NCBI GenBank assembly: GCA_963971305.1
Contig: OZ020307.1
Coordinates: 60,323,702-60,387,701, forward strand
Source: Arcuatula senhousia
Lineage: Eukaryota; Mollusca; Bivalvia; Mytilida; Mytilidae
Direction of reading: 5' to 3'
Length of the DNA stretch: 64,000 nt
Positions 1-64,000 of this stretch are shown piece by piece. The position numbers and the translations under genes were made by a program. Positions within the stretch are counted from its first letter, which is position 1. Each line of letters begins with the position of its first letter. A model generated the notes under the pieces. It saw only the letters and a list, made by a program, of their open reading frames with translations. It had not been told where the DNA came from and made no database searches.

Positions 1-318
1 AGAAATTCAGGCGGTAGAACCCAGCCTGAGGCGGAAGATTCCTGCCCAGTTAAGGTAAACAACATACCTGCGAACATGTCTTGTTACAATTAATTAAGCT
101 TAATTATTAAAAATAAATAAAATAGCTTAAACTAGGAAAATGATGTATGAATGAATTGGGGGAAAATAATTTCCTGAAATTATGCTACCAAAATGAACGA
201 ATACATGTAAGTGTGAGTGAAGCCCCCAAGAAAAATACAACATTAATTATAATAACATATTATAGATTAGATCATGTAATAGATATATAATACGACATAA
301 AACAGTTCAAATACACAG
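1..318 (-). other. 3' non-coding end of the DIRS-like element, cut by the window edge
   Basis: This AT-rich stretch lies downstream of the recombinase stop codon on the - strand. It should carry the 3' terminal repeats of the element. I see no repeat pair with the 4300-4800 side. Confidence 0.4.
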
Positions 319-1332
319 CTAAAGACACATATCATTTTGTGCCCTTTCAATAACCTTTGGGTCCACTCTGATGTATCGCATGTAACAGTCTGAAGACCAC
401 CTACCTAAAGTTTTAATAATGTGGTCTTCTACACCAGCTGCTGCAGCGGAACTTGCAGCTCCTATCCTAAAAGAGTGACCTGTATACAAACTAGCATTTA
501 AACCTAATCGACCTATGATCTCATTTAAATAACGAATAAAAGTATTACGAGATAATGGACCAGCTTCAAACTCATCATTAGTAAACAAAGGGGCGCTAGA
601 AAGTGCTCCGCTAGCATATCTGCTACGTAAATACTCTGCCATCTCTCTTACAGGAGAGAACTTACAATTCTCAAAAATCTTAACATTCACTCCTTTTTTG
701 AAAGGATCACATTTAGAAGACATCAAACGTAAAGTGAAAAAGGCTCCAGACGATTCTACACACACATCTCCTAAGGAAAGGAAATTTAAATTATTTACAC
801 CATCACAAGTAAATTCTCCGCAACGGAGAAAGCTAAAAAAGGCTAACTTGAAAATACATTTTAACATAGTATCAATAAATGGGGAAAAAACTCCTACTGA
901 TAACGAAGAACACATTTGATCTAATAGATTAGCTGTAATTGGCAATCTCTCATTTGATCGATTATCTTGTAATTTTTTGACTCCCTTTAAAATATAAGCC
1001 AACTGGGAAGAACTTTTAAAGGGATCGTTGTGACAATAACGAATGTAGAAGTATCTAATACCAGCTAAATACAGTTGAATTGTATCGTGTTTTAAACCTA
1101 ACACATTTTTACAATAAGAAACAAATAATACAAAATGATCCTCTTTGACATGAGGATAAATTCCATTAGCATTAAATAATTTACAATCAATCATATTATT
1201 CATCAACAGAAATTTATTAAACCAAGATAAACCAGTTCTGTAAACACGCAATGTGTTTTGACTTAAAGATGCGTCCCATAATTCGTCTACCTGCAGGGAA
1301 GCTACAGCATTATCTCTGAAGGCTGGAGGCAC
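319..1332 (-). CDS. Tyrosine recombinase of the DIRS/Ngaro-like element
   Basis: The 337-residue product is a tyrosine recombinase that would integrate a circular DNA copy of the retroelement in the nucleus. The catalytic set is visible: Arg170 in SFLRCGEF, a lysine-containing loop near residues 207-213, His286 and Arg289 in GHSFRIGAAS, Trp312 in the LGRWSSDCYMRYIR segment, and a nucleophile tyrosine at 317 or, by position, 320. The N-terminal ~110 residues resemble a SAM-like core-binding domain. The start overlaps the end of the RT-RNase H frame by 31 nt, in another frame. The frame is intact and its length is normal for the family. Confidence 0.88.
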   Translation of the reverse strand: MPPAFRDNAVASLQVDELWDASLSQNTLRVYRTGLSWFNKFLLMNNMIDCKLFNANGIYPHVKEDHFVLFVSYCKNVLGLKHDTIQLYLAGIRYFYIRYCHNDPFKSSSQLAYILKGVKKLQDNRSNERLPITANLLDQMCSSLSVGVFSPFIDTMLKCIFKLAFFSFLRCGEFTCDGVNNLNFLSLGDVCVESSGAFFTLRLMSSKCDPFKKGVNVKIFENCKFSPVREMAEYLRSRYASGALSSAPLFTNDEFEAGPLSRNTFIRYLNEIIGRLGLNASLYTGHSFRIGAASSAAAAGVEDHIIKTLGRWSSDCYMRYIRVDPKVIERAQNDMCL

Positions 1333-2969
1333 GGCGTGGGAATAGTTTCTGATGTTGGGGCCAATGCCCTGAATCTTTCCATCTGAAAACGAGAAATCGC
1401 ATCGGCTATATTATTATTAATTCCAGGCACATGTCTAGCGTGAATCACAAAATTGTACATTGCTGGGTGATACGTTAGCTTTCGCATGAGTTTCATGATG
1501 CTTAGAATCTTAGATCTGCCTTTATTAATAATTTCAACCGTAGACATGTTGTCACAGTAAAATAAAATTCGCAAGCGACACCATTGATGGCCCCAAAGCA
1601 CACATGCCATAACGATAGGGTATAACTCGTAAAAGGCCATAGAGGTTCGCTCTTCCTTAAGCACTGAATCGGGAAAATACCCATGAAACCACTTATTATG
1701 AAAGTATCCACCAAACGATTTATTAGTAGCATCAGTAAATAACATTAAATCTGCAGCTGTCGTGATGTCATCATTTAAGAAGAAAGATACTCCGTTCCAA
1801 TCTTTAAGAAACATCGACCACATCTTAAGATCTGATCGGCACATGCTATTTAAGAAAACATGATGTGATAATTTAGATACTGAAGATGATAACTTTATCA
1901 GATACGAAATTAATGAGCGGCCGGGGTGAATAACCCTACAGGCGAAGTTGAGGTGGCCAAGAATTCTTAATAGTTCACGCTTGGTGCAAGATTTCTTCTT
2001 ACAAAAGACATAGATCATTTCAGAAATACGCTTCACTTTATCTAACGGTAGCCGTGCCTCCATTCGTATAGAATCGAGAATTATACCAAGATATTCTAGA
2101 GATGTAACTGGACCCTCCGATAGTGGTATACCGAGGGAATGAAACATATTAAGAAATTTAATCTTAACATCAATCGCAGGAGAATCAGCGGGTACAATCA
2201 CTAAAAAGTCATCCAAAAGATGTAAAATATTATCAATACTATAATTGTGTTGTGCAATCCAGCATAAAGCCGACAAAAGCTGGTCGAAAATCTTGGGACT
2301 CGAACGACTCCCGAAAACTAAACGATTAAAATAATAATACTTCCCATCCCACTTGATACAATGATAGGGCCATAAATTTGGAGAGATAGGCATAATTTTA
2401 AACGCATCCGTGATGTCTGTTTTAATTAACAAGGCACCAACACCTATAGACTTTATAACTCTAATTGCGTCATCGATGGTGACATAATTCAAGGAAAAGT
2501 CTTCTTTACAAATCAACTCGTTAAGACTGGGGTTGTTATTGTCGTCATGGGGTGCAGACAAGTCAACAATTAACCTCTTCTTAAGACTGTATTTGCTTAT
2601 TGCTAAACCTATAGGATTAACACGATAGGAATCAAACGGAATATTTGTAAACGGGCCTGACAAATAACCTCTTTGAAGCTCCGTATCAATTAACTCAGTT
2701 ACAGATTGTTTATCGTTTAAGGCTGAACGTAAATTTTTGCACACAATAGAGTTTTGAGGCAGATGATTTAAACCTGTGTGAAAGCCGGACTTTAATCCAG
2801 AAATCAGATAGTCGGTAAATGTACGGTCGGGATGTAATGAAAGTTCCTGTTCCAATCGATCTATAATAATAGGAGTTTGAACTTGTCTAACACTGAAATC
2901 TTTCATTTCTTCATTACCTGGGTCCCACTTTTCTGAGACCCAAACATCTCGTTTTTTGAAATCGGACAA
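1302..2969 (-). CDS. Reverse transcriptase-RNase H of the DIRS/Ngaro-like element
   Basis: The 555-residue polyprotein has a reverse transcriptase followed by RNase H. RT landmarks are the KTDITDAF block (Asp185/Asp188) and the catalytic LLDDFL (Asp253-Asp254), a variant of the usual YxDD box. The RNase H acidic set follows: Asp413 in FTDATNKSFGGYF, Glu448 in MAFYELYP, Asp473 in FYCDNMS and Asp523 in NNIADAIS. No protease or methyltransferase is seen. Its 5' end overlaps the gag frame by 67 nt, so it may be expressed by frameshifting or reinitiation. It makes the cDNA that the downstream recombinase integrates. Confidence 0.9.
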   Translation of the reverse strand: MSDFKKRDVWVSEKWDPGNEEMKDFSVRQVQTPIIIDRLEQELSLHPDRTFTDYLISGLKSGFHTGLNHLPQNSIVCKNLRSALNDKQSVTELIDTELQRGYLSGPFTNIPFDSYRVNPIGLAISKYSLKKRLIVDLSAPHDDNNNPSLNELICKEDFSLNYVTIDDAIRVIKSIGVGALLIKTDITDAFKIMPISPNLWPYHCIKWDGKYYYFNRLVFGSRSSPKIFDQLLSALCWIAQHNYSIDNILHLLDDFLVIVPADSPAIDVKIKFLNMFHSLGIPLSEGPVTSLEYLGIILDSIRMEARLPLDKVKRISEMIYVFCKKKSCTKRELLRILGHLNFACRVIHPGRSLISYLIKLSSSVSKLSHHVFLNSMCRSDLKMWSMFLKDWNGVSFFLNDDITTAADLMLFTDATNKSFGGYFHNKWFHGYFPDSVLKEERTSMAFYELYPIVMACVLWGHQWCRLRILFYCDNMSTVEIINKGRSKILSIMKLMRKLTYHPAMYNFVIHARHVPGINNNIADAISRFQMERFRALAPTSETIPTPCLQPSEIML

Positions 2970-4291
2970 TTAAGTTTTGAATGCTCTCCTTTGCAACTAA
3001 GACAAATATGTTGGTTTCGGCATCGCGGTGAAGCACAACCCCTAACGCCATTAAAGTTATTACAAATCTCTCTGCCTAGATAAGTAACCCGATCTCGACC
3101 ATACACATCTGCAACGTCATCAACTCTATTAAGAGATCTACTGGAATTTCTTTGAATAAGCATTTGACTGCAAACGCCCGATGAATGAAAAGAACTTCCG
3201 CAAAAGTTGCAACTATTCGGTCGTGCATTAGCAAATATGTTACAAAACAGAGTATTGTTTCTGATAGACCAGTCGATAACTAAATTATTAAACCTCAAAT
3301 GTGCTGCGGCATCAAGGGAGAATTTTTTGTGATACTCGTAAAAGCCCTTCCCGGGGTATCTTGTGGCCATTTCGACAATATCTCGTTCATAGAGGTCCAA
3401 TTCTTGGCGCCTACGGGGATATGCTGCGCACATAATGTTCTTATATATGCCGAATGCTTGAATAAATTCCCCTAGGGAAAGAGACCTGCTTACACGGGGG
3501 TCTGGCCTAGCTGACTTAAGCCCGTCCCCCTCAACGCTCTCTATGACGCCTGATCCCGTATAGTAGGGTATGAGCAAGGTAGATAAGTTTATATCCCTAC
3601 CTAAAATAATGTTCTTCCTTAACTGTGGAGAAATAGATTCCACAAATGGCAGTGATTCTGCCGAATAACCTCTAGAAGTTCTAATAAAGTTACCTTTAGC
3701 CTGTTCCTCACTTCCGGCTGCCGCTGATGGTCTTGCAGCAACCGAATTTAATGCAAAGTAACAAGAGTCTAAGTTGTAAGACGGCATACTATCCCCTACG
3801 AAGGATACCACTGAAGTATCAGTAGACTTAGAACTCGATGATAGGGGCACTGAAGGTGAAGCAGTATTTGAAAGGCTATTGACTTTATTGGTTAATAAAG
3901 TTACGTTCTGTTGCAACGATTGCACGGTATTGGTGAGACTGACCACAATGTCTGTCAGGGCTTTCTCTGTAGATGACTGGGAGCCACCATTATTGTTTAC
4001 AAGCATTGCATCATGGGATCGCGCACTGACGTCCTCCAGCGTGGAAGGTGTGGCGTCAATATTACTCCACGACACATCCGAAACAGTAGATTTTAAGCGA
4101 TAAATCCTTAATAATGTAGCTTTTCTAGCGTTGCTAGGATATCTAATGTTTTTTCGTTCTAATTCGAGACGTAGTCGATCGACGGACCAGTTTTCTGGTA
4201 ATTCTTTGTCTACAGAAGAATGTGACTTATCACGAATAGGTCCCATGGTTGTGCACGAAAAAAAGTTTTCAAGTATTAACTCCAATATCAC
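2903..4291 (-). CDS. Gag-like nucleic-acid-binding protein of the DIRS/Ngaro-like element
   Basis: The 462-residue product contains a SAP-like helix-extension-helix near residues 31-67, a predicted coiled coil near 110-142 and a CCHC zinc knuckle, CNFCGSSFHSSGVC, at 361-374. A second Cys/His cluster lies at 410-442 (C410, C419, C424, C430, C433, H437, C442). This fits a gag-like RNA packaging protein. The start is uncertain: Met16 (ATG at 4246-4244), which begins MGPIRDKS, may be the real initiator because the first 15 residues are hydrophobic and AT-coded. The 3' end overlaps the RT frame. Confidence 0.75.
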   Translation of the reverse strand: MILELILENFFSCTTMGPIRDKSHSSVDKELPENWSVDRLRLELERKNIRYPSNARKATLLRIYRLKSTVSDVSWSNIDATPSTLEDVSARSHDAMLVNNNGGSQSSTEKALTDIVVSLTNTVQSLQQNVTLLTNKVNSLSNTASPSVPLSSSSKSTDTSVVSFVGDSMPSYNLDSCYFALNSVAARPSAAAGSEEQAKGNFIRTSRGYSAESLPFVESISPQLRKNIILGRDINLSTLLIPYYTGSGVIESVEGDGLKSARPDPRVSRSLSLGEFIQAFGIYKNIMCAAYPRRRQELDLYERDIVEMATRYPGKGFYEYHKKFSLDAAAHLRFNNLVIDWSIRNNTLFCNIFANARPNSCNFCGSSFHSSGVCSQMLIQRNSSRSLNRVDDVADVYGRDRVTYLGREICNNFNGVRGCASPRCRNQHICLSCKGEHSKLNCPISKNEMFGSQKSGTQVMKK

Positions 4292-4300
4292 AAATTAACA

Positions 4301-4960
4301 ATCGATTTTAATAAATCAAAGCAAGTCCATATCGTAATTTCATACACAAACTATTAGGAGCAGTGTCGTAGTGTTTAACAGAAATTTCGAAACAAGAAAA
4401 TAATTTAAAAACTCCCAAAAAACTAAAGCTGCTACTTCTTTGTCTTACTAACTAAACTGTCTAAAAATAGCTGTCTGATCGTTTAACGTGCGACCCCCAC
4501 ATCTGGCAATACTTTAGAAGCAAATACAAATGAAAAGCTAATTCATGTATAAACTATAATTTAATAAATTAAATTCACTAATAATAAAGTTATTGAAACT
4601 AGGATGATCATTCTAAAAAAACATATTTGAGAAATTGTAGATAATAGTGTGCAAGAATTGAAACAATTTTTTCAAATAATGTGGTGGGTACAAACAGGTT
4701 TAAATGTACCAAAACCCTCTTTTATTCCATTTTATGCTCCGCTATTACTTACACATCAGGGTTGTGAAACACAAAGTGACAGAACTCGGGTGCTCCAAAA
4801 GAGGTAAACAGGGTACTCGTCGCGTTAGCCTGAAGTTATGGTGTTTATGTTAATGAACTTGAATATATATGCAATGTTTGAATCAAATGTTGCCAGAAAT
4901 CAAACAATGTAGGCAGCAATTGAAATTAGATAAATAATGTAATATATAAGATTTAGAAGA
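4301..4960. other. Non-coding stretch: 5' side of the DIRS-like element and flank
   Basis: No credible gene is seen. The first 200-500 bases probably hold the element's 5' untranslated region and terminal repeat, but its limit is not recognisable. Confidence 0.35.
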
Positions 4961-4961
4961 A

Positions 4962-5200
4962 GAAATTATCCGTCCGGCTACTTTTAAAAATTGTCATTTC
5001 CCGTAGGGTTGTTCTTACACCAGACATAGGTTGTTCTCAGTCATACTTTGTACCCAGTTCGGGTTTCATGTTCATATTGTTGTTAAGTATTCCATTTTAT
5101 TCAGAAAATGTCTCTAATACATGTAAGTCTTGAAATAAGAAAAAAACGCGCGTCAGGCGTAGCAAAATCTATTATCTGGAACTTTGTTGTAATTAAGATT
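4962..5200 (+). mobile_element. Diverged retrozyme copy with decayed hammerhead
   Basis: Blocks of this stretch match the 358-bp hammerhead retrozyme at 61374-61778 read in its sense direction: an ATCCGTC block, an AAAATTGTC block, a CCAGACATAGGTTG block, then the hammerhead 3' half ACGCGCGTCAGGCGTAGC, and finally the tail ending near TCTGGAACTTTGTTGT. The catalytic CTGATGA has been lost, so this ribozyme should be inactive. Confidence 0.65.
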
Positions 5201-5404
5201 TGATGATCACTCCTTTTTGAATTACCTTTCGGTGTCTTTTTAAAGCTTAAAGAACGACAAACTCAAAGAAGAATGTGTTGTTGCATCACTGTTAAGAGTA
5301 TCTCAATTTTTGTAGTACGACGCACGAAAATAATATTTTTAAAGACCCTTAATTTTTCGCAGCTGTCCATTTTGTCGTTTGTTTTGGCTTTCAAACCTTA
5401 AATT

Positions 5405-5500
5405 AACCTTTACTCTAAATATAAATTACAAGAAAGTTCCAGATAATAAATTTTGATATGCCTGATGGGCGTTTTGTCTATTCAAGATTCAATGTCAGAG
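5405..5500 (-). mobile_element. Diverged hammerhead repeat fragment, inverse orientation
   Basis: Read on the - strand, this stretch has CGCCTCTGA, a TCTTGAATAGAC stem II block, a mutated GAAA position and AGGCAT, then AAAATTTATTATCTGGAAC. It is the same family as 61374-61778. Stem I is partly retained, but the core carries several substitutions. Confidence 0.6.
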
Positions 5501-6480
5501 GCGGAATGATGCTACACAAAAAAGGAAAATTGACGACTGGAAAGTTGAAGGCATCACATTTGTCTGAGAGCTTTGTTGAACGTCTTTCTTGAGAGTCTAT
5601 TTCGAGATGTTGATCATTATATGTAGCAGATTTCCTAGAATCCGCTGTGTACTTTATCTCATGTTCCTGAGCATGTATGAGATGGAGAAAATTACCAAAT
5701 AGAAAAAGGACATCATCAATACAACGGAACGTGAGTTAAAAGAGAGCTAGTCTACGATCTCTTTTGAAGAGATTGTAAGAAGTCTGCTCCATATGAATGT
5801 AGAAACAAATCAGCAAGCAAATGTGCACAATAAGTGGCCATTGGAATCCCCAATGTTTGCAGAAAAAAACACGTCTACCAAATATTTGTACCTTCGTTTT
5901 CCATTCTTTTTAGAAAGCTGCGTTTCATCAGCTGTGCCAATCGTGCGAAAAAGGAGTGTAAAGAGTGGAGAAATCAAAAGAATCGATGCTGTTGCAAGAT
6001 GAAATTGATTTCGAGTAAAGAATCTCCAATAGATCTTTCGAAATCTTCAAGATCCACATTTGATCGAAATCATTTCTAGATTAACAATAATCATAATATT
6101 TATGGAGGCCAAATTATATTGGATTTTTGATGACCCTGCAACCTGCAATAATGCACTGTTTGTATGGCTTTTTATGTAATAAGGAATCCAATACAGGGAT
6201 GAAATGCCATCATTGTTCGCAACAACAGAGAGGTCAAAGGAGGAAATGACATATTTGTAATTGTCAATAATTTCCTCCTTAGACAGTGTTGTAGCTCTGC
6301 AATTGCTGGTACAACCAACTCCTAATTCATCTGTGAAGCAGTCAATATAGTGTTTCTGATCTTCCACACAAAAATGATATTGTATGGTATTTTGTCTGCA
6401 GGTACACCAATACATTTGTCATGTAAGACGGACAGTTTTCTGCAACATCAGCGCAGCCGCTGATGAAAATGGATTATGCT
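5480..6480 (-). pseudogene. Decayed Penelope-like reverse transcriptase, copy A
   Basis: The - strand encodes broken pieces of one reverse transcriptase in the correct N-to-C order. From 6415 to 6047 an open segment contains HYIDCFTDELGVGC, TLSKEEIIDNY and SSLYWIPY, the pre-palm region of this family. Around 5860-5790 a segment resembles the GIPMGTNCAP block. Near 5720-5690 an IDD catalytic box is visible, and near 5560-5500 the NFPFLCS block. Frameshifts and stops separate the pieces. I assign it to Penelope-like elements from RT motif style, with some doubt because no GIY-YIG domain is seen. Confidence 0.65.
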
Positions 6481-6499
6481 TTAGTGCTCATTGAGCTCT

Positions 6500-6815
6500 T
6501 AAAAAATGATTCTTTTCAAAACTGATGACTTCACAGCTTTAACCCATACCGACAAAATGTCATTTCCTTTCTCCTGATGTTTCCTGGCCCAACTCGGATT
6601 GCCTGGTTTCCTCCACCATTAAAACTGACCGCCCTACATGACCCAGGTGTGTCGATAAAGGGCGTTGACAACATTACACATATACACATTTGCTTACTGT
6701 ATTTTTGTGATAATTATTGTGACGCTCTCGACATTTGTTCTCCCACTTATTTTGAAAAAATAGTATCGCTACATACATACATTACCGCAAAGTCCATAAA
6801 AGAAGCAGAGATACT
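6500..6815. repeat. Unassigned interval with a TTTCCTCCACCATTAAAAC repeat motif
   Basis: The segment around 6578-6665 contains a motif (CCTGGTTTCCTCCACCATT) that I recognise as common in bivalve interspersed repeats. The small ORF over it has no recognisable domain. Confidence 0.3.
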
Positions 6816-6819
6816 AATT

Positions 6820-8135
6820 TGGTATCTGAATGTCAAAATTCTGGATGGACAGAGACGAAAAAAGTAAACACCAAAAAGAACGGGACAAAAACAGACAAGA
6901 TGTAAAACATGGATACACAAAAATCACTGAATATCAATCAACGACGAGAACTCCAGTCGTAGCGGGAGTGAACTCAGGTGCTCTGGAATCGTTAGCCGTT
7001 CCTGCTTTCTATAACTCACCCGTCGCGTTGCCAACAGTAAATTCAGTGTGTCAAATCCAATAAAGAAAGACAAGAAAAGTATAACATATCAGCACTCATC
7101 TGACAGATCGAAATCCCTAATTTGTCTATAAGCGCATGTTGTCTTCTGTAAAATTTCTTCAGTGAAGACGGCAACCGAGGAGCAACATAATCCTGTGTGA
7201 GCAATTTTTGTGTTAGACGTGACGCTCTGCTAGGGAAATCGAAGTAAGTCCCACATGCTTTGGAGCAACGAATCAATGTGATACGTAAACTCCGTAAGCT
7301 GGAGCGGACGGAATGTTGCTACAAAAGAAGGGAAAAGTGACGAATGGAAAGTTGAGATTGTCCCTTTTTTTGTTGAACGTTTTTTCGTGAGAGTCAATTT
7401 CAAGATGAAATCTAAATATTAAGCAGACTTTCTAGAATCCACTATGTCCATTATCTCAAGTTCCAGGGGGATACAGATGGGTCCGAACCAAACCTGTATG
7501 CAAACTAAACTTAGAAAGTAGACCAAAAGTTTAATATTTGTTTAATGTCATGTTGGTTTGGTTTACTCTGAGTAAACCATGGTTTACTACTAAGTTTACT
7601 TTCAAAGCAAACCAAACCAGCTATCTGGCAGGTTTAGTTTACCCAGAGTAAGTAAACCAAATAATATTAAAAGTAAACCAAACCAGGTCGCTGGTTTGGT
7701 TTACTCTGAGTAAACTAAACACGATTTAAAGTAAACCAAACTAATGGCCTGGTTTGGTTTACTCTACTAAGTTTAGTTTACTTCGGAAAGCAAACCAAAC
7801 TAGAAAAGCAAACCACGGTTTACTCTGAGTAAACCATGGTTTACTACCTAGTTTAGTCAAGTAAACCAAACCAAACCAGAAAAGTAACCTTAATGTTTAC
7901 TTTTGGTTTACTTTTGTACAGGTTAGGTTTGGTCCCATCTGTATATGAGATGTAGAAAGTCGAGAATTGTTTATTAAAAAGAAAATCATCAATATAACGC
8001 AACGTGAGGTAAAAAGAGAGAGAGCTAGTCTACGATCTTTTTTGTCTATAAGAGATTGTAAGAAGTCTGCCTTATATGAAAGAAGAAAAAATCAGCAAAC
8101 AAAGGTGCACAATTAGTGCCTATTGTTTGCTGAAA
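6820..8135 (-). pseudogene. Decayed Penelope-like reverse transcriptase, copy B, with 3' tail
   Basis: Read from 8135 downward, the - strand gives the catalytic RYIDDFL region near 8010-7980. After an inserted MITE it continues with NFPF-type and SAPAYGVY blocks near 7370-7280, then an open stretch 7276-7043 with SKACGTYFDF, RASRLTQKLL and ALIDKLGISICQMSADM, the family C-terminus. The 3' untranslated tail follows at 7030-6820 and is the same tail found at 8140, 26160, 27850 and 51600. One stop lies just before the SKACGTY part. Confidence 0.7.
7474..7941. mobile_element. 468-bp palindromic MITE with TA target duplication
   Basis: The element starts CAGATGGGTCCGAACC and ends with the inverse, GGTTTGGTCCCATCTG. 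It is flanked by TA on both sides (7472-7473 and 7942-7943) and interrupts Penelope-like copy B. Comparison with copy A near 5650-5680 shows the uninterrupted site. TA duplication and terminal inverted repeats beginning CAG suggest a Tc1/mariner-type non-autonomous element. The interior is a degenerate array of GGTTTACTC and GAGTAAACC palindromes. Confidence 0.8.
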
Positions 8136-8139
8136 AAAC

Positions 8140-8390
8140 ACATAGGATTTTGCTTTGTCTTCAATTTGATTGGCAGCGCGACGGGTGTGCTAAAGTAGAC
8201 AGAAACTGCTTACTCTGCCCAAGCATTCGAGTTTACTCTTGTTACGACTTGAGTTCGCGTTGTTGATTTCTTGTCGGTTGATTTTGTGTTTTGTGTTTCT
8301 TCGTGCTGTTCTTGTTCATTTTAACTGGTTTGTCATTGCCTTTCGGACTTTTGACACTTGAATGCCCCATTGGTGCCTCTTTTGTCCTTC
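8140..8390 (+). repeat. Penelope-like 3' tail fragment
   Basis: This is the + strand copy of the tail that contains GGCAGCGCGACGGGT, the TTGAGTTCGCGTTGTTGAT block and the end CCCCATTGGTGCCTCTT. It matches the tails at 27850-28145 and 51590-51810. Confidence 0.65.
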
Positions 8391-8780
8391 GAAGGCCCTA
8401 TAAGTTTCGTGCATCCCGTTTACTACGTTTCTAAAACGTGGTGAGCCGGCTATTAACGTAACGAACCGTACAGACACGTAGTTGAAACCAGCTATATACG
8501 TTGACATACCTGGGCAGAAACGTGACTTGTCTCGTTTGTATTCATTGTACAACACAAACGTGACTAAATAAAAATTTGCGTATTAATTACGTACTACAAC
8601 GTATTAAAACGTTGTTAAAATGAATTAAAACACAGTAAAAGCATAATGAAAACCTAGTAAAAGCGTAGCGAATGCAAACCAACAGGTTTTACTACGGTTC
8701 CCTAAGGACTTTCAGCTTTCACAAGGTTTCAATAGGTTTAAGTACGATTCATTACGTTTTATGATACGTTTTAATATTGA
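8391..8780. other. ACGT-rich spacer
   Basis: There is no gene. AACGT and ACGTTT recur in both orientations throughout (for example TACGTTTT and AAAACGT). This gives a loosely palindromic composition unlike the neighbouring DNA; its origin is unknown. Confidence 0.3.
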
Positions 8781-8784
8781 AAGA

Positions 8785-8965
8785 ACAATCATGAATTGGT
8801 TTCGACTGAAGTTCGCGCTGTTGATTGATACTCAGTTATTTTTGTGTTTCCGTGTTTTACATGTTGTCTCTTTTTGTCCCGTTCTTGTTGGTGTTTACTG
8901 GTTTTGTCTCTGCCCTTTCGAACTTTTGGCATCGAATACCCCAAAGGTACCTCTGCTTTTTTGTA
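8785..8965 (+). repeat. Penelope-like 3' tail fragment
   Basis: A second, shorter copy of the same tail, with GAAGTTCGCGCTGTTGATTG, GTTTTACATGTTGTCTC and AAAGGTACCTCTGC. The short ORFs on both strands are by-products of this repeat. Confidence 0.6.
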
Positions 8966-9205
8966 AATTACGGAATATTGATGCAGGAACACATTTTGCA
9001 GATGATGCTGTTTTTGCTTCAGTAAAACCGGAGCCAGAGATCTGAGGATATAGTTTCTTTAAAAGACTTTTTGCGTGCTTGGAAATGTTCAGGAGATTAC
9101 GGCTAGACTGACACCAAGACTTGACAAGATAAACGCATTGTTAGGACAAGCACTGGCAGTTGGTCTGAACGGAGCTATTACTTTTTGTCTCTGGTGAGTA
9201 CTGAA

Positions 9206-9262
9206 TATACTAAATGCGCATCATGCATAGTAGCAATATTTATTGCCTGGAACTTTGTTCTG
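9206..9262 (+). repeat. Remnant of the hammerhead retrozyme 3' half
   Basis: GCGCATCATGCATAGTAGC followed by ATATTTATTGCCTGGAACTT aligns to the segment after and around the cleavage site of the 61374-61778 family. It is highly diverged. Confidence 0.4.
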
Positions 9263-9705
9263 TTTTTTTTTATTTCTAACATCCGTGATGATAAACACTA
9301 CTGATGGAGTTTTACTTCCTCGAAGTTAGACCCCTCCGGTATTAACATTTATGTGTCGCCCATACTTTTGAAGAGAAATAACTTGTTATACCCCCTCCAC
9401 ATATACGAGATTTCTTTGACATGTCAAAAATCCTCGTAAAACTCACGAGTTCTTACGATTTCACACGAGCTAGAAAGTAGTAACAAGGAGTGCGATCGAA
9501 TACAAATTGAAAACTCGTAAGGAAATCTCGTAAATGTAAAGGGGGTATAACATGTAGTTTATTTCCTACCTTTACACGTAATGTGTTTTTGGAATACATA
9601 GATTTAATGATATTATAAAATTTGCTATTTATTTTCTTCAGTAAAAGTTTGATTCTAAACCCAGCCTCAAAGATACACATGTTCATTATAATGCTTAAAT
9701 AATAG

Positions 9706-9795
9706 GTTTCAGAGGATCACTTTAACTTACTGTTTGGTCCAGGCTGTAGCCCAACCAATGGATTTGATGCTATAGACATCGATGGAAGTGGAGCA
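9706..9795 (+). CDS. Phospholipase copy 1 exon (EF-hand first half)
   Basis: Thirty codons in phase 0, acceptor AATAATAG before GTTTCAGAG and donor GTAAGA. Key residues are FDAIDIDGSGA, the calcium-loop start. Confidence 0.88.
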
Positions 9796-12734
9796 GTAAG
9801 ATATTTTAAAATTTCTATCAATATACAATGGACTGTTATCAGCAAAACACACCACTAGTGCGCGTGAAATTGAATAACTGTTATTGTTTAATCGATAAAT
9901 ATGTCCTTGTCAAAGTTGTTTTTGTTTATGTTAATGGTCAATGTAAAGCCACAATAAAGAAGAATAGGTTGATCGGTCAAAACTTTCAGGATTTGGAACG
10001 GGTCGAACAGAAGCAAATAATTATATACTCAATAAATTAGGAACTGCTAGGTTTATGAAAGCTTGTAATCTTATTTTGTAAGAATGAATGGTGCGACCCT
10101 TTCAAATTTTAATTTTAATTTTAGCTATCATACTCTGAAATCCTTAACTTCATTGAAGAAATAGGTGTTTCCGTACGAGAGAAATATCTAGGAACAAAAA
10201 GGTCAGAAGTGACGGGCTTTGGAAACTACTTGGGCACAATATTTGGAGGTTTGAGTCAGAATATGGCAAGAATGTATATGGAGGTATGTATTACATTGTT
10301 GAACTTCCGATCGCTTCTTTGGTATTTTAAAAAAAATATTATTAATAAGAGCCTTACCAACAAGCCATCCTTATTGTCTTCGTTCTAGTTCACATTTAGA
10401 AAAATTAAAAGCAAAGGTGTACCAAGGGGGCAATCGAGTGTCGTAAGTCCGGAAAGGCCAAAACAAAGTCGATAGACATTAAATCATAAAAAAAACAGAC
10501 ACTCAAAAACTGTAAAATATTATACAATCCAGTAATATTTTCTTTTACGAAATCTAAAATCTAAATTTGCCGATAGCTGAATGTTATGCTTTGATAACTG
10601 TTACATTAATATATATATATTTCAAAAATCAAAACATGCGTTCATAGCGAATTATTTAAAGGACTGATTCTATCAATAAATATGACTTTTCTTATTCATC
10701 GACAACGATAACAATATATGGCAATGGCCATATAAAATATTTCTTTAAATACAATGATGCCATTTAGGACACATGGTTATTCTACATCTCATCACCTTCT
10801 ATCAATAGCGACAGAACCGGAAGAATGTGGGTTTATGAAAGGGAGTTAACGATGAAAATATTATCGCACCGATGAATTCAAGTTTTGTGGCGCTTAGCTT
10901 TAACGTTATGATTCAGAAGAACTCTTTAATAATTGTAAGTAGTAGGTAGATTTGTGACATTCTATATTTTAGCCCTCAGATGTCGATCGCACCATTGGTA
11001 TCAACACCTGGTATATAACAACTCTTGATTTTGTGTTGGAAAAAGGAGATCGAGAATTTATTATTGATGTAGGTATCACATAGTCTATTGCAGCAAGGTC
11101 TTATATTTGACAAGCGGGCAATGTAGTGTTACACTTATACTTATAAGTACAAAATGTTATTGAATTCTTACATTTCTCATTTTAAAATATCGTTTTAAAG
11201 AGTTGATTACAAATAAACCGAACTAGAATGATCAACCTGAAGAGACAAAACATGACAAAAACATCCCTTAAAAGATGGCAAAGGCAATCGATTTGGCACA
11301 GATATTTCTATAAAGAAATAGTGAACTGAGAAACTTAGTGGCGCTAGATTTTAGTTTAATTTTTTGTACTTTGTAATACGATTTATTGTGATATCTTAGT
11401 TTAATAATATTTTATTGCAAAAAAATAGCAAATGGATTGGACGTTAAGTTATACCAACTTATTTATTGCCCTCTCCATGAATATACAATACAGAAATTTT
11501 ACAACGAAATGCAGTGTACATAAATAGCAAAACATTTTTGTATTGATATAGACTCTATTTACCTGTCGGAAATCTATTGGTTCGGCCTATATACGCTTGG
11601 ACTTTTCTAAATAGTACAGAATTTGCTTCAAATGTGGCATTTTCATTTCCAAAAAGAATATATTCGATATTCAAATCCTGAACATCAAAAATTGAATACC
11701 TTTGGAGTACATAAATAGGACACTCAAGAAAAAATGATATGCATTTTCATACGTAGCACCACAAGTGCACATGGGATTTCCATTTACATTTATTCTATAC
11801 AAATCATAATTTAAAGAACTGCATCGGTGACGTAGTCTTGTGTGGATAATATTTAGCTTTCTTGGCCCTTCGCTGAAATATTTAGGTGGCTTAAGAAAAG
11901 GGTTTTTAAGTTTTAATTTGAAGCATTCAAATGTTGGAGAATTCCTGACAGAGACTGCAAGGTTGTTCCAGAGGGATATTGTAAACGGGATAAATGATTT
12001 TGCGTACACATTTAGTCTAGAACGAACTGGAACATAATCTTCGTTGTTTCGTAGATTGTATCCAGTAATATTCGAGACCAAAGGTGGCAAACAGTCACTT
12101 AGATATTTAGGACAAATTCTATTGTGCATTCCATAAAAGATACACAATTTTTTGGTGGTTACGTCTGTCAGTCAAGGTATCCCAACCAGTTTCAAAATAA
12201 AGAGCTTCTTTACTAGCAAATTTAGTCAAACAAGTAACAATTCTGGCAGCTTCCAATTGGACCTTTTCGAGTTTCTCAGTTTCACGTTCACAGCAGCCGT
12301 CCCAGACCTCACTCGCATATTCCAGCAAGGGTCGGATAAATGTCAGATAAATAGTCGATAGACTCTTAGACGAAAGAACAAATTTTAATGTGATGTCATT
12401 TATTCCAATGTATACGTAACCGGATATGTTTTTAAGTTGCTTATGATTTGAAGAAACACCAATCAGGTAACTCCAAATCATGTTTTTGCTTGTTACCATG
12501 ATCTTTAATAAGATAAACTTTATATTAACAGGATATATTAAAAAGTTTTACTAACATATTTATTTAATAAATTAATAGCAAGGTAAAAGATCCACACAGG
12601 CTTTTCTCCAGAACCATGTTCTCGACAATAATCCGGAAAAGCTGTCACAAGCCGAGATTCAGTCCAGAGCTATACCAACAGGACCAAGTTTGTCTAAGGA
12701 GCAGATCGAAAGAATTCTCGTTGTTGGCCGTTGA
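9706..12734 (+). CDS. Patatin-like phospholipase copy 1, last four exons (partial)
   Basis: Four exons (9706-9795, 10125-10283, 10973-11068, 12579-12734) encode the C-terminal ~166 residues of the same protein as copy 2. All junctions are phase 0 with GT-AG ends. The exons include the EF-hand loop DIDGSGA-LSYSE split across the first junction and end LVVGR-stop. Protein differences from copy 2 are concentrated in the first two exons; the third is identical and the fourth has two changes. No upstream exons are in the window. The intron before 9706 would therefore exceed 9.7 kb and hold the DIRS-like element. Alternatively, this could be an orphan 3' duplicate, but intact reading frames and splice sites argue for a working gene. 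Confidence 0.85.
10125..10283 (+). CDS. Phospholipase copy 1 exon (EF-hand second half)
   Basis: Fifty-three codons in phase 0, acceptor TTTTAG and donor GTATGT. It begins LSYSEILNFIEE, which finishes the EF-hand and its exiting helix. Confidence 0.9.
10973..11068 (+). CDS. Phospholipase copy 1 exon
   Basis: Thirty-two codons in phase 0, beginning PSDVDRTIGINTWYITT, donor GTAGGT. The protein is identical to the copy 2 exon at 49835-49930. Confidence 0.9.
11393..12383 (-). mobile_element. 5'-truncated LINE inserted in the last intron of copy 1
   Basis: The - strand encodes the C-terminal part of a non-LTR reverse transcriptase: TIYLTFIRPLLEYASEVW, KLEKVQLEAARIV, then after a frameshift near 12147-12119 PKYLSDCLPPLV, SPTFECFKLKLK and the CTCGATYENAYHFF zinc-like motif. 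Removing it rejoins the intron exactly as in copy 2. It is flanked by TTTATTGTGAT (11382-11392) and TTTAATGTGAT (12384-12394), an 11-bp target duplication with one mismatch. The style resembles Jockey/CR1-type LINEs. Truncation lies at the expected 5' side. Confidence 0.88.
12579..12734 (+). CDS. Phospholipase copy 1 terminal exon
   Basis: Fifty-one codons plus TGA, phase 0, acceptor TTAATAG. It encodes QGKRSTQAFLQNH at its start and ILVVGR-stop at its end. Confidence 0.9.
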   Translation, partial: QGKRSTQAFLQNHVLDNNPEKLSQAEIQSRAIPTGPSLSKEQIERILVVGR

Positions 12735-13480
12735 TTGACATTTGTGTATCTCGAAAAGGATAACTGTGGATGGAATTATAGGCGTTATATGTAAACACCT
12801 GTTACATGAATATATTATATTTTTAAGATACGTATACTCAAAATATGTAAATACTTTTTCTAAGTTATGGAAATACTGAATTTAAGGAATACATGTACAC
12901 ATTGATCTCCACAAAACAAAGCTAAGAAGTATGAATTTAGTACCAGTATGTCTTTTTTAAAAAAAAAAGAAAAGATTACTTTAAAAACATATCACAAACA
13001 TTCCAGTCGGATGGTAAGATGTTCACGAAGGGACAATCTTTGTTTAACTCTGCTGTATATTCCACAAGTATACCCCCAAGTCTGAGAAAATACCCATTAA
13101 AATCGGGAGGTTAGATGTTCACACAAGGACAATCTTTTTAAAGAGGAATTTTCAACATATACGTATATCATTAAATGCATAAAAGAGGAGGGAAATGTGT
13201 CATTTTGTTTAGACTATGTATAAGACCAATGTGTTAGAATGTTACCTCATCCAGAATATAAGTAAGCGTCTGGTGGTTTATTTTTTGTGATTTGAATTAA
13301 TGGATTGTTGGTGCAATTTGCAATTGCAAATCATGGTTTTGTTGATTTGTGATGTTATTGGGGACATTACTTGCTATGTACTATAAATAAAATTAAAATC
13401 TATAGATAAAATATACAATTTTAAGGTACTGTTAGTCCGTTATGTTTATGTCTTGTGTGAATAAAAAATCTGTTATTTCT
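12735..13480 (+). promoter_or_regulatory. 3' untranslated region of phospholipase copy 1
   Basis: The region is conserved with 50529-51260. It holds AATAAA signals at 13386-13391 and 13460-13465. Two related imperfect stem-loops lie at 13016-13040 and 13112-13137 (AAGATGTTCAC ... GGACAATCTT), and both also occur in copy 2. Confidence 0.6.
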
Positions 13481-13535
13481 TGAGTTTTATTTCGGTTTTT
13501 TTTGTCAAATGCATCTTTTCAGATTGAAAGTTTTA

Positions 13536-14113
13536 AAGGCTTAAATGTCTACGAAAATCACATTTTTTTTCGTCCCCAATTTTTAATGTCCTTTAGACCA
13601 AAATGAAATAAAAAAAAACTTTGAATATTAATTTTTTTTCCAAATTTGTCTTAAACTTTGTTTATTTTGCGCGAAATTATTCGACCATGTTGATTGATTA
13701 TTTGTTTACAATCGAATTTAATACGGCCATCGATCGGGATCTCGGTTGTTTTGTTCCTGAAAACTTTAATTAAACAAATTCAATGTGAAGTATCTAAGGC
13801 CACGTTCACATTGAAGTTGTTTTGAGTAAACATGTGTAGAAGTAAACAAGTAAATCATCGTCATCAGAATATTTTTCATCTTTTCTATATGTATATAGAA
13901 AATCTTTGGCGAGTAGCAAAATTGGTAATTATTTCAAATTCACATCGAACCTGTATAAATTGTGCAAGTGAAATTGTGAAGCATATCCGGACGACAAAAA
14001 TCAATATCAACATTAGGCAAATTTTTCACGGGAATTTCCTGTAGAGCTCTCCGCTTCGTGCCCGCTACGAGCTGTGCTCGCTATGAATTTTGCTGATTAA
14101 TTTTGATACTTTA
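13536..14113. other. Gene-free AT-rich spacer
   Basis: No coding pattern or recognisable repeat is seen. The 70-residue frame over 13832-14044 has no domain. Confidence 0.3.
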
Positions 14114-14503
14114 AAATGATCACTCCTCATGTTTCAGAATTTCAGTCTGATTTTGTACATCCTCTAAAATGTATCTTTAAATATTGAAGATTTTTTGAAC
14201 ACCGATACACTGACCCCTACATTCTATGACATTTTCTGAAAATATAGACCTTAATAACCAAACATAAAAAAATCTTGAAATTCTTGATACAACATTATGA
14301 TTATTAAGGCCATAAATTTCAAAATGTTTAAGGTATGTAAAATCTAGAGGAATCTGATTTCCGGCCAAATTTTTGACGTCATATATCACTAAAACGAGCA
14401 CACGTATTAAATTTTCTAATTGTTATTAGATTAAGTAGACAAGTTTCTATCATTTCCATCACAAATCATAAAATCTTTGATATCAAAAAGTTCAGGAGTG
14501 ACC
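14114..14503. mobile_element. Candidate MITE with ATGATCACTCCT ends
   Basis: The left end AAATGATCACTCCTCATG and the right end, whose inverse reads GATGGTCACTCCTGAAC, form short imperfect terminal inverted repeats around about 390 bp. A third GATGATCACTCCTTTTTG occurs alone at 5202. Target duplication is not clear. Confidence 0.35.
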
Positions 14504-17284
14504 ATCTTTATCTTAGTTTTCCCTTTGTTTCTAGTGTTAATTCATCTGTTTTTGTTTTTTGTTTGTTTGTTTTTGTCTATGTAGCTTAAACGTGTTAGTT
14601 TACTTTATATTAGTTCATATTGCTTCATTTTATTATCCTCTCAGTAAATTACGAGTCTTTTGTTAGATGGAATCCTTCAATGGAAACTTGATCTATGGAT
14701 TCTTTTTTCTTTTAGTTAATCTTATTCATTAAATACACTTGATTGTAAAACAAGCTCAGCTTATGCCAGTCCCTGTCCAATTTTCAGTTTGCAAGAATGG
14801 CCCTTGTAGCGTACATGGGCCTACTAGAAAACATCGGTGATACCAGAATCACTTGACGTGCATAAAGTATTGTTTTGGATCTAACCAACTTAAAGAAATT
14901 TTTAAGTTGCTGTGTGACTTTAATCGACTTTCCACAGGGTAGATAGCCTATCTTATTTGATTGCATGTATTGAGAAAGCCATGCACTATTGCCAAAACAC
15001 AGTATTTTTATAGCTATAAAGTAACGGTAAAGTGATGAACATAAAACTTGAAAGCCCCACTTGACAGAAATCTTTTGGCAAAATGATTTTTGTGATAAAT
15101 TCGAGCTTTATAATTTCATATATTTGACGATTAAGTTTTACCGAAAACAAAACTTGTCCTTGAACATGTGGAAGGGGGTGTCATTCAATTTGGCACTTTT
15201 CCAAAACTTTGAACTTTGTTCAAAATCGTGAAAACACTTCGGTTGAGTTGAATAAATTCGTCACATTTATTGTAAATACTGTTCTTGGTAATGTCAAGAG
15301 TACGCTTTAAATCATGAGGGTATGGTTGGGGATGTCCTCACTTCTTTATTCTTATTCTTTGCCTTTTATTTTCTTTTATTTAATCATTTAATTCCAATTT
15401 TCTCATTATTCTTTATACGGTAGGGGTAAATAATATTCTCTTTACCATAGTTCTTTATTTATTTAAAGAACATAATTCTATTCTGTTGATTTTATAACCA
15501 TTATTTCCCCTCCGCACCTTCAATCGTAGCGATACTTTTAAACAATTGCATTGTACTGTGTGGAAAGATAGGTTTAAGAATACATGCCATTTAAACCCTA
15601 ATTAGTTTTTGGACCTAACCTTTAAATAAATTGATATTTGAGAGCTGCACATTCCTATTTTCATTTGGGCTATGACGTTCACCTACTCGTATTACCACCT
15701 TGGAAGTGTCTTTCCACAGGGTAGGTAGCCGATTTTTATGCTTTTAAATCATTTGACGTTTTAGTTAGTATAACTTTTTGCTTTCAGCAAGGTTGAGCTT
15801 CCCCCATCACTTACACTAACACATTTCACTCTGCTTCCGTCATTTGTTTCTCATTTAAAAGGATTTTTCACTAATGGGCTTCAGCCGTATTGGTCGTTAA
15901 AAAAAATATTTCACTCGATTCGCTTCTACTTGGTTGAGATAGTGCATTTAAGTAATAAGAAAAATATTTTTCAGTGTTGTTAATCAAAGCGCTAAAGCGT
16001 TAAAAGGCAGAATTAAGTATTCGTATATGTAACTACTACACAACAAATTAAATGAAAAAAAAACATATTACATTTTTGGTATTCATTAAAGACATATAAG
16101 TCCGTTTGAGTTTTATAAATCAACGAAAAATGGCTTGTAAATTTATGTGTTGCAAAATATTTTAACTATTTTAGTATGTCATGACTTTTTAATGGCATAC
16201 GAACTCAGGCATAAAATTTCAAAATTTTTGCATGATTAGTAAAAATGTTTTCCCTAGACCTTAATAGTAAAAATGGACCAAAAATTCATAGAAATCCACA
16301 GGAGTACAACCTAGTGACCAGGAACAGCTTTTGCTTCGTATACCTTTAAAAATCCTTTGTTGAGCTAATTGGTCATCTAATCCCCTATTGTAAGTCCTTT
16401 CAATTATGTTCAGGTGGGCCCAACACCTGGCTGTTCCGTCAGATAAACACACCATTTTAGGTATTGTTAAAATTGGTGAAATATTTAGCATTAGACCATA
16501 TGGAAAACTTTTTTGTTTTAGGAGACAACATCTTGATTTTTGTTATCAGAGTTCGTATACTAATAAAAAAAAATATTTGTGTTTAAAAAATAAATCTTAT
16601 TTAAGAGACAAAAAAAATTTAAAAGAATTTTCGTTGATTTATAGAACTCAAATGGACTATAGAACCTTTCGCATTTTTTTCAACTGAATGATACATGCAT
16701 ATATGAATAATATACCTACTAAAACTAACTTTAACCGCATAAAAAATCAAATTTCTGCAGTTTTACATTAAAAAATCGTTATTAATTCTTCGCGTTGAAT
16801 AAGTGTTGTCCAGCATAAATATTTACTTTGGGTAAACCGTTATTCACATGCCCTTACTAAACATATTTCAGTAATGCTCTACGTACTAAAATTCGGCAAT
16901 AAATTGAGAACACTTTAAATGAAATGATGTCAACCCTGTTAAGATGAGATTCTTTATTTTGGCAAACCCTGTAAGAATAAATATGTAATAAACATTTTTT
17001 TGTGTACTATGAATAAGAATTTTATGATAGAAAGCAATTTTACGATAACACTTTTACCAGGAATACTCTGAGTGATTGAAAGAAAAGTACAAAATACCTG
17101 ATCCAGGTAACGTCCCGACAGGTACAGTGTTTACATTTTATGATTAGTTGTCCTCTTTTTGACACTGCATTTTTCTGTAGTTAAAGAATACTTTTTGGTA
17201 AGTTTTTTGAAAACATAACAGTTTATTCAGAGGTTTTACACTATATTCTCCATATAAATGAATTGCACATGGTCGATATCATCG
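14504..17284. other. Gene-free interval, no recognised element
   Basis: I see only AT-rich unique-looking DNA, pyrimidine-rich stretches (15340-15480) and a direct repeat of CTTTCCACAGGGTAG at about 14930 and 15711. The frames over 16261-16687 have no recognisable domain. Confidence 0.3.
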
Positions 17285-17430
17285 GTGATGGATTTGGCTT
17301 CCTTGTTCGAACGTTTTGGTTCCTAGTACTTTTCGTTTTCAACAGTTTTGAAATTTGACCTTCCAATGTTTTGATTCAAATGCTACTGATGAGAGGTTAC
17401 TCCTTGAAATATCGATATATAGCATATCCA
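17285..17430 (+). repeat. Interspersed repeat shared with 59320-59455
   Basis: Both loci carry TCAAATGCTACTGATGAGAG-like text, GGTTAC, a CATATCCAAATT-like block and TGTTTATACCCG. The family is not identified. Confidence 0.45.
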
Positions 17431-17434
17431 AATT

Positions 17435-17590
17435 AGCTGTTTATACCCGCGTGTTTGGTATTTGTAATTATGAAGCAAATTAAGTGGCACCAATGGGGCA
17501 TTCGAGTGTCAAAAGTCCGTAAGGGCAACGACGAAACCGGAAAACACGAACAAGAACAAACAGCACGAAGAAACACAAAGCATATATAGA
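17435..17590 (-). repeat. Penelope-like 3' tail fragment
   Basis: The - strand reads TTTGTGTTTCTTCGTGCTG, then the ACTTTTGACACTCGAATGCC and CCATTGGTGCC blocks found at the end of the tail family. Confidence 0.55.
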
Positions 17591-18139
17591 TGTACCTATT
17601 GGTAAAGGCACTGTGTATAACGTTTTTTATTATCAAAATACTATAAACTACCTCGGCCATGCCCTGTCTGCAACACGACCGTGGCGGTTTACGAGTGATA
17701 CGACCAATAATGTGAACTTGTGAAGTTTATCAAGAGGGTTTAAAGATGATGGAGACTGTATTTCAAACAAATGATTACTTAGTAACGTTAATTATGTTGA
17801 CATGTATATCCAAACAGTTAACTATAGGACACGATGTAGTCAAAAGTGGTGTCCGACGTGTTGGGAGATAGCGCTTGGTGGTTCCATGGGTTAGGTAGGT
17901 CGTCCTCTCCAGTGGCAGCGGCATTCGTCTATTAGGGTTCCTTTCCTTCTCAATGTTTTTGTGTGTCCAGTTATTCCAAACCCCGAGAAAAAGCTATAGA
18001 CCCGTCTTCCTTATAAAACAAATAACGTCTGTGATGTGATTTCTGTGTTTTCTAATTGAGAATCCCTTGTCTAGAAGTCCTTTGTGTTCCAGTCCTCTGA
18101 CAGCTAATGATCATGGGTCCATGTCCTAAAGTTTCATTA

Positions 18140-18390
18140 TCCAAGTAAAAGGTCCGAGTCCAAGATCCAATGCTAGGTGGCTTGTGTTCTAGCGTCTACA
18201 GGGTAAAGGTTCCGAGTCCATGATTCAATGTTCCTAGTGTCCTCCAAGTAAAGGTCCCAAGCCAAAGATCCAATGTTCCTAGCGTCCTCCAAGTAAAGAT
18301 CCCAAGTCCAAGATCCAATGTTCATAGCAGTCCTCTTAGTAAAGGTCCCGAGATCCAATGTCTCTAGCGTCCTCTAAGTTCAAGATCCGA
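18140..18390. repeat. ~45-bp minisatellite
   Basis: Five to six imperfect units share AGATCCAATGTTCCTAGCG, TCCTCCAAGTAAAG and GGTCCCAAGTCCA. The 61-residue frame on the - strand (LGTFTKRT-like repeats) is a translation of this array, not a gene. Confidence 0.75.
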
Positions 18391-18622
18391 TGTGTGACAG
18401 CTTGCTTACTATTTCTGCTGATTCAGCATAATATTGACGTTATGCTAATAATTTCCTTGATAGCTTCTTCTGTATAAATGTTCCATGCGATCCTCTATTA
18501 TAAACGTCTTCTATCCAAAGCACCGTCCCTTAAGTTCTTTGTTTCAAGATGCTTTTTGCTGCTGGAGAGATGTTAAGCTATCTGCCATCGTGAAGTGCTC
18601 GCTCGATTTTAAAGCAGTCAGC

Positions 18623-18700
18623 GACGTCACAGGACGTCATCAACCAATCAGCATTTGTCCCTTTTCCGTAGTCGGAACTATAGTGATCAAAGAGACGTCA
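18623..18700. promoter_or_regulatory. Cluster of GACGTCA motifs with a CCAAT box
   Basis: GACGTCA occurs at 18623-18629, 18633-18639 and 18694-18700, with CCAAT at 18644-18648. This is a promoter-like arrangement of bZIP and NF-Y sites within the TIR-bounded block. Function is inferred only from the motifs. Confidence 0.35.
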
Positions 18701-18828
18701 GATCCAAATTAATAACCTGCCAGGGGTTGTCCTCTGCTTGCCCTTTTATTTTAGTTTATTCCTGGAGTTGATTCATCCATAAATTTCTCCCAAAAACGTT
18801 AGTTTAATGTTGTGACACCACTTTTGAC

Positions 18829-19900
18829 GTGCGAAACAATACATAAAACAAAACACTCAAGTAATACAAGATACGACGTAAAATAGTTCCCTACTTTCTC
18901 TTGTATAACTTCACAACATGATCAGCCGGCACTCTATAAATTATTGATTTACTTTTGGTATCTTTAGAGTGACACTCGATTAACAAAATAACTTTTAAAA
19001 AAGCAATGTTAATATCTTCTACAACGTTTTATCCCCCCGTTGATTTTAGCCTGTGAAATTTCAACAAAAATAAAAAAGACTTATTTCTGCTTCGATCATA
19101 AAAGACCTTATCATTGACATGCAAATGTGACTTAACAATAGATCCGTTATTGAAAAAGTAAAACTATAAAAATAAACCATGGTACAGGTCTCAAACTTGG
19201 TTTCACATTGTACAAAAATATTGACAAACTTTCACTGATTATCATGATTATGGATCAAGATTATTTTCTTCCAATTAATCTGACCAATCTTTACAAAATG
19301 ACAACTGCAACATATAATTCATGCGTCAAAAAACTTCTGATGTATCAGGTTAAAAATATACTTAAACAGTGTGAAAAATAAATGACAATAATAATCCCTG
19401 TTTCTTACAATACATTGAAACAATGAAAATTATTGTCTAGACGATTAAACCGCGAATATCAGATAGCTATATGACTACATAATGTTCGACATAAAGATTA
19501 TTGGAATCTATTCGCGTCTTTATTTTTTGCATGCGGTGATTTCTCTACACAATTTAAACTCGGCGTGTCCTAGTTCTAAGATAACTTGAATAATATGACC
19601 TCTTCTTTGTGTCTAACTGCAAAATTTAAATTATTACACTGCATAATAGTAATCTTATCTTCTGTTTGAGGATCTTGGTCGCATCTGTTTTGTTATTTTG
19701 TTTCAATCTATTAAAATCATTATCATGTAAATCTAGTGGTCACGGATGTATTTCGGCTAGATATTTGCACCCAGTTTAATATATTTCTTTTAAGCAAAAC
19801 ATTTTAAAACGGATCTTTAAGGTAAGAATTAAGTATTCAGTGTCTGTCAAGAAAATGTCAACGTAGGACTTATAACAAAGTAAATGGTCTAAATTGTAAA
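18829..19900. other. Gene-free AT-rich interval
   Basis: No coding pattern, inverted repeat or recognised element was seen. Confidence 0.3.
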
Positions 19901-19904
19901 TATT

Positions 19905-20075
19905 TAGGGAAAAACACCATATCTGCTAGTACATATTTGAGGGATAAAGCACCATATCTGCTCGTACATATTTAGGGATAAAACATTATATCTGCTAGTA
20001 CATATTTTAGGGATAAAACACCATATCTGCTAGTACATATTTTAGGAATAAAACATCATATATGCCAGTACATCT
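19905..20075. repeat. ~38-bp tandem repeat, about five units
   Basis: Units contain CACCATATCTGCTAGTACAT followed by ATTTTAGGGATAAAA. They diverge toward the right end. Confidence 0.8.
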
Positions 20076-20274
20076 TTTAAAAAATATAGAAGAGATAAAG
20101 TAGTAAATAAATTTTAAGTTTACGAGCAAGAATTAAAACGTTTGGAATAGACTTCAGAAAACATTTAAGATTCGATCTTCAAAGTCACCATGAACATTTG
20201 ATATTTAAGACTAGTTGCACAAGAAAGAATTCCACTCCAACACCATATATATATATGTTACAGGTCAAATTTGA

Positions 20275-20375
20275 ATCCAGGGCGATACGGAATCCTCCTA
20301 GGGCAAATTGGAATTCAAATACCTCCTAGGACAAATTGGGATATCCAGATTTGCCCTAGAAGGATTCCAGATCAC
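20275..20375. repeat. Foldback (hairpin) repeat with CCTAGGGCAAATT arms
   Basis: CAGGGCGATACGGAATCC with TCCTAGGGCAAATT on the left is matched by the inverse on the right (AGATTTGCCCTAGAAGG, ATTCCAGATCACCCTG). The arms are about 33 bp with few mismatches. Confidence 0.7.
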
Positions 20376-20489
20376 CCTGACTGAAAATTGAAAAGTTATA
20401 AATTACAATAAATAAAATTGATTGAATTTTTAATATTACATTGTCTTTAATTCAAAACCAAAAGACGTATTCTGACTAAGAAAAATTCC

Positions 20490-20690
20490 AATGTGTGTGT
20501 TTGTGTTTTATATGTTGTTATGTGATTTGTTTTGTTGTGATGATTTTTGTCTGCCGGTTTTGTCTTTGTCTTTACGGTTTTATGATACTGATTACCCCTT
20601 TGGTACACCTTTGCTTCTTCCAATCTATGGCTTGATGAAGAAATCTTGTGATTTCGAAATATTGCCACATTTTTATATATCATTCAATTT
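20490..20690 (+). repeat. Penelope-like tail with decayed hammerhead-like hairpin
   Basis: The tail ends in CCCTTTGGTACACCTTTGC and is followed at 20634-20671 by GGCTTGATGAA, a perfect 6-bp stem GAAATC/GATTTC with a TTGT loop, then GAAATATTGCC. This has the layout of a hammerhead with an altered core, and the GGC/GCC outer stem survives. It is probably inactive. Confidence 0.4.
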
Positions 20691-20829
20691 ATAACACATT
20701 AGTGAGTTTTAAAATTACATTTCTAGACATTGATTATTATTCACTTTGTAATTGAATCTGTTTTTTGTAAACATATCCACACTTAATTAGTTTGAATGTT
20801 TAATGCTTTTTTAGACATAATAATGGGAT

Positions 20830-21770
20830 GGCTCTTTATTGTCTATGTTAAAATTCTTAAATATTCCTGTGGAAAGTATTCCTGTAACTCTGAAATATTC
20901 CTGCGCAGGTGCTTTTAGTAATAATTATATCAAGCACTCTACTAGTAAACACATGAATGATCTATACAATAGTTTGTGGCACAAACATAGAGAAAAACAA
21001 GTCCCTCTCTATCGTATAACTCTCTATCATATTCTATTCTCAATTGCTGGCTTGTACATGTAATACCAATATCACTGATAACGATTACCCTCTGATTGCT
21101 GGGAGACTTTTCTCCCGCATATAATCACTAAACATATGTTGTCTCTAATAGCATAATTTCTTTATACCCCTTAACTATAACATTATAAAAAAAATTAGAA
21201 AAGATTGTAGCAAGTCTTTTGGCGATGAAAAATATTTGGACATCATCCAAGATTTCAATAAACGAAAGTGCTTTGCTAAATTTGGAGTAAGCAACATTCA
21301 ACTAACAGAAGAATTAGGAAGATATTCTAATCCTTCCGTTACACTTAATCTTAGAATCTGTGATAAATGTTACTTGAATAAAGTGGAATATGAGATTCAT
21401 TACTTTTCTGAATGTCCCAAATTTGTCAATGATAGAAAATTACTTTTTGATTTTGTTATAAAGTCCAATGATAATTTTATTAATTAATCTGCTTTTGATA
21501 AACTTTTCTGGTGTTTCACTTGTGCAAATGTTGAAATTATTCAGCATCTGAGTGTTTTTCTACAGGAAGCAAACCTAACTTGACAATTGGTCATAAAAAA
21601 TGTGTAATTATTGAACTTTAATTTAGGAACGCCCTGCTATTACCATGATTACATTTGTTGTTTCATTCTTTGTACTCACTTATAATCATGTAAATGTTTT
21701 ACTGTCTTTGCCCCTCGAGGGCCCCTAATTGGCCAATAAAACTTATATATTATATTCTGAATTTGTCAGG
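20830..21770 (+). pseudogene. LINE 3' fragment (reverse transcriptase C-terminus and tail)
   Basis: An open frame at 21236-21487 encodes LRICDKCYLNKVEYEIHYF followed by SECPKF, the cysteine/histidine motif at the end of Jockey/CR1-type LINE reverse transcriptases. Downstream lies a typical tail with TTTGCCCCTCGAGGGCCCC and AATAAAACTTATATATT at about 21735-21755. The frame at 20839-21063 may be an earlier part of the same element. The 5' part is missing. Confidence 0.6.
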
Positions 21771-22750
21771 CAAACGTTTCTCCCCAAAACTGACGGAAAT
21801 AAATGATGCAAATGAAAAAAAAACTTGCGACTGAAAGGAATAGTGCATAACACATATGCGTTGAATTTTTTTCATGTAGCGTTTCTTGACGGTTTTAAAG
21901 CTTGTCAAATTCAATAATTATTTCAAATATTTTTTTAAATATTTTTAACTTGCTAATTATCTTGGTCTATTGTAGGTCATCCGCTCAATAAGCCAAAAAT
22001 AAGTTTGAAATAGCAACTGAAATGTGCCTTGAATAAGTTAAAAAGATAAGATATACAATGCACTTTGATATGTAAAAGATATTTAAACAAGTAATTAATT
22101 TTTGCTTTCGAATTTTGACCTCTATATTTTTCATCATCGCCACGTGCACCTCTTGTGACAAAAGCATTCGATTCATAATATAGACATTAATAAATCATAC
22201 TAAAGAATTAATAAATCGTTAAAACGATTTAATAAACCTTTCAAACTGATAAAATAAGTCGTACAAATAAGTTTTTTTTCTCGTTTTTGTTGTTGTTGTT
22301 GTTGTTGAAACAATTAGGCCGTCATAGTGAATACGCGTTTATTGAAACCTAAAAAAAAATATGTTCACTTCGCCATTAGCACGGCGATAAAATTTTATTC
22401 GAGTTGGGTTGATAAAACCTGGTAATAACCATTAACAAGTCAGTAAATGTAAATTATTGGGAAGACGAATTTTAGGCAGTGCCTATTACAACTTTTCGGC
22501 TATAAAAGACAAATAATATAAATTCAAAATTAATTTGAAAATGGATTTTAAGTCATTTCAGAGTGCAGTTTATGATAACGAGTGATTTCTGCTTAAAACT
22601 GACAGTAATATTAATCAATGTTATGTAAAATACATTGAAGATATTTATTACAAAAATGATGTGAAAATATGTAGCATAAATTTACCTGAAATTGACCTTG
22701 TACAAAAATAATATGTCGTTAAAAGGATACATGTATTTATAGAAGACTGT
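21771..22750. other. Gene-free interval before phospholipase copy 2
   Basis: It holds a short TTG microsatellite (22287-22308) and otherwise featureless AT-rich DNA. A non-coding first exon and promoter of copy 2 may lie here or further upstream; I cannot place them. Confidence 0.3.
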
Positions 22751-22806
22751 TTATGTCCTTCTACATATTTGCCTTTTCTATGTTGTCCATATTACAAATA
22801 TTTCAG

Positions 22807-22951
22807 ATGGGGAAATCCTACAGCCAGGACAAAGGAAGCACACAGGTGTCCGACGCTTCAACACGTGCCCGAGAGAAAATTCGAGCAGCTCGTCTAGATT
22901 TCTTAGCCAAATTAAATGATGAAATTGAAAAGACACAGTCATGCAGGACAA
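22807..22951 (+). CDS. Phospholipase copy 2 exon 1
   Basis: Codes residues 1-48 plus one base, beginning MGKSYSQDKGS. The donor GTATAA at 22952 is weak. An upstream in-frame Met exists but lies in intron-like pyrimidine-rich DNA. The rest is a basic amphipathic helix (AREKIRAARLDFLAKLNDEI). Confidence 0.8.
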
Positions 22952-25900
22952 GTATAAAATGTTTTGTGTTTTTTTCATCATTTCGAACACATAAAAGTTG
23001 GAGTTTTATGATTTTTTTCTTTAGATTTAAATCTTTTTGCTTCTAGTATTTTTTACACAGAGGGAATCGAAAACAAACAGAAAAATGTATGTTCATACTA
23101 GGAAAAACCCGCGAATTTGCGGGAAAATCAATCGTTGGTTGCTTTACAAAATATTACACAATAGAACATTGCACTTGCGTGACCTTACATGGTTGTGCTA
23201 ATCGCAAATTACAGGTTCTACGGTATTATTTAACTCTAATAAGTTTTTGGTTACTGTCAGTTTTTCATTGTGGTTTTTCTAAATTACCGCTTGTTATGTG
23301 AGCCGTGTCGCGTACCTATTCCACATCTTATTAGTTTCTATTATAATCTTTTATTGCGTGTTGCCCCACCTGTAAATTAAAAAAAAGTCCAGTGGCAGGA
23401 TAAGTTTCAATCAGGCATTCGCTACGCAATTTTGTCAATTTATTGACATCGTTGCACGAAGGGAAAAAAAACTACAATATGATAAATTTTAAATTGTTTT
23501 CATTTTTTTTTATCAAGTTACAATTTTTGACGGTAAAACATTTTTTTTGCATTCATTTTATACATGTAGTAAACTTACCAATATAATCTATTATATAAAA
23601 TCTTTTAAATATTAATCATAATTAATGGAAGCGTTTTGTGGGATTTTTTTTTGTAATTCGTCTGATAACAGGGGTAATAATTCAAACATTGCAAAAAAGG
23701 GGGGACAAAACATCGAACCGGCACTGAAGATATATTTGATCATATACATTTACTTTTCTAACCGCAGACTTTTTTAAATGTGCTACGCGAAAATTAAGGT
23801 TTTACCCCAATAATAAAAAAAAAATACATTCATTTCTTATCAATTAATTTCAAATAAACATTAAACATGAAATTTTCTGTTAAAACATAACATTAAGACG
23901 GAGTATCTCGCGCGGAGTAAATTATCAATAATTGTGTAATTCTGTTTTTTTTTTGTCTATTTGAAAATATTATAAATTTCTCGGTCAATCAGATCGCTGC
24001 ATTCTACCTTAATTAATCTGTTGCGTGATGAACAATAATCATGGCGATGAGATTTCTATTTTGTTTTTCCTCTACACGTACAGGAACTTCTAGTTTTTTA
24101 GTATTTTTTTTTGGTCGATATATCGATTGATTAAATAATTCTGTAACAATTAATTTATACATGTAATCCATTATTTTTCATTTTCAGATAAGAATAAACT
24201 GATAAGTCTCGGGTGCCAAATGCCCGCTCGGACACTTCCTATCGCTTTTTAGTATGACCGCTGGGTGTAATTCCGGAACGATGACGGCTATACCGTTTCC
24301 GGATCAATTAATTAGGTTAATTAGCAAACTGCAGACATAATTTCATATGTGTTAATGAATTTTTTAAAGGGCACAACCATCCCCTATGTTTGATATATGA
24401 AGCTTAGTCGTAGCATTTGTTGTTTAGGCTGCAACCCGGCTAACAAAAAACGCTTCGTTATTTCAGAAGTATAGATATTTTTTTATTTGTGTGCGTGGTC
24501 ATTTTCAAATAAAAAAAACATTTGTGAATTTCCATTATGGCTTTATGAAAATGTACAAATATTAATGTTGATAGGATTAAATATTCAATACTGTCATTTG
24601 TTCAGATGTACAATGCGAAAATTATATATCAGTTGTCTTTGGATGGGGAGATGTGGCAAATTTTGTGCTTGAAATTTTTTAACCTTATTTTCTTGTATGT
24701 GGCCATCATATTTTTGATGCGATGGCATTAACGTGTACATTTAGTTTCAATAAAAGAATTGTTTAGAAGGTAAAACCTGATTTAAAACGTAAATCCAAAT
24801 AAATAAGATTTTCTAGAGATATATTATGAATTAATATAAATGGTACTGAAAAAAGACGCCGTTTAAAAAAAATGTTTTGGCCAGGACCTGAATTTCAGTC
24901 TACACAAGCAAAAGAGGCGTTTGAAAAATTTCATGCTTGTATCACAATCTGTACAATATCCTTTCCTGTGGTTTGACATTAAATTGTTTGCCAAACCACA
25001 GCGTCCAAAACATGCAGGTAACCGTTCTCCTTGAAACAAACACTGGCGAAAAACAAAGACAAAGAACTATACAATCTTTAGGAACATTTCAACCCTTTGG
25101 CATTAATATAAAACAACAGATGTTTACTTAATATGCAGTAACCGATTTACATTGATGACGTATGATGACGTATGATGACGCATACAGTTCTTGAAAGGTT
25201 TTGTTATTATAAACGAGCGTTTAGTCTCTTTCACTAGTGATGTAACCAGGGTCGGCACATTCGGTTCTCGTCAGTTGATGTGTCTACTTCTTTTCTGTTT
25301 TGATCCCCTTGAAGAATAACATGAGGTCCGAAAATTTGGGTACCTTTTCATTACTGTATTGGTTAACTTTTTACATTCTATTGAGACATATTTATTTTGG
25401 ATTTTACCTTTTAAATGTGGTTCTACCTTCTAAACAATTATTTTTTTACTCATTAGAAGCCACGGTGCAACAGCTTTATTATTTTATTCTTTTTTTAATT
25501 TAAACAAAAATTCCACTTCCGACTCCCTTAATTGCATAGTTACTGCTAATATCTTATATACCACCTGGATCCTAGTGTAAGAGGATTGAATTTATTCTAG
25601 CACTAAAAGATTCTGATGAAACAATAGCAAACAGTGAGATACAGGTGGATGCGACTCAGTATAATTTTCCATTTACCAACCTGGTTTTAGAGGGAGGTGG
25701 CGTCAAAGGAACCTGCTATATAGGACTTGGAAGGGTTAGTGGTCTACTTATTCACTTCTTATCCCGCAAATTGAGTTGTAGCCTTTTCATTTTCACCAGA
25801 AACGAGGCTCATTTGTAAAAGCCAATTATACATGGCACGAGAGAGGACTTCAAAAAAAAAACATTGTACTTGTGCTCATTTCATTTTTGGCATATAGGTC

Positions 25901-28900
25901 AAATTAAATATGTTAAAACTTTAATCTAAACTATGCTAAGTTTATTAAGGATTAAAAAATTGAGTGTGAGTTACAGTATCTTGTTTAAAACCATTGGCTT
26001 GTAGACAATATTTCGAGGAGAGAAACACGCCACTTTTCAAAGGCTACGGTTGCTGTCTTCACTCAAGAAATTTTATGGAAGACATCGTGCACTTATAGAC
26101 AAATATGGGATTTCGATCTCTCAGATGAGTGCAGATGTTGGTTTGTCATAGAGTTTTGTTGACTGTTGGCAACACAACGGGTGTGCTTTAGCAAGCAGGA
26201 ACTGCTTACTCTTCCTGAGCACCTGGGTTCACTCTTGTTTCGACTAGAGTTCGCGTTATTGATTGATATTCAGTTATTTTGTTTTACATGTTGTCTGTTT
26301 TTGTCCCGTTTTTGTTGGTGTTTACTGGTTTTGCCTCTGCCCTTTCGGACTTTTGACATTCGGAAACCCCATTGGTACCTCTGCTTCTTCCTTATAATCA
26401 AAAGATGTGTACCATATTTTTCACATGATAAAACCGTTTGGACCAGTTCGACATTACTAGTATTTCTGTCTATTTTTCTAAAATGTTTTGAGTTATTTAT
26501 AAATGTTTAAGAAATATTTAAAAATATAAATATTTAAAAAAAATAATATTTATTTTACAAACAATCAAGAACACAAAAAGATAGGCAGACAAAATTGTTT
26601 ATGTTTTCTTTAAAGCTTTTGTTTTTTTTTCCAATTTTTACATTATAGGCTTTGGAGGAACATGGAATTTTGAAGAAAATCACACGATTTGCCGGTACAA
26701 GCGCGGGTGCCATATTTGCCGCCATGTTTGCCGTCGGCTGCAATTCCTACGATCTTGAAGTGTGTACAGATTTAAATCTGCAAAATCTCTCAATGGGTTA
26801 GTTATTCTCACTTTTTGGACAGGACAGTTCCTATTTTTAGCGGTGTGAGATTTTTCTGTCTCACACCACCCCATGTGAGATAGCCTCGTGCAGTTTCCCG
26901 TTTATCGCTATGAAGTTTTCCGATCAGAATAAAAAGTAAAGTTCAAACGTGTTATTATTATTTTAACACCGTATATATACCTACACTTAAAATAATAAAA
27001 AAACCCGAACCCTTTGCCCTTCACATGTAACTTTTATACACAAATACACACCAACTGTGACGTCACATATTCATACGCTATGTTTTGTAAACAAATCCAC
27101 GTTGTACAATTTACGGGTTTAGTGAGAAAAATAATCAAACACCGATGTTTAGGGCAAGATAAGGAAATCTCCGACACCCTTGGGTAAGATTTCTTTACAT
27201 CTGCAACTCGGCAGAGCCTCGTTGCAGACTTGAAATCTTACCCTCGGGGTGTCGGAGATTTCCTTATCTTGCCCTAACACCGGTGTTAGATTCTTATATT
27301 CTAAGAAACGAATTCTGATAAAACTTTGCCATTAATGATAAAATTACGTCGGATATACAGCTTATTGGCATCACATACCTTAACGAAAAGGCAAAGAATA
27401 TCAAAAATATATCATGAGTTAATAAGAAACATGCCCCCTACATATTAATCAAATCTTTAAGTAAAATGTGGGAAATAATTCGCAACATGTGACTATTTCA
27501 TATCTTCTTTGAATAAACGAGTTATATTTCACGATCCTATATTTTTTCTTCAAGATGCCTCTTGGGGATACTTTAGCCTCATTCCTAATCTTTTGTGGAG
27601 ATTTGGATGGAATCCTGGTACAAAAGCAATGGACTTTATTGGAGCTTTCATCGAGGCAAAAACGGGAAACCCGGACCTGACATTTGCACAGGTATTTCTA
27701 AGTTTTCGTAAGGAGACGGAAATTAAGTACGAAGAGCGATCATGTTGTTTTAATACAACAGTTTGGTAGGAAGTTCGATAAAGTAAGAGGGGTTAACTTT
27801 ATGCAGTTTATATGTATAGTGCAAAATATAAAATTAAATATACCTGTATAGGGTTTTGCTTTGTCTTCCTTTATCGGACTTGACACACTGATTTGGAAAT
27901 TGGCAGCGCGACGGGTATGCTACAGCAGGTAGGAGCCACTTACTCTTCTAGAGCACATGTCTATTTTTGAGTTCACTCTCATTACGACAAGAGTCCGCGT
28001 AATTAATTGATATCAGTGGATTTTGTGTTTCCGTGTTTTATATTTTGTCTGATTTTTCGTCTTTGTCCTTGTTTGCGTTTGCTGGTTTTGTCTCCGCTCT
28101 TTCAGACTTTGAGGTTTGGATGCTCCATTGGTACCTCTGCTTCCCTAATAATGACTGTTGGTACTAAAAATGATCATTGTATGTTATTTAATCTTATTCA
28201 AGGTCCTAAAAATGCTTAAACTGAGGTATAGCTGCTAGTTAAGCCCCTTTCAGCAAGCAAGTATATCGAGTAATCTTAAAATATAGATTTTATGGAGTGT
28301 ACAATCAACAAGTTTCCCAAATCTAACAAATACTTGAAACATTTCAACAATATAAACAGGGAAAAAGCTAGTTTTAAAATAAATGCCATACTGAGATTTC
28401 TTATATCATATTTTAGCTTTATAAAAGTCGTGGAGTTGAGCTTTGTATAGTTGGCGTCAACGTTAACACAAAATCTGAAGAATATTTCCATGTCAAGACA
28501 TCACCGGATATGCCGATACGATTGGCAGTGCGCATATCAATGGGACTGCCGGGTAGGTCAAATAGTAATTTATCAATTGCGCGACGAGCGCTGAAGAGGC
28601 AGTTAACTTTACCCCAGAAGGTCATAATAAGACATAGAATAAATGTACACAGTAGAAAAAAGTGAGATGTGGAATAGGTGTACGCGACAAAACTCACATA
28701 ACAAGTAGTAATTTGTTAAAACCACAACGGACAACCGCCAACAATCTTCAACGTGGCTAGTAGGCGCTGCTCGCCGTTCTGCAATTGGCCCATGGTCTAA
28801 ATAATAGGCCTAGTATTCAAATCCAGTCCTGAAATAGTCACATGTAGATCCCATTCTTAAACAGGGAAAAGAACATATCAAAAAGACAAGTACAATTAAG

Positions 28901-31900
28901 CCTGTCAAAGATTCCTGGCTTAGGACAGGCACATATAAAATGTCACATTATGTGGCGGGGTTAAACTAGTATTTTGGGCCCAATCTTCCCCCAATCAATA
29001 TCACAAAGCACAAAAAAAGCGCAATAAAATTCAAATCGATTTAAGTTCAAATTCACAAGAGAGAACATTAGAAAAAAGTCAAAAAGAACAAACGAACGCA
29101 CAACCTTTAAGAATATACAACAACGAAAAAAATCATGACGGAAAAAGGCATCAGTCTGTATAATGTTATCATAAGGTTGATCAAAATATTTTACATGTAA
29201 TGATAACCAATATCATTTCTCTGCCTTTGTATAACCCATCTACACAGAGATAATTAACTCCTAGAAGTAGTGTGTTTTATAAGTTAATTTCGCATGGAAC
29301 ACTTTTTTTCATAGAAATATGTTTCAGTTTTGCGCTACTATCTTTAAATTTGAATATATTTTCAGGAGTATTCCAAGCTGTTTCTTATAAGAAGTTTAAA
29401 AACGATAACTTCTATGTTGATGGTGGTTTGATGTGTAACTATCCCGTCCACTGTTTTGATGGTATGTTCACGTGTAGATTATAAATTTTACGTGACACAA
29501 AAATGTTCACCCGATGTAAAAAATTACCAATGGAGTTTTTGGTCACAGTGTCCCATGTTTCAGCGAGCATGACTTTCATTCGGCTTATTAATATATTAGC
29601 CCGTTAGTTTTTCTAAATAAGCATGGCAAAAAAAATTCATAATCGGGATTTGTCTTTTTGTGATTCTGTTTGAGGGAAAAAAACATACAAAAATAATAAT
29701 AAATTGTTGACGGATGTACAATATTCATTTAATATAATTAAGTCCCTGCCTTTTAAGCGAGCATCGAAAATCTATATACCTTTTTAAAAATAAATCCATG
29801 TGCTCGACTTGCTAAGTGTAACGTAAAGAGGGAACTTTTAAAAAGGGAATAAGGAAGTAGCAAAGTCTGACCCCACCCAACCCAAGTCATATGCACTTGA
29901 GAAATTTGTTGTTAAAATATCTGGGATCAATAACTACTTATTAAAAATTCAATTAATATTTGTGCAAATAATAAATCCTGTAACATTCGTTGAAGGTGTT
30001 TTTGGAAAAAAAATCAAATTCTCTTTAAAAATTACTCTATTATCATGTTGTTAAATTTAAGCATTATTATGTCTAAGTATATGATAAAATATTATATTCT
30101 TTACGAAAAATTAATTTCAAACAATAACAGTCCCTAGTAATTAGTCTCCAATTATGCAACAAAGTCTTTTAGTATATGTGTATGGCATGCCACAGTCACA
30201 AAAACCCCATAAACTGAGTTAATCATATACTTGGACATAATAATGCTTAAATTTAACAACATGATAATAGAGTAATTTTTAAAGAGAATTTGATTTTTTT
30301 CCAAAAACACCTTCACCGTGTGATAATCACTTTCATTATCTACTGGTTCAGGTTATTATCAACTACTTCCGTTTTATTATCAAACGCCAAAATCGGAATT
30401 GTATTACAGACTTGACCGTTGTCGATTTAAGTTATAGACATTTTCAAAACTTATGGCAGATGACACAGATGCATATAAAAGAGTGCAATTTTTGTGTGAA
30501 TTATACCCCCTTCGTTTCATTTGTCAGTGGTATAAATTACGTTCATTCCAATCAAATATTTAACTGTGACGTCACCGTTTCTACGTAGGTACGTACCACG
30601 ATATTACGAGACACATTTGTTTTGTTTGTTTACATCGACAAAATACAAATTTTAATCAGATGCTGTATCCAAATGCCATTTCAAAATACCATAAATATTT
30701 CACACTGATATTGAAGTATATGATAAAAAGATCATAACATGTCATTTTTCATATCAGACCAAAATCAGCCCGCGGTCATTATCATCCCTCAAGCCTACGG
30801 CTCTCGGGCTCATATCATGACCTGGGCTGATAATAGGTCTGATATGAAAACTGGCATGTTATAATCTATAATTATCCATAAACTGAGTTTATCGCCCGTA
30901 AACTGTAGTTATCGGTCGATAAACTGGGTTTATCAACCGCTAACTATAGTTTGCTGATGCTAATGATAATTTCAGTTGCTAAAAATTTATCATTAGCGGT
31001 CGATAATGGGGTTTCAAATGCTAATTAGGGTTTCTCGGTGATAATCGTAGTTTATTGGTGAAAAACTGAATTTATGGGTGATAAACTGAGTTTATCGACT
31101 GGAAACTATAGTTTACGGGCAATAAATGCTGTTTTGCGTTGATAAAGTAGCATTTTCGCCTCGAAAACTAATGTTATCGCCGATAAATTTGGTTTTACGA
31201 ACGCAAACTATAGTTAGCGAGCAATAAACCCAGTTTATCAACAGTAAACTATAGTTTACGGTCGATAAATGTAGTTTATCAGGTTTTTGTTACTACTGCG
31301 TGCCATACTATGGCAGTCACAAAAACCCCAGAAACTGAGTTTATCGCCCGTAAACTGTAGTTATCGGTCGATAAACTGGGTTTATTACTCGCTAACTATA
31401 GTTTGCTAATGCTAATACTAATGATAATTTCAGTTGTTAGAAATTTATCCTTGGCAGTCGATAATGGGGGTTTTAAATGCTAATTGAGGTTTCTCGGTGA
31501 TACATGTAAACTTAGTTTATCGGTGAAAAACTGAATTTATGGGTGATAAACTGAGTTTATCGACTGCAAAATATAGTTAACGGGCGATAAATGCTGTTTT
31601 GCGTTGATAAAAGAGCATTTTCGCCTCGTAAATTAAAGTTATCGCTGATAAACTGGGTTTAACGAACGCAAACTATACTACCGCGTGCCATATATGTGTC
31701 AATGTGTCATATAATTTCAAATGAGATGTCATATCAGTACTTCACTTTAACAAAGAAATATTTTTGTACCCCTCTTTATGTCATTACTGTACACTTCTAT
31801 TTAACTTGTTTCTGTACTCCTCTTTAAGATATTTCTGTACTTCTCTCTATGATATTTCTGTACTTTTTAAATGTATTTCTGTACAAAGCACCAAATAACA

Positions 31901-34900
31901 TCCTTTTTGTGCAAGAAACACTATATTAGCAGCTGGTTGTACTAGAAATAGCACCACATACATAACTTCAACATTTGTACAACAATTCGATTCCTAAAAT
32001 ACATTAAAATTAACAAACAGTGCTCATTGGAGGGTCATCTAAATTTACCACTTGACCATCTCTCAGCTCTGTTGACTTCAATACTTACGACAATAAAATC
32101 CGGCCTCCAGAATTATTACGGTTGTTGTTATTCTAGAAATGGTGTAAATAAAATGTGGATCCTGGAGATTTTGAGAGAACCGATAAGGATTTTTAAATTT
32201 GAATCATTTTCTTCTTGTAACAGGACCAAAACTTAAGATTTATCCACACTTCAAGGTCATTCCATGGTTAATTGATTATATTTGACTTGTGTCATTAGAA
32301 GCTGTAACCAAAAATATGATTATCTGTTTAATTTATAAGTTTTTACCATTTTTTCATCTGATTTTGACTAAATATGATTAAAAGTAGTATATTTAACATG
32401 TTTTGACCCATTTTATTGAAAAAAAAAATGTTTTTACTGGTTACCACGGTAATCAATTCAGCGTCATTTTTCTCTAAAACTAAGAAAAATGCCATTGGGA
32501 TTTTTTTACATGTTGAAGAACTATTGTTTATCTTTATAGTTATTACAAAAAACAATTAATACTATAGTTGGTTTTTATGTAATTAAACTGTAAATAGGAC
32601 AAAAATCCATTAAATTTAATGAAATTTTACACATTGAAAATAACAAGTTTTGCGTTAGATAATCACTTTATTACGATGTCATTAATATGTTAAACTCAAA
32701 ATTTGGTTTATAATGTCGTACCATAGGATGAAATAATACCCATAATTAATTTTTGATTTGATAGGTTTTTTATTAATAAATCTTAATGAATAAAGTCTAT
32801 TTTAGGGGATTCCACAGAATTTAAAATGGCCACTTTGGTTACCATAGCAACGGTCGTCAATAGAGATGAACTTAGGTTAATATTGTTACATGTATCAGTA
32901 TGTCTAAAATACATTGTAAAATAAAAATCATAAAAATTTGTGACATATTATGTCATTTCTATGCTTCTCTTTAAGTTTTCCTGTGTACTTCTCTTTAAGT
33001 TGTTTCTATACTTCTCTTTATGTCATTTCTATGCTTCTCTTTAAGTTTTCCTGTGTACTTGTCTTTAAGTTATTTCTGCACTTCTCTTTATGTCATTTCT
33101 ATGCTTCTCTTTAAGTTTTCCTGTGTACTTCTCTTTAAGTTATTTCTGTTCCTCTCTTTATGTCATTTCTATGCTTCTTTTAAGTTTTCATGTGTACTTG
33201 TCTTTAAGTTATTTCTGCACTTCTCTTTATGTCATTTCTATGCTTCTCTTTAAGTTTTCCTGTGTACTTCTCTTTAAGTTGTTTCTATACTTCTCTTTGT
33301 GTCATTTCTATGCTCCTCTTTAAGTTTTCCTGTGTACTTGTCTTTAAGTTATTTTGGTACCTCTCTTTAAGTTGTTTTTTCACTTCTCTTTATGTCATTT
33401 CTATGCTTCTCTTTAAGTTTTCCTGTGTACGTCCCTTTAAGTTGTTTCTGTACTTCTTTTTATGTCTTTCTATTCTATTAAGATATTCATGTACATGTAA
33501 AATATATTTTAGTATTTCTCTTTATGTGATAAACTTCTCTTTTAGGATGGTGGTTGTCGATGGAGCCTCAAGACAGTTTTTTAAAACGCATACAACCAAT
33601 AGAAAATATGTTCCAAATCATGAACAGGAACAACCGATTTAATTATAATCCGAAGAAAAACAAAACCCTTGGGTGTATAGTCGTAAGTTGCAAAAAGAAA
33701 CTTTGTTTTTTTTATTTGGAATCATTGGCCGTTGCAACTTGGTCATGATGAGCAACTCATGTTAAGCCTAAATGTAGAGAAGCCGGTATGCGTCAAAGAA
33801 AAAAAACATAACTCTTGCACACATGATAAGAAACCCTTGTGCACAATATAGTGCATCGTCCACGCAAGAAAGAAACTTCTGTAAACGAGTAATAAAGATT
33901 TTTTTTAATTGTAATGTCCTCTTTAAAAAATATTAATTTTAAAAATTCAATAGACATGAAGTAAAACATATAAAAATTATTTCAGCAAGATGACTTTAAC
34001 TTAACAATTACTCCGATTTGTTACTAACCAATCGTGCATAATACAAAATACAAATCGTATAGTGTTTGAGTCACGTGAGTATATTTTTTCTTAGTTTGAC
34101 CAATCAGAAGAAGAGTACATGAGACGGGCATTGCAGAAAAAATCTGGAGTTGAAAGGGGCAAGCTTCCTGACACTGCTTTAGCAAAGTGAGTATTGTTAT
34201 GTAATTTAAATAATTTGAAATATAATTCTTCTATTGCTTTCATGAAAGAAAACAAAACATCTATTTCTTTGTTGGCGATCGACCATTCTTTTCAGAAAAT
34301 AATAAAGTGTTACCGGATCCTTAGTTGTGCTGTCTCTATCATCAGTGTTTACCTTCTTTACCATGGTTCCCGTTATATTTCGAGTTTGTCTTTATTGAAC
34401 ACTTTTAATATAAACTTTGCTGGATTTGATAAAATGTCCTACTTTTTCTGTTTGTTTTACATTGTAATTATATTTTGGTATATAATTGTGGTTTTTCTAA
34501 ATTGCCGTTTAATTGTGGGCTGTGTCGCGTACACTTATTCCACATCTCTTTATTTTCTACTATTTGGAAATTTTATGCCACTTGTTTATCGTTAGGTTAG
34601 CAAATAGGCCAGGAGTAGAACCTAGCTTGTCGTCAGAGGCGACTAACGGTCTTATAGGATTCTTTTATCTGGTTAGTGCTCAGCCCACAGAGCAACCAAG
34701 TGTGCACTCTTGATGGCTGAATGGTGTCGCCTCGTCTACGTGGGTTGTCAGGTCTACAATACAGGGCCTTGACCGCTCACCATAGTAGGCCAACATGTGT
34801 GGACAGTGTCACGATTCGTTAACGTAAAAGATCACTTTTTGCGTCGCCAAGTAGTGCACCACATACATGTATGCTAGATATTATAACCCTACCCACCTCT

Positions 34901-34954
34901 CCCCTTTTTCCCGCGATCTCCACAATGTGCGGTTCCGTTTTATAGCATCATCAC

Positions 34955-35017
<63 letters not shown>

Positions 35018-38000
35018 TTCATGTTCATTTTATCATCCTCTTCATGCTCATTGCATTTATAAAACCTATAATAATGTTGCAAGGGCGTAAAACACCAACT
35101 CTCTCGCTCACTCCTTAATAATATGACCTTTGTCTGATTTAAGAAATTGGATGGACACCGAGGGAGGAAAAGGAACCCTTGATAAAGTTTATGCCCTTAT
35201 AAGTGAAGCAGTCGACTCTTTCATGAAGGTCAGTAGAATTTTCAAATGTGCTTGTCTAGGTTGCGTTCTTTTCTTGGCACTGGAGTCATTTTGTTATTTC
35301 TTTAAAAAATCATCATTTTGGTAATTTGTATGCCTTTTTCTCTAGTCGGATTAAGAAGATGGCCAAGATTTAAATGGGTTACTAGTATGTTATTTCAATC
35401 AAACGTTTCCTGATATTCACCATTGTAAATAGTACTTACTAGAAGAAAAAAAATACGAAAACAAGATTCCGATAAACAGAAACAAAACATATAATTTATT
35501 TACTAGTATTCTGTTTTCTAAGCGATTAACATATTTAACCACCAAATTCTATACTCGAAAGAATAAATGATTATTATACTGAAATTATTTATTTCAGCTG
35601 CTCTCTGAAAGCATCGAAGATGGCGGTAATGGTGGAAACACTATTAGCAGGGTCGAATTCAATACTGTATTTTCAAAGGTACAGTTTTGAAAGAAATTAA
35701 AAAAAGGTCAAAAAGTAAATATAATAACCTATTCATACTTCTTAAACTTATCCAAAGCAAACTTCGCTTTTGGGCTTTCCCTTTTCAAAAATAGCGTGGC
35801 GTTGCCAAAAATGAAAACACATGCGCATAGCGCCGGATTTTGCATCATATTCTTTTCGGTTTTCTACCAAAGCCTTGCCAAAGAATAAGACCTAATGTCC
35901 CAGTCACACACTCACGACTTAAAAGCCGAATCAGCTACGGAAAATATCCGGCATCATTCGTTGTAGTCTATATCATTCCGTTCCTCATCCGTGCTGCAAC
36001 TGGGTCTAACCTTTTTCGGAACACGATGGGAATGCCTCCTCTTTATTACACACAACTATTTTCAGTCTTTCTACCTTTCCCTAAAGAGTGCTTGATGTAA
36101 ATGAAATTGAATCTTTTTGGTGTAACCTTTTTTCCATTGAATAAGTGGTGTCAAATCATATGTTGACAACCATTTAAATTAGCTGGCGGATGTTAACATA
36201 CAAATTTATCCGGTGTAAATGAAAATTTCATCCTTTTAAAAATCACTAAAAGAAATTATCCATCAAGTGGAAAATTTTATTCTTATTTTATGAAACTGTA
36301 TCCATTTTAAATTTTGAAAACAAACATCGATAATACAATGTTGATAATCCAATCACAGTCCTGCAAAGTTTTTATATCTAGCTTCAAACTCTGCCACAGT
36401 CTGACTTCCGGTTCCGCAATGCTAAATTCCTATAATGTTTCCATCTCACACGTACTAAACTTTTATATCCTCGACAAATTTTGAACATGTTCAAAATTCC
36501 ACTATGGATGAAACCATCGTAGAGGACCGTAGAACATCCTTACTGAACCGTCTAGGATAGTTTTAAAAAAGTACTATTTTGTTTTGACTTCGTATAGGTC
36601 CGTAGCAATTCGTCTGCGGTATTGGTACGAATTTCATGCGGTTTGTTGTGACGAATTTACGGACCTATTAGGACTTGGTTCGGTTTCTTATTGACAAGTA
36701 AGAATCACAAAGGTGCATCAAGTTCTTCAACGTTTTTGGTACGTTCCAATTCGAAGCAATATGGACTAAAACTGAACCTACCTAACTATAAAATATTTCA
36801 ATCAAAGTTTTAATAGCTATTTTTGTATTTATTTTCATCTTGAAAATAAATTCAAGACTTTTTGAATTCCTTATTTTGGTTTTTTGTAAAGAATTAAACA
36901 GATATTGATCAAAGAATTTTTACAGTTTATTCTTTGTTTATAAAAAGAATAATATACATAAACTGTTCAAAACTTTTAAAATGATACTTTTGTATTTATA
37001 AAGTCAAAATTGATACCGTACTCTTCCAAAAGACATACCAGTTGGAGCTTGATAACAGAGGTTTCACAATGAATCTCAGCCCGTAATGCCGGGGGACAGT
37101 TGACCCTGTGTTTTAATAAAACTACATAAATGATTAAGGTGGCTCGAGGCTTTTCTACTGATCATCTGTTTGCACATATTGGTATTTTGTATAAAATTGA
37201 TAAATTAACTGGATATGGCAGACATATTGAAATTTTGCTATTTTAAGAAAGCTGCTAAAGCTCTAAAATGAACGGTGACCCCCTCTTTTCATTTGATAGA
37301 GTCAGACAGAGATGATCGACAAAGATCTTTCACGCTTTGTTCCATATTTTTTCTTTTGTTGACGTCATAAAACATAACGCGTTGCGATGGTAGCAACCTT
37401 AGTTCTCGGATCTACTCAACTATAATTTTCACATTACATACTGAGTCAACTAATCCGGGTACGCTCGCATTAACTCCTCCTAGAATACGGGGAATTATAA
37501 TGCAGATATGACCCGGAATAAAACGTTCACACTATCGAAATATAATTTGAATTAAATAATTCGTGTCGAATCCGAAATTAATTTAGCTAAGTTTGGACTG
37601 GGTATAAGGTATATTTGAACTTAGGCACCAACCATTTTTATATTGTTGAGGGGGGGGGGGCTGGGATTTTCCAACCTGATAATATTATTTTTCTTACAAA
37701 AGCAAAATCTTTTTTTTTCAAACACATTCAGGATTATTTTATTTTCTAAACATTTTTTTTAATTTGTTAAAATGCATGTTCATTTATATTTATTGATTAT
37801 TCGTATAATTTGTCATCCTGGTTGTATCGTTTTAATCTCACTCTTTATCTGCGAAGCTGTTTAGATATTGTCTACCTATTTGGCCTTGTAATGTATTTGG
37901 TACTGTAACTTAGCTTTAATATTGACTTTAATCTTGGTAAAATATTTAAAAACAATGGAAGACATCAATTATTTTGCAAACTATGTTCTATACCTATTTC

Positions 38001-41000
38001 TAAACTAATCAATATTAAATTGGACTATGAAACTATATCTCACGTCAGTCCCTTAAATGATGGTGCACTTATCATAAGTGCATTCTGTTACTTTAAACCT
38101 TTTCCTAAAATTGATATTCATCTAGATCACATTCGACATTTTATCAAATTAACTTATTTTAATAGAGAACTTGATTTTATAAACATATCCAGCATAATTG
38201 TGGATCCCCAAATCAAACATCTCATTCCACCTTACTTTTCTAATACAGAACCTCCTATTGTCTTTTATGAATATAAAAAAACACCCGTAACATTTTTTTC
38301 AATTATACGTCATCAACTCCTTACGAGGAACTGGATACGAATATTCCTTTGTAATACGACTGTACTAAATCTGATTTTAAATAATGTTGTTACCGGTGAC
38401 CTTACCATCGTCAAGGACCCAGAGGTAAAAAATTTCTGAAAAAGGGCCCAAAATTTAGACCCCACAAAGATCAATTGGAGTTCTTGCTTCGATTGTATCG
38501 AAACTGCAATTCTCTCTTACTGTAAATCGTGGACCAAGAGATAAGAAGCAGATACATAATGTCTTGAAAATTTTATAAATAACTTTATGTCAATTGTGAA
38601 ACTCAGAATAAATCATTTTGAAAACTCCTTTGTAAAATTTCGGCCAAATACCTATCTAAGAAGAATAAAGTATACATGCGTTCACTTTGTCACAGTACGT
38701 TTTAATAAAGGTGCCAATAATGTCGTTATTGTGTGACGAAAATATTACCTTGAAGTGTTGATGCATAAAATTAAAAGCCCCAACACTTTTATTCACGTAT
38801 AATCACAGAATCTAGTATAAATGAGGACCATATTTTAAAAACCACATCACTACGAGCCGCCCCATCATACAATAAACTACCTACAATGTACTGGATATCT
38901 AAATTACACAAAAATCCTTACAAATCTCATTTCAAATCTTCTTCAAGTAAGTGTTCTCTTACTAATATTTCTAAAGTCCTATCCCTTGCTTTGACTGCTA
39001 TAAAAGAATTTATTATTCACGGCAAAATGATATTTGAAAACAGGGGCATAAATAGTTTTTGGAGTGTAAAAAATTCGCTCGATGTTTTAGACAAACTTCG
39101 TGCGTTTGATGGTACTTACCATACAGTTGATAGCTACGATTTTTCTTCTCTGTACACTAATAGTCCAGTCGATTTGTGAAAAAAATGCTCAAACTGTGGT
39201 AAAAAAAGCCTTTAATTTGGCATGGTGGTAAAAATAGCCAACATGATAATATGAGCTATGGACCCAACTCAAATAGTCAAAATGGCGGCCATTTTCAAGA
39301 TGGCCGCCTTATGGAATATAAAATCAAGAAATAATTCAAATAAAGATTCATAAAAAATTGTGCTTTGAAAATTAAAGTACCTTATCATGTATAAAAGATG
39401 TGCAAAATTTTCTTTAAAAAATATATCTTGTCTTAAATTGAAAATGACTGCCATTTAAAGATGGCCGCCTGAAAAAGAGCGTATGTATCTGCAATATCAT
39501 ATTAATATTTTTATATAAAGTTATTCATGACTCAAATAGGCATGAACATTAATAGATATGTGATGAAACAAAATTTAAAAACAAGTGTAAAGAGAATCAC
39601 GATTCTGTTTGACGATATCAGGTGGGGAGTGTACAGGAATATTGCATATTTAATAACATCAAGCCGATTGTAGTTAAGTTCTACTTTTTGTATGAATCAG
39701 GCAGATACCATAAATAGGGTGACACAACGATAACAAATACACAAAAATTTTCAATAGAATTAGGTGAAGCAACCCTAGTTAACTTTGTTTTGACCACTAA
39801 ATTTTTCAGTCTGTCTTGGGTTTAAAAGTTATTACCAGTCAAAGTTTGGTTACATTGTAACATAATTTTACATAATTTTTCCCTATATAACCAGTCGTAA
39901 AATATCTAGACACCAACTATGATTTTGAATGTAAAAACTCCATTGGGTTTGTTGGTATGATAAAATGAGTGCTTCTATACCCCAAAATCAAACATTGGAA
40001 ATTATCAGTGTGCCACCCCCTGCCTGATTCTTATGTGGAATAATACTTAATTTGTGTTTAGATGTTAAAATAGTTATTTTTTAAGTTGCTGACAAAGCCC
40101 ACCTTTTGAAGTATTATGTAAGCAATACTTGTGATATCACACTGTCTGTCCATATGTCTATTGATTTGGCCAACCTGCAATAAGGGCACTACGTTAAATT
40201 GACCCTATTAGTTCTGACTTGAGTCATTTTCACTTCCCAATGGAGCATGTGCTACTGACATTTCTTCGCCATCTTCCTCTGTCCTTTCAAATTGGTGGAT
40301 GCTGTTTCACATATGTTACCATTCTCTGTCATTTCTGTTTTAAGATCTCCTGCATATAAGTATAGGGTTTTTTCCTTTTTCTTTGCGAAATTTGTGTCTA
40401 AACCCTTCCCGCTCTTCTTTTCTTTATTTCGATAACAATAAGATTTGTTCATCAAGGATGTTAATCACACTTCCTAGTTATATAAAAGATATTATTCTTT
40501 CTAGATGAGTAAAATCTATTTTACTGATATTGATGTTTTTTGGTTGTCAATTCTCACTTTTTTGTCTTCTCTTTTAATACCTACTCCTGTTTTGCATAAT
40601 TTTCAACCAATTTTAATCATTTCTCTTACATTTGATGGATTCTATTCCTCTTCCCTGGTGTGATTATCTCATGATCAAATCAATGGCAAAAAAAAGAAAG
40701 AAAAAAGTAAATAACCCTCTTTAACACCTGCCGTATTTCAATATTTCAAATTCTGTACTTATATCTCGTCTTTGTGCTACCTGACATTTCATTTCTCTGT
40801 ACATATTCGTCATTAATGTAACAGTTTTGTTTTTGTTAAACGTGCTTTTTTTAATAGACCTGAAATTATTCTAATAAGGATTCAGAAGCAATAATCCTCT
40901 TTAATTTTAGATTCTTGAGTAGTGAGTGAGTGAGTGAGCTGGTGTTTTACGCCCGTGCAACGCTATATAGGTTATTTACAGGTGGTGAACATAAAAAAGA

Positions 41001-44000
41001 TGATAAAATGAACTTGAAATGATGATGATAAATGAATTACGGGGATGAGGTGGGACACAAAATTAAAGGTCCGACTTTGTCTCCCTCTTTGTAGAAATTA
41101 AATGATTTAACCTTTTTTCTAGTCTTGTTGGAGTTATTCTGTTTTCAATGGGTTTCACAATGTTTTCTTTGTTTTTAGAATCCGATTTAAATGGTGGTAT
41201 CAATCGTGGGCCTGACGTCTTGCCAGTTTTCATGGTTATCATGGCTTTGATAATATTATCTAAGGATGGCACTGAACAGTCAATGTTAGAGTGGTCTGCA
41301 GCAGACTGAATATTTGTCATTGTTTCAGTTGCTGGTTGGTTAAGTAGTTCAGAAAAAATGTCCTGTCCATCACTGCCTTTGTTCTTGTATTGAAGTTAAC
41401 ATGTTCCCATTTTTTTTACTTTTACTTTTTTCTGATTTAAATGATTTTTCTCGAGCTGTCGTGTAATTTCTTTTTGTTCTTTCATACTTTCTTGTTCTGC
41501 ATTAGTTGAATAGTACAATTTCTTATCGTATTTCTTAGTCCTCTTAACTTCTTGACGTAGTAGCTCTGTAGTCCTATTCCAACTTGGTTTGTCTTGATCA
41601 AGTCTTTACATTCAAAAATTGTCCATGTATTGTTGGCCTTTAGTCAGTTTATGGATTATTTGCAGATATATCCATGGCTTGTCCATTTTCTTCTTTGAAC
41701 CAATTCCCTCATCATAATCAGATAAAAATTCTTGTTATCAGCCCAGTTATCTTCAATTATGGAAACTTTTTGTGCTCCACTTATTGCTGACCTTTTCTTA
41801 TATTCTTTTCCTTTTCTAGAGGGAGATATACCACTTGTTCCGTCTTACGGAGTATATATTTCACAGTTTGTAAGATATGCCCAGATCTGTAATGGTGTGT
41901 CTGATTTTAATGATAAAAACCGGTTTATTACAAAAAAAAAAAACTACTAAAACAAGGATATCCTTACCATAAATTAGTGAAGTCGTTTACTAAGTTTTAT
42001 CATAAATATCAATACCTCATTGAAAAATTCAACTGTACACGTCGAATTTGATTGTAAAGGGAATATCACATCCCGGTTTCTACGGTAAAGTTGTTTTTAA
42101 AGCAAATAAATAAAAAAACCAAGCCTTTGGTAATGAAAAACTGGCTAAAAACTTTATTGAATAAAGGTTATGAAAGGAAATTTTAGTAAAATCTTTGAAT
42201 GTAGTCTTTTTGGTAAAAATATTGATAATTTGTTACTTACTTTAAAATGTTAATTGCCTTTTTATACTTATGTCGTGTTTTTAGCATTACAGCGGTCAAG
42301 TGTGTCTGTTTTGTCTGATGATACATCACAAAATCATTAATTGTTTGACGTGTTGTGTCGGATTTAAAATCGACATGCTTGATTTTTTTACATAGGTCGA
42401 TAGATGCTTCTTAGCTAGCTGTCAGTAACTTCGAGTGTTCTCAATAAAGTTTCTCTACGTCCCGTTAATTTCTTGTTGTCATTTTGTCTTAGGTTCTTTA
42501 ACTTCTATCGATTTGTTTTTTACTGTGTGTTAGTTTGTGCTTTGTTATTGATTATCAAAAGGGGAAGGCTATAAAGGCGCCAAAAACTAGTTTAACCCCG
42601 CCACATTTAAATTTGTCTGTCCTTAGCCAGGAATCTTTATCAAAGCTTATGTTTGTATTTCGTCGACTTTATGTTAATTAATTTAACTGTCATTGCATTT
42701 AAGGATTGGACTTAAATAATATGTAGTTTATTTTCAGTCCAGGGCCTATTGAAAAACAGCTGACAGTGACCACTGGTCACATTGAAGGCCGCTGGTTGTT
42801 TTCAATTGTGATTTTTTTTAAATTGTTGTTTATATTGTAGGTTGTGTTGTGTAAACTTATTCCACATTTCATTATCTTCTATTTGTGACTCAGAATTACA
42901 TGTACTTAGTGTTTCTGGTCTTAATTGTTTCCCCATCTTTGAACCTACATCTGTCATACTTATCGTATTTTCCAGTGTTGCCTTGAGCAGATGAGTGGTC
43001 TATAATAATAATACCCTTATTTAGACAGAATTACATATTTAGTCTAAATGCATATATACAGTAGTCTCTATCCGTGCTATTGTCATTCAGATCTTGTTTT
43101 CCATTGACTGATCTTGTTCTTGCACGGGCCAATAAACTATAATATGAGAATAGAAGACACCGAACGAAGCGAGGAAAAAAAATTGCAGGATTTTTAGGCT
43201 CAAGGCACCAAAGGCTTCAAACAAAATGGTGCTATATTCTTGATGTTGAGCATTCCCAGTGAGAAATTTGATGTCCATATGTTTTTTGTGGTCAGTTTTG
43301 TGGTATTATTAGGAAATTACATTGAATGTGAATTATTGGGATACATTAAGTGGATTGATGGCAGTTAGCAAAGGTCTTGACTTCGTTGTAAAACTTTAAT
43401 ATTTTTAGAATCTGCTTTATTTACCCTAATAACACGAATAAAGCAACATATTTAATGGCATGTATGCAGATTCAAAAACCACTCTTCTTGATCTCTTTCT
43501 CCAAATTGTTAAAGGTTTTTACATGTACAATTTTGATAAAATGCAAGGATCTTGATAGATTATTTTTTATCAGTCAGTTTTATGTTCATACTCTACCTCC
43601 CAGCAAACAAAGTTTGTTTGGTATATAGGAATCACCATGCCAGTCTGTCCATCCTCCGGGGGTTACTTTTTTATTTCTAGCACGGGGACGTGGGGTAGCA
43701 GGTTTGAAAACGGTATCCAAATAAATACTAAGACATTCTGGACTTTGATACCCAAATAAATAGTATGAATGATAATACTGCCCACTAAAATATAGGGGAT
43801 TAAATGCATACCAGAGTTAATAGCATGGGACTTGTAAATATATTTGTACATTGCTTTGAAACCCATAAAACATATTTACAGAATTTTTATTTAGTTTTTC
43901 TGCTTCCCAACTTAAAAATGTCATACAATGATAAAGATTATCTTTTTTAGCTGTTGCAATCACTTGGCATCCGTCGTCGTCTGTCATCGTCGTCGTCTGT

Positions 44001-47000
44001 AAATTTTTTTCAAAAATCTTCTGCTCTGAAACTACGGAACAGAATTCAATGAAACTTTGTATGATTGATTCTTAGGATGTCCTGCACTAAAGTTGTGTTT
44101 CAATTTTTGATTCGTCAAAAACCATGGCCGCCGTGGCTAGAAATAGACGATTGGGTCAGACAACTGTTTTTGGCTTGTAATTCAAAAAGTATAAGAGATA
44201 GATGAAATCTTATGCCCCTTGTTTCAGGATCAAAGTTCTACAAAAGTCTCCATTTGGTGGAAGTAGTCAGATGACCCCTTATAGGAATTACGTAGGCGAC
44301 ACAACCAACAAAAAAGAAACGGCAATTTAAAAAATCACAATGGAAAAAGCCAGCAGTCTTCAACATGACCTGAGGTCACTGCTCGCTGTCATTGTCCCAA
44401 GACTAAAAATACAATACATAAGATTAAAACAAATCCCTAGATTATCAACGAAACACCCATTTCTGGACATAAAGCAAAAAAAAAACAAAAAAAAAAACAG
44501 ATACTGTGGTTTCATTATTATTCGTGGGGTATCAATTTTTGTGGTTTTTGTTGGTGACTTTGACCCACGAAATTTGATACCCCACGAAAAGGAAATTTAA
44601 CATTGATTCCTATGCTGCAGATTTGAGAACCACGAATTTAACAATCCACGAACTGGTCCTTTTTCATAAAACCACGAAAATTAATACCCACGAAAATAAA
44701 TGAATCCCCAGTAGTTAACAAGGACAAACAAAGGTTCGATAAGGATTCCTGGCTTAATACATTCACATATAAAATGTGGCGGGTTTAAACTTGTTTTTTG
44801 GCCCAACTTTCCCCCTATTGTTTATCTTGTACAAAGCACAAAAAATAACACACTTTAAAAATCAAATCGATAAAAATTCAATTCACCGAAAGAGAACCTG
44901 AGACAAGAGTACTATACAAGAACAACGAAACGTACTGACAGCTAGCTAAGAAGCATTTATCAACTGATGTAAAAAATCAAACAAATCGATTATAAATCAA
45001 ACATAACACTTCAAACAACTAATGATTTAGTATTATATCATCACACAAAACCGACATATTTGATTGCTGTAATGCTCCGAAATAATACAAAGTCAAAAAG
45101 TAAAAGATTAACATTTTAGAGTTACTATCAAATTCTGATGAGTCTTGAATAGACGAAACGCACGTCAGGCGTAGCAAAATTTATTGTCTGGAACTTTGTT
45201 GTCATTTGTATTATCAATATTTCTACAAAAAACACCAAATTTAAAGATTGTACTAGAACTTCCAATTTGTATCCTTTCTTTAAAAAGTTTTTAAGCCAAA
45301 TTACCATGTCAAGAGGATTGTTTTTGAATTTACGTGCCTTATAAACTACATTTCCATAGAATTTGGGATCTTATATTCCTTTTACAATAAAAAAACAACG
45401 TGTACAGTTAAATTTTTCAATAAGATACCCATATTTATGAACGAATTCAGTAAAAAGAATTGACTAATTTGTGGTATCGATAACCTTGTTTTAGCATTTT
45501 TTTCTGTAATGAAGCGGTTTTTGTCATTAAAATCAGAAACACCAATGCAAATTCAAGTATATTTGACTAACTGTGAAATGTACACTCCCTAAGATGGAGC
45601 TAGAGGTACAATGTACACCACCTTCAAGAAAAGGAAAGTTTACAATTGGGAAAGAAAAGTCATCCCGTTTATCATAGACTTTAGTGTGCAATTTCCCATT
45701 GACAATGCTTAAATCTTAATCCAAAAATGGACATCTATCGCCGGTCGAGTTAGATTTATTAAGGGTTAACTTCTAAGGATAGATATCATTTATAAAGTAA
45801 GAGAAATTGGGGTTATTATAGTATGAAAACTAGAGCAGTTAGAAAAAAGCTGTTGCTTGATTAAATGTTCAGGTCATTTAGCCCTACAAAAGTCTCCATA
45901 GGGTCAAAGTTGTCAGATGACCCCTTATAGGGGTTGTGACCCCTAAAATAAGGCTTTCATGTTTTTGGCGAAGGGGCTGAAAACTGTAGCAGGTAGAGAG
46001 AGGCTGTTGCTTGCTTAAATGTTCAGCTCATTTAGCTCTATAAAAGTCTCCATTGGGTCCAAGTTGTCAGATGACCCCTTATAGGGGTGACGGTCCCTTA
46101 AATAAGTTTTTTTCATGATTTTGGCCTATAGAATGAAAGCTATAGCAGATAGAGAAAAGCTGTTGCTTGCTTAAATGTTCTGCTTATTTAGCTCTACAAA
46201 AGTCCACATAGGGTTGAAGTTGTCAGATGATTCCTTATAGGGGTAATGGCCCCTAAAATGAGTTTTTATTTTGTTTTGGGCCTGCAGAATGAAACTAAAG
46301 TAGATAGAGAAAAGCTGTTGCTTGCTTAAATGATCAGCTTATTTAGCTTTACAAAATTCTCAATAGGGTCAAAGTTGTCAGATGACCCCTTATAGGCGTT
46401 GCATTCCCTTAAATAAGGTTTTATTGTTTTTTGGCCTATAGAATAAAAACTATTACAGATAGAGAAAAGCTAATTCTTGCTTAAATGTTCAGCTCATTTA
46501 GCTCTACAAAAAAGTCTCCATAGGGTCAAAATATAAATGACAACAAAGTTTACCCATATGAGTGAAGTTGTCAGATGACACCTTACAAGGGTAACAGCCC
46601 CTCATATATGTTGTTTCATGCTTTTGACCTAAAGAATGAAAACTATTGCAGATAGACAAAATCTATTGTACCAAGTCAAGACCCTTGCGGTCTTCAATTT
46701 TTCCCGGTATGTCTTCCTTGTTATGTCTAGTCTTATGGACATTTGAGATTGATTCTCCACGTTTGGTAATTTTGTTATTACCTTTATTTGCTTATATTTA
46801 GCTCTACAAAAGTCTCCATAGGGTTGATGTTGTCAGATGACACTTTATAGGGGTTACAGCCCTTTAAATAAGGTTTTTTTCATGTTTGGCCTAAAGAATG
46901 AAAACTATTGCAGATAGAGGAAGCTGTTACTTGCTTAACCGTTGAGCTCATAAAGCTCTACAGAAGTCTTCATAGGCTAAAGATTGGCAGATGGTCCCTT

Positions 47001-50000
47001 AAAGGCGATTCAAAAGTCTTAGTAGGTTTGACATCAAGACCAGGTGAGCGATTCAGGCTCCCGGGAGCCTCTTGTTCAGTTACATATAAAATACCCCAGT
47101 TTTCACAACCATACAAAAAATAGGCTTTAAAATACAATGATCAAAAAAGTGAAGATAAAGTTTAACATTAGAGCTAGCAGATTTTAAATCACTATACATT
47201 TAAAAAAATGCCTTCATACTTCTCTGATAAAGTTGTTTTTCAGCTTTATTAAATTTCCCTGTGTTTTCAGTTATTAAACCAAGATATTTATACTCTTTAA
47301 CACATTCAATTAAGTTGTTTCTAATGTGGAAACTGTCTTTTATAACTTGTCCATTATTATTGAAAATTATGACTTATTACCTTTATTGTTTATCTCCTAC
47401 CTTTACACATAACGTGTCGTTGGAAAAGATAGATTTTATGATATTATAAGATTTGCTTTTAATGTTCTTCAGTAAAAGTTTGATTCCAAACCCAGCCTCA
47501 AAGATAAACATGTTTATTATAATGCTTAAATTATAGGTTTCAGATAATCACTTGAACTTACTGTTTGGCCCAGGATGTAGCCCAACTAATGGATTTGATG
47601 CCATAGACATCGATGGAAGTGGAGGGGTAAGATATTTTAAAATTTATATCAATAAACAATGGACTAGAAAAAATACTTGTTATCAGCAAAAAAACACACC
47701 ACTAATGCGCGTGAAATTAGATAACTGTTATTGTTTAATCGATAAATATGTCCTTGTTTAAGTTGTTTACGTTAATGACAAAAATGAAGAATGCAATTAT
47801 GAAGAAGAGGTCTCTGATTTGGTAAATACAACTTTCAGTATTTAGAAAATTGATAGGTAACAGGGTCGAACAATTGCAAATTATTATACTAGTATATGAA
47901 ATAAATTATGACCTGCTAAATTTATTAGAAGCTTGTTAAAGAAAATGATAAGATGTGGAATAAGTGTACGCGACACAGCTTACAAAACAAGCGACAATTA
48001 AGACAAACCAAATGGACAACCACCAGCAGCCTTCAACGAGGCCAGTAGGCACTGTTTGTCGTTCTGAAATTGTCCCATGGTCTAATTAAAATGCATACAA
48101 GTGAAATGAAGACCTATATTTCAGAGTTTGGCTTTAGTGCCGTGTGGAGGTCGTAGAAAGCTTCCCCGTGCTTCAGTTGTATGCTCTTATATATTTTCGA
48201 GTACTGGAATATGTGTTGGAAAGACACAGTTTATATATTTCCAAAATTTGACAACGTTTGGCTGTTTCTTTAAAAAATTGATAAATTTATCTGTTTGGTC
48301 ATTGTTGTAATATTTTTTGGCATTTTTTTTTTTTTTATCAAATTTAATAGTCTACCGGTTTTCCAAGTTTTCTACTAGCGTGTCTGATGAAGGTTAATCC
48401 AGAAAAGCGCTTCACACGCAATGAAATTTTGCTTTTGTAAATATATTAAAATCATGTCAATATGTGGATCGTGTCTTTTTGGCACATATTCCATATTCTT
48501 TCGTTTTAAATATTATTTCAGAGTTTGGCTTTAGTGCCGTGTGGAGGTCGTAGAAAGCTTCCCCGTGCTTCAGTTGTATGCTCTTATATATTTTCGAGTA
48601 CTGGAATATGTGTTGGAAAGACACAGTTTATATATTTCCAAAATTTGACAACGTTTGGCTGTTTCTTTAAAAAATTGATAAATTTATCTGTTTGGTCATT
48701 GTTGTAATATTTTTTGGCATTTTTTTTTATTTTTATCAAATTTAATAGTCTACCGGTTTTCCAAGTTTTCTACTAGCGTGTCTGATGAAGGTTAATCCAG
48801 AAAAGCGCTTCACACGCAATGAAATTTTGCTTTTGTAAATATATTAAAATCATGTCAATATGTGGATCGTGTCTTTTTGGCACATATTCCATATTCTTTC
48901 GTTTTAAATATTAACTATAATAGTCATATAGTCCTATTTCATTTTTACTTTTAGCTATCATACTCTGAAATTCTGAACTTCATTGAAGAACTAGGTGTTT
49001 CGGTACAAGAGAAATATATAGGAACTAAAAGGTCAGAAGTGACGAACTTTGGGAACTACTTGCACACAATATTCGGAGGTTTGAGTCAAAACATGGCAAG
49101 AATGTATATGGCGGTATGTATAACAGTCAAGCCTGTCTTATGGAGCACCTGTATATTGCGAATCACTGCCTATAAAGGGCATCTTAAAATATCCTTAATA
49201 TAAACATTACAACAAAAATGAACCTGTATATAAAGGGCATCTGCTTCTAAAGGGCATGATTTTGTCGTTCCATGGCTGCCCTTTATATACAGGTTTGCCT
49301 GTAATTTCGATCGCTTCTTTTGGTATCTTTAAAAAAGATTATAAGTAAGAATCTAACCGACAAGGCATCCTTATCGTCCCTATTTACAATGCATTTAGAT
49401 AATTCAAAACAAAGATGTTAAAAGGGGGAATTGAATGTCGTAAGTCCGGAAACGCCAAAACAATGTCGATAGACATTAAATAAACACCCCCTCCATCTAT
49501 AAAAACAGATTAAATCATAAAAAAACACACAAAACAAACCACAAAACAAACCGCAAAAACAGACTAAAGCATCAAAAACCCAGAAACAATATTACAATTA
49601 AGTGGCTATTAGAAACACTAACTAAATACGAAACAGAATTAAACTCGGTTGCTTTGAAAATTGTTGAATTCAAAAGGTTGTAAACAATAAAAAACACAAT
49701 CCAAAGCTACAACCCAGTAATATTTTCTATTACGAGGACCCAAAACATTTGGAATGAAATAAAGTAGTCATTTCAATTTGCCGAGAGCTAAATTTTATGC
49801 TTTGATAACTGTTACATGCCATTTTATATTTTAGCCCTCAGATGTCGATCGCACCATTGGTATCAACACCTGGTATATAACAACTCTTGATTTTGTGTTG
49901 GAAAAGGGAGATCGAGAATTTATTATTGATGTAGGTACAAGCGGACTACAGTGTTACACTTATACTTAAGTGTAAAAATGTTATGGAATTCTTACTTTTC

Positions 50001-50528
50001 TCATTTCAAAATATCGTTTTATAAAGTTATTAACAATTAAACTGAACTAGAAAGATACAAATAAAGATTGCAATGTTCCTGATTTGATACAGGTACTTCT
50101 TCAGAAACGGTGACTTAAAAATCATTTGTGGCGCTAGATCTCAGTTTAATTTATTGTGCTTTGGAATACGATTTATTGTGATTTCATTTATCCCAATGTA
50201 ACCGTAATCGGGTATTTTAAAGGTGGTTGTTGATTCTCTCGTCATTATTATTTGAAAAAAACACAAATCAGGTAACTCCAAAGGATGTTTTTGTTTGTTA
50301 CGATGATTTATATTAATTTATGTTAACTGGATAATAAATTTTACAAGTTTTACTATCCTATTTCTTTAATAGCAAGGTAAAAGGTCCACACAGGCCTTTC
50401 TCCAGAACCATGTGCTCAACAATAATCCGGAAAAGCTGTCACAAGCCGAGATCCAGTCCAGAGCTATACCAACAGGACCGAGTTTGTCTAAGGAGCAGAT
50501 CGAAAAAATTCTTGTGGTTGGCCGTTGA
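22807..50528 (+). CDS. Patatin-like phospholipase with C-terminal EF-hands, copy 2 (complete, 14 exons)
   Basis: Joining 14 exons gives 563 residues, every junction in phase with GT-AG ends. Residues 76-265 form a patatin domain: oxyanion-hole GGGVKG at 80-85, nucleophile Ser111 in GTSAG (109-113), the GLPGVFQAV block near 231-239 and catalytic Asp252 in DGG (252-254). Patatin enzymes use this Ser-Asp dyad to hydrolyse acyl chains of lipids. Residues 421-432, DIDGSGGLSYSE, match a canonical EF-hand loop, and residues 378-390 resemble a degenerate partner loop. The N-terminus MGKSYS resembles the myristoylated start of NCS-1. This suggests a membrane-associated, calcium-tuned lipase, by inference. 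ATG follows an acceptor-like TTTCAG directly, so a 5' non-coding exon is likely. The tandem paralog lies upstream at 9706-12734. Confidence 0.88.
23090..23340 (+). repeat. Intron 1 repeats: CCCGCGAATTTGCGGG palindrome and Penelope-like tail end
   Basis: CCCGCGAATTTGCGGG near 23109-23124 is a near-perfect palindrome of a kind common at ends of interspersed repeats. At 23265-23340 lies the second Penelope-like family's tail end, with GAGCCGTGTCGCGTACC and TATTCCACATCTTATTAG. Confidence 0.5.
23350..25150. other. Rest of intron 1, no recognised element
   Basis: AT-rich sequence. One short inverted repeat, ATTCCGGAACG with CGTTTCCGGAT, lies near 24270-24305. No coding sequence was found. Confidence 0.3.
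25153..25182. repeat. Three tandem TGATGACGTA units
   Basis: A 10-bp unit repeats three times, each carrying a TGACG core that bZIP factors bind. It lies in intron 1 of copy 2. Any regulatory role is inference. Confidence 0.5.
25601..25734 (+). CDS. Phospholipase copy 2 exon 2 (oxyanion hole)
   Basis: Acceptor TTTATTCTAG, donor GTTAGT. Codes residues 49-93 including NLVLEGGGVKGTCYIGLGR, the patatin glycine-rich oxyanion loop. The leading two bases complete the codon left by exon 1. Confidence 0.92.
26040..26400 (+). pseudogene. Penelope-like C-terminus and tail in intron 2
   Basis: The + strand reads SSLKKFYGRHRALIDKYG then ISISQMSADVG, followed directly by the tail (GGCAACACAACGGGTGTGC, later ATTGGTACCTCTGCTTC). 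It is in sense with the host gene. Confidence 0.7.
26649..26796 (+). CDS. Phospholipase copy 2 exon 3 (catalytic serine)
   Basis: Acceptor ACATTATAG, donor GTTAGT. Codes residues 94-142 plus one base, with ALEEHGIL and the nucleophile elbow FAGTSAGAIFAAMF (Ser111). Confidence 0.93.
27134..27296. repeat. Long hairpin (foldback) repeat in intron 3
   Basis: Arms of about 60-65 bp pair: AGGGCAAGATAAGGAAATCT with CCGACACCC on the left, inverse on the right, loop around 27197-27224. A perfect TGACGTCA palindrome lies upstream at 27058-27065. Confidence 0.8.
27555..27691 (+). CDS. Phospholipase copy 2 exon 4
   Basis: Acceptor TTTTTTCTTCAAG, donor GTATTT. Codes residues 143-188, including GTKAMDFIGAFIEAKTGNP and ending LTFAQ. 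This is a helical part of the patatin domain. Confidence 0.9.
27850..28145 (+). repeat. Penelope-like 3' tail in intron 4
   Basis: A well-preserved tail: TTGACACACTGATTTGG, GGCAGCGCGACGGGTATGC, GAGTTCACTCTCATTACG, and the end CCATTGGTACCTCTGCTTCC. Confidence 0.7.
28417..28552 (+). CDS. Phospholipase copy 2 exon 5
   Basis: Acceptor TATTTTAG, donor GTAGGT. Codes residues 189-233, including VELCIVGVNVNTKSEEYF and PIRLAVRISMGLP. The final block continues into exon 6 as the conserved GLPGVF motif. Confidence 0.92.
28600..29150 (-). repeat. Tail of the second Penelope-like family, intron 5
   Basis: Reading the + strand: GATGTGGAATAGGTGTACGC, ACAACGGACAACCGCC, TTCTGCAATTGGCCCATGG, GATTCCTGGCTTAGGACAG and GTGGCGGGGTTAAAC. 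The same blocks occur in reverse at 42550-42890, where they follow the reverse transcriptase end. Confidence 0.6.
29366..29461 (+). CDS. Phospholipase copy 2 exon 6 (catalytic aspartate)
   Basis: Acceptor TATTTTCAG, donor GTATGT. Codes residues 234-265, including GVFQAVSYKKF and VDGGLMCNYPV, which carries catalytic Asp252. Confidence 0.93.
29991..30315. repeat. Near-perfect ~95-bp inverted repeat, intron 6
   Basis: Arm 29991-30085 and arm 30222-30315 are complementary with very few mismatches and enclose a ~136-bp spacer. The arms begin TGAAGGTGTTTTTGGAAAA. This could be a foldback MITE; no target duplication is evident. Confidence 0.85.
30567..30574. promoter_or_regulatory. Perfect TGACGTCA palindrome
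   Basis: The CRE-type palindrome lies about 155 bp before the 30730-30866 hairpin. The same pairing (CRE, then hairpin) occurs at 27058 and 27134. Confidence 0.4.
30730..30866. repeat. Long hairpin repeat, intron 6
   Basis: The left arm begins AGATCATAACATG and runs through TTTTCATATCAGACC; the right arm is its inverse, ending CATGTTATAATCT. Arms are about 60 bp. The left flank TATGATAAAAAG also precedes the hairpin at 62891. Confidence 0.8.
30874..31690. repeat. Array of GATAAACTGAGTTTATC-type palindromes, intron 6
   Basis: Two ~400-bp units (about 30874-31280 and 31324-31680) share AAACTGAGTTTATCGCCCG, TAGTTATCGGTCGATAAAC and many degenerate palindromes of the pattern GATAAAC-TGA-GTTTATC. 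Each unit adjoins CACAGTCACAAAAACCCC-like text, as at 30190-30210. Confidence 0.75.
31730..31900. repeat. Short degenerate T-rich tandem repeat
   Basis: TTTCTGTACTCCTCTTTAAG and variants repeat about five times. It resembles the larger minisatellite at 32948-33475. Confidence 0.55.
32017..32290 (+). pseudogene. Penelope-like reverse transcriptase fragment, intron 6
   Basis: The frame at 32027-32236 reads LSALLTSILTTIKSGLQNYY and GVNKMWILEILREP, matching the pre-palm segment of the family seen at 6047-6415. A frameshift precedes the DLSTL-like block. Confidence 0.7.
32300..32940. other. Intron 6 interval with TTACCATAGCAACGG motif
   Basis: AT-rich with no coding sequence. TTACCATAGCAACGG at about 32849 is the only notable motif, of a kind seen in invertebrate repeats. 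Confidence 0.3.
32948..33475. repeat. 70-bp minisatellite immediately before exon 7
   Basis: About seven units of 70 bp contain TATGTCATTTCTATGCTTCT, CTTTAAGTTTTCCTGTGTAC and TTCTCTTTAAGTTATTTCTG. Because 70 is not divisible by three and the unit lacks stops, all three + frames are open; these ORFs are not genes. The array is strongly pyrimidine-rich and ends 70 bases before the exon 7 acceptor. Confidence 0.9.
33546..33682 (+). CDS. Phospholipase copy 2 exon 7
   Basis: Acceptor TCTTTTAG, donor GTAAGT (perfect consensus). Codes residues 266-311, beginning with the GWWLSMEP block and ending KTLGCIV. It follows a 70-bp pyrimidine-rich minisatellite. Confidence 0.88.
34095..34186 (+). CDS. Phospholipase copy 2 exon 8
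   Basis: Acceptor TTTTTTCTTAG, donor GTGAGT. Codes residues 312-341 plus two bases: FDQSEEEYMRRALQKKSG and KLPDTALA. Confidence 0.88.
34480..34560 (+). repeat. Second Penelope-like family tail end, intron 8
   Basis: TTGTGGTTTTTCTAAATTGC, GGGCTGTGTCGCGTACACTT and ATTCCACATCTC match the reverse-orientation copies at 47951 and 52661. Confidence 0.6.
34590..35115 (+). repeat. SINE-like element with ACTCACTC-type tail, intron 8
   Basis: It carries GTCGTCAGAGGCGACTAAC, TGAATGGTGTCGCC, TACAGGGCCTTGACCGCTC and the end GCAAGGGCGTAAAACACC followed by CTCTCTCGCTCACTCC. The tail recurs inverted at 40915-41075. This looks like a mollusc SINE; I could not confirm a pol III promoter. The tail lies about 30 bases before the exon 9 acceptor. 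Confidence 0.5.
34945..35018. repeat. (ATC)n microsatellite
   Basis: About 24 units of CAT with one early CAC variant; it produces a poly-serine ORF that is not a gene. Confidence 0.95.
35144..35228 (+). CDS. Phospholipase copy 2 exon 9
   Basis: Acceptor TCTGATTTAAG, donor GTCAGT. Codes residues 342-370, including NWMDTEGGKGTLDKVYAL and the helix entering the degenerate EF-hand (DSFMK). Confidence 0.85.
35598..35678 (+). CDS. Phospholipase copy 2 exon 10 (degenerate EF-hand)
   Basis: Acceptor TTATTTCAG, donor GTACAG. Codes residues 371-397. DGGNGGNTISRVEF looks like an EF-hand loop with one extra residue, flanked by helices LLSESIE and NTVFSK. Confidence 0.86.
35690..37900. other. Start of intron 10, no recognised element
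   Basis: No coding sequence. It holds a ten-base G run near 37650, a perfect TGACGTCA at 37360-37367 and AT-rich DNA. Confidence 0.3.
37900..39180 (+). pseudogene. Second Penelope-like family: N-terminal and pre-palm part
   Basis: The frame at 38020-38439 and its continuation (KKGPKFRP-like block near 38440) match the start of this reverse transcriptase family. After several stops, 38886-39179 encodes MYWISKLHKNPYKSHF, SALTAIKEF-like text and VDSYDFSSLYTNSPVD, the first catalytic-aspartate block. The remaining palm region is missing; the C-terminal part resumes at 41740. It lies in intron 10, sense to the host gene. Confidence 0.65.
39200..39480. repeat. Repeat with paired ATGGCGGCCATTTTC / AGATGGCCGCC motifs
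   Basis: AATGGCGGCCATTTTCAAG and AGATGGCCGCC occur at 39281-39307, with a diverged second set at 39442-39470. Such YY1-like ATGGC palindromes recur in invertebrate repeats. Confidence 0.5.
39481..40900. other. Intron 10 interval without recognised element
   Basis: AT-rich; the - strand frame at 40252-40455 is lysine-rich and without a domain. No inverted terminal repeats were noticed. Confidence 0.3.
40915..41075 (-). repeat. SINE-like tail, inverted copy
   Basis: GAGTGAGTGAGTGAGTGAGC, GGTGTTTTACGCCCGTGC and a TGATGATGAT stretch are the reverse of the element end at 34930-35115. Confidence 0.6.
41063..41715 (-). pseudogene. LINE fragment: endonuclease-RT linker and RT start
   Basis: The - strand reads KPWIYLQ and SWNRTTELLRQEVKRTKKYDK near 41700-41500, and then DNIIKAMITMKTGKTSGP at 41250-41190. 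These match the linker and the K-x-GK-x-x-G block that open non-LTR reverse transcriptases. Stops lie between the parts and the catalytic domain is absent. Confidence 0.6.
41740..42256 (+). pseudogene. Second Penelope-like family: C-terminal part
   Basis: CAPLIADLFLYSF is fused after a deletion to PLVPSYGVYISQFVRYA and DKNRFITKK. A frameshift follows, and the frame continues through FTKFYHKYQYLIEKFNCT to a terminus near LLTLKC-stop at about 42253. The YxDD box is deleted. Confidence 0.65.
42257..42900 (+). repeat. 3' tail of the second Penelope-like family
   Basis: It directly follows the reverse transcriptase end and includes ACTAGTTTAACCCCGCCAC, CCTTAGCCAGGAATC, and finally TTGTGTAAACTTATTCCAC. 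This links the widely scattered GTCGCGTACACTTATTCCAC repeat to that family. Confidence 0.55.
42901..43940. other. Intron 10 interval without recognised element
   Basis: No coding sequence or clear repeat was noticed. Confidence 0.3.
44283..44430 (-). repeat. Second Penelope-like tail fragment
   Basis: GTAGGCGACACAACC, ACGGCAATTTAAAAAATC and CAGCAGTCTTCAACATGACC match the 52661-52850 copy. Confidence 0.5.
44500..44710. repeat. Inverted repeat with GTGGGGTATCA arms and CCACGAA motifs
   Basis: CGTGGGGTATCAATTTTTGTGG near 44524-44545 is mirrored by AATTTGATACCCCACGAA at 44570-44587. CACGAA motifs then repeat (44634, 44647, 44675, 44689). Confidence 0.55.
44745..45860 (-). pseudogene. Second Penelope-like family: C-terminus and tail, interrupted by a hammerhead repeat
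   Basis: From 45790 downward the - strand gives NFPFLEGG-like text, QKPLHYRKK, EFVHKYGYLIEKFNCT, then FYGNVVYKARKF and KNFLKKGYKLEVLVQSL. The hammerhead repeat at 45129-45215 lies in the reading-frame end. The tail runs to about 44745 (GTGGCGGGTTTAAAC, GATTCCTGGCTTAA). Stops and frameshifts are frequent. Confidence 0.6.
45129..45215 (+). ncRNA. Hammerhead ribozyme repeat, 5'-truncated copy
   Basis: The catalytic core is intact: CTGATGA at 45135-45141, stem II GTCT/AGAC at 45142-45154, GAA at 45155-45157, stem III AC/GT with loop GCAC, and C at 45166 before AGGCGT. The 5' half of stem I is replaced by unrelated AAATT, so only about two base pairs of stem I remain. The 3' tail runs to about 45215 as in 61374-61420. 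Confidence 0.7.
45848..46980. repeat. 155-bp tandem array, about seven units
   Basis: Units start near 45848, 46003, 46158, 46313 and 46468 and carry AGCTGTTGCTTGCTTAAATG, AGCTCTACAAAAGTCTCCAT and TTGTCAGATGACCCCTTATA. Later units are interrupted near 46530 and 46665-46800. The spacing is regular at 155 bp. Confidence 0.85.
46665..46800 (-). repeat. Fragment of the 58548-59050 repeat inserted in the array
   Basis: Its inverse reads AAAGGTAATAACAAAATTACC, AATCAATCTCAAATGTCC and the end GACTTGGTAC, as at 58800-58910. Confidence 0.6.
47537..47626 (+). CDS. Phospholipase copy 2 exon 11 (EF-hand start)
   Basis: Acceptor TTATAG, donor GTAAGA, phase 0 at both ends. Codes residues 398-427, ending FDAIDIDGSGG. 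An 11.9-kb intron precedes it. Confidence 0.9.
47951..48110 (-). repeat. Second Penelope-like tail fragment in intron 11
   Basis: AGATGTGGAATAAGTGTACG, CGACACAGC, ATGGACAACCACCAGCAGC and GAAATTGTCCCATGGTC. It abuts the hammerhead dimer. Confidence 0.6.
48378..48419 (+). ncRNA. Hammerhead ribozyme motif, dimer unit 1
   Basis: Stem I GCGTGT (48378-48383) pairs perfectly with ACACGC (48414-48419). CTGATGA follows at 48384-48390. Stem II is short, GG/CC flanked by an A-A mismatch. GAA is at 48402-48404, stem III AA/TT has loop GCGC, and C17 is at 48413. Cleavage is predicted after 48413. The weak stem II lowers certainty of activity. Confidence 0.6.
48776..48817 (+). ncRNA. Hammerhead ribozyme motif, dimer unit 2
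   Basis: Identical to the motif at 48378-48419, offset by 398 bases. Confidence 0.6.
48955..49113 (+). CDS. Phospholipase copy 2 exon 12 (EF-hand end)
   Basis: Acceptor CTTTTAG, donor GTATGT. Codes residues 428-480, beginning LSYSEILNFIEELGV, and pairs in phase with exon 11. Confidence 0.92.
49124..49301. mobile_element. 178-bp MITE with TAA target duplication in intron 12
   Basis: It begins CAGTCAAGCCTGT and ends with the inverse ACAGGTTTGCCTG, flanked by TAA at 49121-49123 and 49302-49304. It is absent from the same intron of copy 1. An internal 19-bp perfect inverted repeat has arms AACCTGTATATAAAGGGCA. A TAA duplication fits the PIF/Harbinger type. Confidence 0.75.
49835..49930 (+). CDS. 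Phospholipase copy 2 exon 13
   Basis: Acceptor TATTTTAG, donor GTAGGT. Codes residues 481-512, including INTWYITTLDFVLEKGDRE. Identical in protein to copy 1. Confidence 0.92.
50373..50528 (+). CDS. Phospholipase copy 2 exon 14 (terminal)
   Basis: Acceptor TTTCTTTAATAG, stop TGA at 50526-50528. Codes residues 513-563, ending EKILVVGR. Confidence 0.92.
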   Translation, partial: QGKRSTQAFLQNHVLNNNPEKLSQAEIQSRAIPTGPSLSKEQIEKILVVGR

Positions 50529-51262
50529 TTGTCATTTGTGAATCTCGAAAGGGATAACTGTTGATGGAATTATAGGCGTTATATGTAAACACCTATTACA
50601 TGAATATATTATATTTTAAAAATAAGTTTACACGAAATATGTCAAGACTTGTTCTATGTTATGGAAATTCTGAATTAAAGGAATACACATTGATCTCCAC
50701 AAAACCTGGCTATGTTGTATGAATCTAGTACCAGAATGTCTTTTTTAAAAAGGAAAACTTAAGATTACTTTGAAACATATCACCAAGTCTAAGAAAACTT
50801 TCCAGTAAGATGTTCACACTCGGACAATCTTTGCTTTTCTCTGCTATATACTCCACAAATATACCACCAAGTCTAAGAAAAAAACATTAGAATCGGATGG
50901 TAAGATGTTCACACAAGGACAGTCTTTTAAAGAGGAATTGTCAAGGAGTCAGTAGGTCTTGCACTATAATAACATATAATTAAATGTATAAGAGAGAGGG
51001 AAAAGTGTCATTTGTTTAGATTATGGATAAGACGTTACCTCATGTAGAATATAACAATGGGTGCTTACATTTTTCTTTTCGATTTGAATTAATGCAGTGT
51101 TGGTGCAAATGTAAATCATGGTTTTGTTAATTTGTGATGTTGTTGGGAACATTACTTGTTTCGTTTTAAAAACTAATAAATAATGAGATAATTGTATTTT
51201 CATAAAATAAACAATTTTAATGATTAGTCCGTTATGTTTTTTTTCTTGTGTTAATAATAAAT
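50529..51262 (+). promoter_or_regulatory. 3' untranslated region of phospholipase copy 2
   Basis: AATAAA signals lie at 51175-51180 and 51256-51261. Two AAGATGTTCAC...GGACA(A/G)TCTT stem-loops (about 50807-50832 and 50902-50927) are conserved with copy 1. Confidence 0.6.
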
Positions 51263-51437
51263 CTGTTTTTAATGGGTTTATTTCGTTATTTTGTTTTTTG
51301 GTCGAATCAATCTACCTATTTAGATGGAAAGTTTTAAATCAGAACAGTAGAATTTTGTATTAATGATTGCAAATGCATGAATTGAAAAATCATTTACTGA
51401 AAAGCGTCTTCGTATCACAGTTGAATCGTTACTCTAG

Positions 51438-51812
51438 AGCTTGCAGGAATTATATCGATTTCATTGACAGAGCGTCACGTTTAACACAGAAATTATGGTA
51501 GACACACTGCACTCGTAGACAAATATGGGATTTCTATATCTCAAATGAGTGCAGATGTTGATTTGTCATAGAAATTGGTTTTGGTTTCCTTTACCAGATT
51601 TGAAAAACTGAATTGGAATTAAGCAACATGACGGGTGTGAGATAGCAGGCAGGAAACCACCGAGTTCACTCATGTAACGACTTGAGTTCGCGTTGTTGAT
51701 TTCCGTTCAGTTGATTTGTGTTTTGCTGTTTTTGTTCGTGTTTACCAGTTTCGTCGTTACCCTTTCGAACTTTTGACACTCGAATGCCCCTTTGATGGCT
51801 CTTTGCTTCTTT
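51438..51812 (+). pseudogene. Penelope-like C-terminus (internally deleted) and tail
   Basis: TTCATTGACAGAGCGTCACG, then after a deletion ALVDKYGISISQMSADV-like codons, then the tail (CATGACGGGTGTGAGATAG, TTGAGTTCGCGTTGTTG) to TTGATGGCTCTTTGCTTC. Confidence 0.65.
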
Positions 51813-51814
51813 AA

Positions 51815-52315
51815 TTTAAAACAACAGTATGTATGGTATGATTCCAAACATTTCTATTAACAACAAAGGTACACCAATGAAGTTTGTACTAGTATAGCGC
51901 ACCATCCTCATTTTAAAATGATTTGAGTTTTGTGTCAAGCTCATTGGACATTGATCTATGGAAACAAGTTCTTGTAAACAAGAACAAGCAAATGTATTTC
52001 CAAAGGGAGAAATACACACAAGGGAAAGATCCCGACTCGGAAGAAACTATAGATTAAATTGGGTTCAACGGCGCTAAATCACTCCCTTAATTTACGGTTT
52101 TTATATCTGAAAATATCACTTACAAAAACTTATTATAATATTGTTGAAAACTAGGAAAACACATAAACTAATAAAACAACGAAGAAAACTGTTTTCTGGA
52201 GAAATATATAATTTTCAAATCGACTGAATAACTGTCCTAACGTATAGAAAGCAGATAAATAGTTTTATAAGGTAAATAAACACGAATCGAAATAGTTTAC
52301 ATGTACTGTATACTG
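51815..52315. other. Interval without recognised element
   Basis: AT-rich DNA, no coding sequence. Confidence 0.3.
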
Positions 52316-52319
52316 AGAG

Positions 52320-52657
52320 TAAATGGAGTCTTGAGCAATTGAATAACTTCATGTGTCAAACAGGAATTGAATGGACTTTTAATCCTCCTGCAGGCTCACA
52401 CTTTGGAGGTATATGGGAAAGACTAATCAGATCTGTGCGCAAAAGTCTTTATTCACTGATGTCAGATCAACACATTCGACTTGACGACGAAGGTCTAAGT
52501 ACATGCAAGTGTGAAGTAGAAGCTAAGTTTAACAATCGACCAATCTCTGATGTATCGGACAATGTTAATGATGTCAAAGCGTTGACACCAAATCAGCTAC
52601 TTTTGTTGAAGCCAGGAGAACATTTTCCACCTGGATCCTTTTCTAATAGAAAATAAA
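52320..52657 (+). pseudogene. BEL/Pao retrotransposon integrase C-terminal fragment
   Basis: The frame encodes GIEWTFNPPAGSHFGG and IWERLIRSVRKSLYSLM, ending the integrase core with its catalytic glutamate in GGIWER. CEVEAKFNNRPISDV and LTPNQLLLLKPGE follow, which are typical of BEL/Pao. The frame stops soon after and a Penelope-like tail abuts it, so this is a truncated fragment. Confidence 0.8.
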
Positions 52658-52660
52658 GAG

Positions 52661-52850
52661 ATGTGGAATAAGCGTACACGACACAGCCCACAATTAAACG
52701 GCAATTTAGAAAAACCACAATGGACAACCGCCAGCAGCCTTCAACGAGGCCATTTGGCACTGCTCGCGGTTCTGCAATTGGCCCTTGGTCTAAATAGGAT
52801 GCATATAATTCAAATCCAGCCCTGAAATAGTCACAGATAGACCCCTACTC
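52661..52850 (-). repeat. Second Penelope-like tail fragment
   Basis: GATGTGGAATAAGCGTACAC, ACAATGGACAACCGCC, CTTCAACGAGGCCATTTGG, and CCAGCCCTGAAATAGTCAC. Confidence 0.6.
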
Positions 52851-53099
52851 TGATAACTACGATTAGAGACGATGGAGACAGATTCAGTATTTATCAGTAT
52901 TGAAAATAAAAAATAGAATATTACACAGCACAACCGAATTGTGTTTAAATTAATATCAAAGTCTAACTTAGTAGTAAAATCATTACAAATTTCGGTTTTA
53001 AAATGCAAAAATTCATACGATTTTAGATGTCAAATATATTATATTTTGAAATACCTATTTAGAATCTTGTCAGAAAGTTTTTTTGAAAACATTTTTTGT

Positions 53100-54010
53100 G
53101 ATTGCTATTTAAACATCATATAATATATTAAATATTAAGCTCAAATATCAGATTTTTAATTTCTCATACATATGTAGCTTACATAAGAAGTGTTTAGTCG
53201 TAACATTTCTATGATGGAAATAAATTTTCTTCATAATCTCTTAAATATGAACCTTACTTATTTAAGTCAATGAAGTTATTGAAGTTTTCAAAATATTATA
53301 GCATTTATGTGTCAAACCTGATGAAAAAAGTTTCGCAAACAATTTCTCATCCATTTAATTGAACCGTCATATAATGTTATAATCAAATATAAGACTTAAC
53401 TGAAGTTTCATATATTTTACATAAGAAATTTGTAAATGTGATCTATATTTAAATGCGAACAAATTTTCTTAATAATTTCTTTCTTAACTAAATGAACCAT
53501 TTTTAAAAGTCATCAATATGTTTTTATGCAACTTTTCAACCTATGATAGCATTTATGTGTCATATCTGATGAAAAAAGTTGTTCCGCAAACAATTTCTTG
53601 TCAATTTTATTTAACCGTCAAATAATTTTATGCTCAAATATTAGATTTTAATTAAGTTTCATATATCTTACATAAGGAATTTGATCTAAAATATGCGAAC
53701 AAATTTTCTTCATAATCTCTTTACTTTAAGAACCTTAATTTTTAAGTCACCAATATATATTTATACAACATTTCAACTTAACTTACCATTTATGTGTCCA
53801 ATCTGATGAGAAAAGTAGTTTCGCAAACAATTTCTCATCAATTTTATTGAACCATAAAATAATTTATGCTCAAATATACGATTTTACTAAAGTTTCATAT
53901 ATTTTTTTTATATAAAAAATTTGCAAATGTGATCTACAATGTATATTATAATAAGAACATTTTTTTCTTTATAATCTCTTAACTATATGAATCTTAATTT
54001 TTAACTCATT
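53100..54010. repeat. ~240-bp satellite, three to four diverged units
   Basis: Markers CTGATGAAAAAAGTT at about 53319, 53567 and 53803 are 236-248 bases apart. CGCAAACAATTTCTCATC, AGTTTCATATATTTTACAT and GCGAACAAATTTTCTT recur in the same order. There is no coding potential. Confidence 0.8.
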
Positions 54011-54610
54011 TTTGGCTATGAAGACATACAGATTAAATTAGCTTGAAAAAAGACTAAATGTCCATCAAGTAGCAATCATGAATGATAATATGGGATTTGT
54101 TCGGCTTTTATATTCCTTTAAAAGTACTTAAACCACATTGAAAATAAGTTGTTAAAATAATAACCTATATTAAATATGGAACAAAATCAACTAAAGTATA
54201 ATAATATGACTTATGCCTTCGTCAAAATCATTTGAACTCAGCTTTGCATAATATATACCATGAAGTTGATGAGGTGTCTAAAATTTTGAGGTAAAAAAGC
54301 CTTAAATTTTCATTTTGTAATTCCTTTTAAAAGGAATTGATTATTTCCTTAGAAACGCATGTAAGGTCGTTTAACTGAAAACATCCATAAGATTTTCAAC
54401 TGTTGTTCTTTTATTAAAAATAATTTATACATTTTTCTTTTAAATGCACCGAAACATTTGTAAGATATATCTTTCAAATCTAATCTTCAGTCCAATTTTA
54501 ATCGTCCAAAATGTATGTGCGTTATTAGTCCACTAACCTTCCGAAAAATAACTTTGTAAAAACATGGCGGTTAGATGAGATGATATTTTCCAATGTGCGA
54601 TGTTTTGTAA
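54011..54610. other. Interval without recognised element
   Basis: AT-rich unique-looking DNA; no coding sequence. Confidence 0.3.
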
Positions 54611-54613
54611 TTT

Positions 54614-55788
54614 TTAGCTCACCTGGACCGAAGGTCCATGTGAGCTTATACCATCACTTGGCGTCCGTCGTCGTCGTCGTCGTCGTCTGTCGGCGTCGTC
54701 GTCGTCGTTTGTTAACAATTTTCCAAACGTTAACTTGTCCAACACCATAAGTCCAATTGCAACCAAACTTGTTAAAGTTGTTTAGTAGCATTATGTGTAC
54801 AAAAATGCCGTTCGGATTTGTGATTCGTAAAAAAACATGGCCGCCATGGCTTAAAATAGAACATAGGGGTAAATTGCAGTTTTTTGCTAATAACTCAAAA
54901 ACAGTACCAGATATCAAACTTCTGGTTAATTAAAATTAATCAAAACCTCAAGATCTACCTGCCCAGAAATTTTCAAGAAGATCCAACAACCGATGTAGAA
55001 GTTATTGCTCTTTTTCTGGATTTTTTCAAAATGTTGCACTTATTTAGCCCTATATCTTGAAAACTATACAGGATATTTTAAAAATTCAAATTGCATATGA
55101 TTAAGCAAATCAAGATCTTCATTTCATGTAATAAGGTCAAAGCTGTAGAACAATTTCTTTTAGGAGTTATGGCCCTTAAGGCGTCAAAATTTACCATTTT
55201 CATTACTTTTCCCCTGAATTTCAAAAATTAACTTGTCTGACACCATACATTCAACTTCAGCTAAACTTGGCACAGTTGTTTAATAACATAAATGCTACAA
55301 TTCTATCGTTCGGTTTTTTGATTCGTCAAAAATTATGACCACCATGGCTAAAAATAGAACATAGGGGTAAATTGCAGTTGTATGCTTATTACTCAAAAAA
55401 AGTGATTAACCTGCTCTGAAATTTTCAAGAAGATCCAACAATCGACATAGGAGTTATTGCCCTTTTTCTGGAGTTTTTCAAAATTTTGCACTTATTTAGC
55501 CCTATATCTTGAAAACTATACAAGATATTTCAAAAATTTAAATTGCATATAATTGAGCACATCATGATCTACATTTCATGTAAATAGGTCAAAGCTGTAG
55601 GACCATTTCTTTTTTAAGTTATTATCCTTAAAACAACAAAATTTACCCTTTTCCCTAATTTTTGCAAAATTTGCACTAATTAAGCCCAATATTTAAATCG
55701 CATATGGTTAAGCACAATAATATCTACAAATATATGCATCTGTGTAGTTCAGGTGAGCGATTCAGGCTCTTGGGAGCCTCTTGTTTAG
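54614..55788 (-). mobile_element. Helentron-like (HINE) element, complete-looking
   Basis: On the - strand the 3' end has hairpin GGACC-TTC-GGTCC, then AGGTGAG and CTAA. Next to it is a (GTC)n microsatellite (54660-54710). The 5' end carries subterminal GCTCACCTG and hairpin AGGCTC/GAGCCT (55764-55779). The core repeats with a ~497-bp period (ACTTGTC-ACACCATA at 54731 and 55228). ORFs over the microsatellite are artefacts. Confidence 0.6.
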
Positions 55789-55979
55789 AGACATAACATT
55801 ACTCAGCAGAAATAGCATATTGAAAAACAAAACACAACCAATGATATTGTGAAATGAAAATTAACCGATCTGAATACAGATTTATAAAAAACAATACCAA
55901 AATCGGACATATAACGGATAATATAGTTATGCTGTATATCGATATTTTAGAAAGTTTGTTTCATATTTATATCTACATC

Positions 55980-56495
55980 TCGAAAAAAAACTTTCACGGA
56001 AAACTTTCAACAAAACTCTACGACAAACTAGATGATTTCAACTTTCCGATTGTCAACTTTCTCTTTTTGTGCACCAACATTCCGTCCGCTCCAGCTTATG
56101 GAGGTTACGTATCACAATTGATTATTTGTTTCTCCAAGCTTTCGGAAATAACATCAATTCTCTTGCCAGAGCGTCACGTTTGACACAAAACATTGTTAAC
56201 ACATGGTTATTGTGCTCTTCGGTTGCTGTCTTCACTCAAAAAAGTGTACACCATACACTCACTGACAAATATGGGATTTCTATCTCACAGATAAGTGCAA
56301 ATGTTGGTTTGTCTTCCTTCACCGGAATTGACACACTGAATTTTTCTATAACAGACAGGAACCGATTACTCATTTGGAGCACCTGAGTTCACTTTTGTTA
56401 TGACGAGTTTGCGTTTTGATATCTGTTCTGTTTATATGTGATTTGTTCATGTTTTGGCAATGAAATGCCCGATTGGTGCCTCTTTGATTCTTAGA
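55980..56495 (+). pseudogene. Penelope-like C-terminus and tail
   Basis: KLSTKLYDKLDDFNFPIVNF and SAPAYGGYVSQLI, then after a frameshift RASRLTQN and KYGISISQISANVGLSSF. The tail ends at ATTGGTGCCTCTTTG near 56485. Confidence 0.7.
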
Positions 56496-57290
56496 ATAAG
56501 TTTGAAAATAAAGATATTGTTAACATTGTATACTAATGGAAAAAAGAAACTGTGCATCACTTTGAAAAATCACGAATTCAAAATTTTATTTAGTATCTTA
56601 TACATTTTATCGCAAAAGTATTGCAAAATCATTTTTCTCAAGATCTGGACAAAAAATTTCATTTTTAGACCCCTAAAAGATGTTTTGTTTGCAGTTTGAA
56701 ATCAGGTAGTGTCAATTTGAAATTCACAAATCACACTTTGGAAACAATGCACATTTTTGAAATTAAGTTTTCTCAGCTGATTTTCCCCAAAAAAGTTTCT
56801 CCTTTTAGCGGTTTAAAGTTTACAGTTTAAATTTTGAGTGAAAATCTTTTTTTTTTTTTTTGGGTTAAAAAAGTGATTTTGGAATCTCAGAAACTGGAAT
56901 TATTTATTTTTTTTTTTTTCGGATTTTTACCCAAAAATGATTTGCATGGTCCACTCGACATTCAGTGAAAATTTCAGTTCGATAACTGTATTTTTTATAA
57001 TTTTAATCAGGAGAAATATGGGTACTATTGATTTCCAATAGACATGCACAGTTCCTCTTTTCCATGAGTATATATCCATCATCAGTGTAAAGATATCAAA
57101 TACTGCTTATGTTACAATGTAATTATGTTTGTCCAAACAGTCTATTCTAAAAAAAATATCAAAGTAGATAAGTCTAATAAAAGTATCAAAAAGCTGCCGA
57201 ATAGGAATGATCAATCTAATATACCAAAGAAAAAAAGACAAAACAAAGCAAATATATCTCATAAAAATTGACGATCGCAACATGCTTCGA
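56496..57290. other. Interval with long T runs, no recognised element
   Basis: Poly-T tracts near 56850 and 56905; no coding sequence. Confidence 0.3.
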
Positions 57291-57294
57291 TTTT

Positions 57295-57460
57295 TTTGCA
57301 GGTTCTAAAAACTGGTGGGTCCTACCAGGGTTTCTGGCACCTAAACTTCTTCTTCCGTTGCCATCTTATAGCAAAAAACCACAACACTTAACACAGTTGC
57401 GAGGAAATAATATGGAAAATAAGTTGATAGGTTTAGTAGAACAAATTTCCATATGACATA
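57295..57460 (+). repeat. Fragment of the 58548-59050 repeat
   Basis: AAACTGGTGGGTCCTACCAGG, GGCACCTAAACTTC and AACACTTAACACAGTTG align with 58920-59045. Confidence 0.5.
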
Positions 57461-58545
57461 GTTTTGAATTTAGATTTGATATCGACTAAAAAAACTTGTT
57501 AAGAAACTGTGTGAGTCGTGTTTTCCTGTCACAGTAGTCCAAAAACCGATCAGAGATAACTAGGTGTCGGATAAAAAAAAATATGAAAAATTTGCACAAG
57601 CATATAGAGCAACTTGTGAAATAAATATCCTCTTGCTAATGATTTATTTAAGTATTTTTTTTTTCATATTCATGACATTTGAAAAAAAAACAATAATTTA
57701 AAAATTGAAATCATCTCATTTGTCATATTTTTTTTGTACTCTGTCTCAAATCTAAAATGTAAATCAAAGCAAAGACGTGAAGCAAGTTGATTCGGTCGTT
57801 TCTTTAATCTCTATCTCTGCATGAGGGATAATTTTATACAAATTTAGGAATCCATTTAACGAACAAAGCATTTAGTCTATCAGCTAGCTCCAGAAAAAAA
57901 TTGATGCTGCATGATACCCATGTAGACCGCATTTTTATTTCATAAATCGAAGATTTCATGTATATAGATTGTTTTCCGTTTGTTGTAGTCCGAAAAATTG
58001 CGCGGAAAATAGTACAACAAGCGGCCCTTTTGGGGCACTGTACGACTGGAAAATAAACCTATCTAAACTTAAATTGAGCAATACTTCTTAGTTCTTCACA
58101 AAAATATTATATTGAGCTTTTGATTTTTTTCTTAAGACTTCAAACATAACTAAACATGTTGAAAATCGTCGAAAGGACTGTATAGAATAGTCGAAACAAA
58201 GGGAAATAACTCTAAAAGTAAAAAAATAAGCTTTTAAATTTTTTATCATTAAATTTTCTGCTTTAAATATTGTTAAACTTTAATATATAATATATTAGAA
58301 TCGTTACTTATCACCCAAAGAACTACATTCATTCAAGTAGATAGAAAATTCTGCACTGGAGAATTTTAAAATGACAAAAATCCGTCATAGGCCATTTTTA
58401 GCAATCCGTCTAGATCGTGGTCAATATCTTTCACTTTAGTTCTTTTTTTAAGTTTATTTTGTAAATTTCGTTAATAACATCTCATTTTTAAAGTATTATT
58501 ACTGTGCTTTAGCTATATCATGCTGATGTGTAAGATCTGATCGCC
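57461..58545. other. Interval without recognised element
   Basis: AT-rich DNA with no coding sequence or noticed repeat. Confidence 0.3.
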
Positions 58546-58547
58546 TA

Positions 58548-59050
58548 AAATAAAGGTAATAACAAAACTACAGACCTTGGAGGATCAATCTCAATGTCCA
58601 AGACAAGACATAACTGAGAAATTGAAAATTGCAAAGGTTCTGACTTGGTATAGGCATTTCAAAAGAAATTATAAGTTGAACCATGCTTTATGGCACCAAA
58701 ACTTCCCTTTCCATTGCGATCTTAAGGTCCGGTAGTAACACGAAACACAACACGGTTGTAAGACATGATGGGGACGGAAATGTTGGATAATAAAGGTAAT
58801 AACAAAACTACCGAACTTGGAGAATCAATCTCAAATGTTCATAAGACTAGACAAAACAAGGAAGACATACCGGAAAAATTGAAGACCGCAATGGTCCTGA
58901 CTTGGTACAGGCATTTCAAAAGAAATGGTGGGTTAAACCAGGTTTTAAGGCGCGCCAAACCTCCCTCTTTTAAGGCGCGCCAAAACTCCCTCTCCCATTG
59001 CGGTCTTTGGGTCCGGTAGTTACACAAAACACAACAGGTTTGTGATGACA
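58548..59050 (+). repeat. Two tandem copies of an unidentified ~230-250-bp repeat
   Basis: Both units carry AAAGGTAATAACAAAACTAC, a GACTTGGTA-AGGCATTTC block and a GGTCCGGTAGT-ACAC end. The second unit holds a 25-bp tandem duplication (58943-58967 and 58968-58992) with GGCGCGCC in each. Confidence 0.65.
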
Positions 59051-59940
59051 TATCAGGGATGCTAGGGTGATCATCTAAATATCAAGAATCATGTTTTTGC
59101 GATTGCTTTAGAATCTAGAAATCATATATCCGATATCGATACGCATAATACTAGTATTATTGAAAAATATAAGCACAGAAGAAAAATGAAAAGGTTTCTT
59201 TCCTCGCATTGAAGATGGTGCCATCCCTTTTCAAACCTATCAGGCAAATTATTGCTTTCCTGTGATATTTTTTTAATTACCAGTGGTACAAACGGTAAAT
59301 CTTGTAAATGATGATAGTGCATAACATTTTCGGATTCGTTTATTCCTTTTGGTTTTTGACTTTCAAATGCTGCCTATGAGAGGTTACACATTGTTATGCA
59401 TGATAAAGCATAACCAAATTTACTGTTTTATATCCGTTTTGGTAGTGTAATAGGAGAGCAACCCTACATTGCTTAGTTCAGAGATACTAAAAATATGAAA
59501 AGCCATGCAAAATACATGTATAAATGATTTTTGTGCACTTAGGCAAGGTTACTAAATAATAAAGACAAAATTTTGACAAAATGAACCCTGCCTTATTCTT
59601 TTGCCACGGTTGAATTAAACAGTGACTTTCCAATGTTATGTTTCAAAAATATGGAACATTTAGGTATGCTTTTGTTCCTATTATTAAAGTATAAGTATAT
59701 ACATGCTGTCTATTCACAACAAAACAGGAAAAGCCGCCCTTTGAAATTCATAATCATTACAGGCCTCCTATAAATGTTCTCATATTACCGACAATGACCG
59801 ATATAAAGTTGGAAAAAAGAAATGTGACTGTCTAATAGAATTATACATTAGATAGAAGTACTTTAAGGAGACTTGTGTTTATCTATAAAGCATGTATGTT
59901 CTTGGTGTTCTACAGTAACTAAGCCTTTTTCATTTTCTTT
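59051..59940. other. Interval with one shared repeat (59320-59455)
   Basis: Only the block shared with 17285-17430 is recognisable (TTTCAAATGCTGCC, GAGAGGTTACAC, AAGCATAACCAAATTTAC). The rest is AT-rich. Confidence 0.35.
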
Positions 59941-59944
59941 CTTA

Positions 59945-60640
59945 TAGCCCCCGCTTGAAAAGTGGTGGTATATAATGATAGGGGTGTTTGTCTGTGTGTC
60001 CATCCTTTCATTACACATCAGGGTTTCCATCTCGTATTCGCAACTCCTCTTAAACCCAACCACTTGATGGATTTTCATGAAACTATTGAACAATCTTTAT
60101 GAAATTATGTGCACCTCTTATTTTAAAAATTGATCAAAATGATTTTGGAGGTTTTCCATATCAATCATGGACTTGGCTGTTTGACTACATCTTATCCGCA
60201 GTTTCTCCTAAATTTCGTGATAGATTCGTGAAATTTTCACAAATCTGTAAGACATTAAGCAGATGTGCACCTACATGTATTTGAAAATGTGATCAGAATG
60301 ATTTTTTTTATGTTTCATAGCAAAACATGGGGTAAGCTTTTTTTGACTACAGGACGGTACCATTCTGTTATCCGCAGCTCCTCCTAAACCCTTTGGTGGA
60401 TTTCATGAAACTTTCACACAAACTTTGTGACATACTGTAAATGTGCACCTCTGATTTTACAATTTGTCAGTCAAAATGATTTTAGGGCTTCCCAAAGCAA
60501 AACATGTTACTGCACAGGGGTACCCATCCCATATCACCAACTCCTCCTAAACATCTCAATGGATTTTCATGAAACTTTCACACAAGTGTTGTAACAGAAC
60601 TAAGGTGTGCACCGCTTGCTTTGATTTTTTTCAATGGATT
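59945..60640 (-). mobile_element. Helentron-like tandem-core element, diverged
   Basis: A hairpin CCGCTT-GAA-AAGTGG at 59951-59965 and a short GTCTGTGTGTCC tract precede four units beginning with ACTCCTC-TAAAC blocks near 60039, 60197, 60373 and 60535 (158-176 bp apart). Units contain TGGATTTTCATGAAACT and TGTGCACCTC. Microsatellite plus tandem core parallels 63563-64000. Confidence 0.5.
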
Positions 60641-61120
60641 GGAGCTTGCGGTATTAATGTGTAAGCTGCTGTTCATGGTTTTTTTAGTTAGCTTTATTTT
60701 AAGTTTAGCGTTATATCTGAAAACACTAAGCAAAGCAATTAACATGTTAATTTACTTAAACAAACCCACACATATTGATACAGCAAGAGAAATAAGGAAA
60801 GGCAATAAGCAAAGTTGATTAATTGCATATTAGAAAACTTCCTAGATACATTGTATGCACAATGAGAAACATAAGTTTTATACATATTTTTTTGCAAATA
60901 AGCACTCAACCAATCAAACAGAAAATTTCCATGCTTAAACACCTTTAAAGCAAACTTTGAACATTAGGACTTTATTCGTTATTTAATAAAATATTGATCT
61001 CTAATAAGCATACCTTTTAAAAAGTAACGGTTTATTATTTATGAAAAGTCAAACACACCATAGGTAAAATAAAATCGAACGGACCAAATGAAAACGCCTT
61101 TTAATAGCAGAGGTTTGTTT
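60641..61120. other. Interval without recognised element
   Basis: No coding sequence with a domain; AT-rich. Confidence 0.3.
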
Positions 61121-61373
61121 AATTAAGAGGCTGTCCATGTAGAAAACAGGCAAAAGCCTACAGAAGCTGGCACATGAAGAATTTTATCCCAGCAAATTTA
61201 TTGTTTTAATATATTGTTGGACTCATATGTAAAACAAAAATCACCCGGATTCGTTTTAAAGCAAAATGAATGACTTGTGATTCAGCCTTAAAGTTCATGG
61301 ACAAAGCAACCAAATTTTGCAATTATGCAAGAGTTATCTCCCTTTTTCTGCATATTTTCAATGCATTCTATAT

Positions 61374-61778
61374 AAATACAAATGACAACAAAGTTCCAGA
61401 CAATAAATTTTGCTACGCCTGACGCGCGTTTCGTCTATTCAAGACTCATCAGAGGCGCTCTACCAAAAATATTGAAATTGCCAAACACTGTATGAATATG
61501 AAGAGCATAGAACAGTATAACCAAAAATACCAAACTGGGGAACCAAATTATTAGTAAGATATCCAACCTATGTCTGGGGTAGGAAGAACCTTAGGGTTTA
61601 GACAATTTTGAAATTTAGACGGATAATTTAAAGCTTTGATGTATTCTCCAACTCAAAAGTGTTGGTGCCGGAGCGGGCTAACCTCGGGGAATTTAAACTC
61701 CACCAGCAGTGCTAACCTTCACGTGTGTTCGAAATACAAATGACAACAAAGTTCCAGACAATAAATTTTGCTACGCCT
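61374..61778 (-). mobile_element. Hammerhead retrozyme: 358-bp unit with 47-bp direct terminal repeats
   Basis: 61374-61420 and 61732-61778 are identical over 47 bp and lie exactly 358 bp apart. Read on the - strand, the element begins AGGCGTAGC at 61778, runs through one full unit with a complete hammerhead at 61458-61415, and ends with a second partial copy of the same start. Its first base is the base that follows the predicted ribozyme cleavage site. It has no coding capacity and would be mobilised in trans, probably by a Penelope-like reverse transcriptase. It is nested in a TTAA-flanked MITE. Confidence 0.85.
61415..61458 (-). ncRNA. Type-I hammerhead ribozyme, complete 44-nt motif
   Basis: In - strand sense: stem I GCGCCU (61458-61453) pairs with AGGCGU (61420-61415), the outermost pair being a G-U wobble. 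CUGAUGA is at 61452-61446. Stem II GUCU/AGAC has loop UGAAU (61445-61433). GAA is at 61432-61430. Stem III is AC/GU around GCGC (61429-61422), and C17 is at 61421. Every invariant core base is present and cleavage is predicted between 61421 and 61420. The self-complementary ACGCGCGU favours a dimeric ribozyme. Confidence 0.88.
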
Positions 61779-61933
61779 AAATTATATCTAAGTTATCACT
61801 TCAATAAACAAAAAATCTACATTTGTTTTGGGGAATGGATGTTACCCCGATGTGAAATCAATGAAAATTTTTGAAAAAACAAAATTTGTCATGTGCCAGC
61901 TATTGCCTGGGTTTTGCTTGGACAGCCTCTTAA

Positions 61934-62880
61934 CAAACCATATAAATAATACAAGGACTAAATAAGCTCTAACTTGTACAATTATATATTTTATGTCTCG
62001 AAAAGGCAACTTAGAATGTAATGTTTATTGACCTTGACACGATTAATGTTAAAAACAGATCCGGACCGGTGTAAGCTTAAAGTTCCGTTAAATAATTTAT
62101 TGAGAAAAAATATGTTATTTTCCATTTTTTATTAATATATAACGACTTTAAAAATATGAGGTTGTATGTATTCGATCAACCATTTCATATGCAAAGTTGT
62201 TGTGACAATAAATTTTACATATTAAAAGACGATTTTTTTTTTAAAGTGAAAATGTGTGTAAATTTTTAATAAAACTGGGCCATATTTATTTAGGTCTTAT
62301 AGGTATTAAACTTGTTGTAAATCTATCAAGAAAATGACGTGATTTTTTCTATACTTTTGTACATTTGATAAATCTGTTATAATTACATATAAACAAAGAG
62401 GTAGCCGTAAAATTCACTGTCAAAAATTTGACCCTCTTGTATACAAAGATGCATGGTTTAAAACAAATAATTTTGCACAAATTTCAGCATCTTTTAAATA
62501 AGTACAACAAATGAATTTTGAAAGATTTGATATTACACTTTGAGAAAATGCAATTAAATTTCGGTCTACAAGGGTATCACACAAACTTTTAAATAAGACG
62601 TCTTTTCCGACTTGGCTGATAGACTAATTATATGTGATTGTTTTCCTGTGTGTAACAGCCGTAAATTTACAAGCCATACATTTACAAGGGACCTTTTTGC
62701 CTTATCAAGCCCGCGCGTGCACAAAAGTAGGAAAATATGGCCATATCAACACCTCGCGTGCACAAAAGTGGGCTAATATGCCATATCAAGGTCTAGAGTC
62801 TCACTTTGAAATTTGATATTACAGTATATTTATATCGTCTGCTATTTATTTTTATGTAAATTATGAAAATGTATGATAAA
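61934..62880. other. Interval with a short GTGCACAAAAGT direct repeat
   Basis: CGCGTGCACAAAAGTAGG (62712) and CGCGTGCACAAAAGTGGG (62754), each followed by an AATATGGC-CATATCAA-like block, form a short tandem duplication. The rest is AT-rich with no gene. Confidence 0.4.
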
Positions 62881-62890
62881 AAGAATATGA

Positions 62891-62980
62891 CACAGGGTTT
62901 TCAATATCAGGTCACATATCATTCCTCGACCCATATTAGGTCTCGGAATGATATGAGTCTTGATATGGAAAACCCTGTGT
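62891..62980. repeat. Long hairpin (foldback) repeat
   Basis: Arms of about 40 bp: CACAGGGTTTTCAATATCA with CATATCATTCC on the left and the inverse on the right. Flanks TATGATAAAAAG on the left and AATAATCTGTATAT on the right resemble those of the hairpin at 30730-30866. Confidence 0.8.
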
Positions 62981-63209
62981 AATAATCTGTATATATTTAA
63001 TGAGATATGTCGACGCCTTGTACCTTTGTATTAATTGGGAAAACTATATTGTCCATATATATCAAATTGTCTTGTTTTTTTGAGAGCAGAAAGTTTTTTA
63101 AGGTCAACAGTCATACATATATATTGACATAAGATAGAATTTACACGATGAGGGAACTCTATGTAGATGACTTAAGCTTGGTTAGTAATATTTTGACTTT
63201 GATTTTAAG

Positions 63210-63340
63210 GTTTATGTTCTGGAAGCGACGTGAACTGTTTCGTTGATTCAATTTATTGTCCAGCAGGCCAAAATGACCAAGGACCGTGTTGTGATGGGTA
63301 AGAGGGCAATGGAAGGTGTTGCTCGGAAACTCGTAAATAA
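63210..63340 (+). pseudogene. Cysteine-rich peptide exon or remnant
   Basis: After an acceptor-like GATTTTAAG, the frame that ends at TAA 63338-63340 has cysteines spaced C-x6-C-x6-C-x9-CC-x8-CC, seven in about 42 codons. It is broken once by TAA at 63299-63301. That TAA overlaps a good donor, GTAAGA at 63298-63303, so the exon could instead end at 63297. The spacing suggests a disulfide-rich secreted peptide, but no signal-peptide exon is recognised and the family is unknown. Confidence 0.4.
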
Positions 63341-63562
63341 TCATAAAGTTAATCTTTATACAGTATATAAATGTTACACTTAACACAATCTCTGGATATA
63401 CGTTTTTGTATAAGTTATTTAGAAACTTTTCTGCGTTGATTTTTAACCAATGTTTAACAGTGAAAATAAAATCATATATAGGTTCATTTCTCTTGTTTGC
63501 ATTTGTTAAATACATCTAATCAATAACATAAATTTAAAAAAAACAAATCATTAAAACCTTTA

Positions 63563-64000
63563 TTAGGGCCCCGCATCAAAGATGCGGACGCCCTATAGCT
63601 TTCACTGTGTCCGTCCGTCCGTCCGTCTGTCCGTCCGTCAACAATTCTTGTGAACACTAAAAATAAAAAACTATTAACACCACATTTCTGAAATTTTGTA
63701 CAGCTACTAAGTAACATGTCATAATTTGCATATTGAAATTTCATGCAAATCGGTTAAATATTTTTGGAATAAACATCATTTTTTATCGAAAATCACAAAT
63801 TTTGAGATTTGGGCTTAGTGAACACTAAAACTCAAAAACTGTTAACAATACAGTTCTGAAACTTTGTACAGCTGCTAAGTAGCATGTCAGGATTTGCATA
63901 TTGAATTTTCGTGCAAATTTGTTAAATATTTTTGGAAAAAACTTCATTTTTTATCTAAAATCACAGATTTTGAGAATTTGGATTTGTGAACACTAAACCT
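63563..64000 (-). mobile_element. Helentron-like tandem-core element, cut by the window end
   Basis: On the - strand the 3' end shows hairpin CCGCATC-TTT-GATGCGG (63587-63571), then GGCC and CTAA followed by T, the classic Helitron-type terminus. A (GTCC)n tract (63609-63640) adjoins. The core repeats at exactly 168 bp: GTGAACACTAAAA-like starts at 63651, 63819 and 63987. Confidence 0.65.

What the first reader, a model, noticed from the sequence alone, without database searches (positions are those of the whole stretch)
61374..61778. Complete hammerhead ribozyme in a 358-bp retrozyme with exact terminal repeats
All core bases and all three stems of a type-I hammerhead are present on the - strand (61458-61415). 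The motif sits in a non-coding unit bounded by identical 47-bp direct repeats. Two-bp stem III with a GCGC loop is the form known from Penelope-like elements and small metazoan retrozymes, which act as dimers and give circular RNAs. The exact sequence may not be described.
Basis: partly seen in the sequence, partly recalled or inferred. Interest (0 to 1): 0.85.

Follow-up and report, generated by a model that had tools for sequence, protein, structure and literature searches.

The report
Hammerhead-ribozyme retroelement in a bivalve
A shellfish-like genome piece carries a small jumping element with a self-cutting RNA, a kind already known from mussels; its ends, and those of damaged relatives nearby, hint at how such elements are copied into new places.

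Summary
Minus strand 61458-61415 is a complete type I hammerhead (Rfam RF00163, 36.5 bits, cut-off 34), and identical 47-bp repeats lie 358 bp apart. The window looks bivalve. Hammerhead repeats of 350-390 bp that give circular RNA are published for Mytilus galloprovincialis (PMC7229834), so this is a new copy of a known kind.

The repeats are not LTR-like. The insert is a 1.13-mer: its 5' end is exactly the predicted cleavage site; it runs one 358-nt unit, then 47 nt more.

Six copies or fragments lie in the window. Four of six share a 3' end within 2 nt, 47 nt past the cleavage site; a fifth, decayed, fits it; one reads through. 5' ends mostly differ. Two inserts have sister repeats without the insert. 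This suggests target-primed copying from a fixed point, like the Penelope 'tail' (PMC11167929). Penelope partners were already proposed in print; no sequence clue was known (PMC7761336).

A second candidate, not reported by Rfam, is a 397/398-bp dimer (48119-48913) with two identical hammerhead-like motifs and a 5-bp flanking repeat.

Cleavage, circular RNA and genome-wide copies were not tested.

The parts
61374..61778 (-). Retrozyme insertion c61: RNA-sense 5' end at 61778 (exactly the predicted cleavage site), one 358-nt unit (61778-61421), then 47 nt of the next unit (61420-61374)
   Evidence: 47-bp exact direct repeat at 358 spacing; positions 1-405 of the doubled unit
61415..61458 (-). 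Type I hammerhead ribozyme; predicted cleavage between 61421 (C17) and 61420
   Evidence: RF00163 36.5 bits, E 1.6e-5 for the window; core and stems intact
61374..61420 (-). 47-nt 'tail' downstream of the cleavage site; its end is the 3' end shared by most copies
61779..61782 (.). AAAT (ATTT in RNA sense), possible 4-bp target duplication with AAAT 61374-61377; could equally be priming microhomology, since the unit itself has AAAT at 61732-61735
   Evidence: read from the sequence
61116..61940 (.). Inferred terminal-inverted-repeat (MITE-like) element around c61: arms 61116-61185 and 61881-61940; no second copy in the window
   Evidence: inverted repeats I1 (79%) and I3 (90%); no other copy
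45135..45212 (+). Copy c45: 78-bp insertion with intact hammerhead core and stems II and III plus tail, lacking the 5' strand of stem I
   Evidence: absent from the paralogous repeat 41829-42656; RF00163 22.7 bits, below the cut-off; unit positions 326-404
5416..5503 (-). Copy c5416: decayed hammerhead plus tail; BLAST match ends within 1 nt of unit position 405
   Evidence: the local alignment runs on with gaps at both ends (271-424)
4963..5201 (+). Copy c5194: unit positions about 150 to the tail end, core decayed; the local alignment stops at unit position 398, an ungapped match of the last 22 nt (4 mismatches) ends at 405
9189..9356 (+). Copy c9: unit positions 325-486, reads THROUGH the shared 3' end; core decayed; the exception to the 3'-end rule
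46531..46566 (-). c465: 36-bp insertion in one unit of a tandem array; 46529-46550 matches the last 22 nt of the tail (21 of 22), the other 16 nt of the insertion do not match the unit
   Evidence: sister units without it
48119..48913 (+). Second retrozyme candidate: tandem dimer (397 + 398 bp, 99.75% identical) with one hammerhead-like motif per unit
   Evidence: self-comparison, sequence
48378..48419 (+). Hammerhead-like motif of unit 1 (6-bp stem I, intact core, A.A mismatch at the base of stem II, AAGCGCUU stem III); predicted cleavage 48413|48414
   Evidence: descriptor scan; NOT an Rfam hit up to E = 10
48776..48817 (+). Identical hammerhead-like motif of unit 2
48114..48118 (.). CTATA, inferred 5-bp target duplication of the dimer (other copy 48915-48919)
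   Evidence: joined flanks align to paralogues within 52721-52870 and 28726-28880 that lack the dimer and read CTGAA at this place

Best explanation
61374-61778 is a genomic copy of a non-autonomous, non-LTR metazoan retrozyme, probably in a bivalve. Its RNA (minus strand) carries a type I hammerhead that should cut between 61421 and 61420. Tandem transcripts would be cut to 358-nt units and ligated into circles (inferred from the published mussel family, not tested here). A reverse transcriptase supplied in trans, most likely from a Penelope-like element, starts at a fixed point 47 nt downstream of the cleavage site, primed at a nicked AT-rich target whose end may pair with AUUU, and copies towards the 5' end. 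In most copies it stopped early. In c61 it made one full turn and ran off at the hammerhead-cut 5' end, which leaves a 1.13-mer whose two ends share 47 bp. Shown: motif, family copies, shared 3' end, sister repeats without the insert for c45 and c465, and the 5' end of c61 at the predicted cleavage site. Inferred: self-cleavage, circularisation, the circular or tandem template, and the enzyme.
For: Rfam hit over the whole model; 47-bp repeat ending exactly at the predicted cleavage site. Six copies or fragments in 64 kb: 3' ends at unit position 405 (c61), 404 (c45), 405 or 406 (c5416), 405 (c465; 408 in the alignment), 398-405 (c5194, decayed); c9 reads through to 486. If ends were uniform on the unit, 4 of 6 within 3 nt has probability 1.65e-5. 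5' ends: 1, about 150, about 322, 326, 325, and about 384. Insert absent from a paralogue for c45 and from four sister units for c465. ATT or TTT at the c61, c45 and c465 junctions fits the AT-rich, ATT-containing cuts and the internal start reported for a Penelope-like element whose genomic 'tail' ends at the start sites (PMC11167929, parts 1-2 of 4 read). Mussel retrozymes of 350-390 bp with circular RNA (PMC7229834). Bivalve origin: of the 120 hits listed (of 747), 13 carry an organism name and all 13 are bivalves.
Against: The isolated hammerhead's MFE fold is not the hammerhead; the unit is no more stable than shuffles. Of five copies that cover the hammerhead only c61 and c45 keep the core, and c45 lacks the 5' strand of stem I, so one complete ribozyme of this family is in the window. 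Covariation is thin: two both-side changes, both in the decayed copy c9, one of them explicable by CpG decay. c9 breaks the 3'-end rule. c465 rests on 22 nt. A fixed 3' end could also be the end of a linear RNA. PMC7229834 says target duplications, when present, exceed 4 bp; c61 has at most 4, c45 and c465 at most 3. In the Penelope study the start was NOT homologous to the cut DNA, whereas here the junctions show 3-4 nt of possible microhomology, and the hammerhead was not needed for insertion in vitro. No partner element with this tail was found in the window.
Confidence: 0.8

Rival explanations
1. It is an LTR-type retrozyme with true 47-bp terminal repeats, as in plants.
For: Identical direct repeats bound the unit.
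Against: The RNA-sense 5' repeat holds only the 3' strand of stem I and no hammerhead. The repeat boundary is the predicted cleavage site. Relatives c45 and c5416 end at the same 3' point with no second repeat.
Confidence: 0.05
2. The retrozyme is inserted by LINE-type machinery that recognises the 3' tail of a linear RNA, not by a Penelope-like enzyme.
For: Fixed 3' end with differing 5' truncation is also the classic LINE/SINE pattern (general knowledge). A repeat pair at 9557-13537 and 47388-51338 with RT-like C-terminal frames (weak zf-RVT, E 0.064, below the cut-off) may be a LINE.
Against: A circular RNA has no 3' end, so an internal start is needed if the circle is the template. Near that repeat pair the tail scan gave only background-level matches (6 of 22 mismatches), though the pair's true 3' end is not established. 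Target duplications are short (0-4 nt).
Confidence: 0.3
3. The 47-bp repeat is a partial tandem duplication made at DNA level (satellite-like), with the hammerhead a relic.
For: Hammerhead repeats in animals often form tandem arrays (PMC7229834).
Against: Dispersed copies with one 3' end and a paralogue lacking the insert point to insertion; the repeat ends exactly at the predicted cleavage site.
Confidence: 0.05
4. The hammerhead match is a chance resemblance.
For: It is only 2.5 bits above the Rfam cut-off, and MFE folding does not show it.
Against: E = 1.6e-5 for the window over all families; none of 100 shuffles matches the core pattern; an almost identical core recurs at 45135.
Confidence: 0.01

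Closest known systems
Non-LTR retrozymes of Mytilus galloprovincialis (Cervera and de la Pena 2020, PMC7229834)
   Same: Type I hammerhead, non-coding repeat unit of 350-390 bp (here 358), bivalve, low G+C (here 39.7%), no LTR features; published as giving circular RNA
   Different: Sequence identity to the published clones could not be checked; here a 1.13-mer, not a full dimer; circular RNA not shown
Penelope-like elements with hammerheads and a 3' 'tail' (Frangieh et al. 2024, PMC11167929)
   Same: Genomic copies extend past the hammerhead to a fixed reverse-transcription start; AT-rich, ATT-containing targets
   Different: No ORF here; in the lizard element the start lies 111-118 nt into an ORF (about 85-92 nt past the cut, by subtraction), and it was not homologous to the target
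Plant LTR retrozymes (type III hammerhead; as described in PMC7229834 and its review PMC7761336)
   Same: Hammerhead-bounded non-coding unit, direct repeats
   Different: Type I not type III; repeats are 47 bp and do not each contain a ribozyme; unit about half the published size
Axolotl retrozymes, HHR_Amex2 (PMC7229834)
   Same: For the 48119-48913 dimer: unit near 350-400 bp and a mismatch at the base of stem II
   Different: A.A instead of U.U mismatch; bivalve; activity unknown

Membership tests
Hammerhead ribozyme, type I (RF00163) | Conserved core plus stems I-III with stem I open-ended | tested here: met
   36.5 bits, gathering score 34, full model; core CTGATGA/GAAA/C17. MFE fold differs
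Hammerhead ribozyme, type I (RF00163) | Self-cleavage | not testable with these tools
   needs an in vitro transcript
Metazoan non-LTR retrozyme | Non-coding unit of about 170-400 nt with type I hammerhead, multicopy, low G+C | tested here: met
   358-nt unit, 39.7% G+C, longest stop-free stretch of the insertion 51 codons; six related copies or fragments in 64 kb
Metazoan non-LTR retrozyme | More than one unit in tandem | tested here: inconclusive
   1.13 units in c61; a full dimer only in the second candidate family at 48119-48913
Metazoan non-LTR retrozyme | Target duplications longer than 4 bp, when present | tested here: inconclusive
   at most 4 bp for c61, at most 3 for c45; 5 bp for the 48119-48913 dimer
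Metazoan non-LTR retrozyme | Circular RNA | not testable with these tools
   no RNA reads available
Plant LTR retrozyme | LTRs that each carry a type III hammerhead | tested here: not met
   type I motif; one complete hammerhead, not one per repeat
Plant LTR retrozyme | Primer binding site and polypurine tract | not tested
   no search made
Penelope-like element | Open frame for a reverse transcriptase | tested here: not met
   405 bp with no stop-free stretch over 51 codons
Penelope-type insertion | Fixed internal start ('tail') downstream of the hammerhead | tested here: inconclusive
   fixed 3' end in 4 of 6, one decayed copy compatible, one exception; that the start is internal to the RNA assumes a tandem or circular template

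The most novel reading that the evidence does not exclude
Animal retrozymes are mobilised by Penelope-like reverse transcriptases (a partner already proposed in print) that start internally on the circular RNA at a fixed tail site a set distance downstream of the hammerhead. The shared 3' end, together with the cleavage-site 5' end of c61, would be the first genomic footprint of it: a circle copied from the tail and re-opened by its own hammerhead. That would identify the missing partner of a widespread animal element and explain how an RNA without a 3' end can jump.
Probability: 0.35. Interest if true: 0.7.

Novelty: new member of a known kind. Interest (0 to 1): 0.42.

Why it matters
Mussel retrozymes are known to give abundant circular RNA. 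Two papers name Penelope-like elements as likely partners (PMC7229834, Discussion; PMC7761336, passages), but the second states that the repeats show no conserved motif from which the partner could be deduced. A fixed 3' end 47 nt past the cleavage site, differing 5' ends, and one insertion whose 5' end is the cleavage site are such a clue. It can be tested in any bivalve genome by mapping insertion ends and looking for an autonomous element with the same tail.

Tried and rejected
Genome-wide copies: the genome search on the window's own genome was asked 16 times with the same request and never answered. Pattern scans for the hammerhead or its tail found nothing in prokaryote genome contigs or viral contigs (for the dimer's motif). 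A looser hammerhead pattern found 11 viral-contig stretches; none shows this stem III and tail; I read them as unrelated phage-type hammerheads and did not study them further.

Literature: one search for five sequence strings gave 0 papers. Searches for retrozyme + mussel + Penelope (2 papers, both cited above), retrozyme + Penelope + tail (5 papers) and hammerhead + non-autonomous + Penelope + target-primed reverse transcription (1 paper) were made; of the last two I saw only the listings, and no title or abstract start there stated a shared tail. The library lacks most subscription papers.

Partner element: the tail was scanned over the window; beyond the copies reported, only matches with 5-6 of 22 mismatches appeared, which I take as background.

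Third hammerhead-like motif at 17386 (+): passes the descriptor, but its paralogues do not keep the core; left open. The descriptor was written after I had seen the 48384 motif in the list and was made loose enough for its stem II mismatch, so its random-sequence control (mean 0.04) is not fully independent.

Covariation and MFE folding give no support for either hammerhead beyond the sequence match.

Full report
What is there. On the minus strand, 61458-61415 scores 36.5 bits against the Rfam type I hammerhead model (gathering score 34) and covers all 45 model positions. It is the only gathering-level RNA family in the window. The core pattern has two matches in the window and none in 100 shuffles. 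The 47-bp direct repeats at 61374-61420 and 61732-61778 are identical and 358 bp apart.

How the piece is built. The predicted cut lies between 61421 and 61420, and the repeat ends exactly there. Read in RNA sense, the insertion begins at 61778 with the base that follows the cut, runs through one 358-nt unit ending in GUC, and continues 47 nt into the next unit. It is a 1.13-mer of a circular or tandem unit. The RNA-sense first 47-bp copy holds only the 3' strand of stem I, so there is one ribozyme, not two, and the repeats are not LTRs. The piece seems to lie inside a terminal-inverted-repeat element (arms 61116-61185 and 61881-61940); no second copy of that element is in the window. AAAT stands at 61374-61377 and 61779-61782: a 4-bp target duplication or priming microhomology.

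The family. Comparing the unit with the whole window finds five more related pieces. c45 (45135-45212) is a 78-bp insertion, shown by a paralogous repeat at 41829-42656 that lacks it; it keeps the core and stems II and III but has no 5' strand of stem I. c5416 and c5194 are decayed copies. c465 is a 36-bp insertion (46531-46566) into one unit of a tandem array whose four other matching units lack it; 22 nt there match the end of the tail with one mismatch, and 16 nt match nothing in the unit. c9 spans unit positions 325-486.

Ends. On the unit numbered from the cut, 3' ends are 405 (c61), 404 (c45), 405-406 (c5416 by BLAST; the looser alignment runs on with gaps), 405 (c465 by BLAST; 408), 398 by local alignment or 405 by ungapped match with 4 mismatches (c5194), and 486 (c9). 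Four of six within 3 nt has probability 1.65e-5 if ends are uniform on the unit; five of six within 5 nt, which needs the ungapped reading of c5194, 2e-6 (a figure from few simulated cases). The model ignores detection bias. 5' ends are 1, about 150, about 322 (c5416), 326 (c45), 325 (c9) and about 384 (c465). Three of six thus cluster at 322-326, at or inside stem I; I have no explanation.

Ribozyme state. Of the five copies that cover the hammerhead, c61 and c45 keep CUGAUGA/GAAA/C; c5416, c9 and c5194 are mutated in the core. Two both-side changes occur (stem II pair 3 and stem III pair 2), both in c9; the second can be CpG decay. This is not evidence of conserved pairing. The isolated 44 nt do not fold into the hammerhead as minimum-free-energy structure, and 91 of 100 shuffles fold as well as the unit. 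The published paper likewise makes an exception for some mussel circRNAs when it says that most animal circles leave the hammerhead free to fold (PMC7229834, Discussion).

Origin of the window. A DIRS-like element (319-4294; three frames with Phage_integrase, RVT_1 and HeH matches, all slightly below Pfam's curated cut-offs) has 747 homologues at E below 1e-30 among 7996 scored candidates; of the 120 listed, 13 carry an organism name and all 13 are bivalves (Mytilus, Pecten, Ylistrum, Argopecten). The closest named one is M. galloprovincialis at 62%, so the species is not fixed.

What it is. Mussel retrozymes are published: about 5000 type I hammerheads in M. galloprovincialis, usually in repeats of 350-390 bp, one cloned repeat cleaving at about 0.1 per min, with abundant circular RNA (PMC7229834). 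The 358-bp unit of 39.7% G+C fits. That paper shows dimer action for the axolotl; 'acts as a dimer' does not follow for a mussel-type repeat.

How it moves. Both PMC7229834 and the review PMC7761336 (passages) propose Penelope-like elements as partners; the review adds that the repeats show no conserved motif that would reveal the partner. Here the 3' end is fixed. A purified Penelope-like enzyme starts reverse transcription internally, downstream of its hammerhead, at sites that coincide with the 'tail' of genomic copies, and cuts AT-rich DNA with an ATT motif (PMC11167929, parts 1-2 of 4). The junctions of c61, c45 and c465 carry ATT or TTT. Against a simple match: the published start was not homologous to the target, lies further from the cut, and did not need the hammerhead in vitro; and a fixed 3' end alone would also fit a LINE acting on a linear RNA (rival, 0.3). 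The 5' end of c61 at the cut fits a template opened by the ribozyme.

A second element. A dimer of 397 + 398 bp, 99.75% identical (48119-48913; 31.7% G+C), sits in a dispersed repeat whose paralogues lack it (within 52721-52870 and 28726-28880), with CTATA on both sides; the paralogues read CTGAA there. Each unit holds GCGUGU CUGAUGA AGGUUAAUCCA GAA AAGCGCUU C ACACGC, identical in both: full 6-bp stem I and core, but an A.A mismatch at the base of stem II. Rfam does not report it up to E = 10, and its MFE fold keeps stem I but not the hammerhead core. A descriptor of my own, written after I had seen this motif, finds it twice, c61, and one more site at 17386: four hits against a mean of 0.04 in 100 first-order Markov sequences. 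A U.U mismatch at that place is known to be tolerated (PMC3088659, passage); I saw no documented A.A case. Dimer form, flanking repeat and unit size make a second retrozyme family likely; activity is open.

Verdict. Real, intact and well explained: a new copy of a known kind. Its added value is the family evidence for a fixed 3' start and the second candidate family, both from one 64-kb window and in need of the genome.

Noticed in passing
48119-48913: 397/398-bp tandem dimer with two identical hammerhead-like motifs, CTATA on both sides and paralogous repeats lacking the insert; not reported by Rfam.
   Followed up: partly
17386 (+), motif about 17378-17427: Third motif passing a hammerhead descriptor (6-bp stem I, palindromic stem III, A at position 17); paralogues at 59355 and 55947 do not keep the core.
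   Followed up: partly
45135, 5503, 9189: Three of six copies begin at nearly the same place, at or inside the 5' strand of stem I (unit 322-326); unexplained.
   Followed up: partly
46531-46566: 36-bp insertion in a tandem array: the retrozyme tail end preceded (RNA sense) by 16 nt of other sequence; may be the 3' end of another family that shares the tail.
   Followed up: partly
319-4294 (-): DIRS-like retroelement with three overlapping open frames (HeH/LEM-like, reverse transcriptase, integrase-like); Pfam scores slightly below the curated cut-offs.
   Followed up: partly
37909-39179 (+): Broken frames that look like a Penelope-like element's N-terminal and early RT part (motifs recalled, not confirmed by Pfam).
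   Followed up: partly
7592-7717, 7732-7822, 62876-62994: Hairpin-forming stretches that score weakly, far below cut-offs, against miRNA families on both strands; perhaps MITEs.
   Followed up: no
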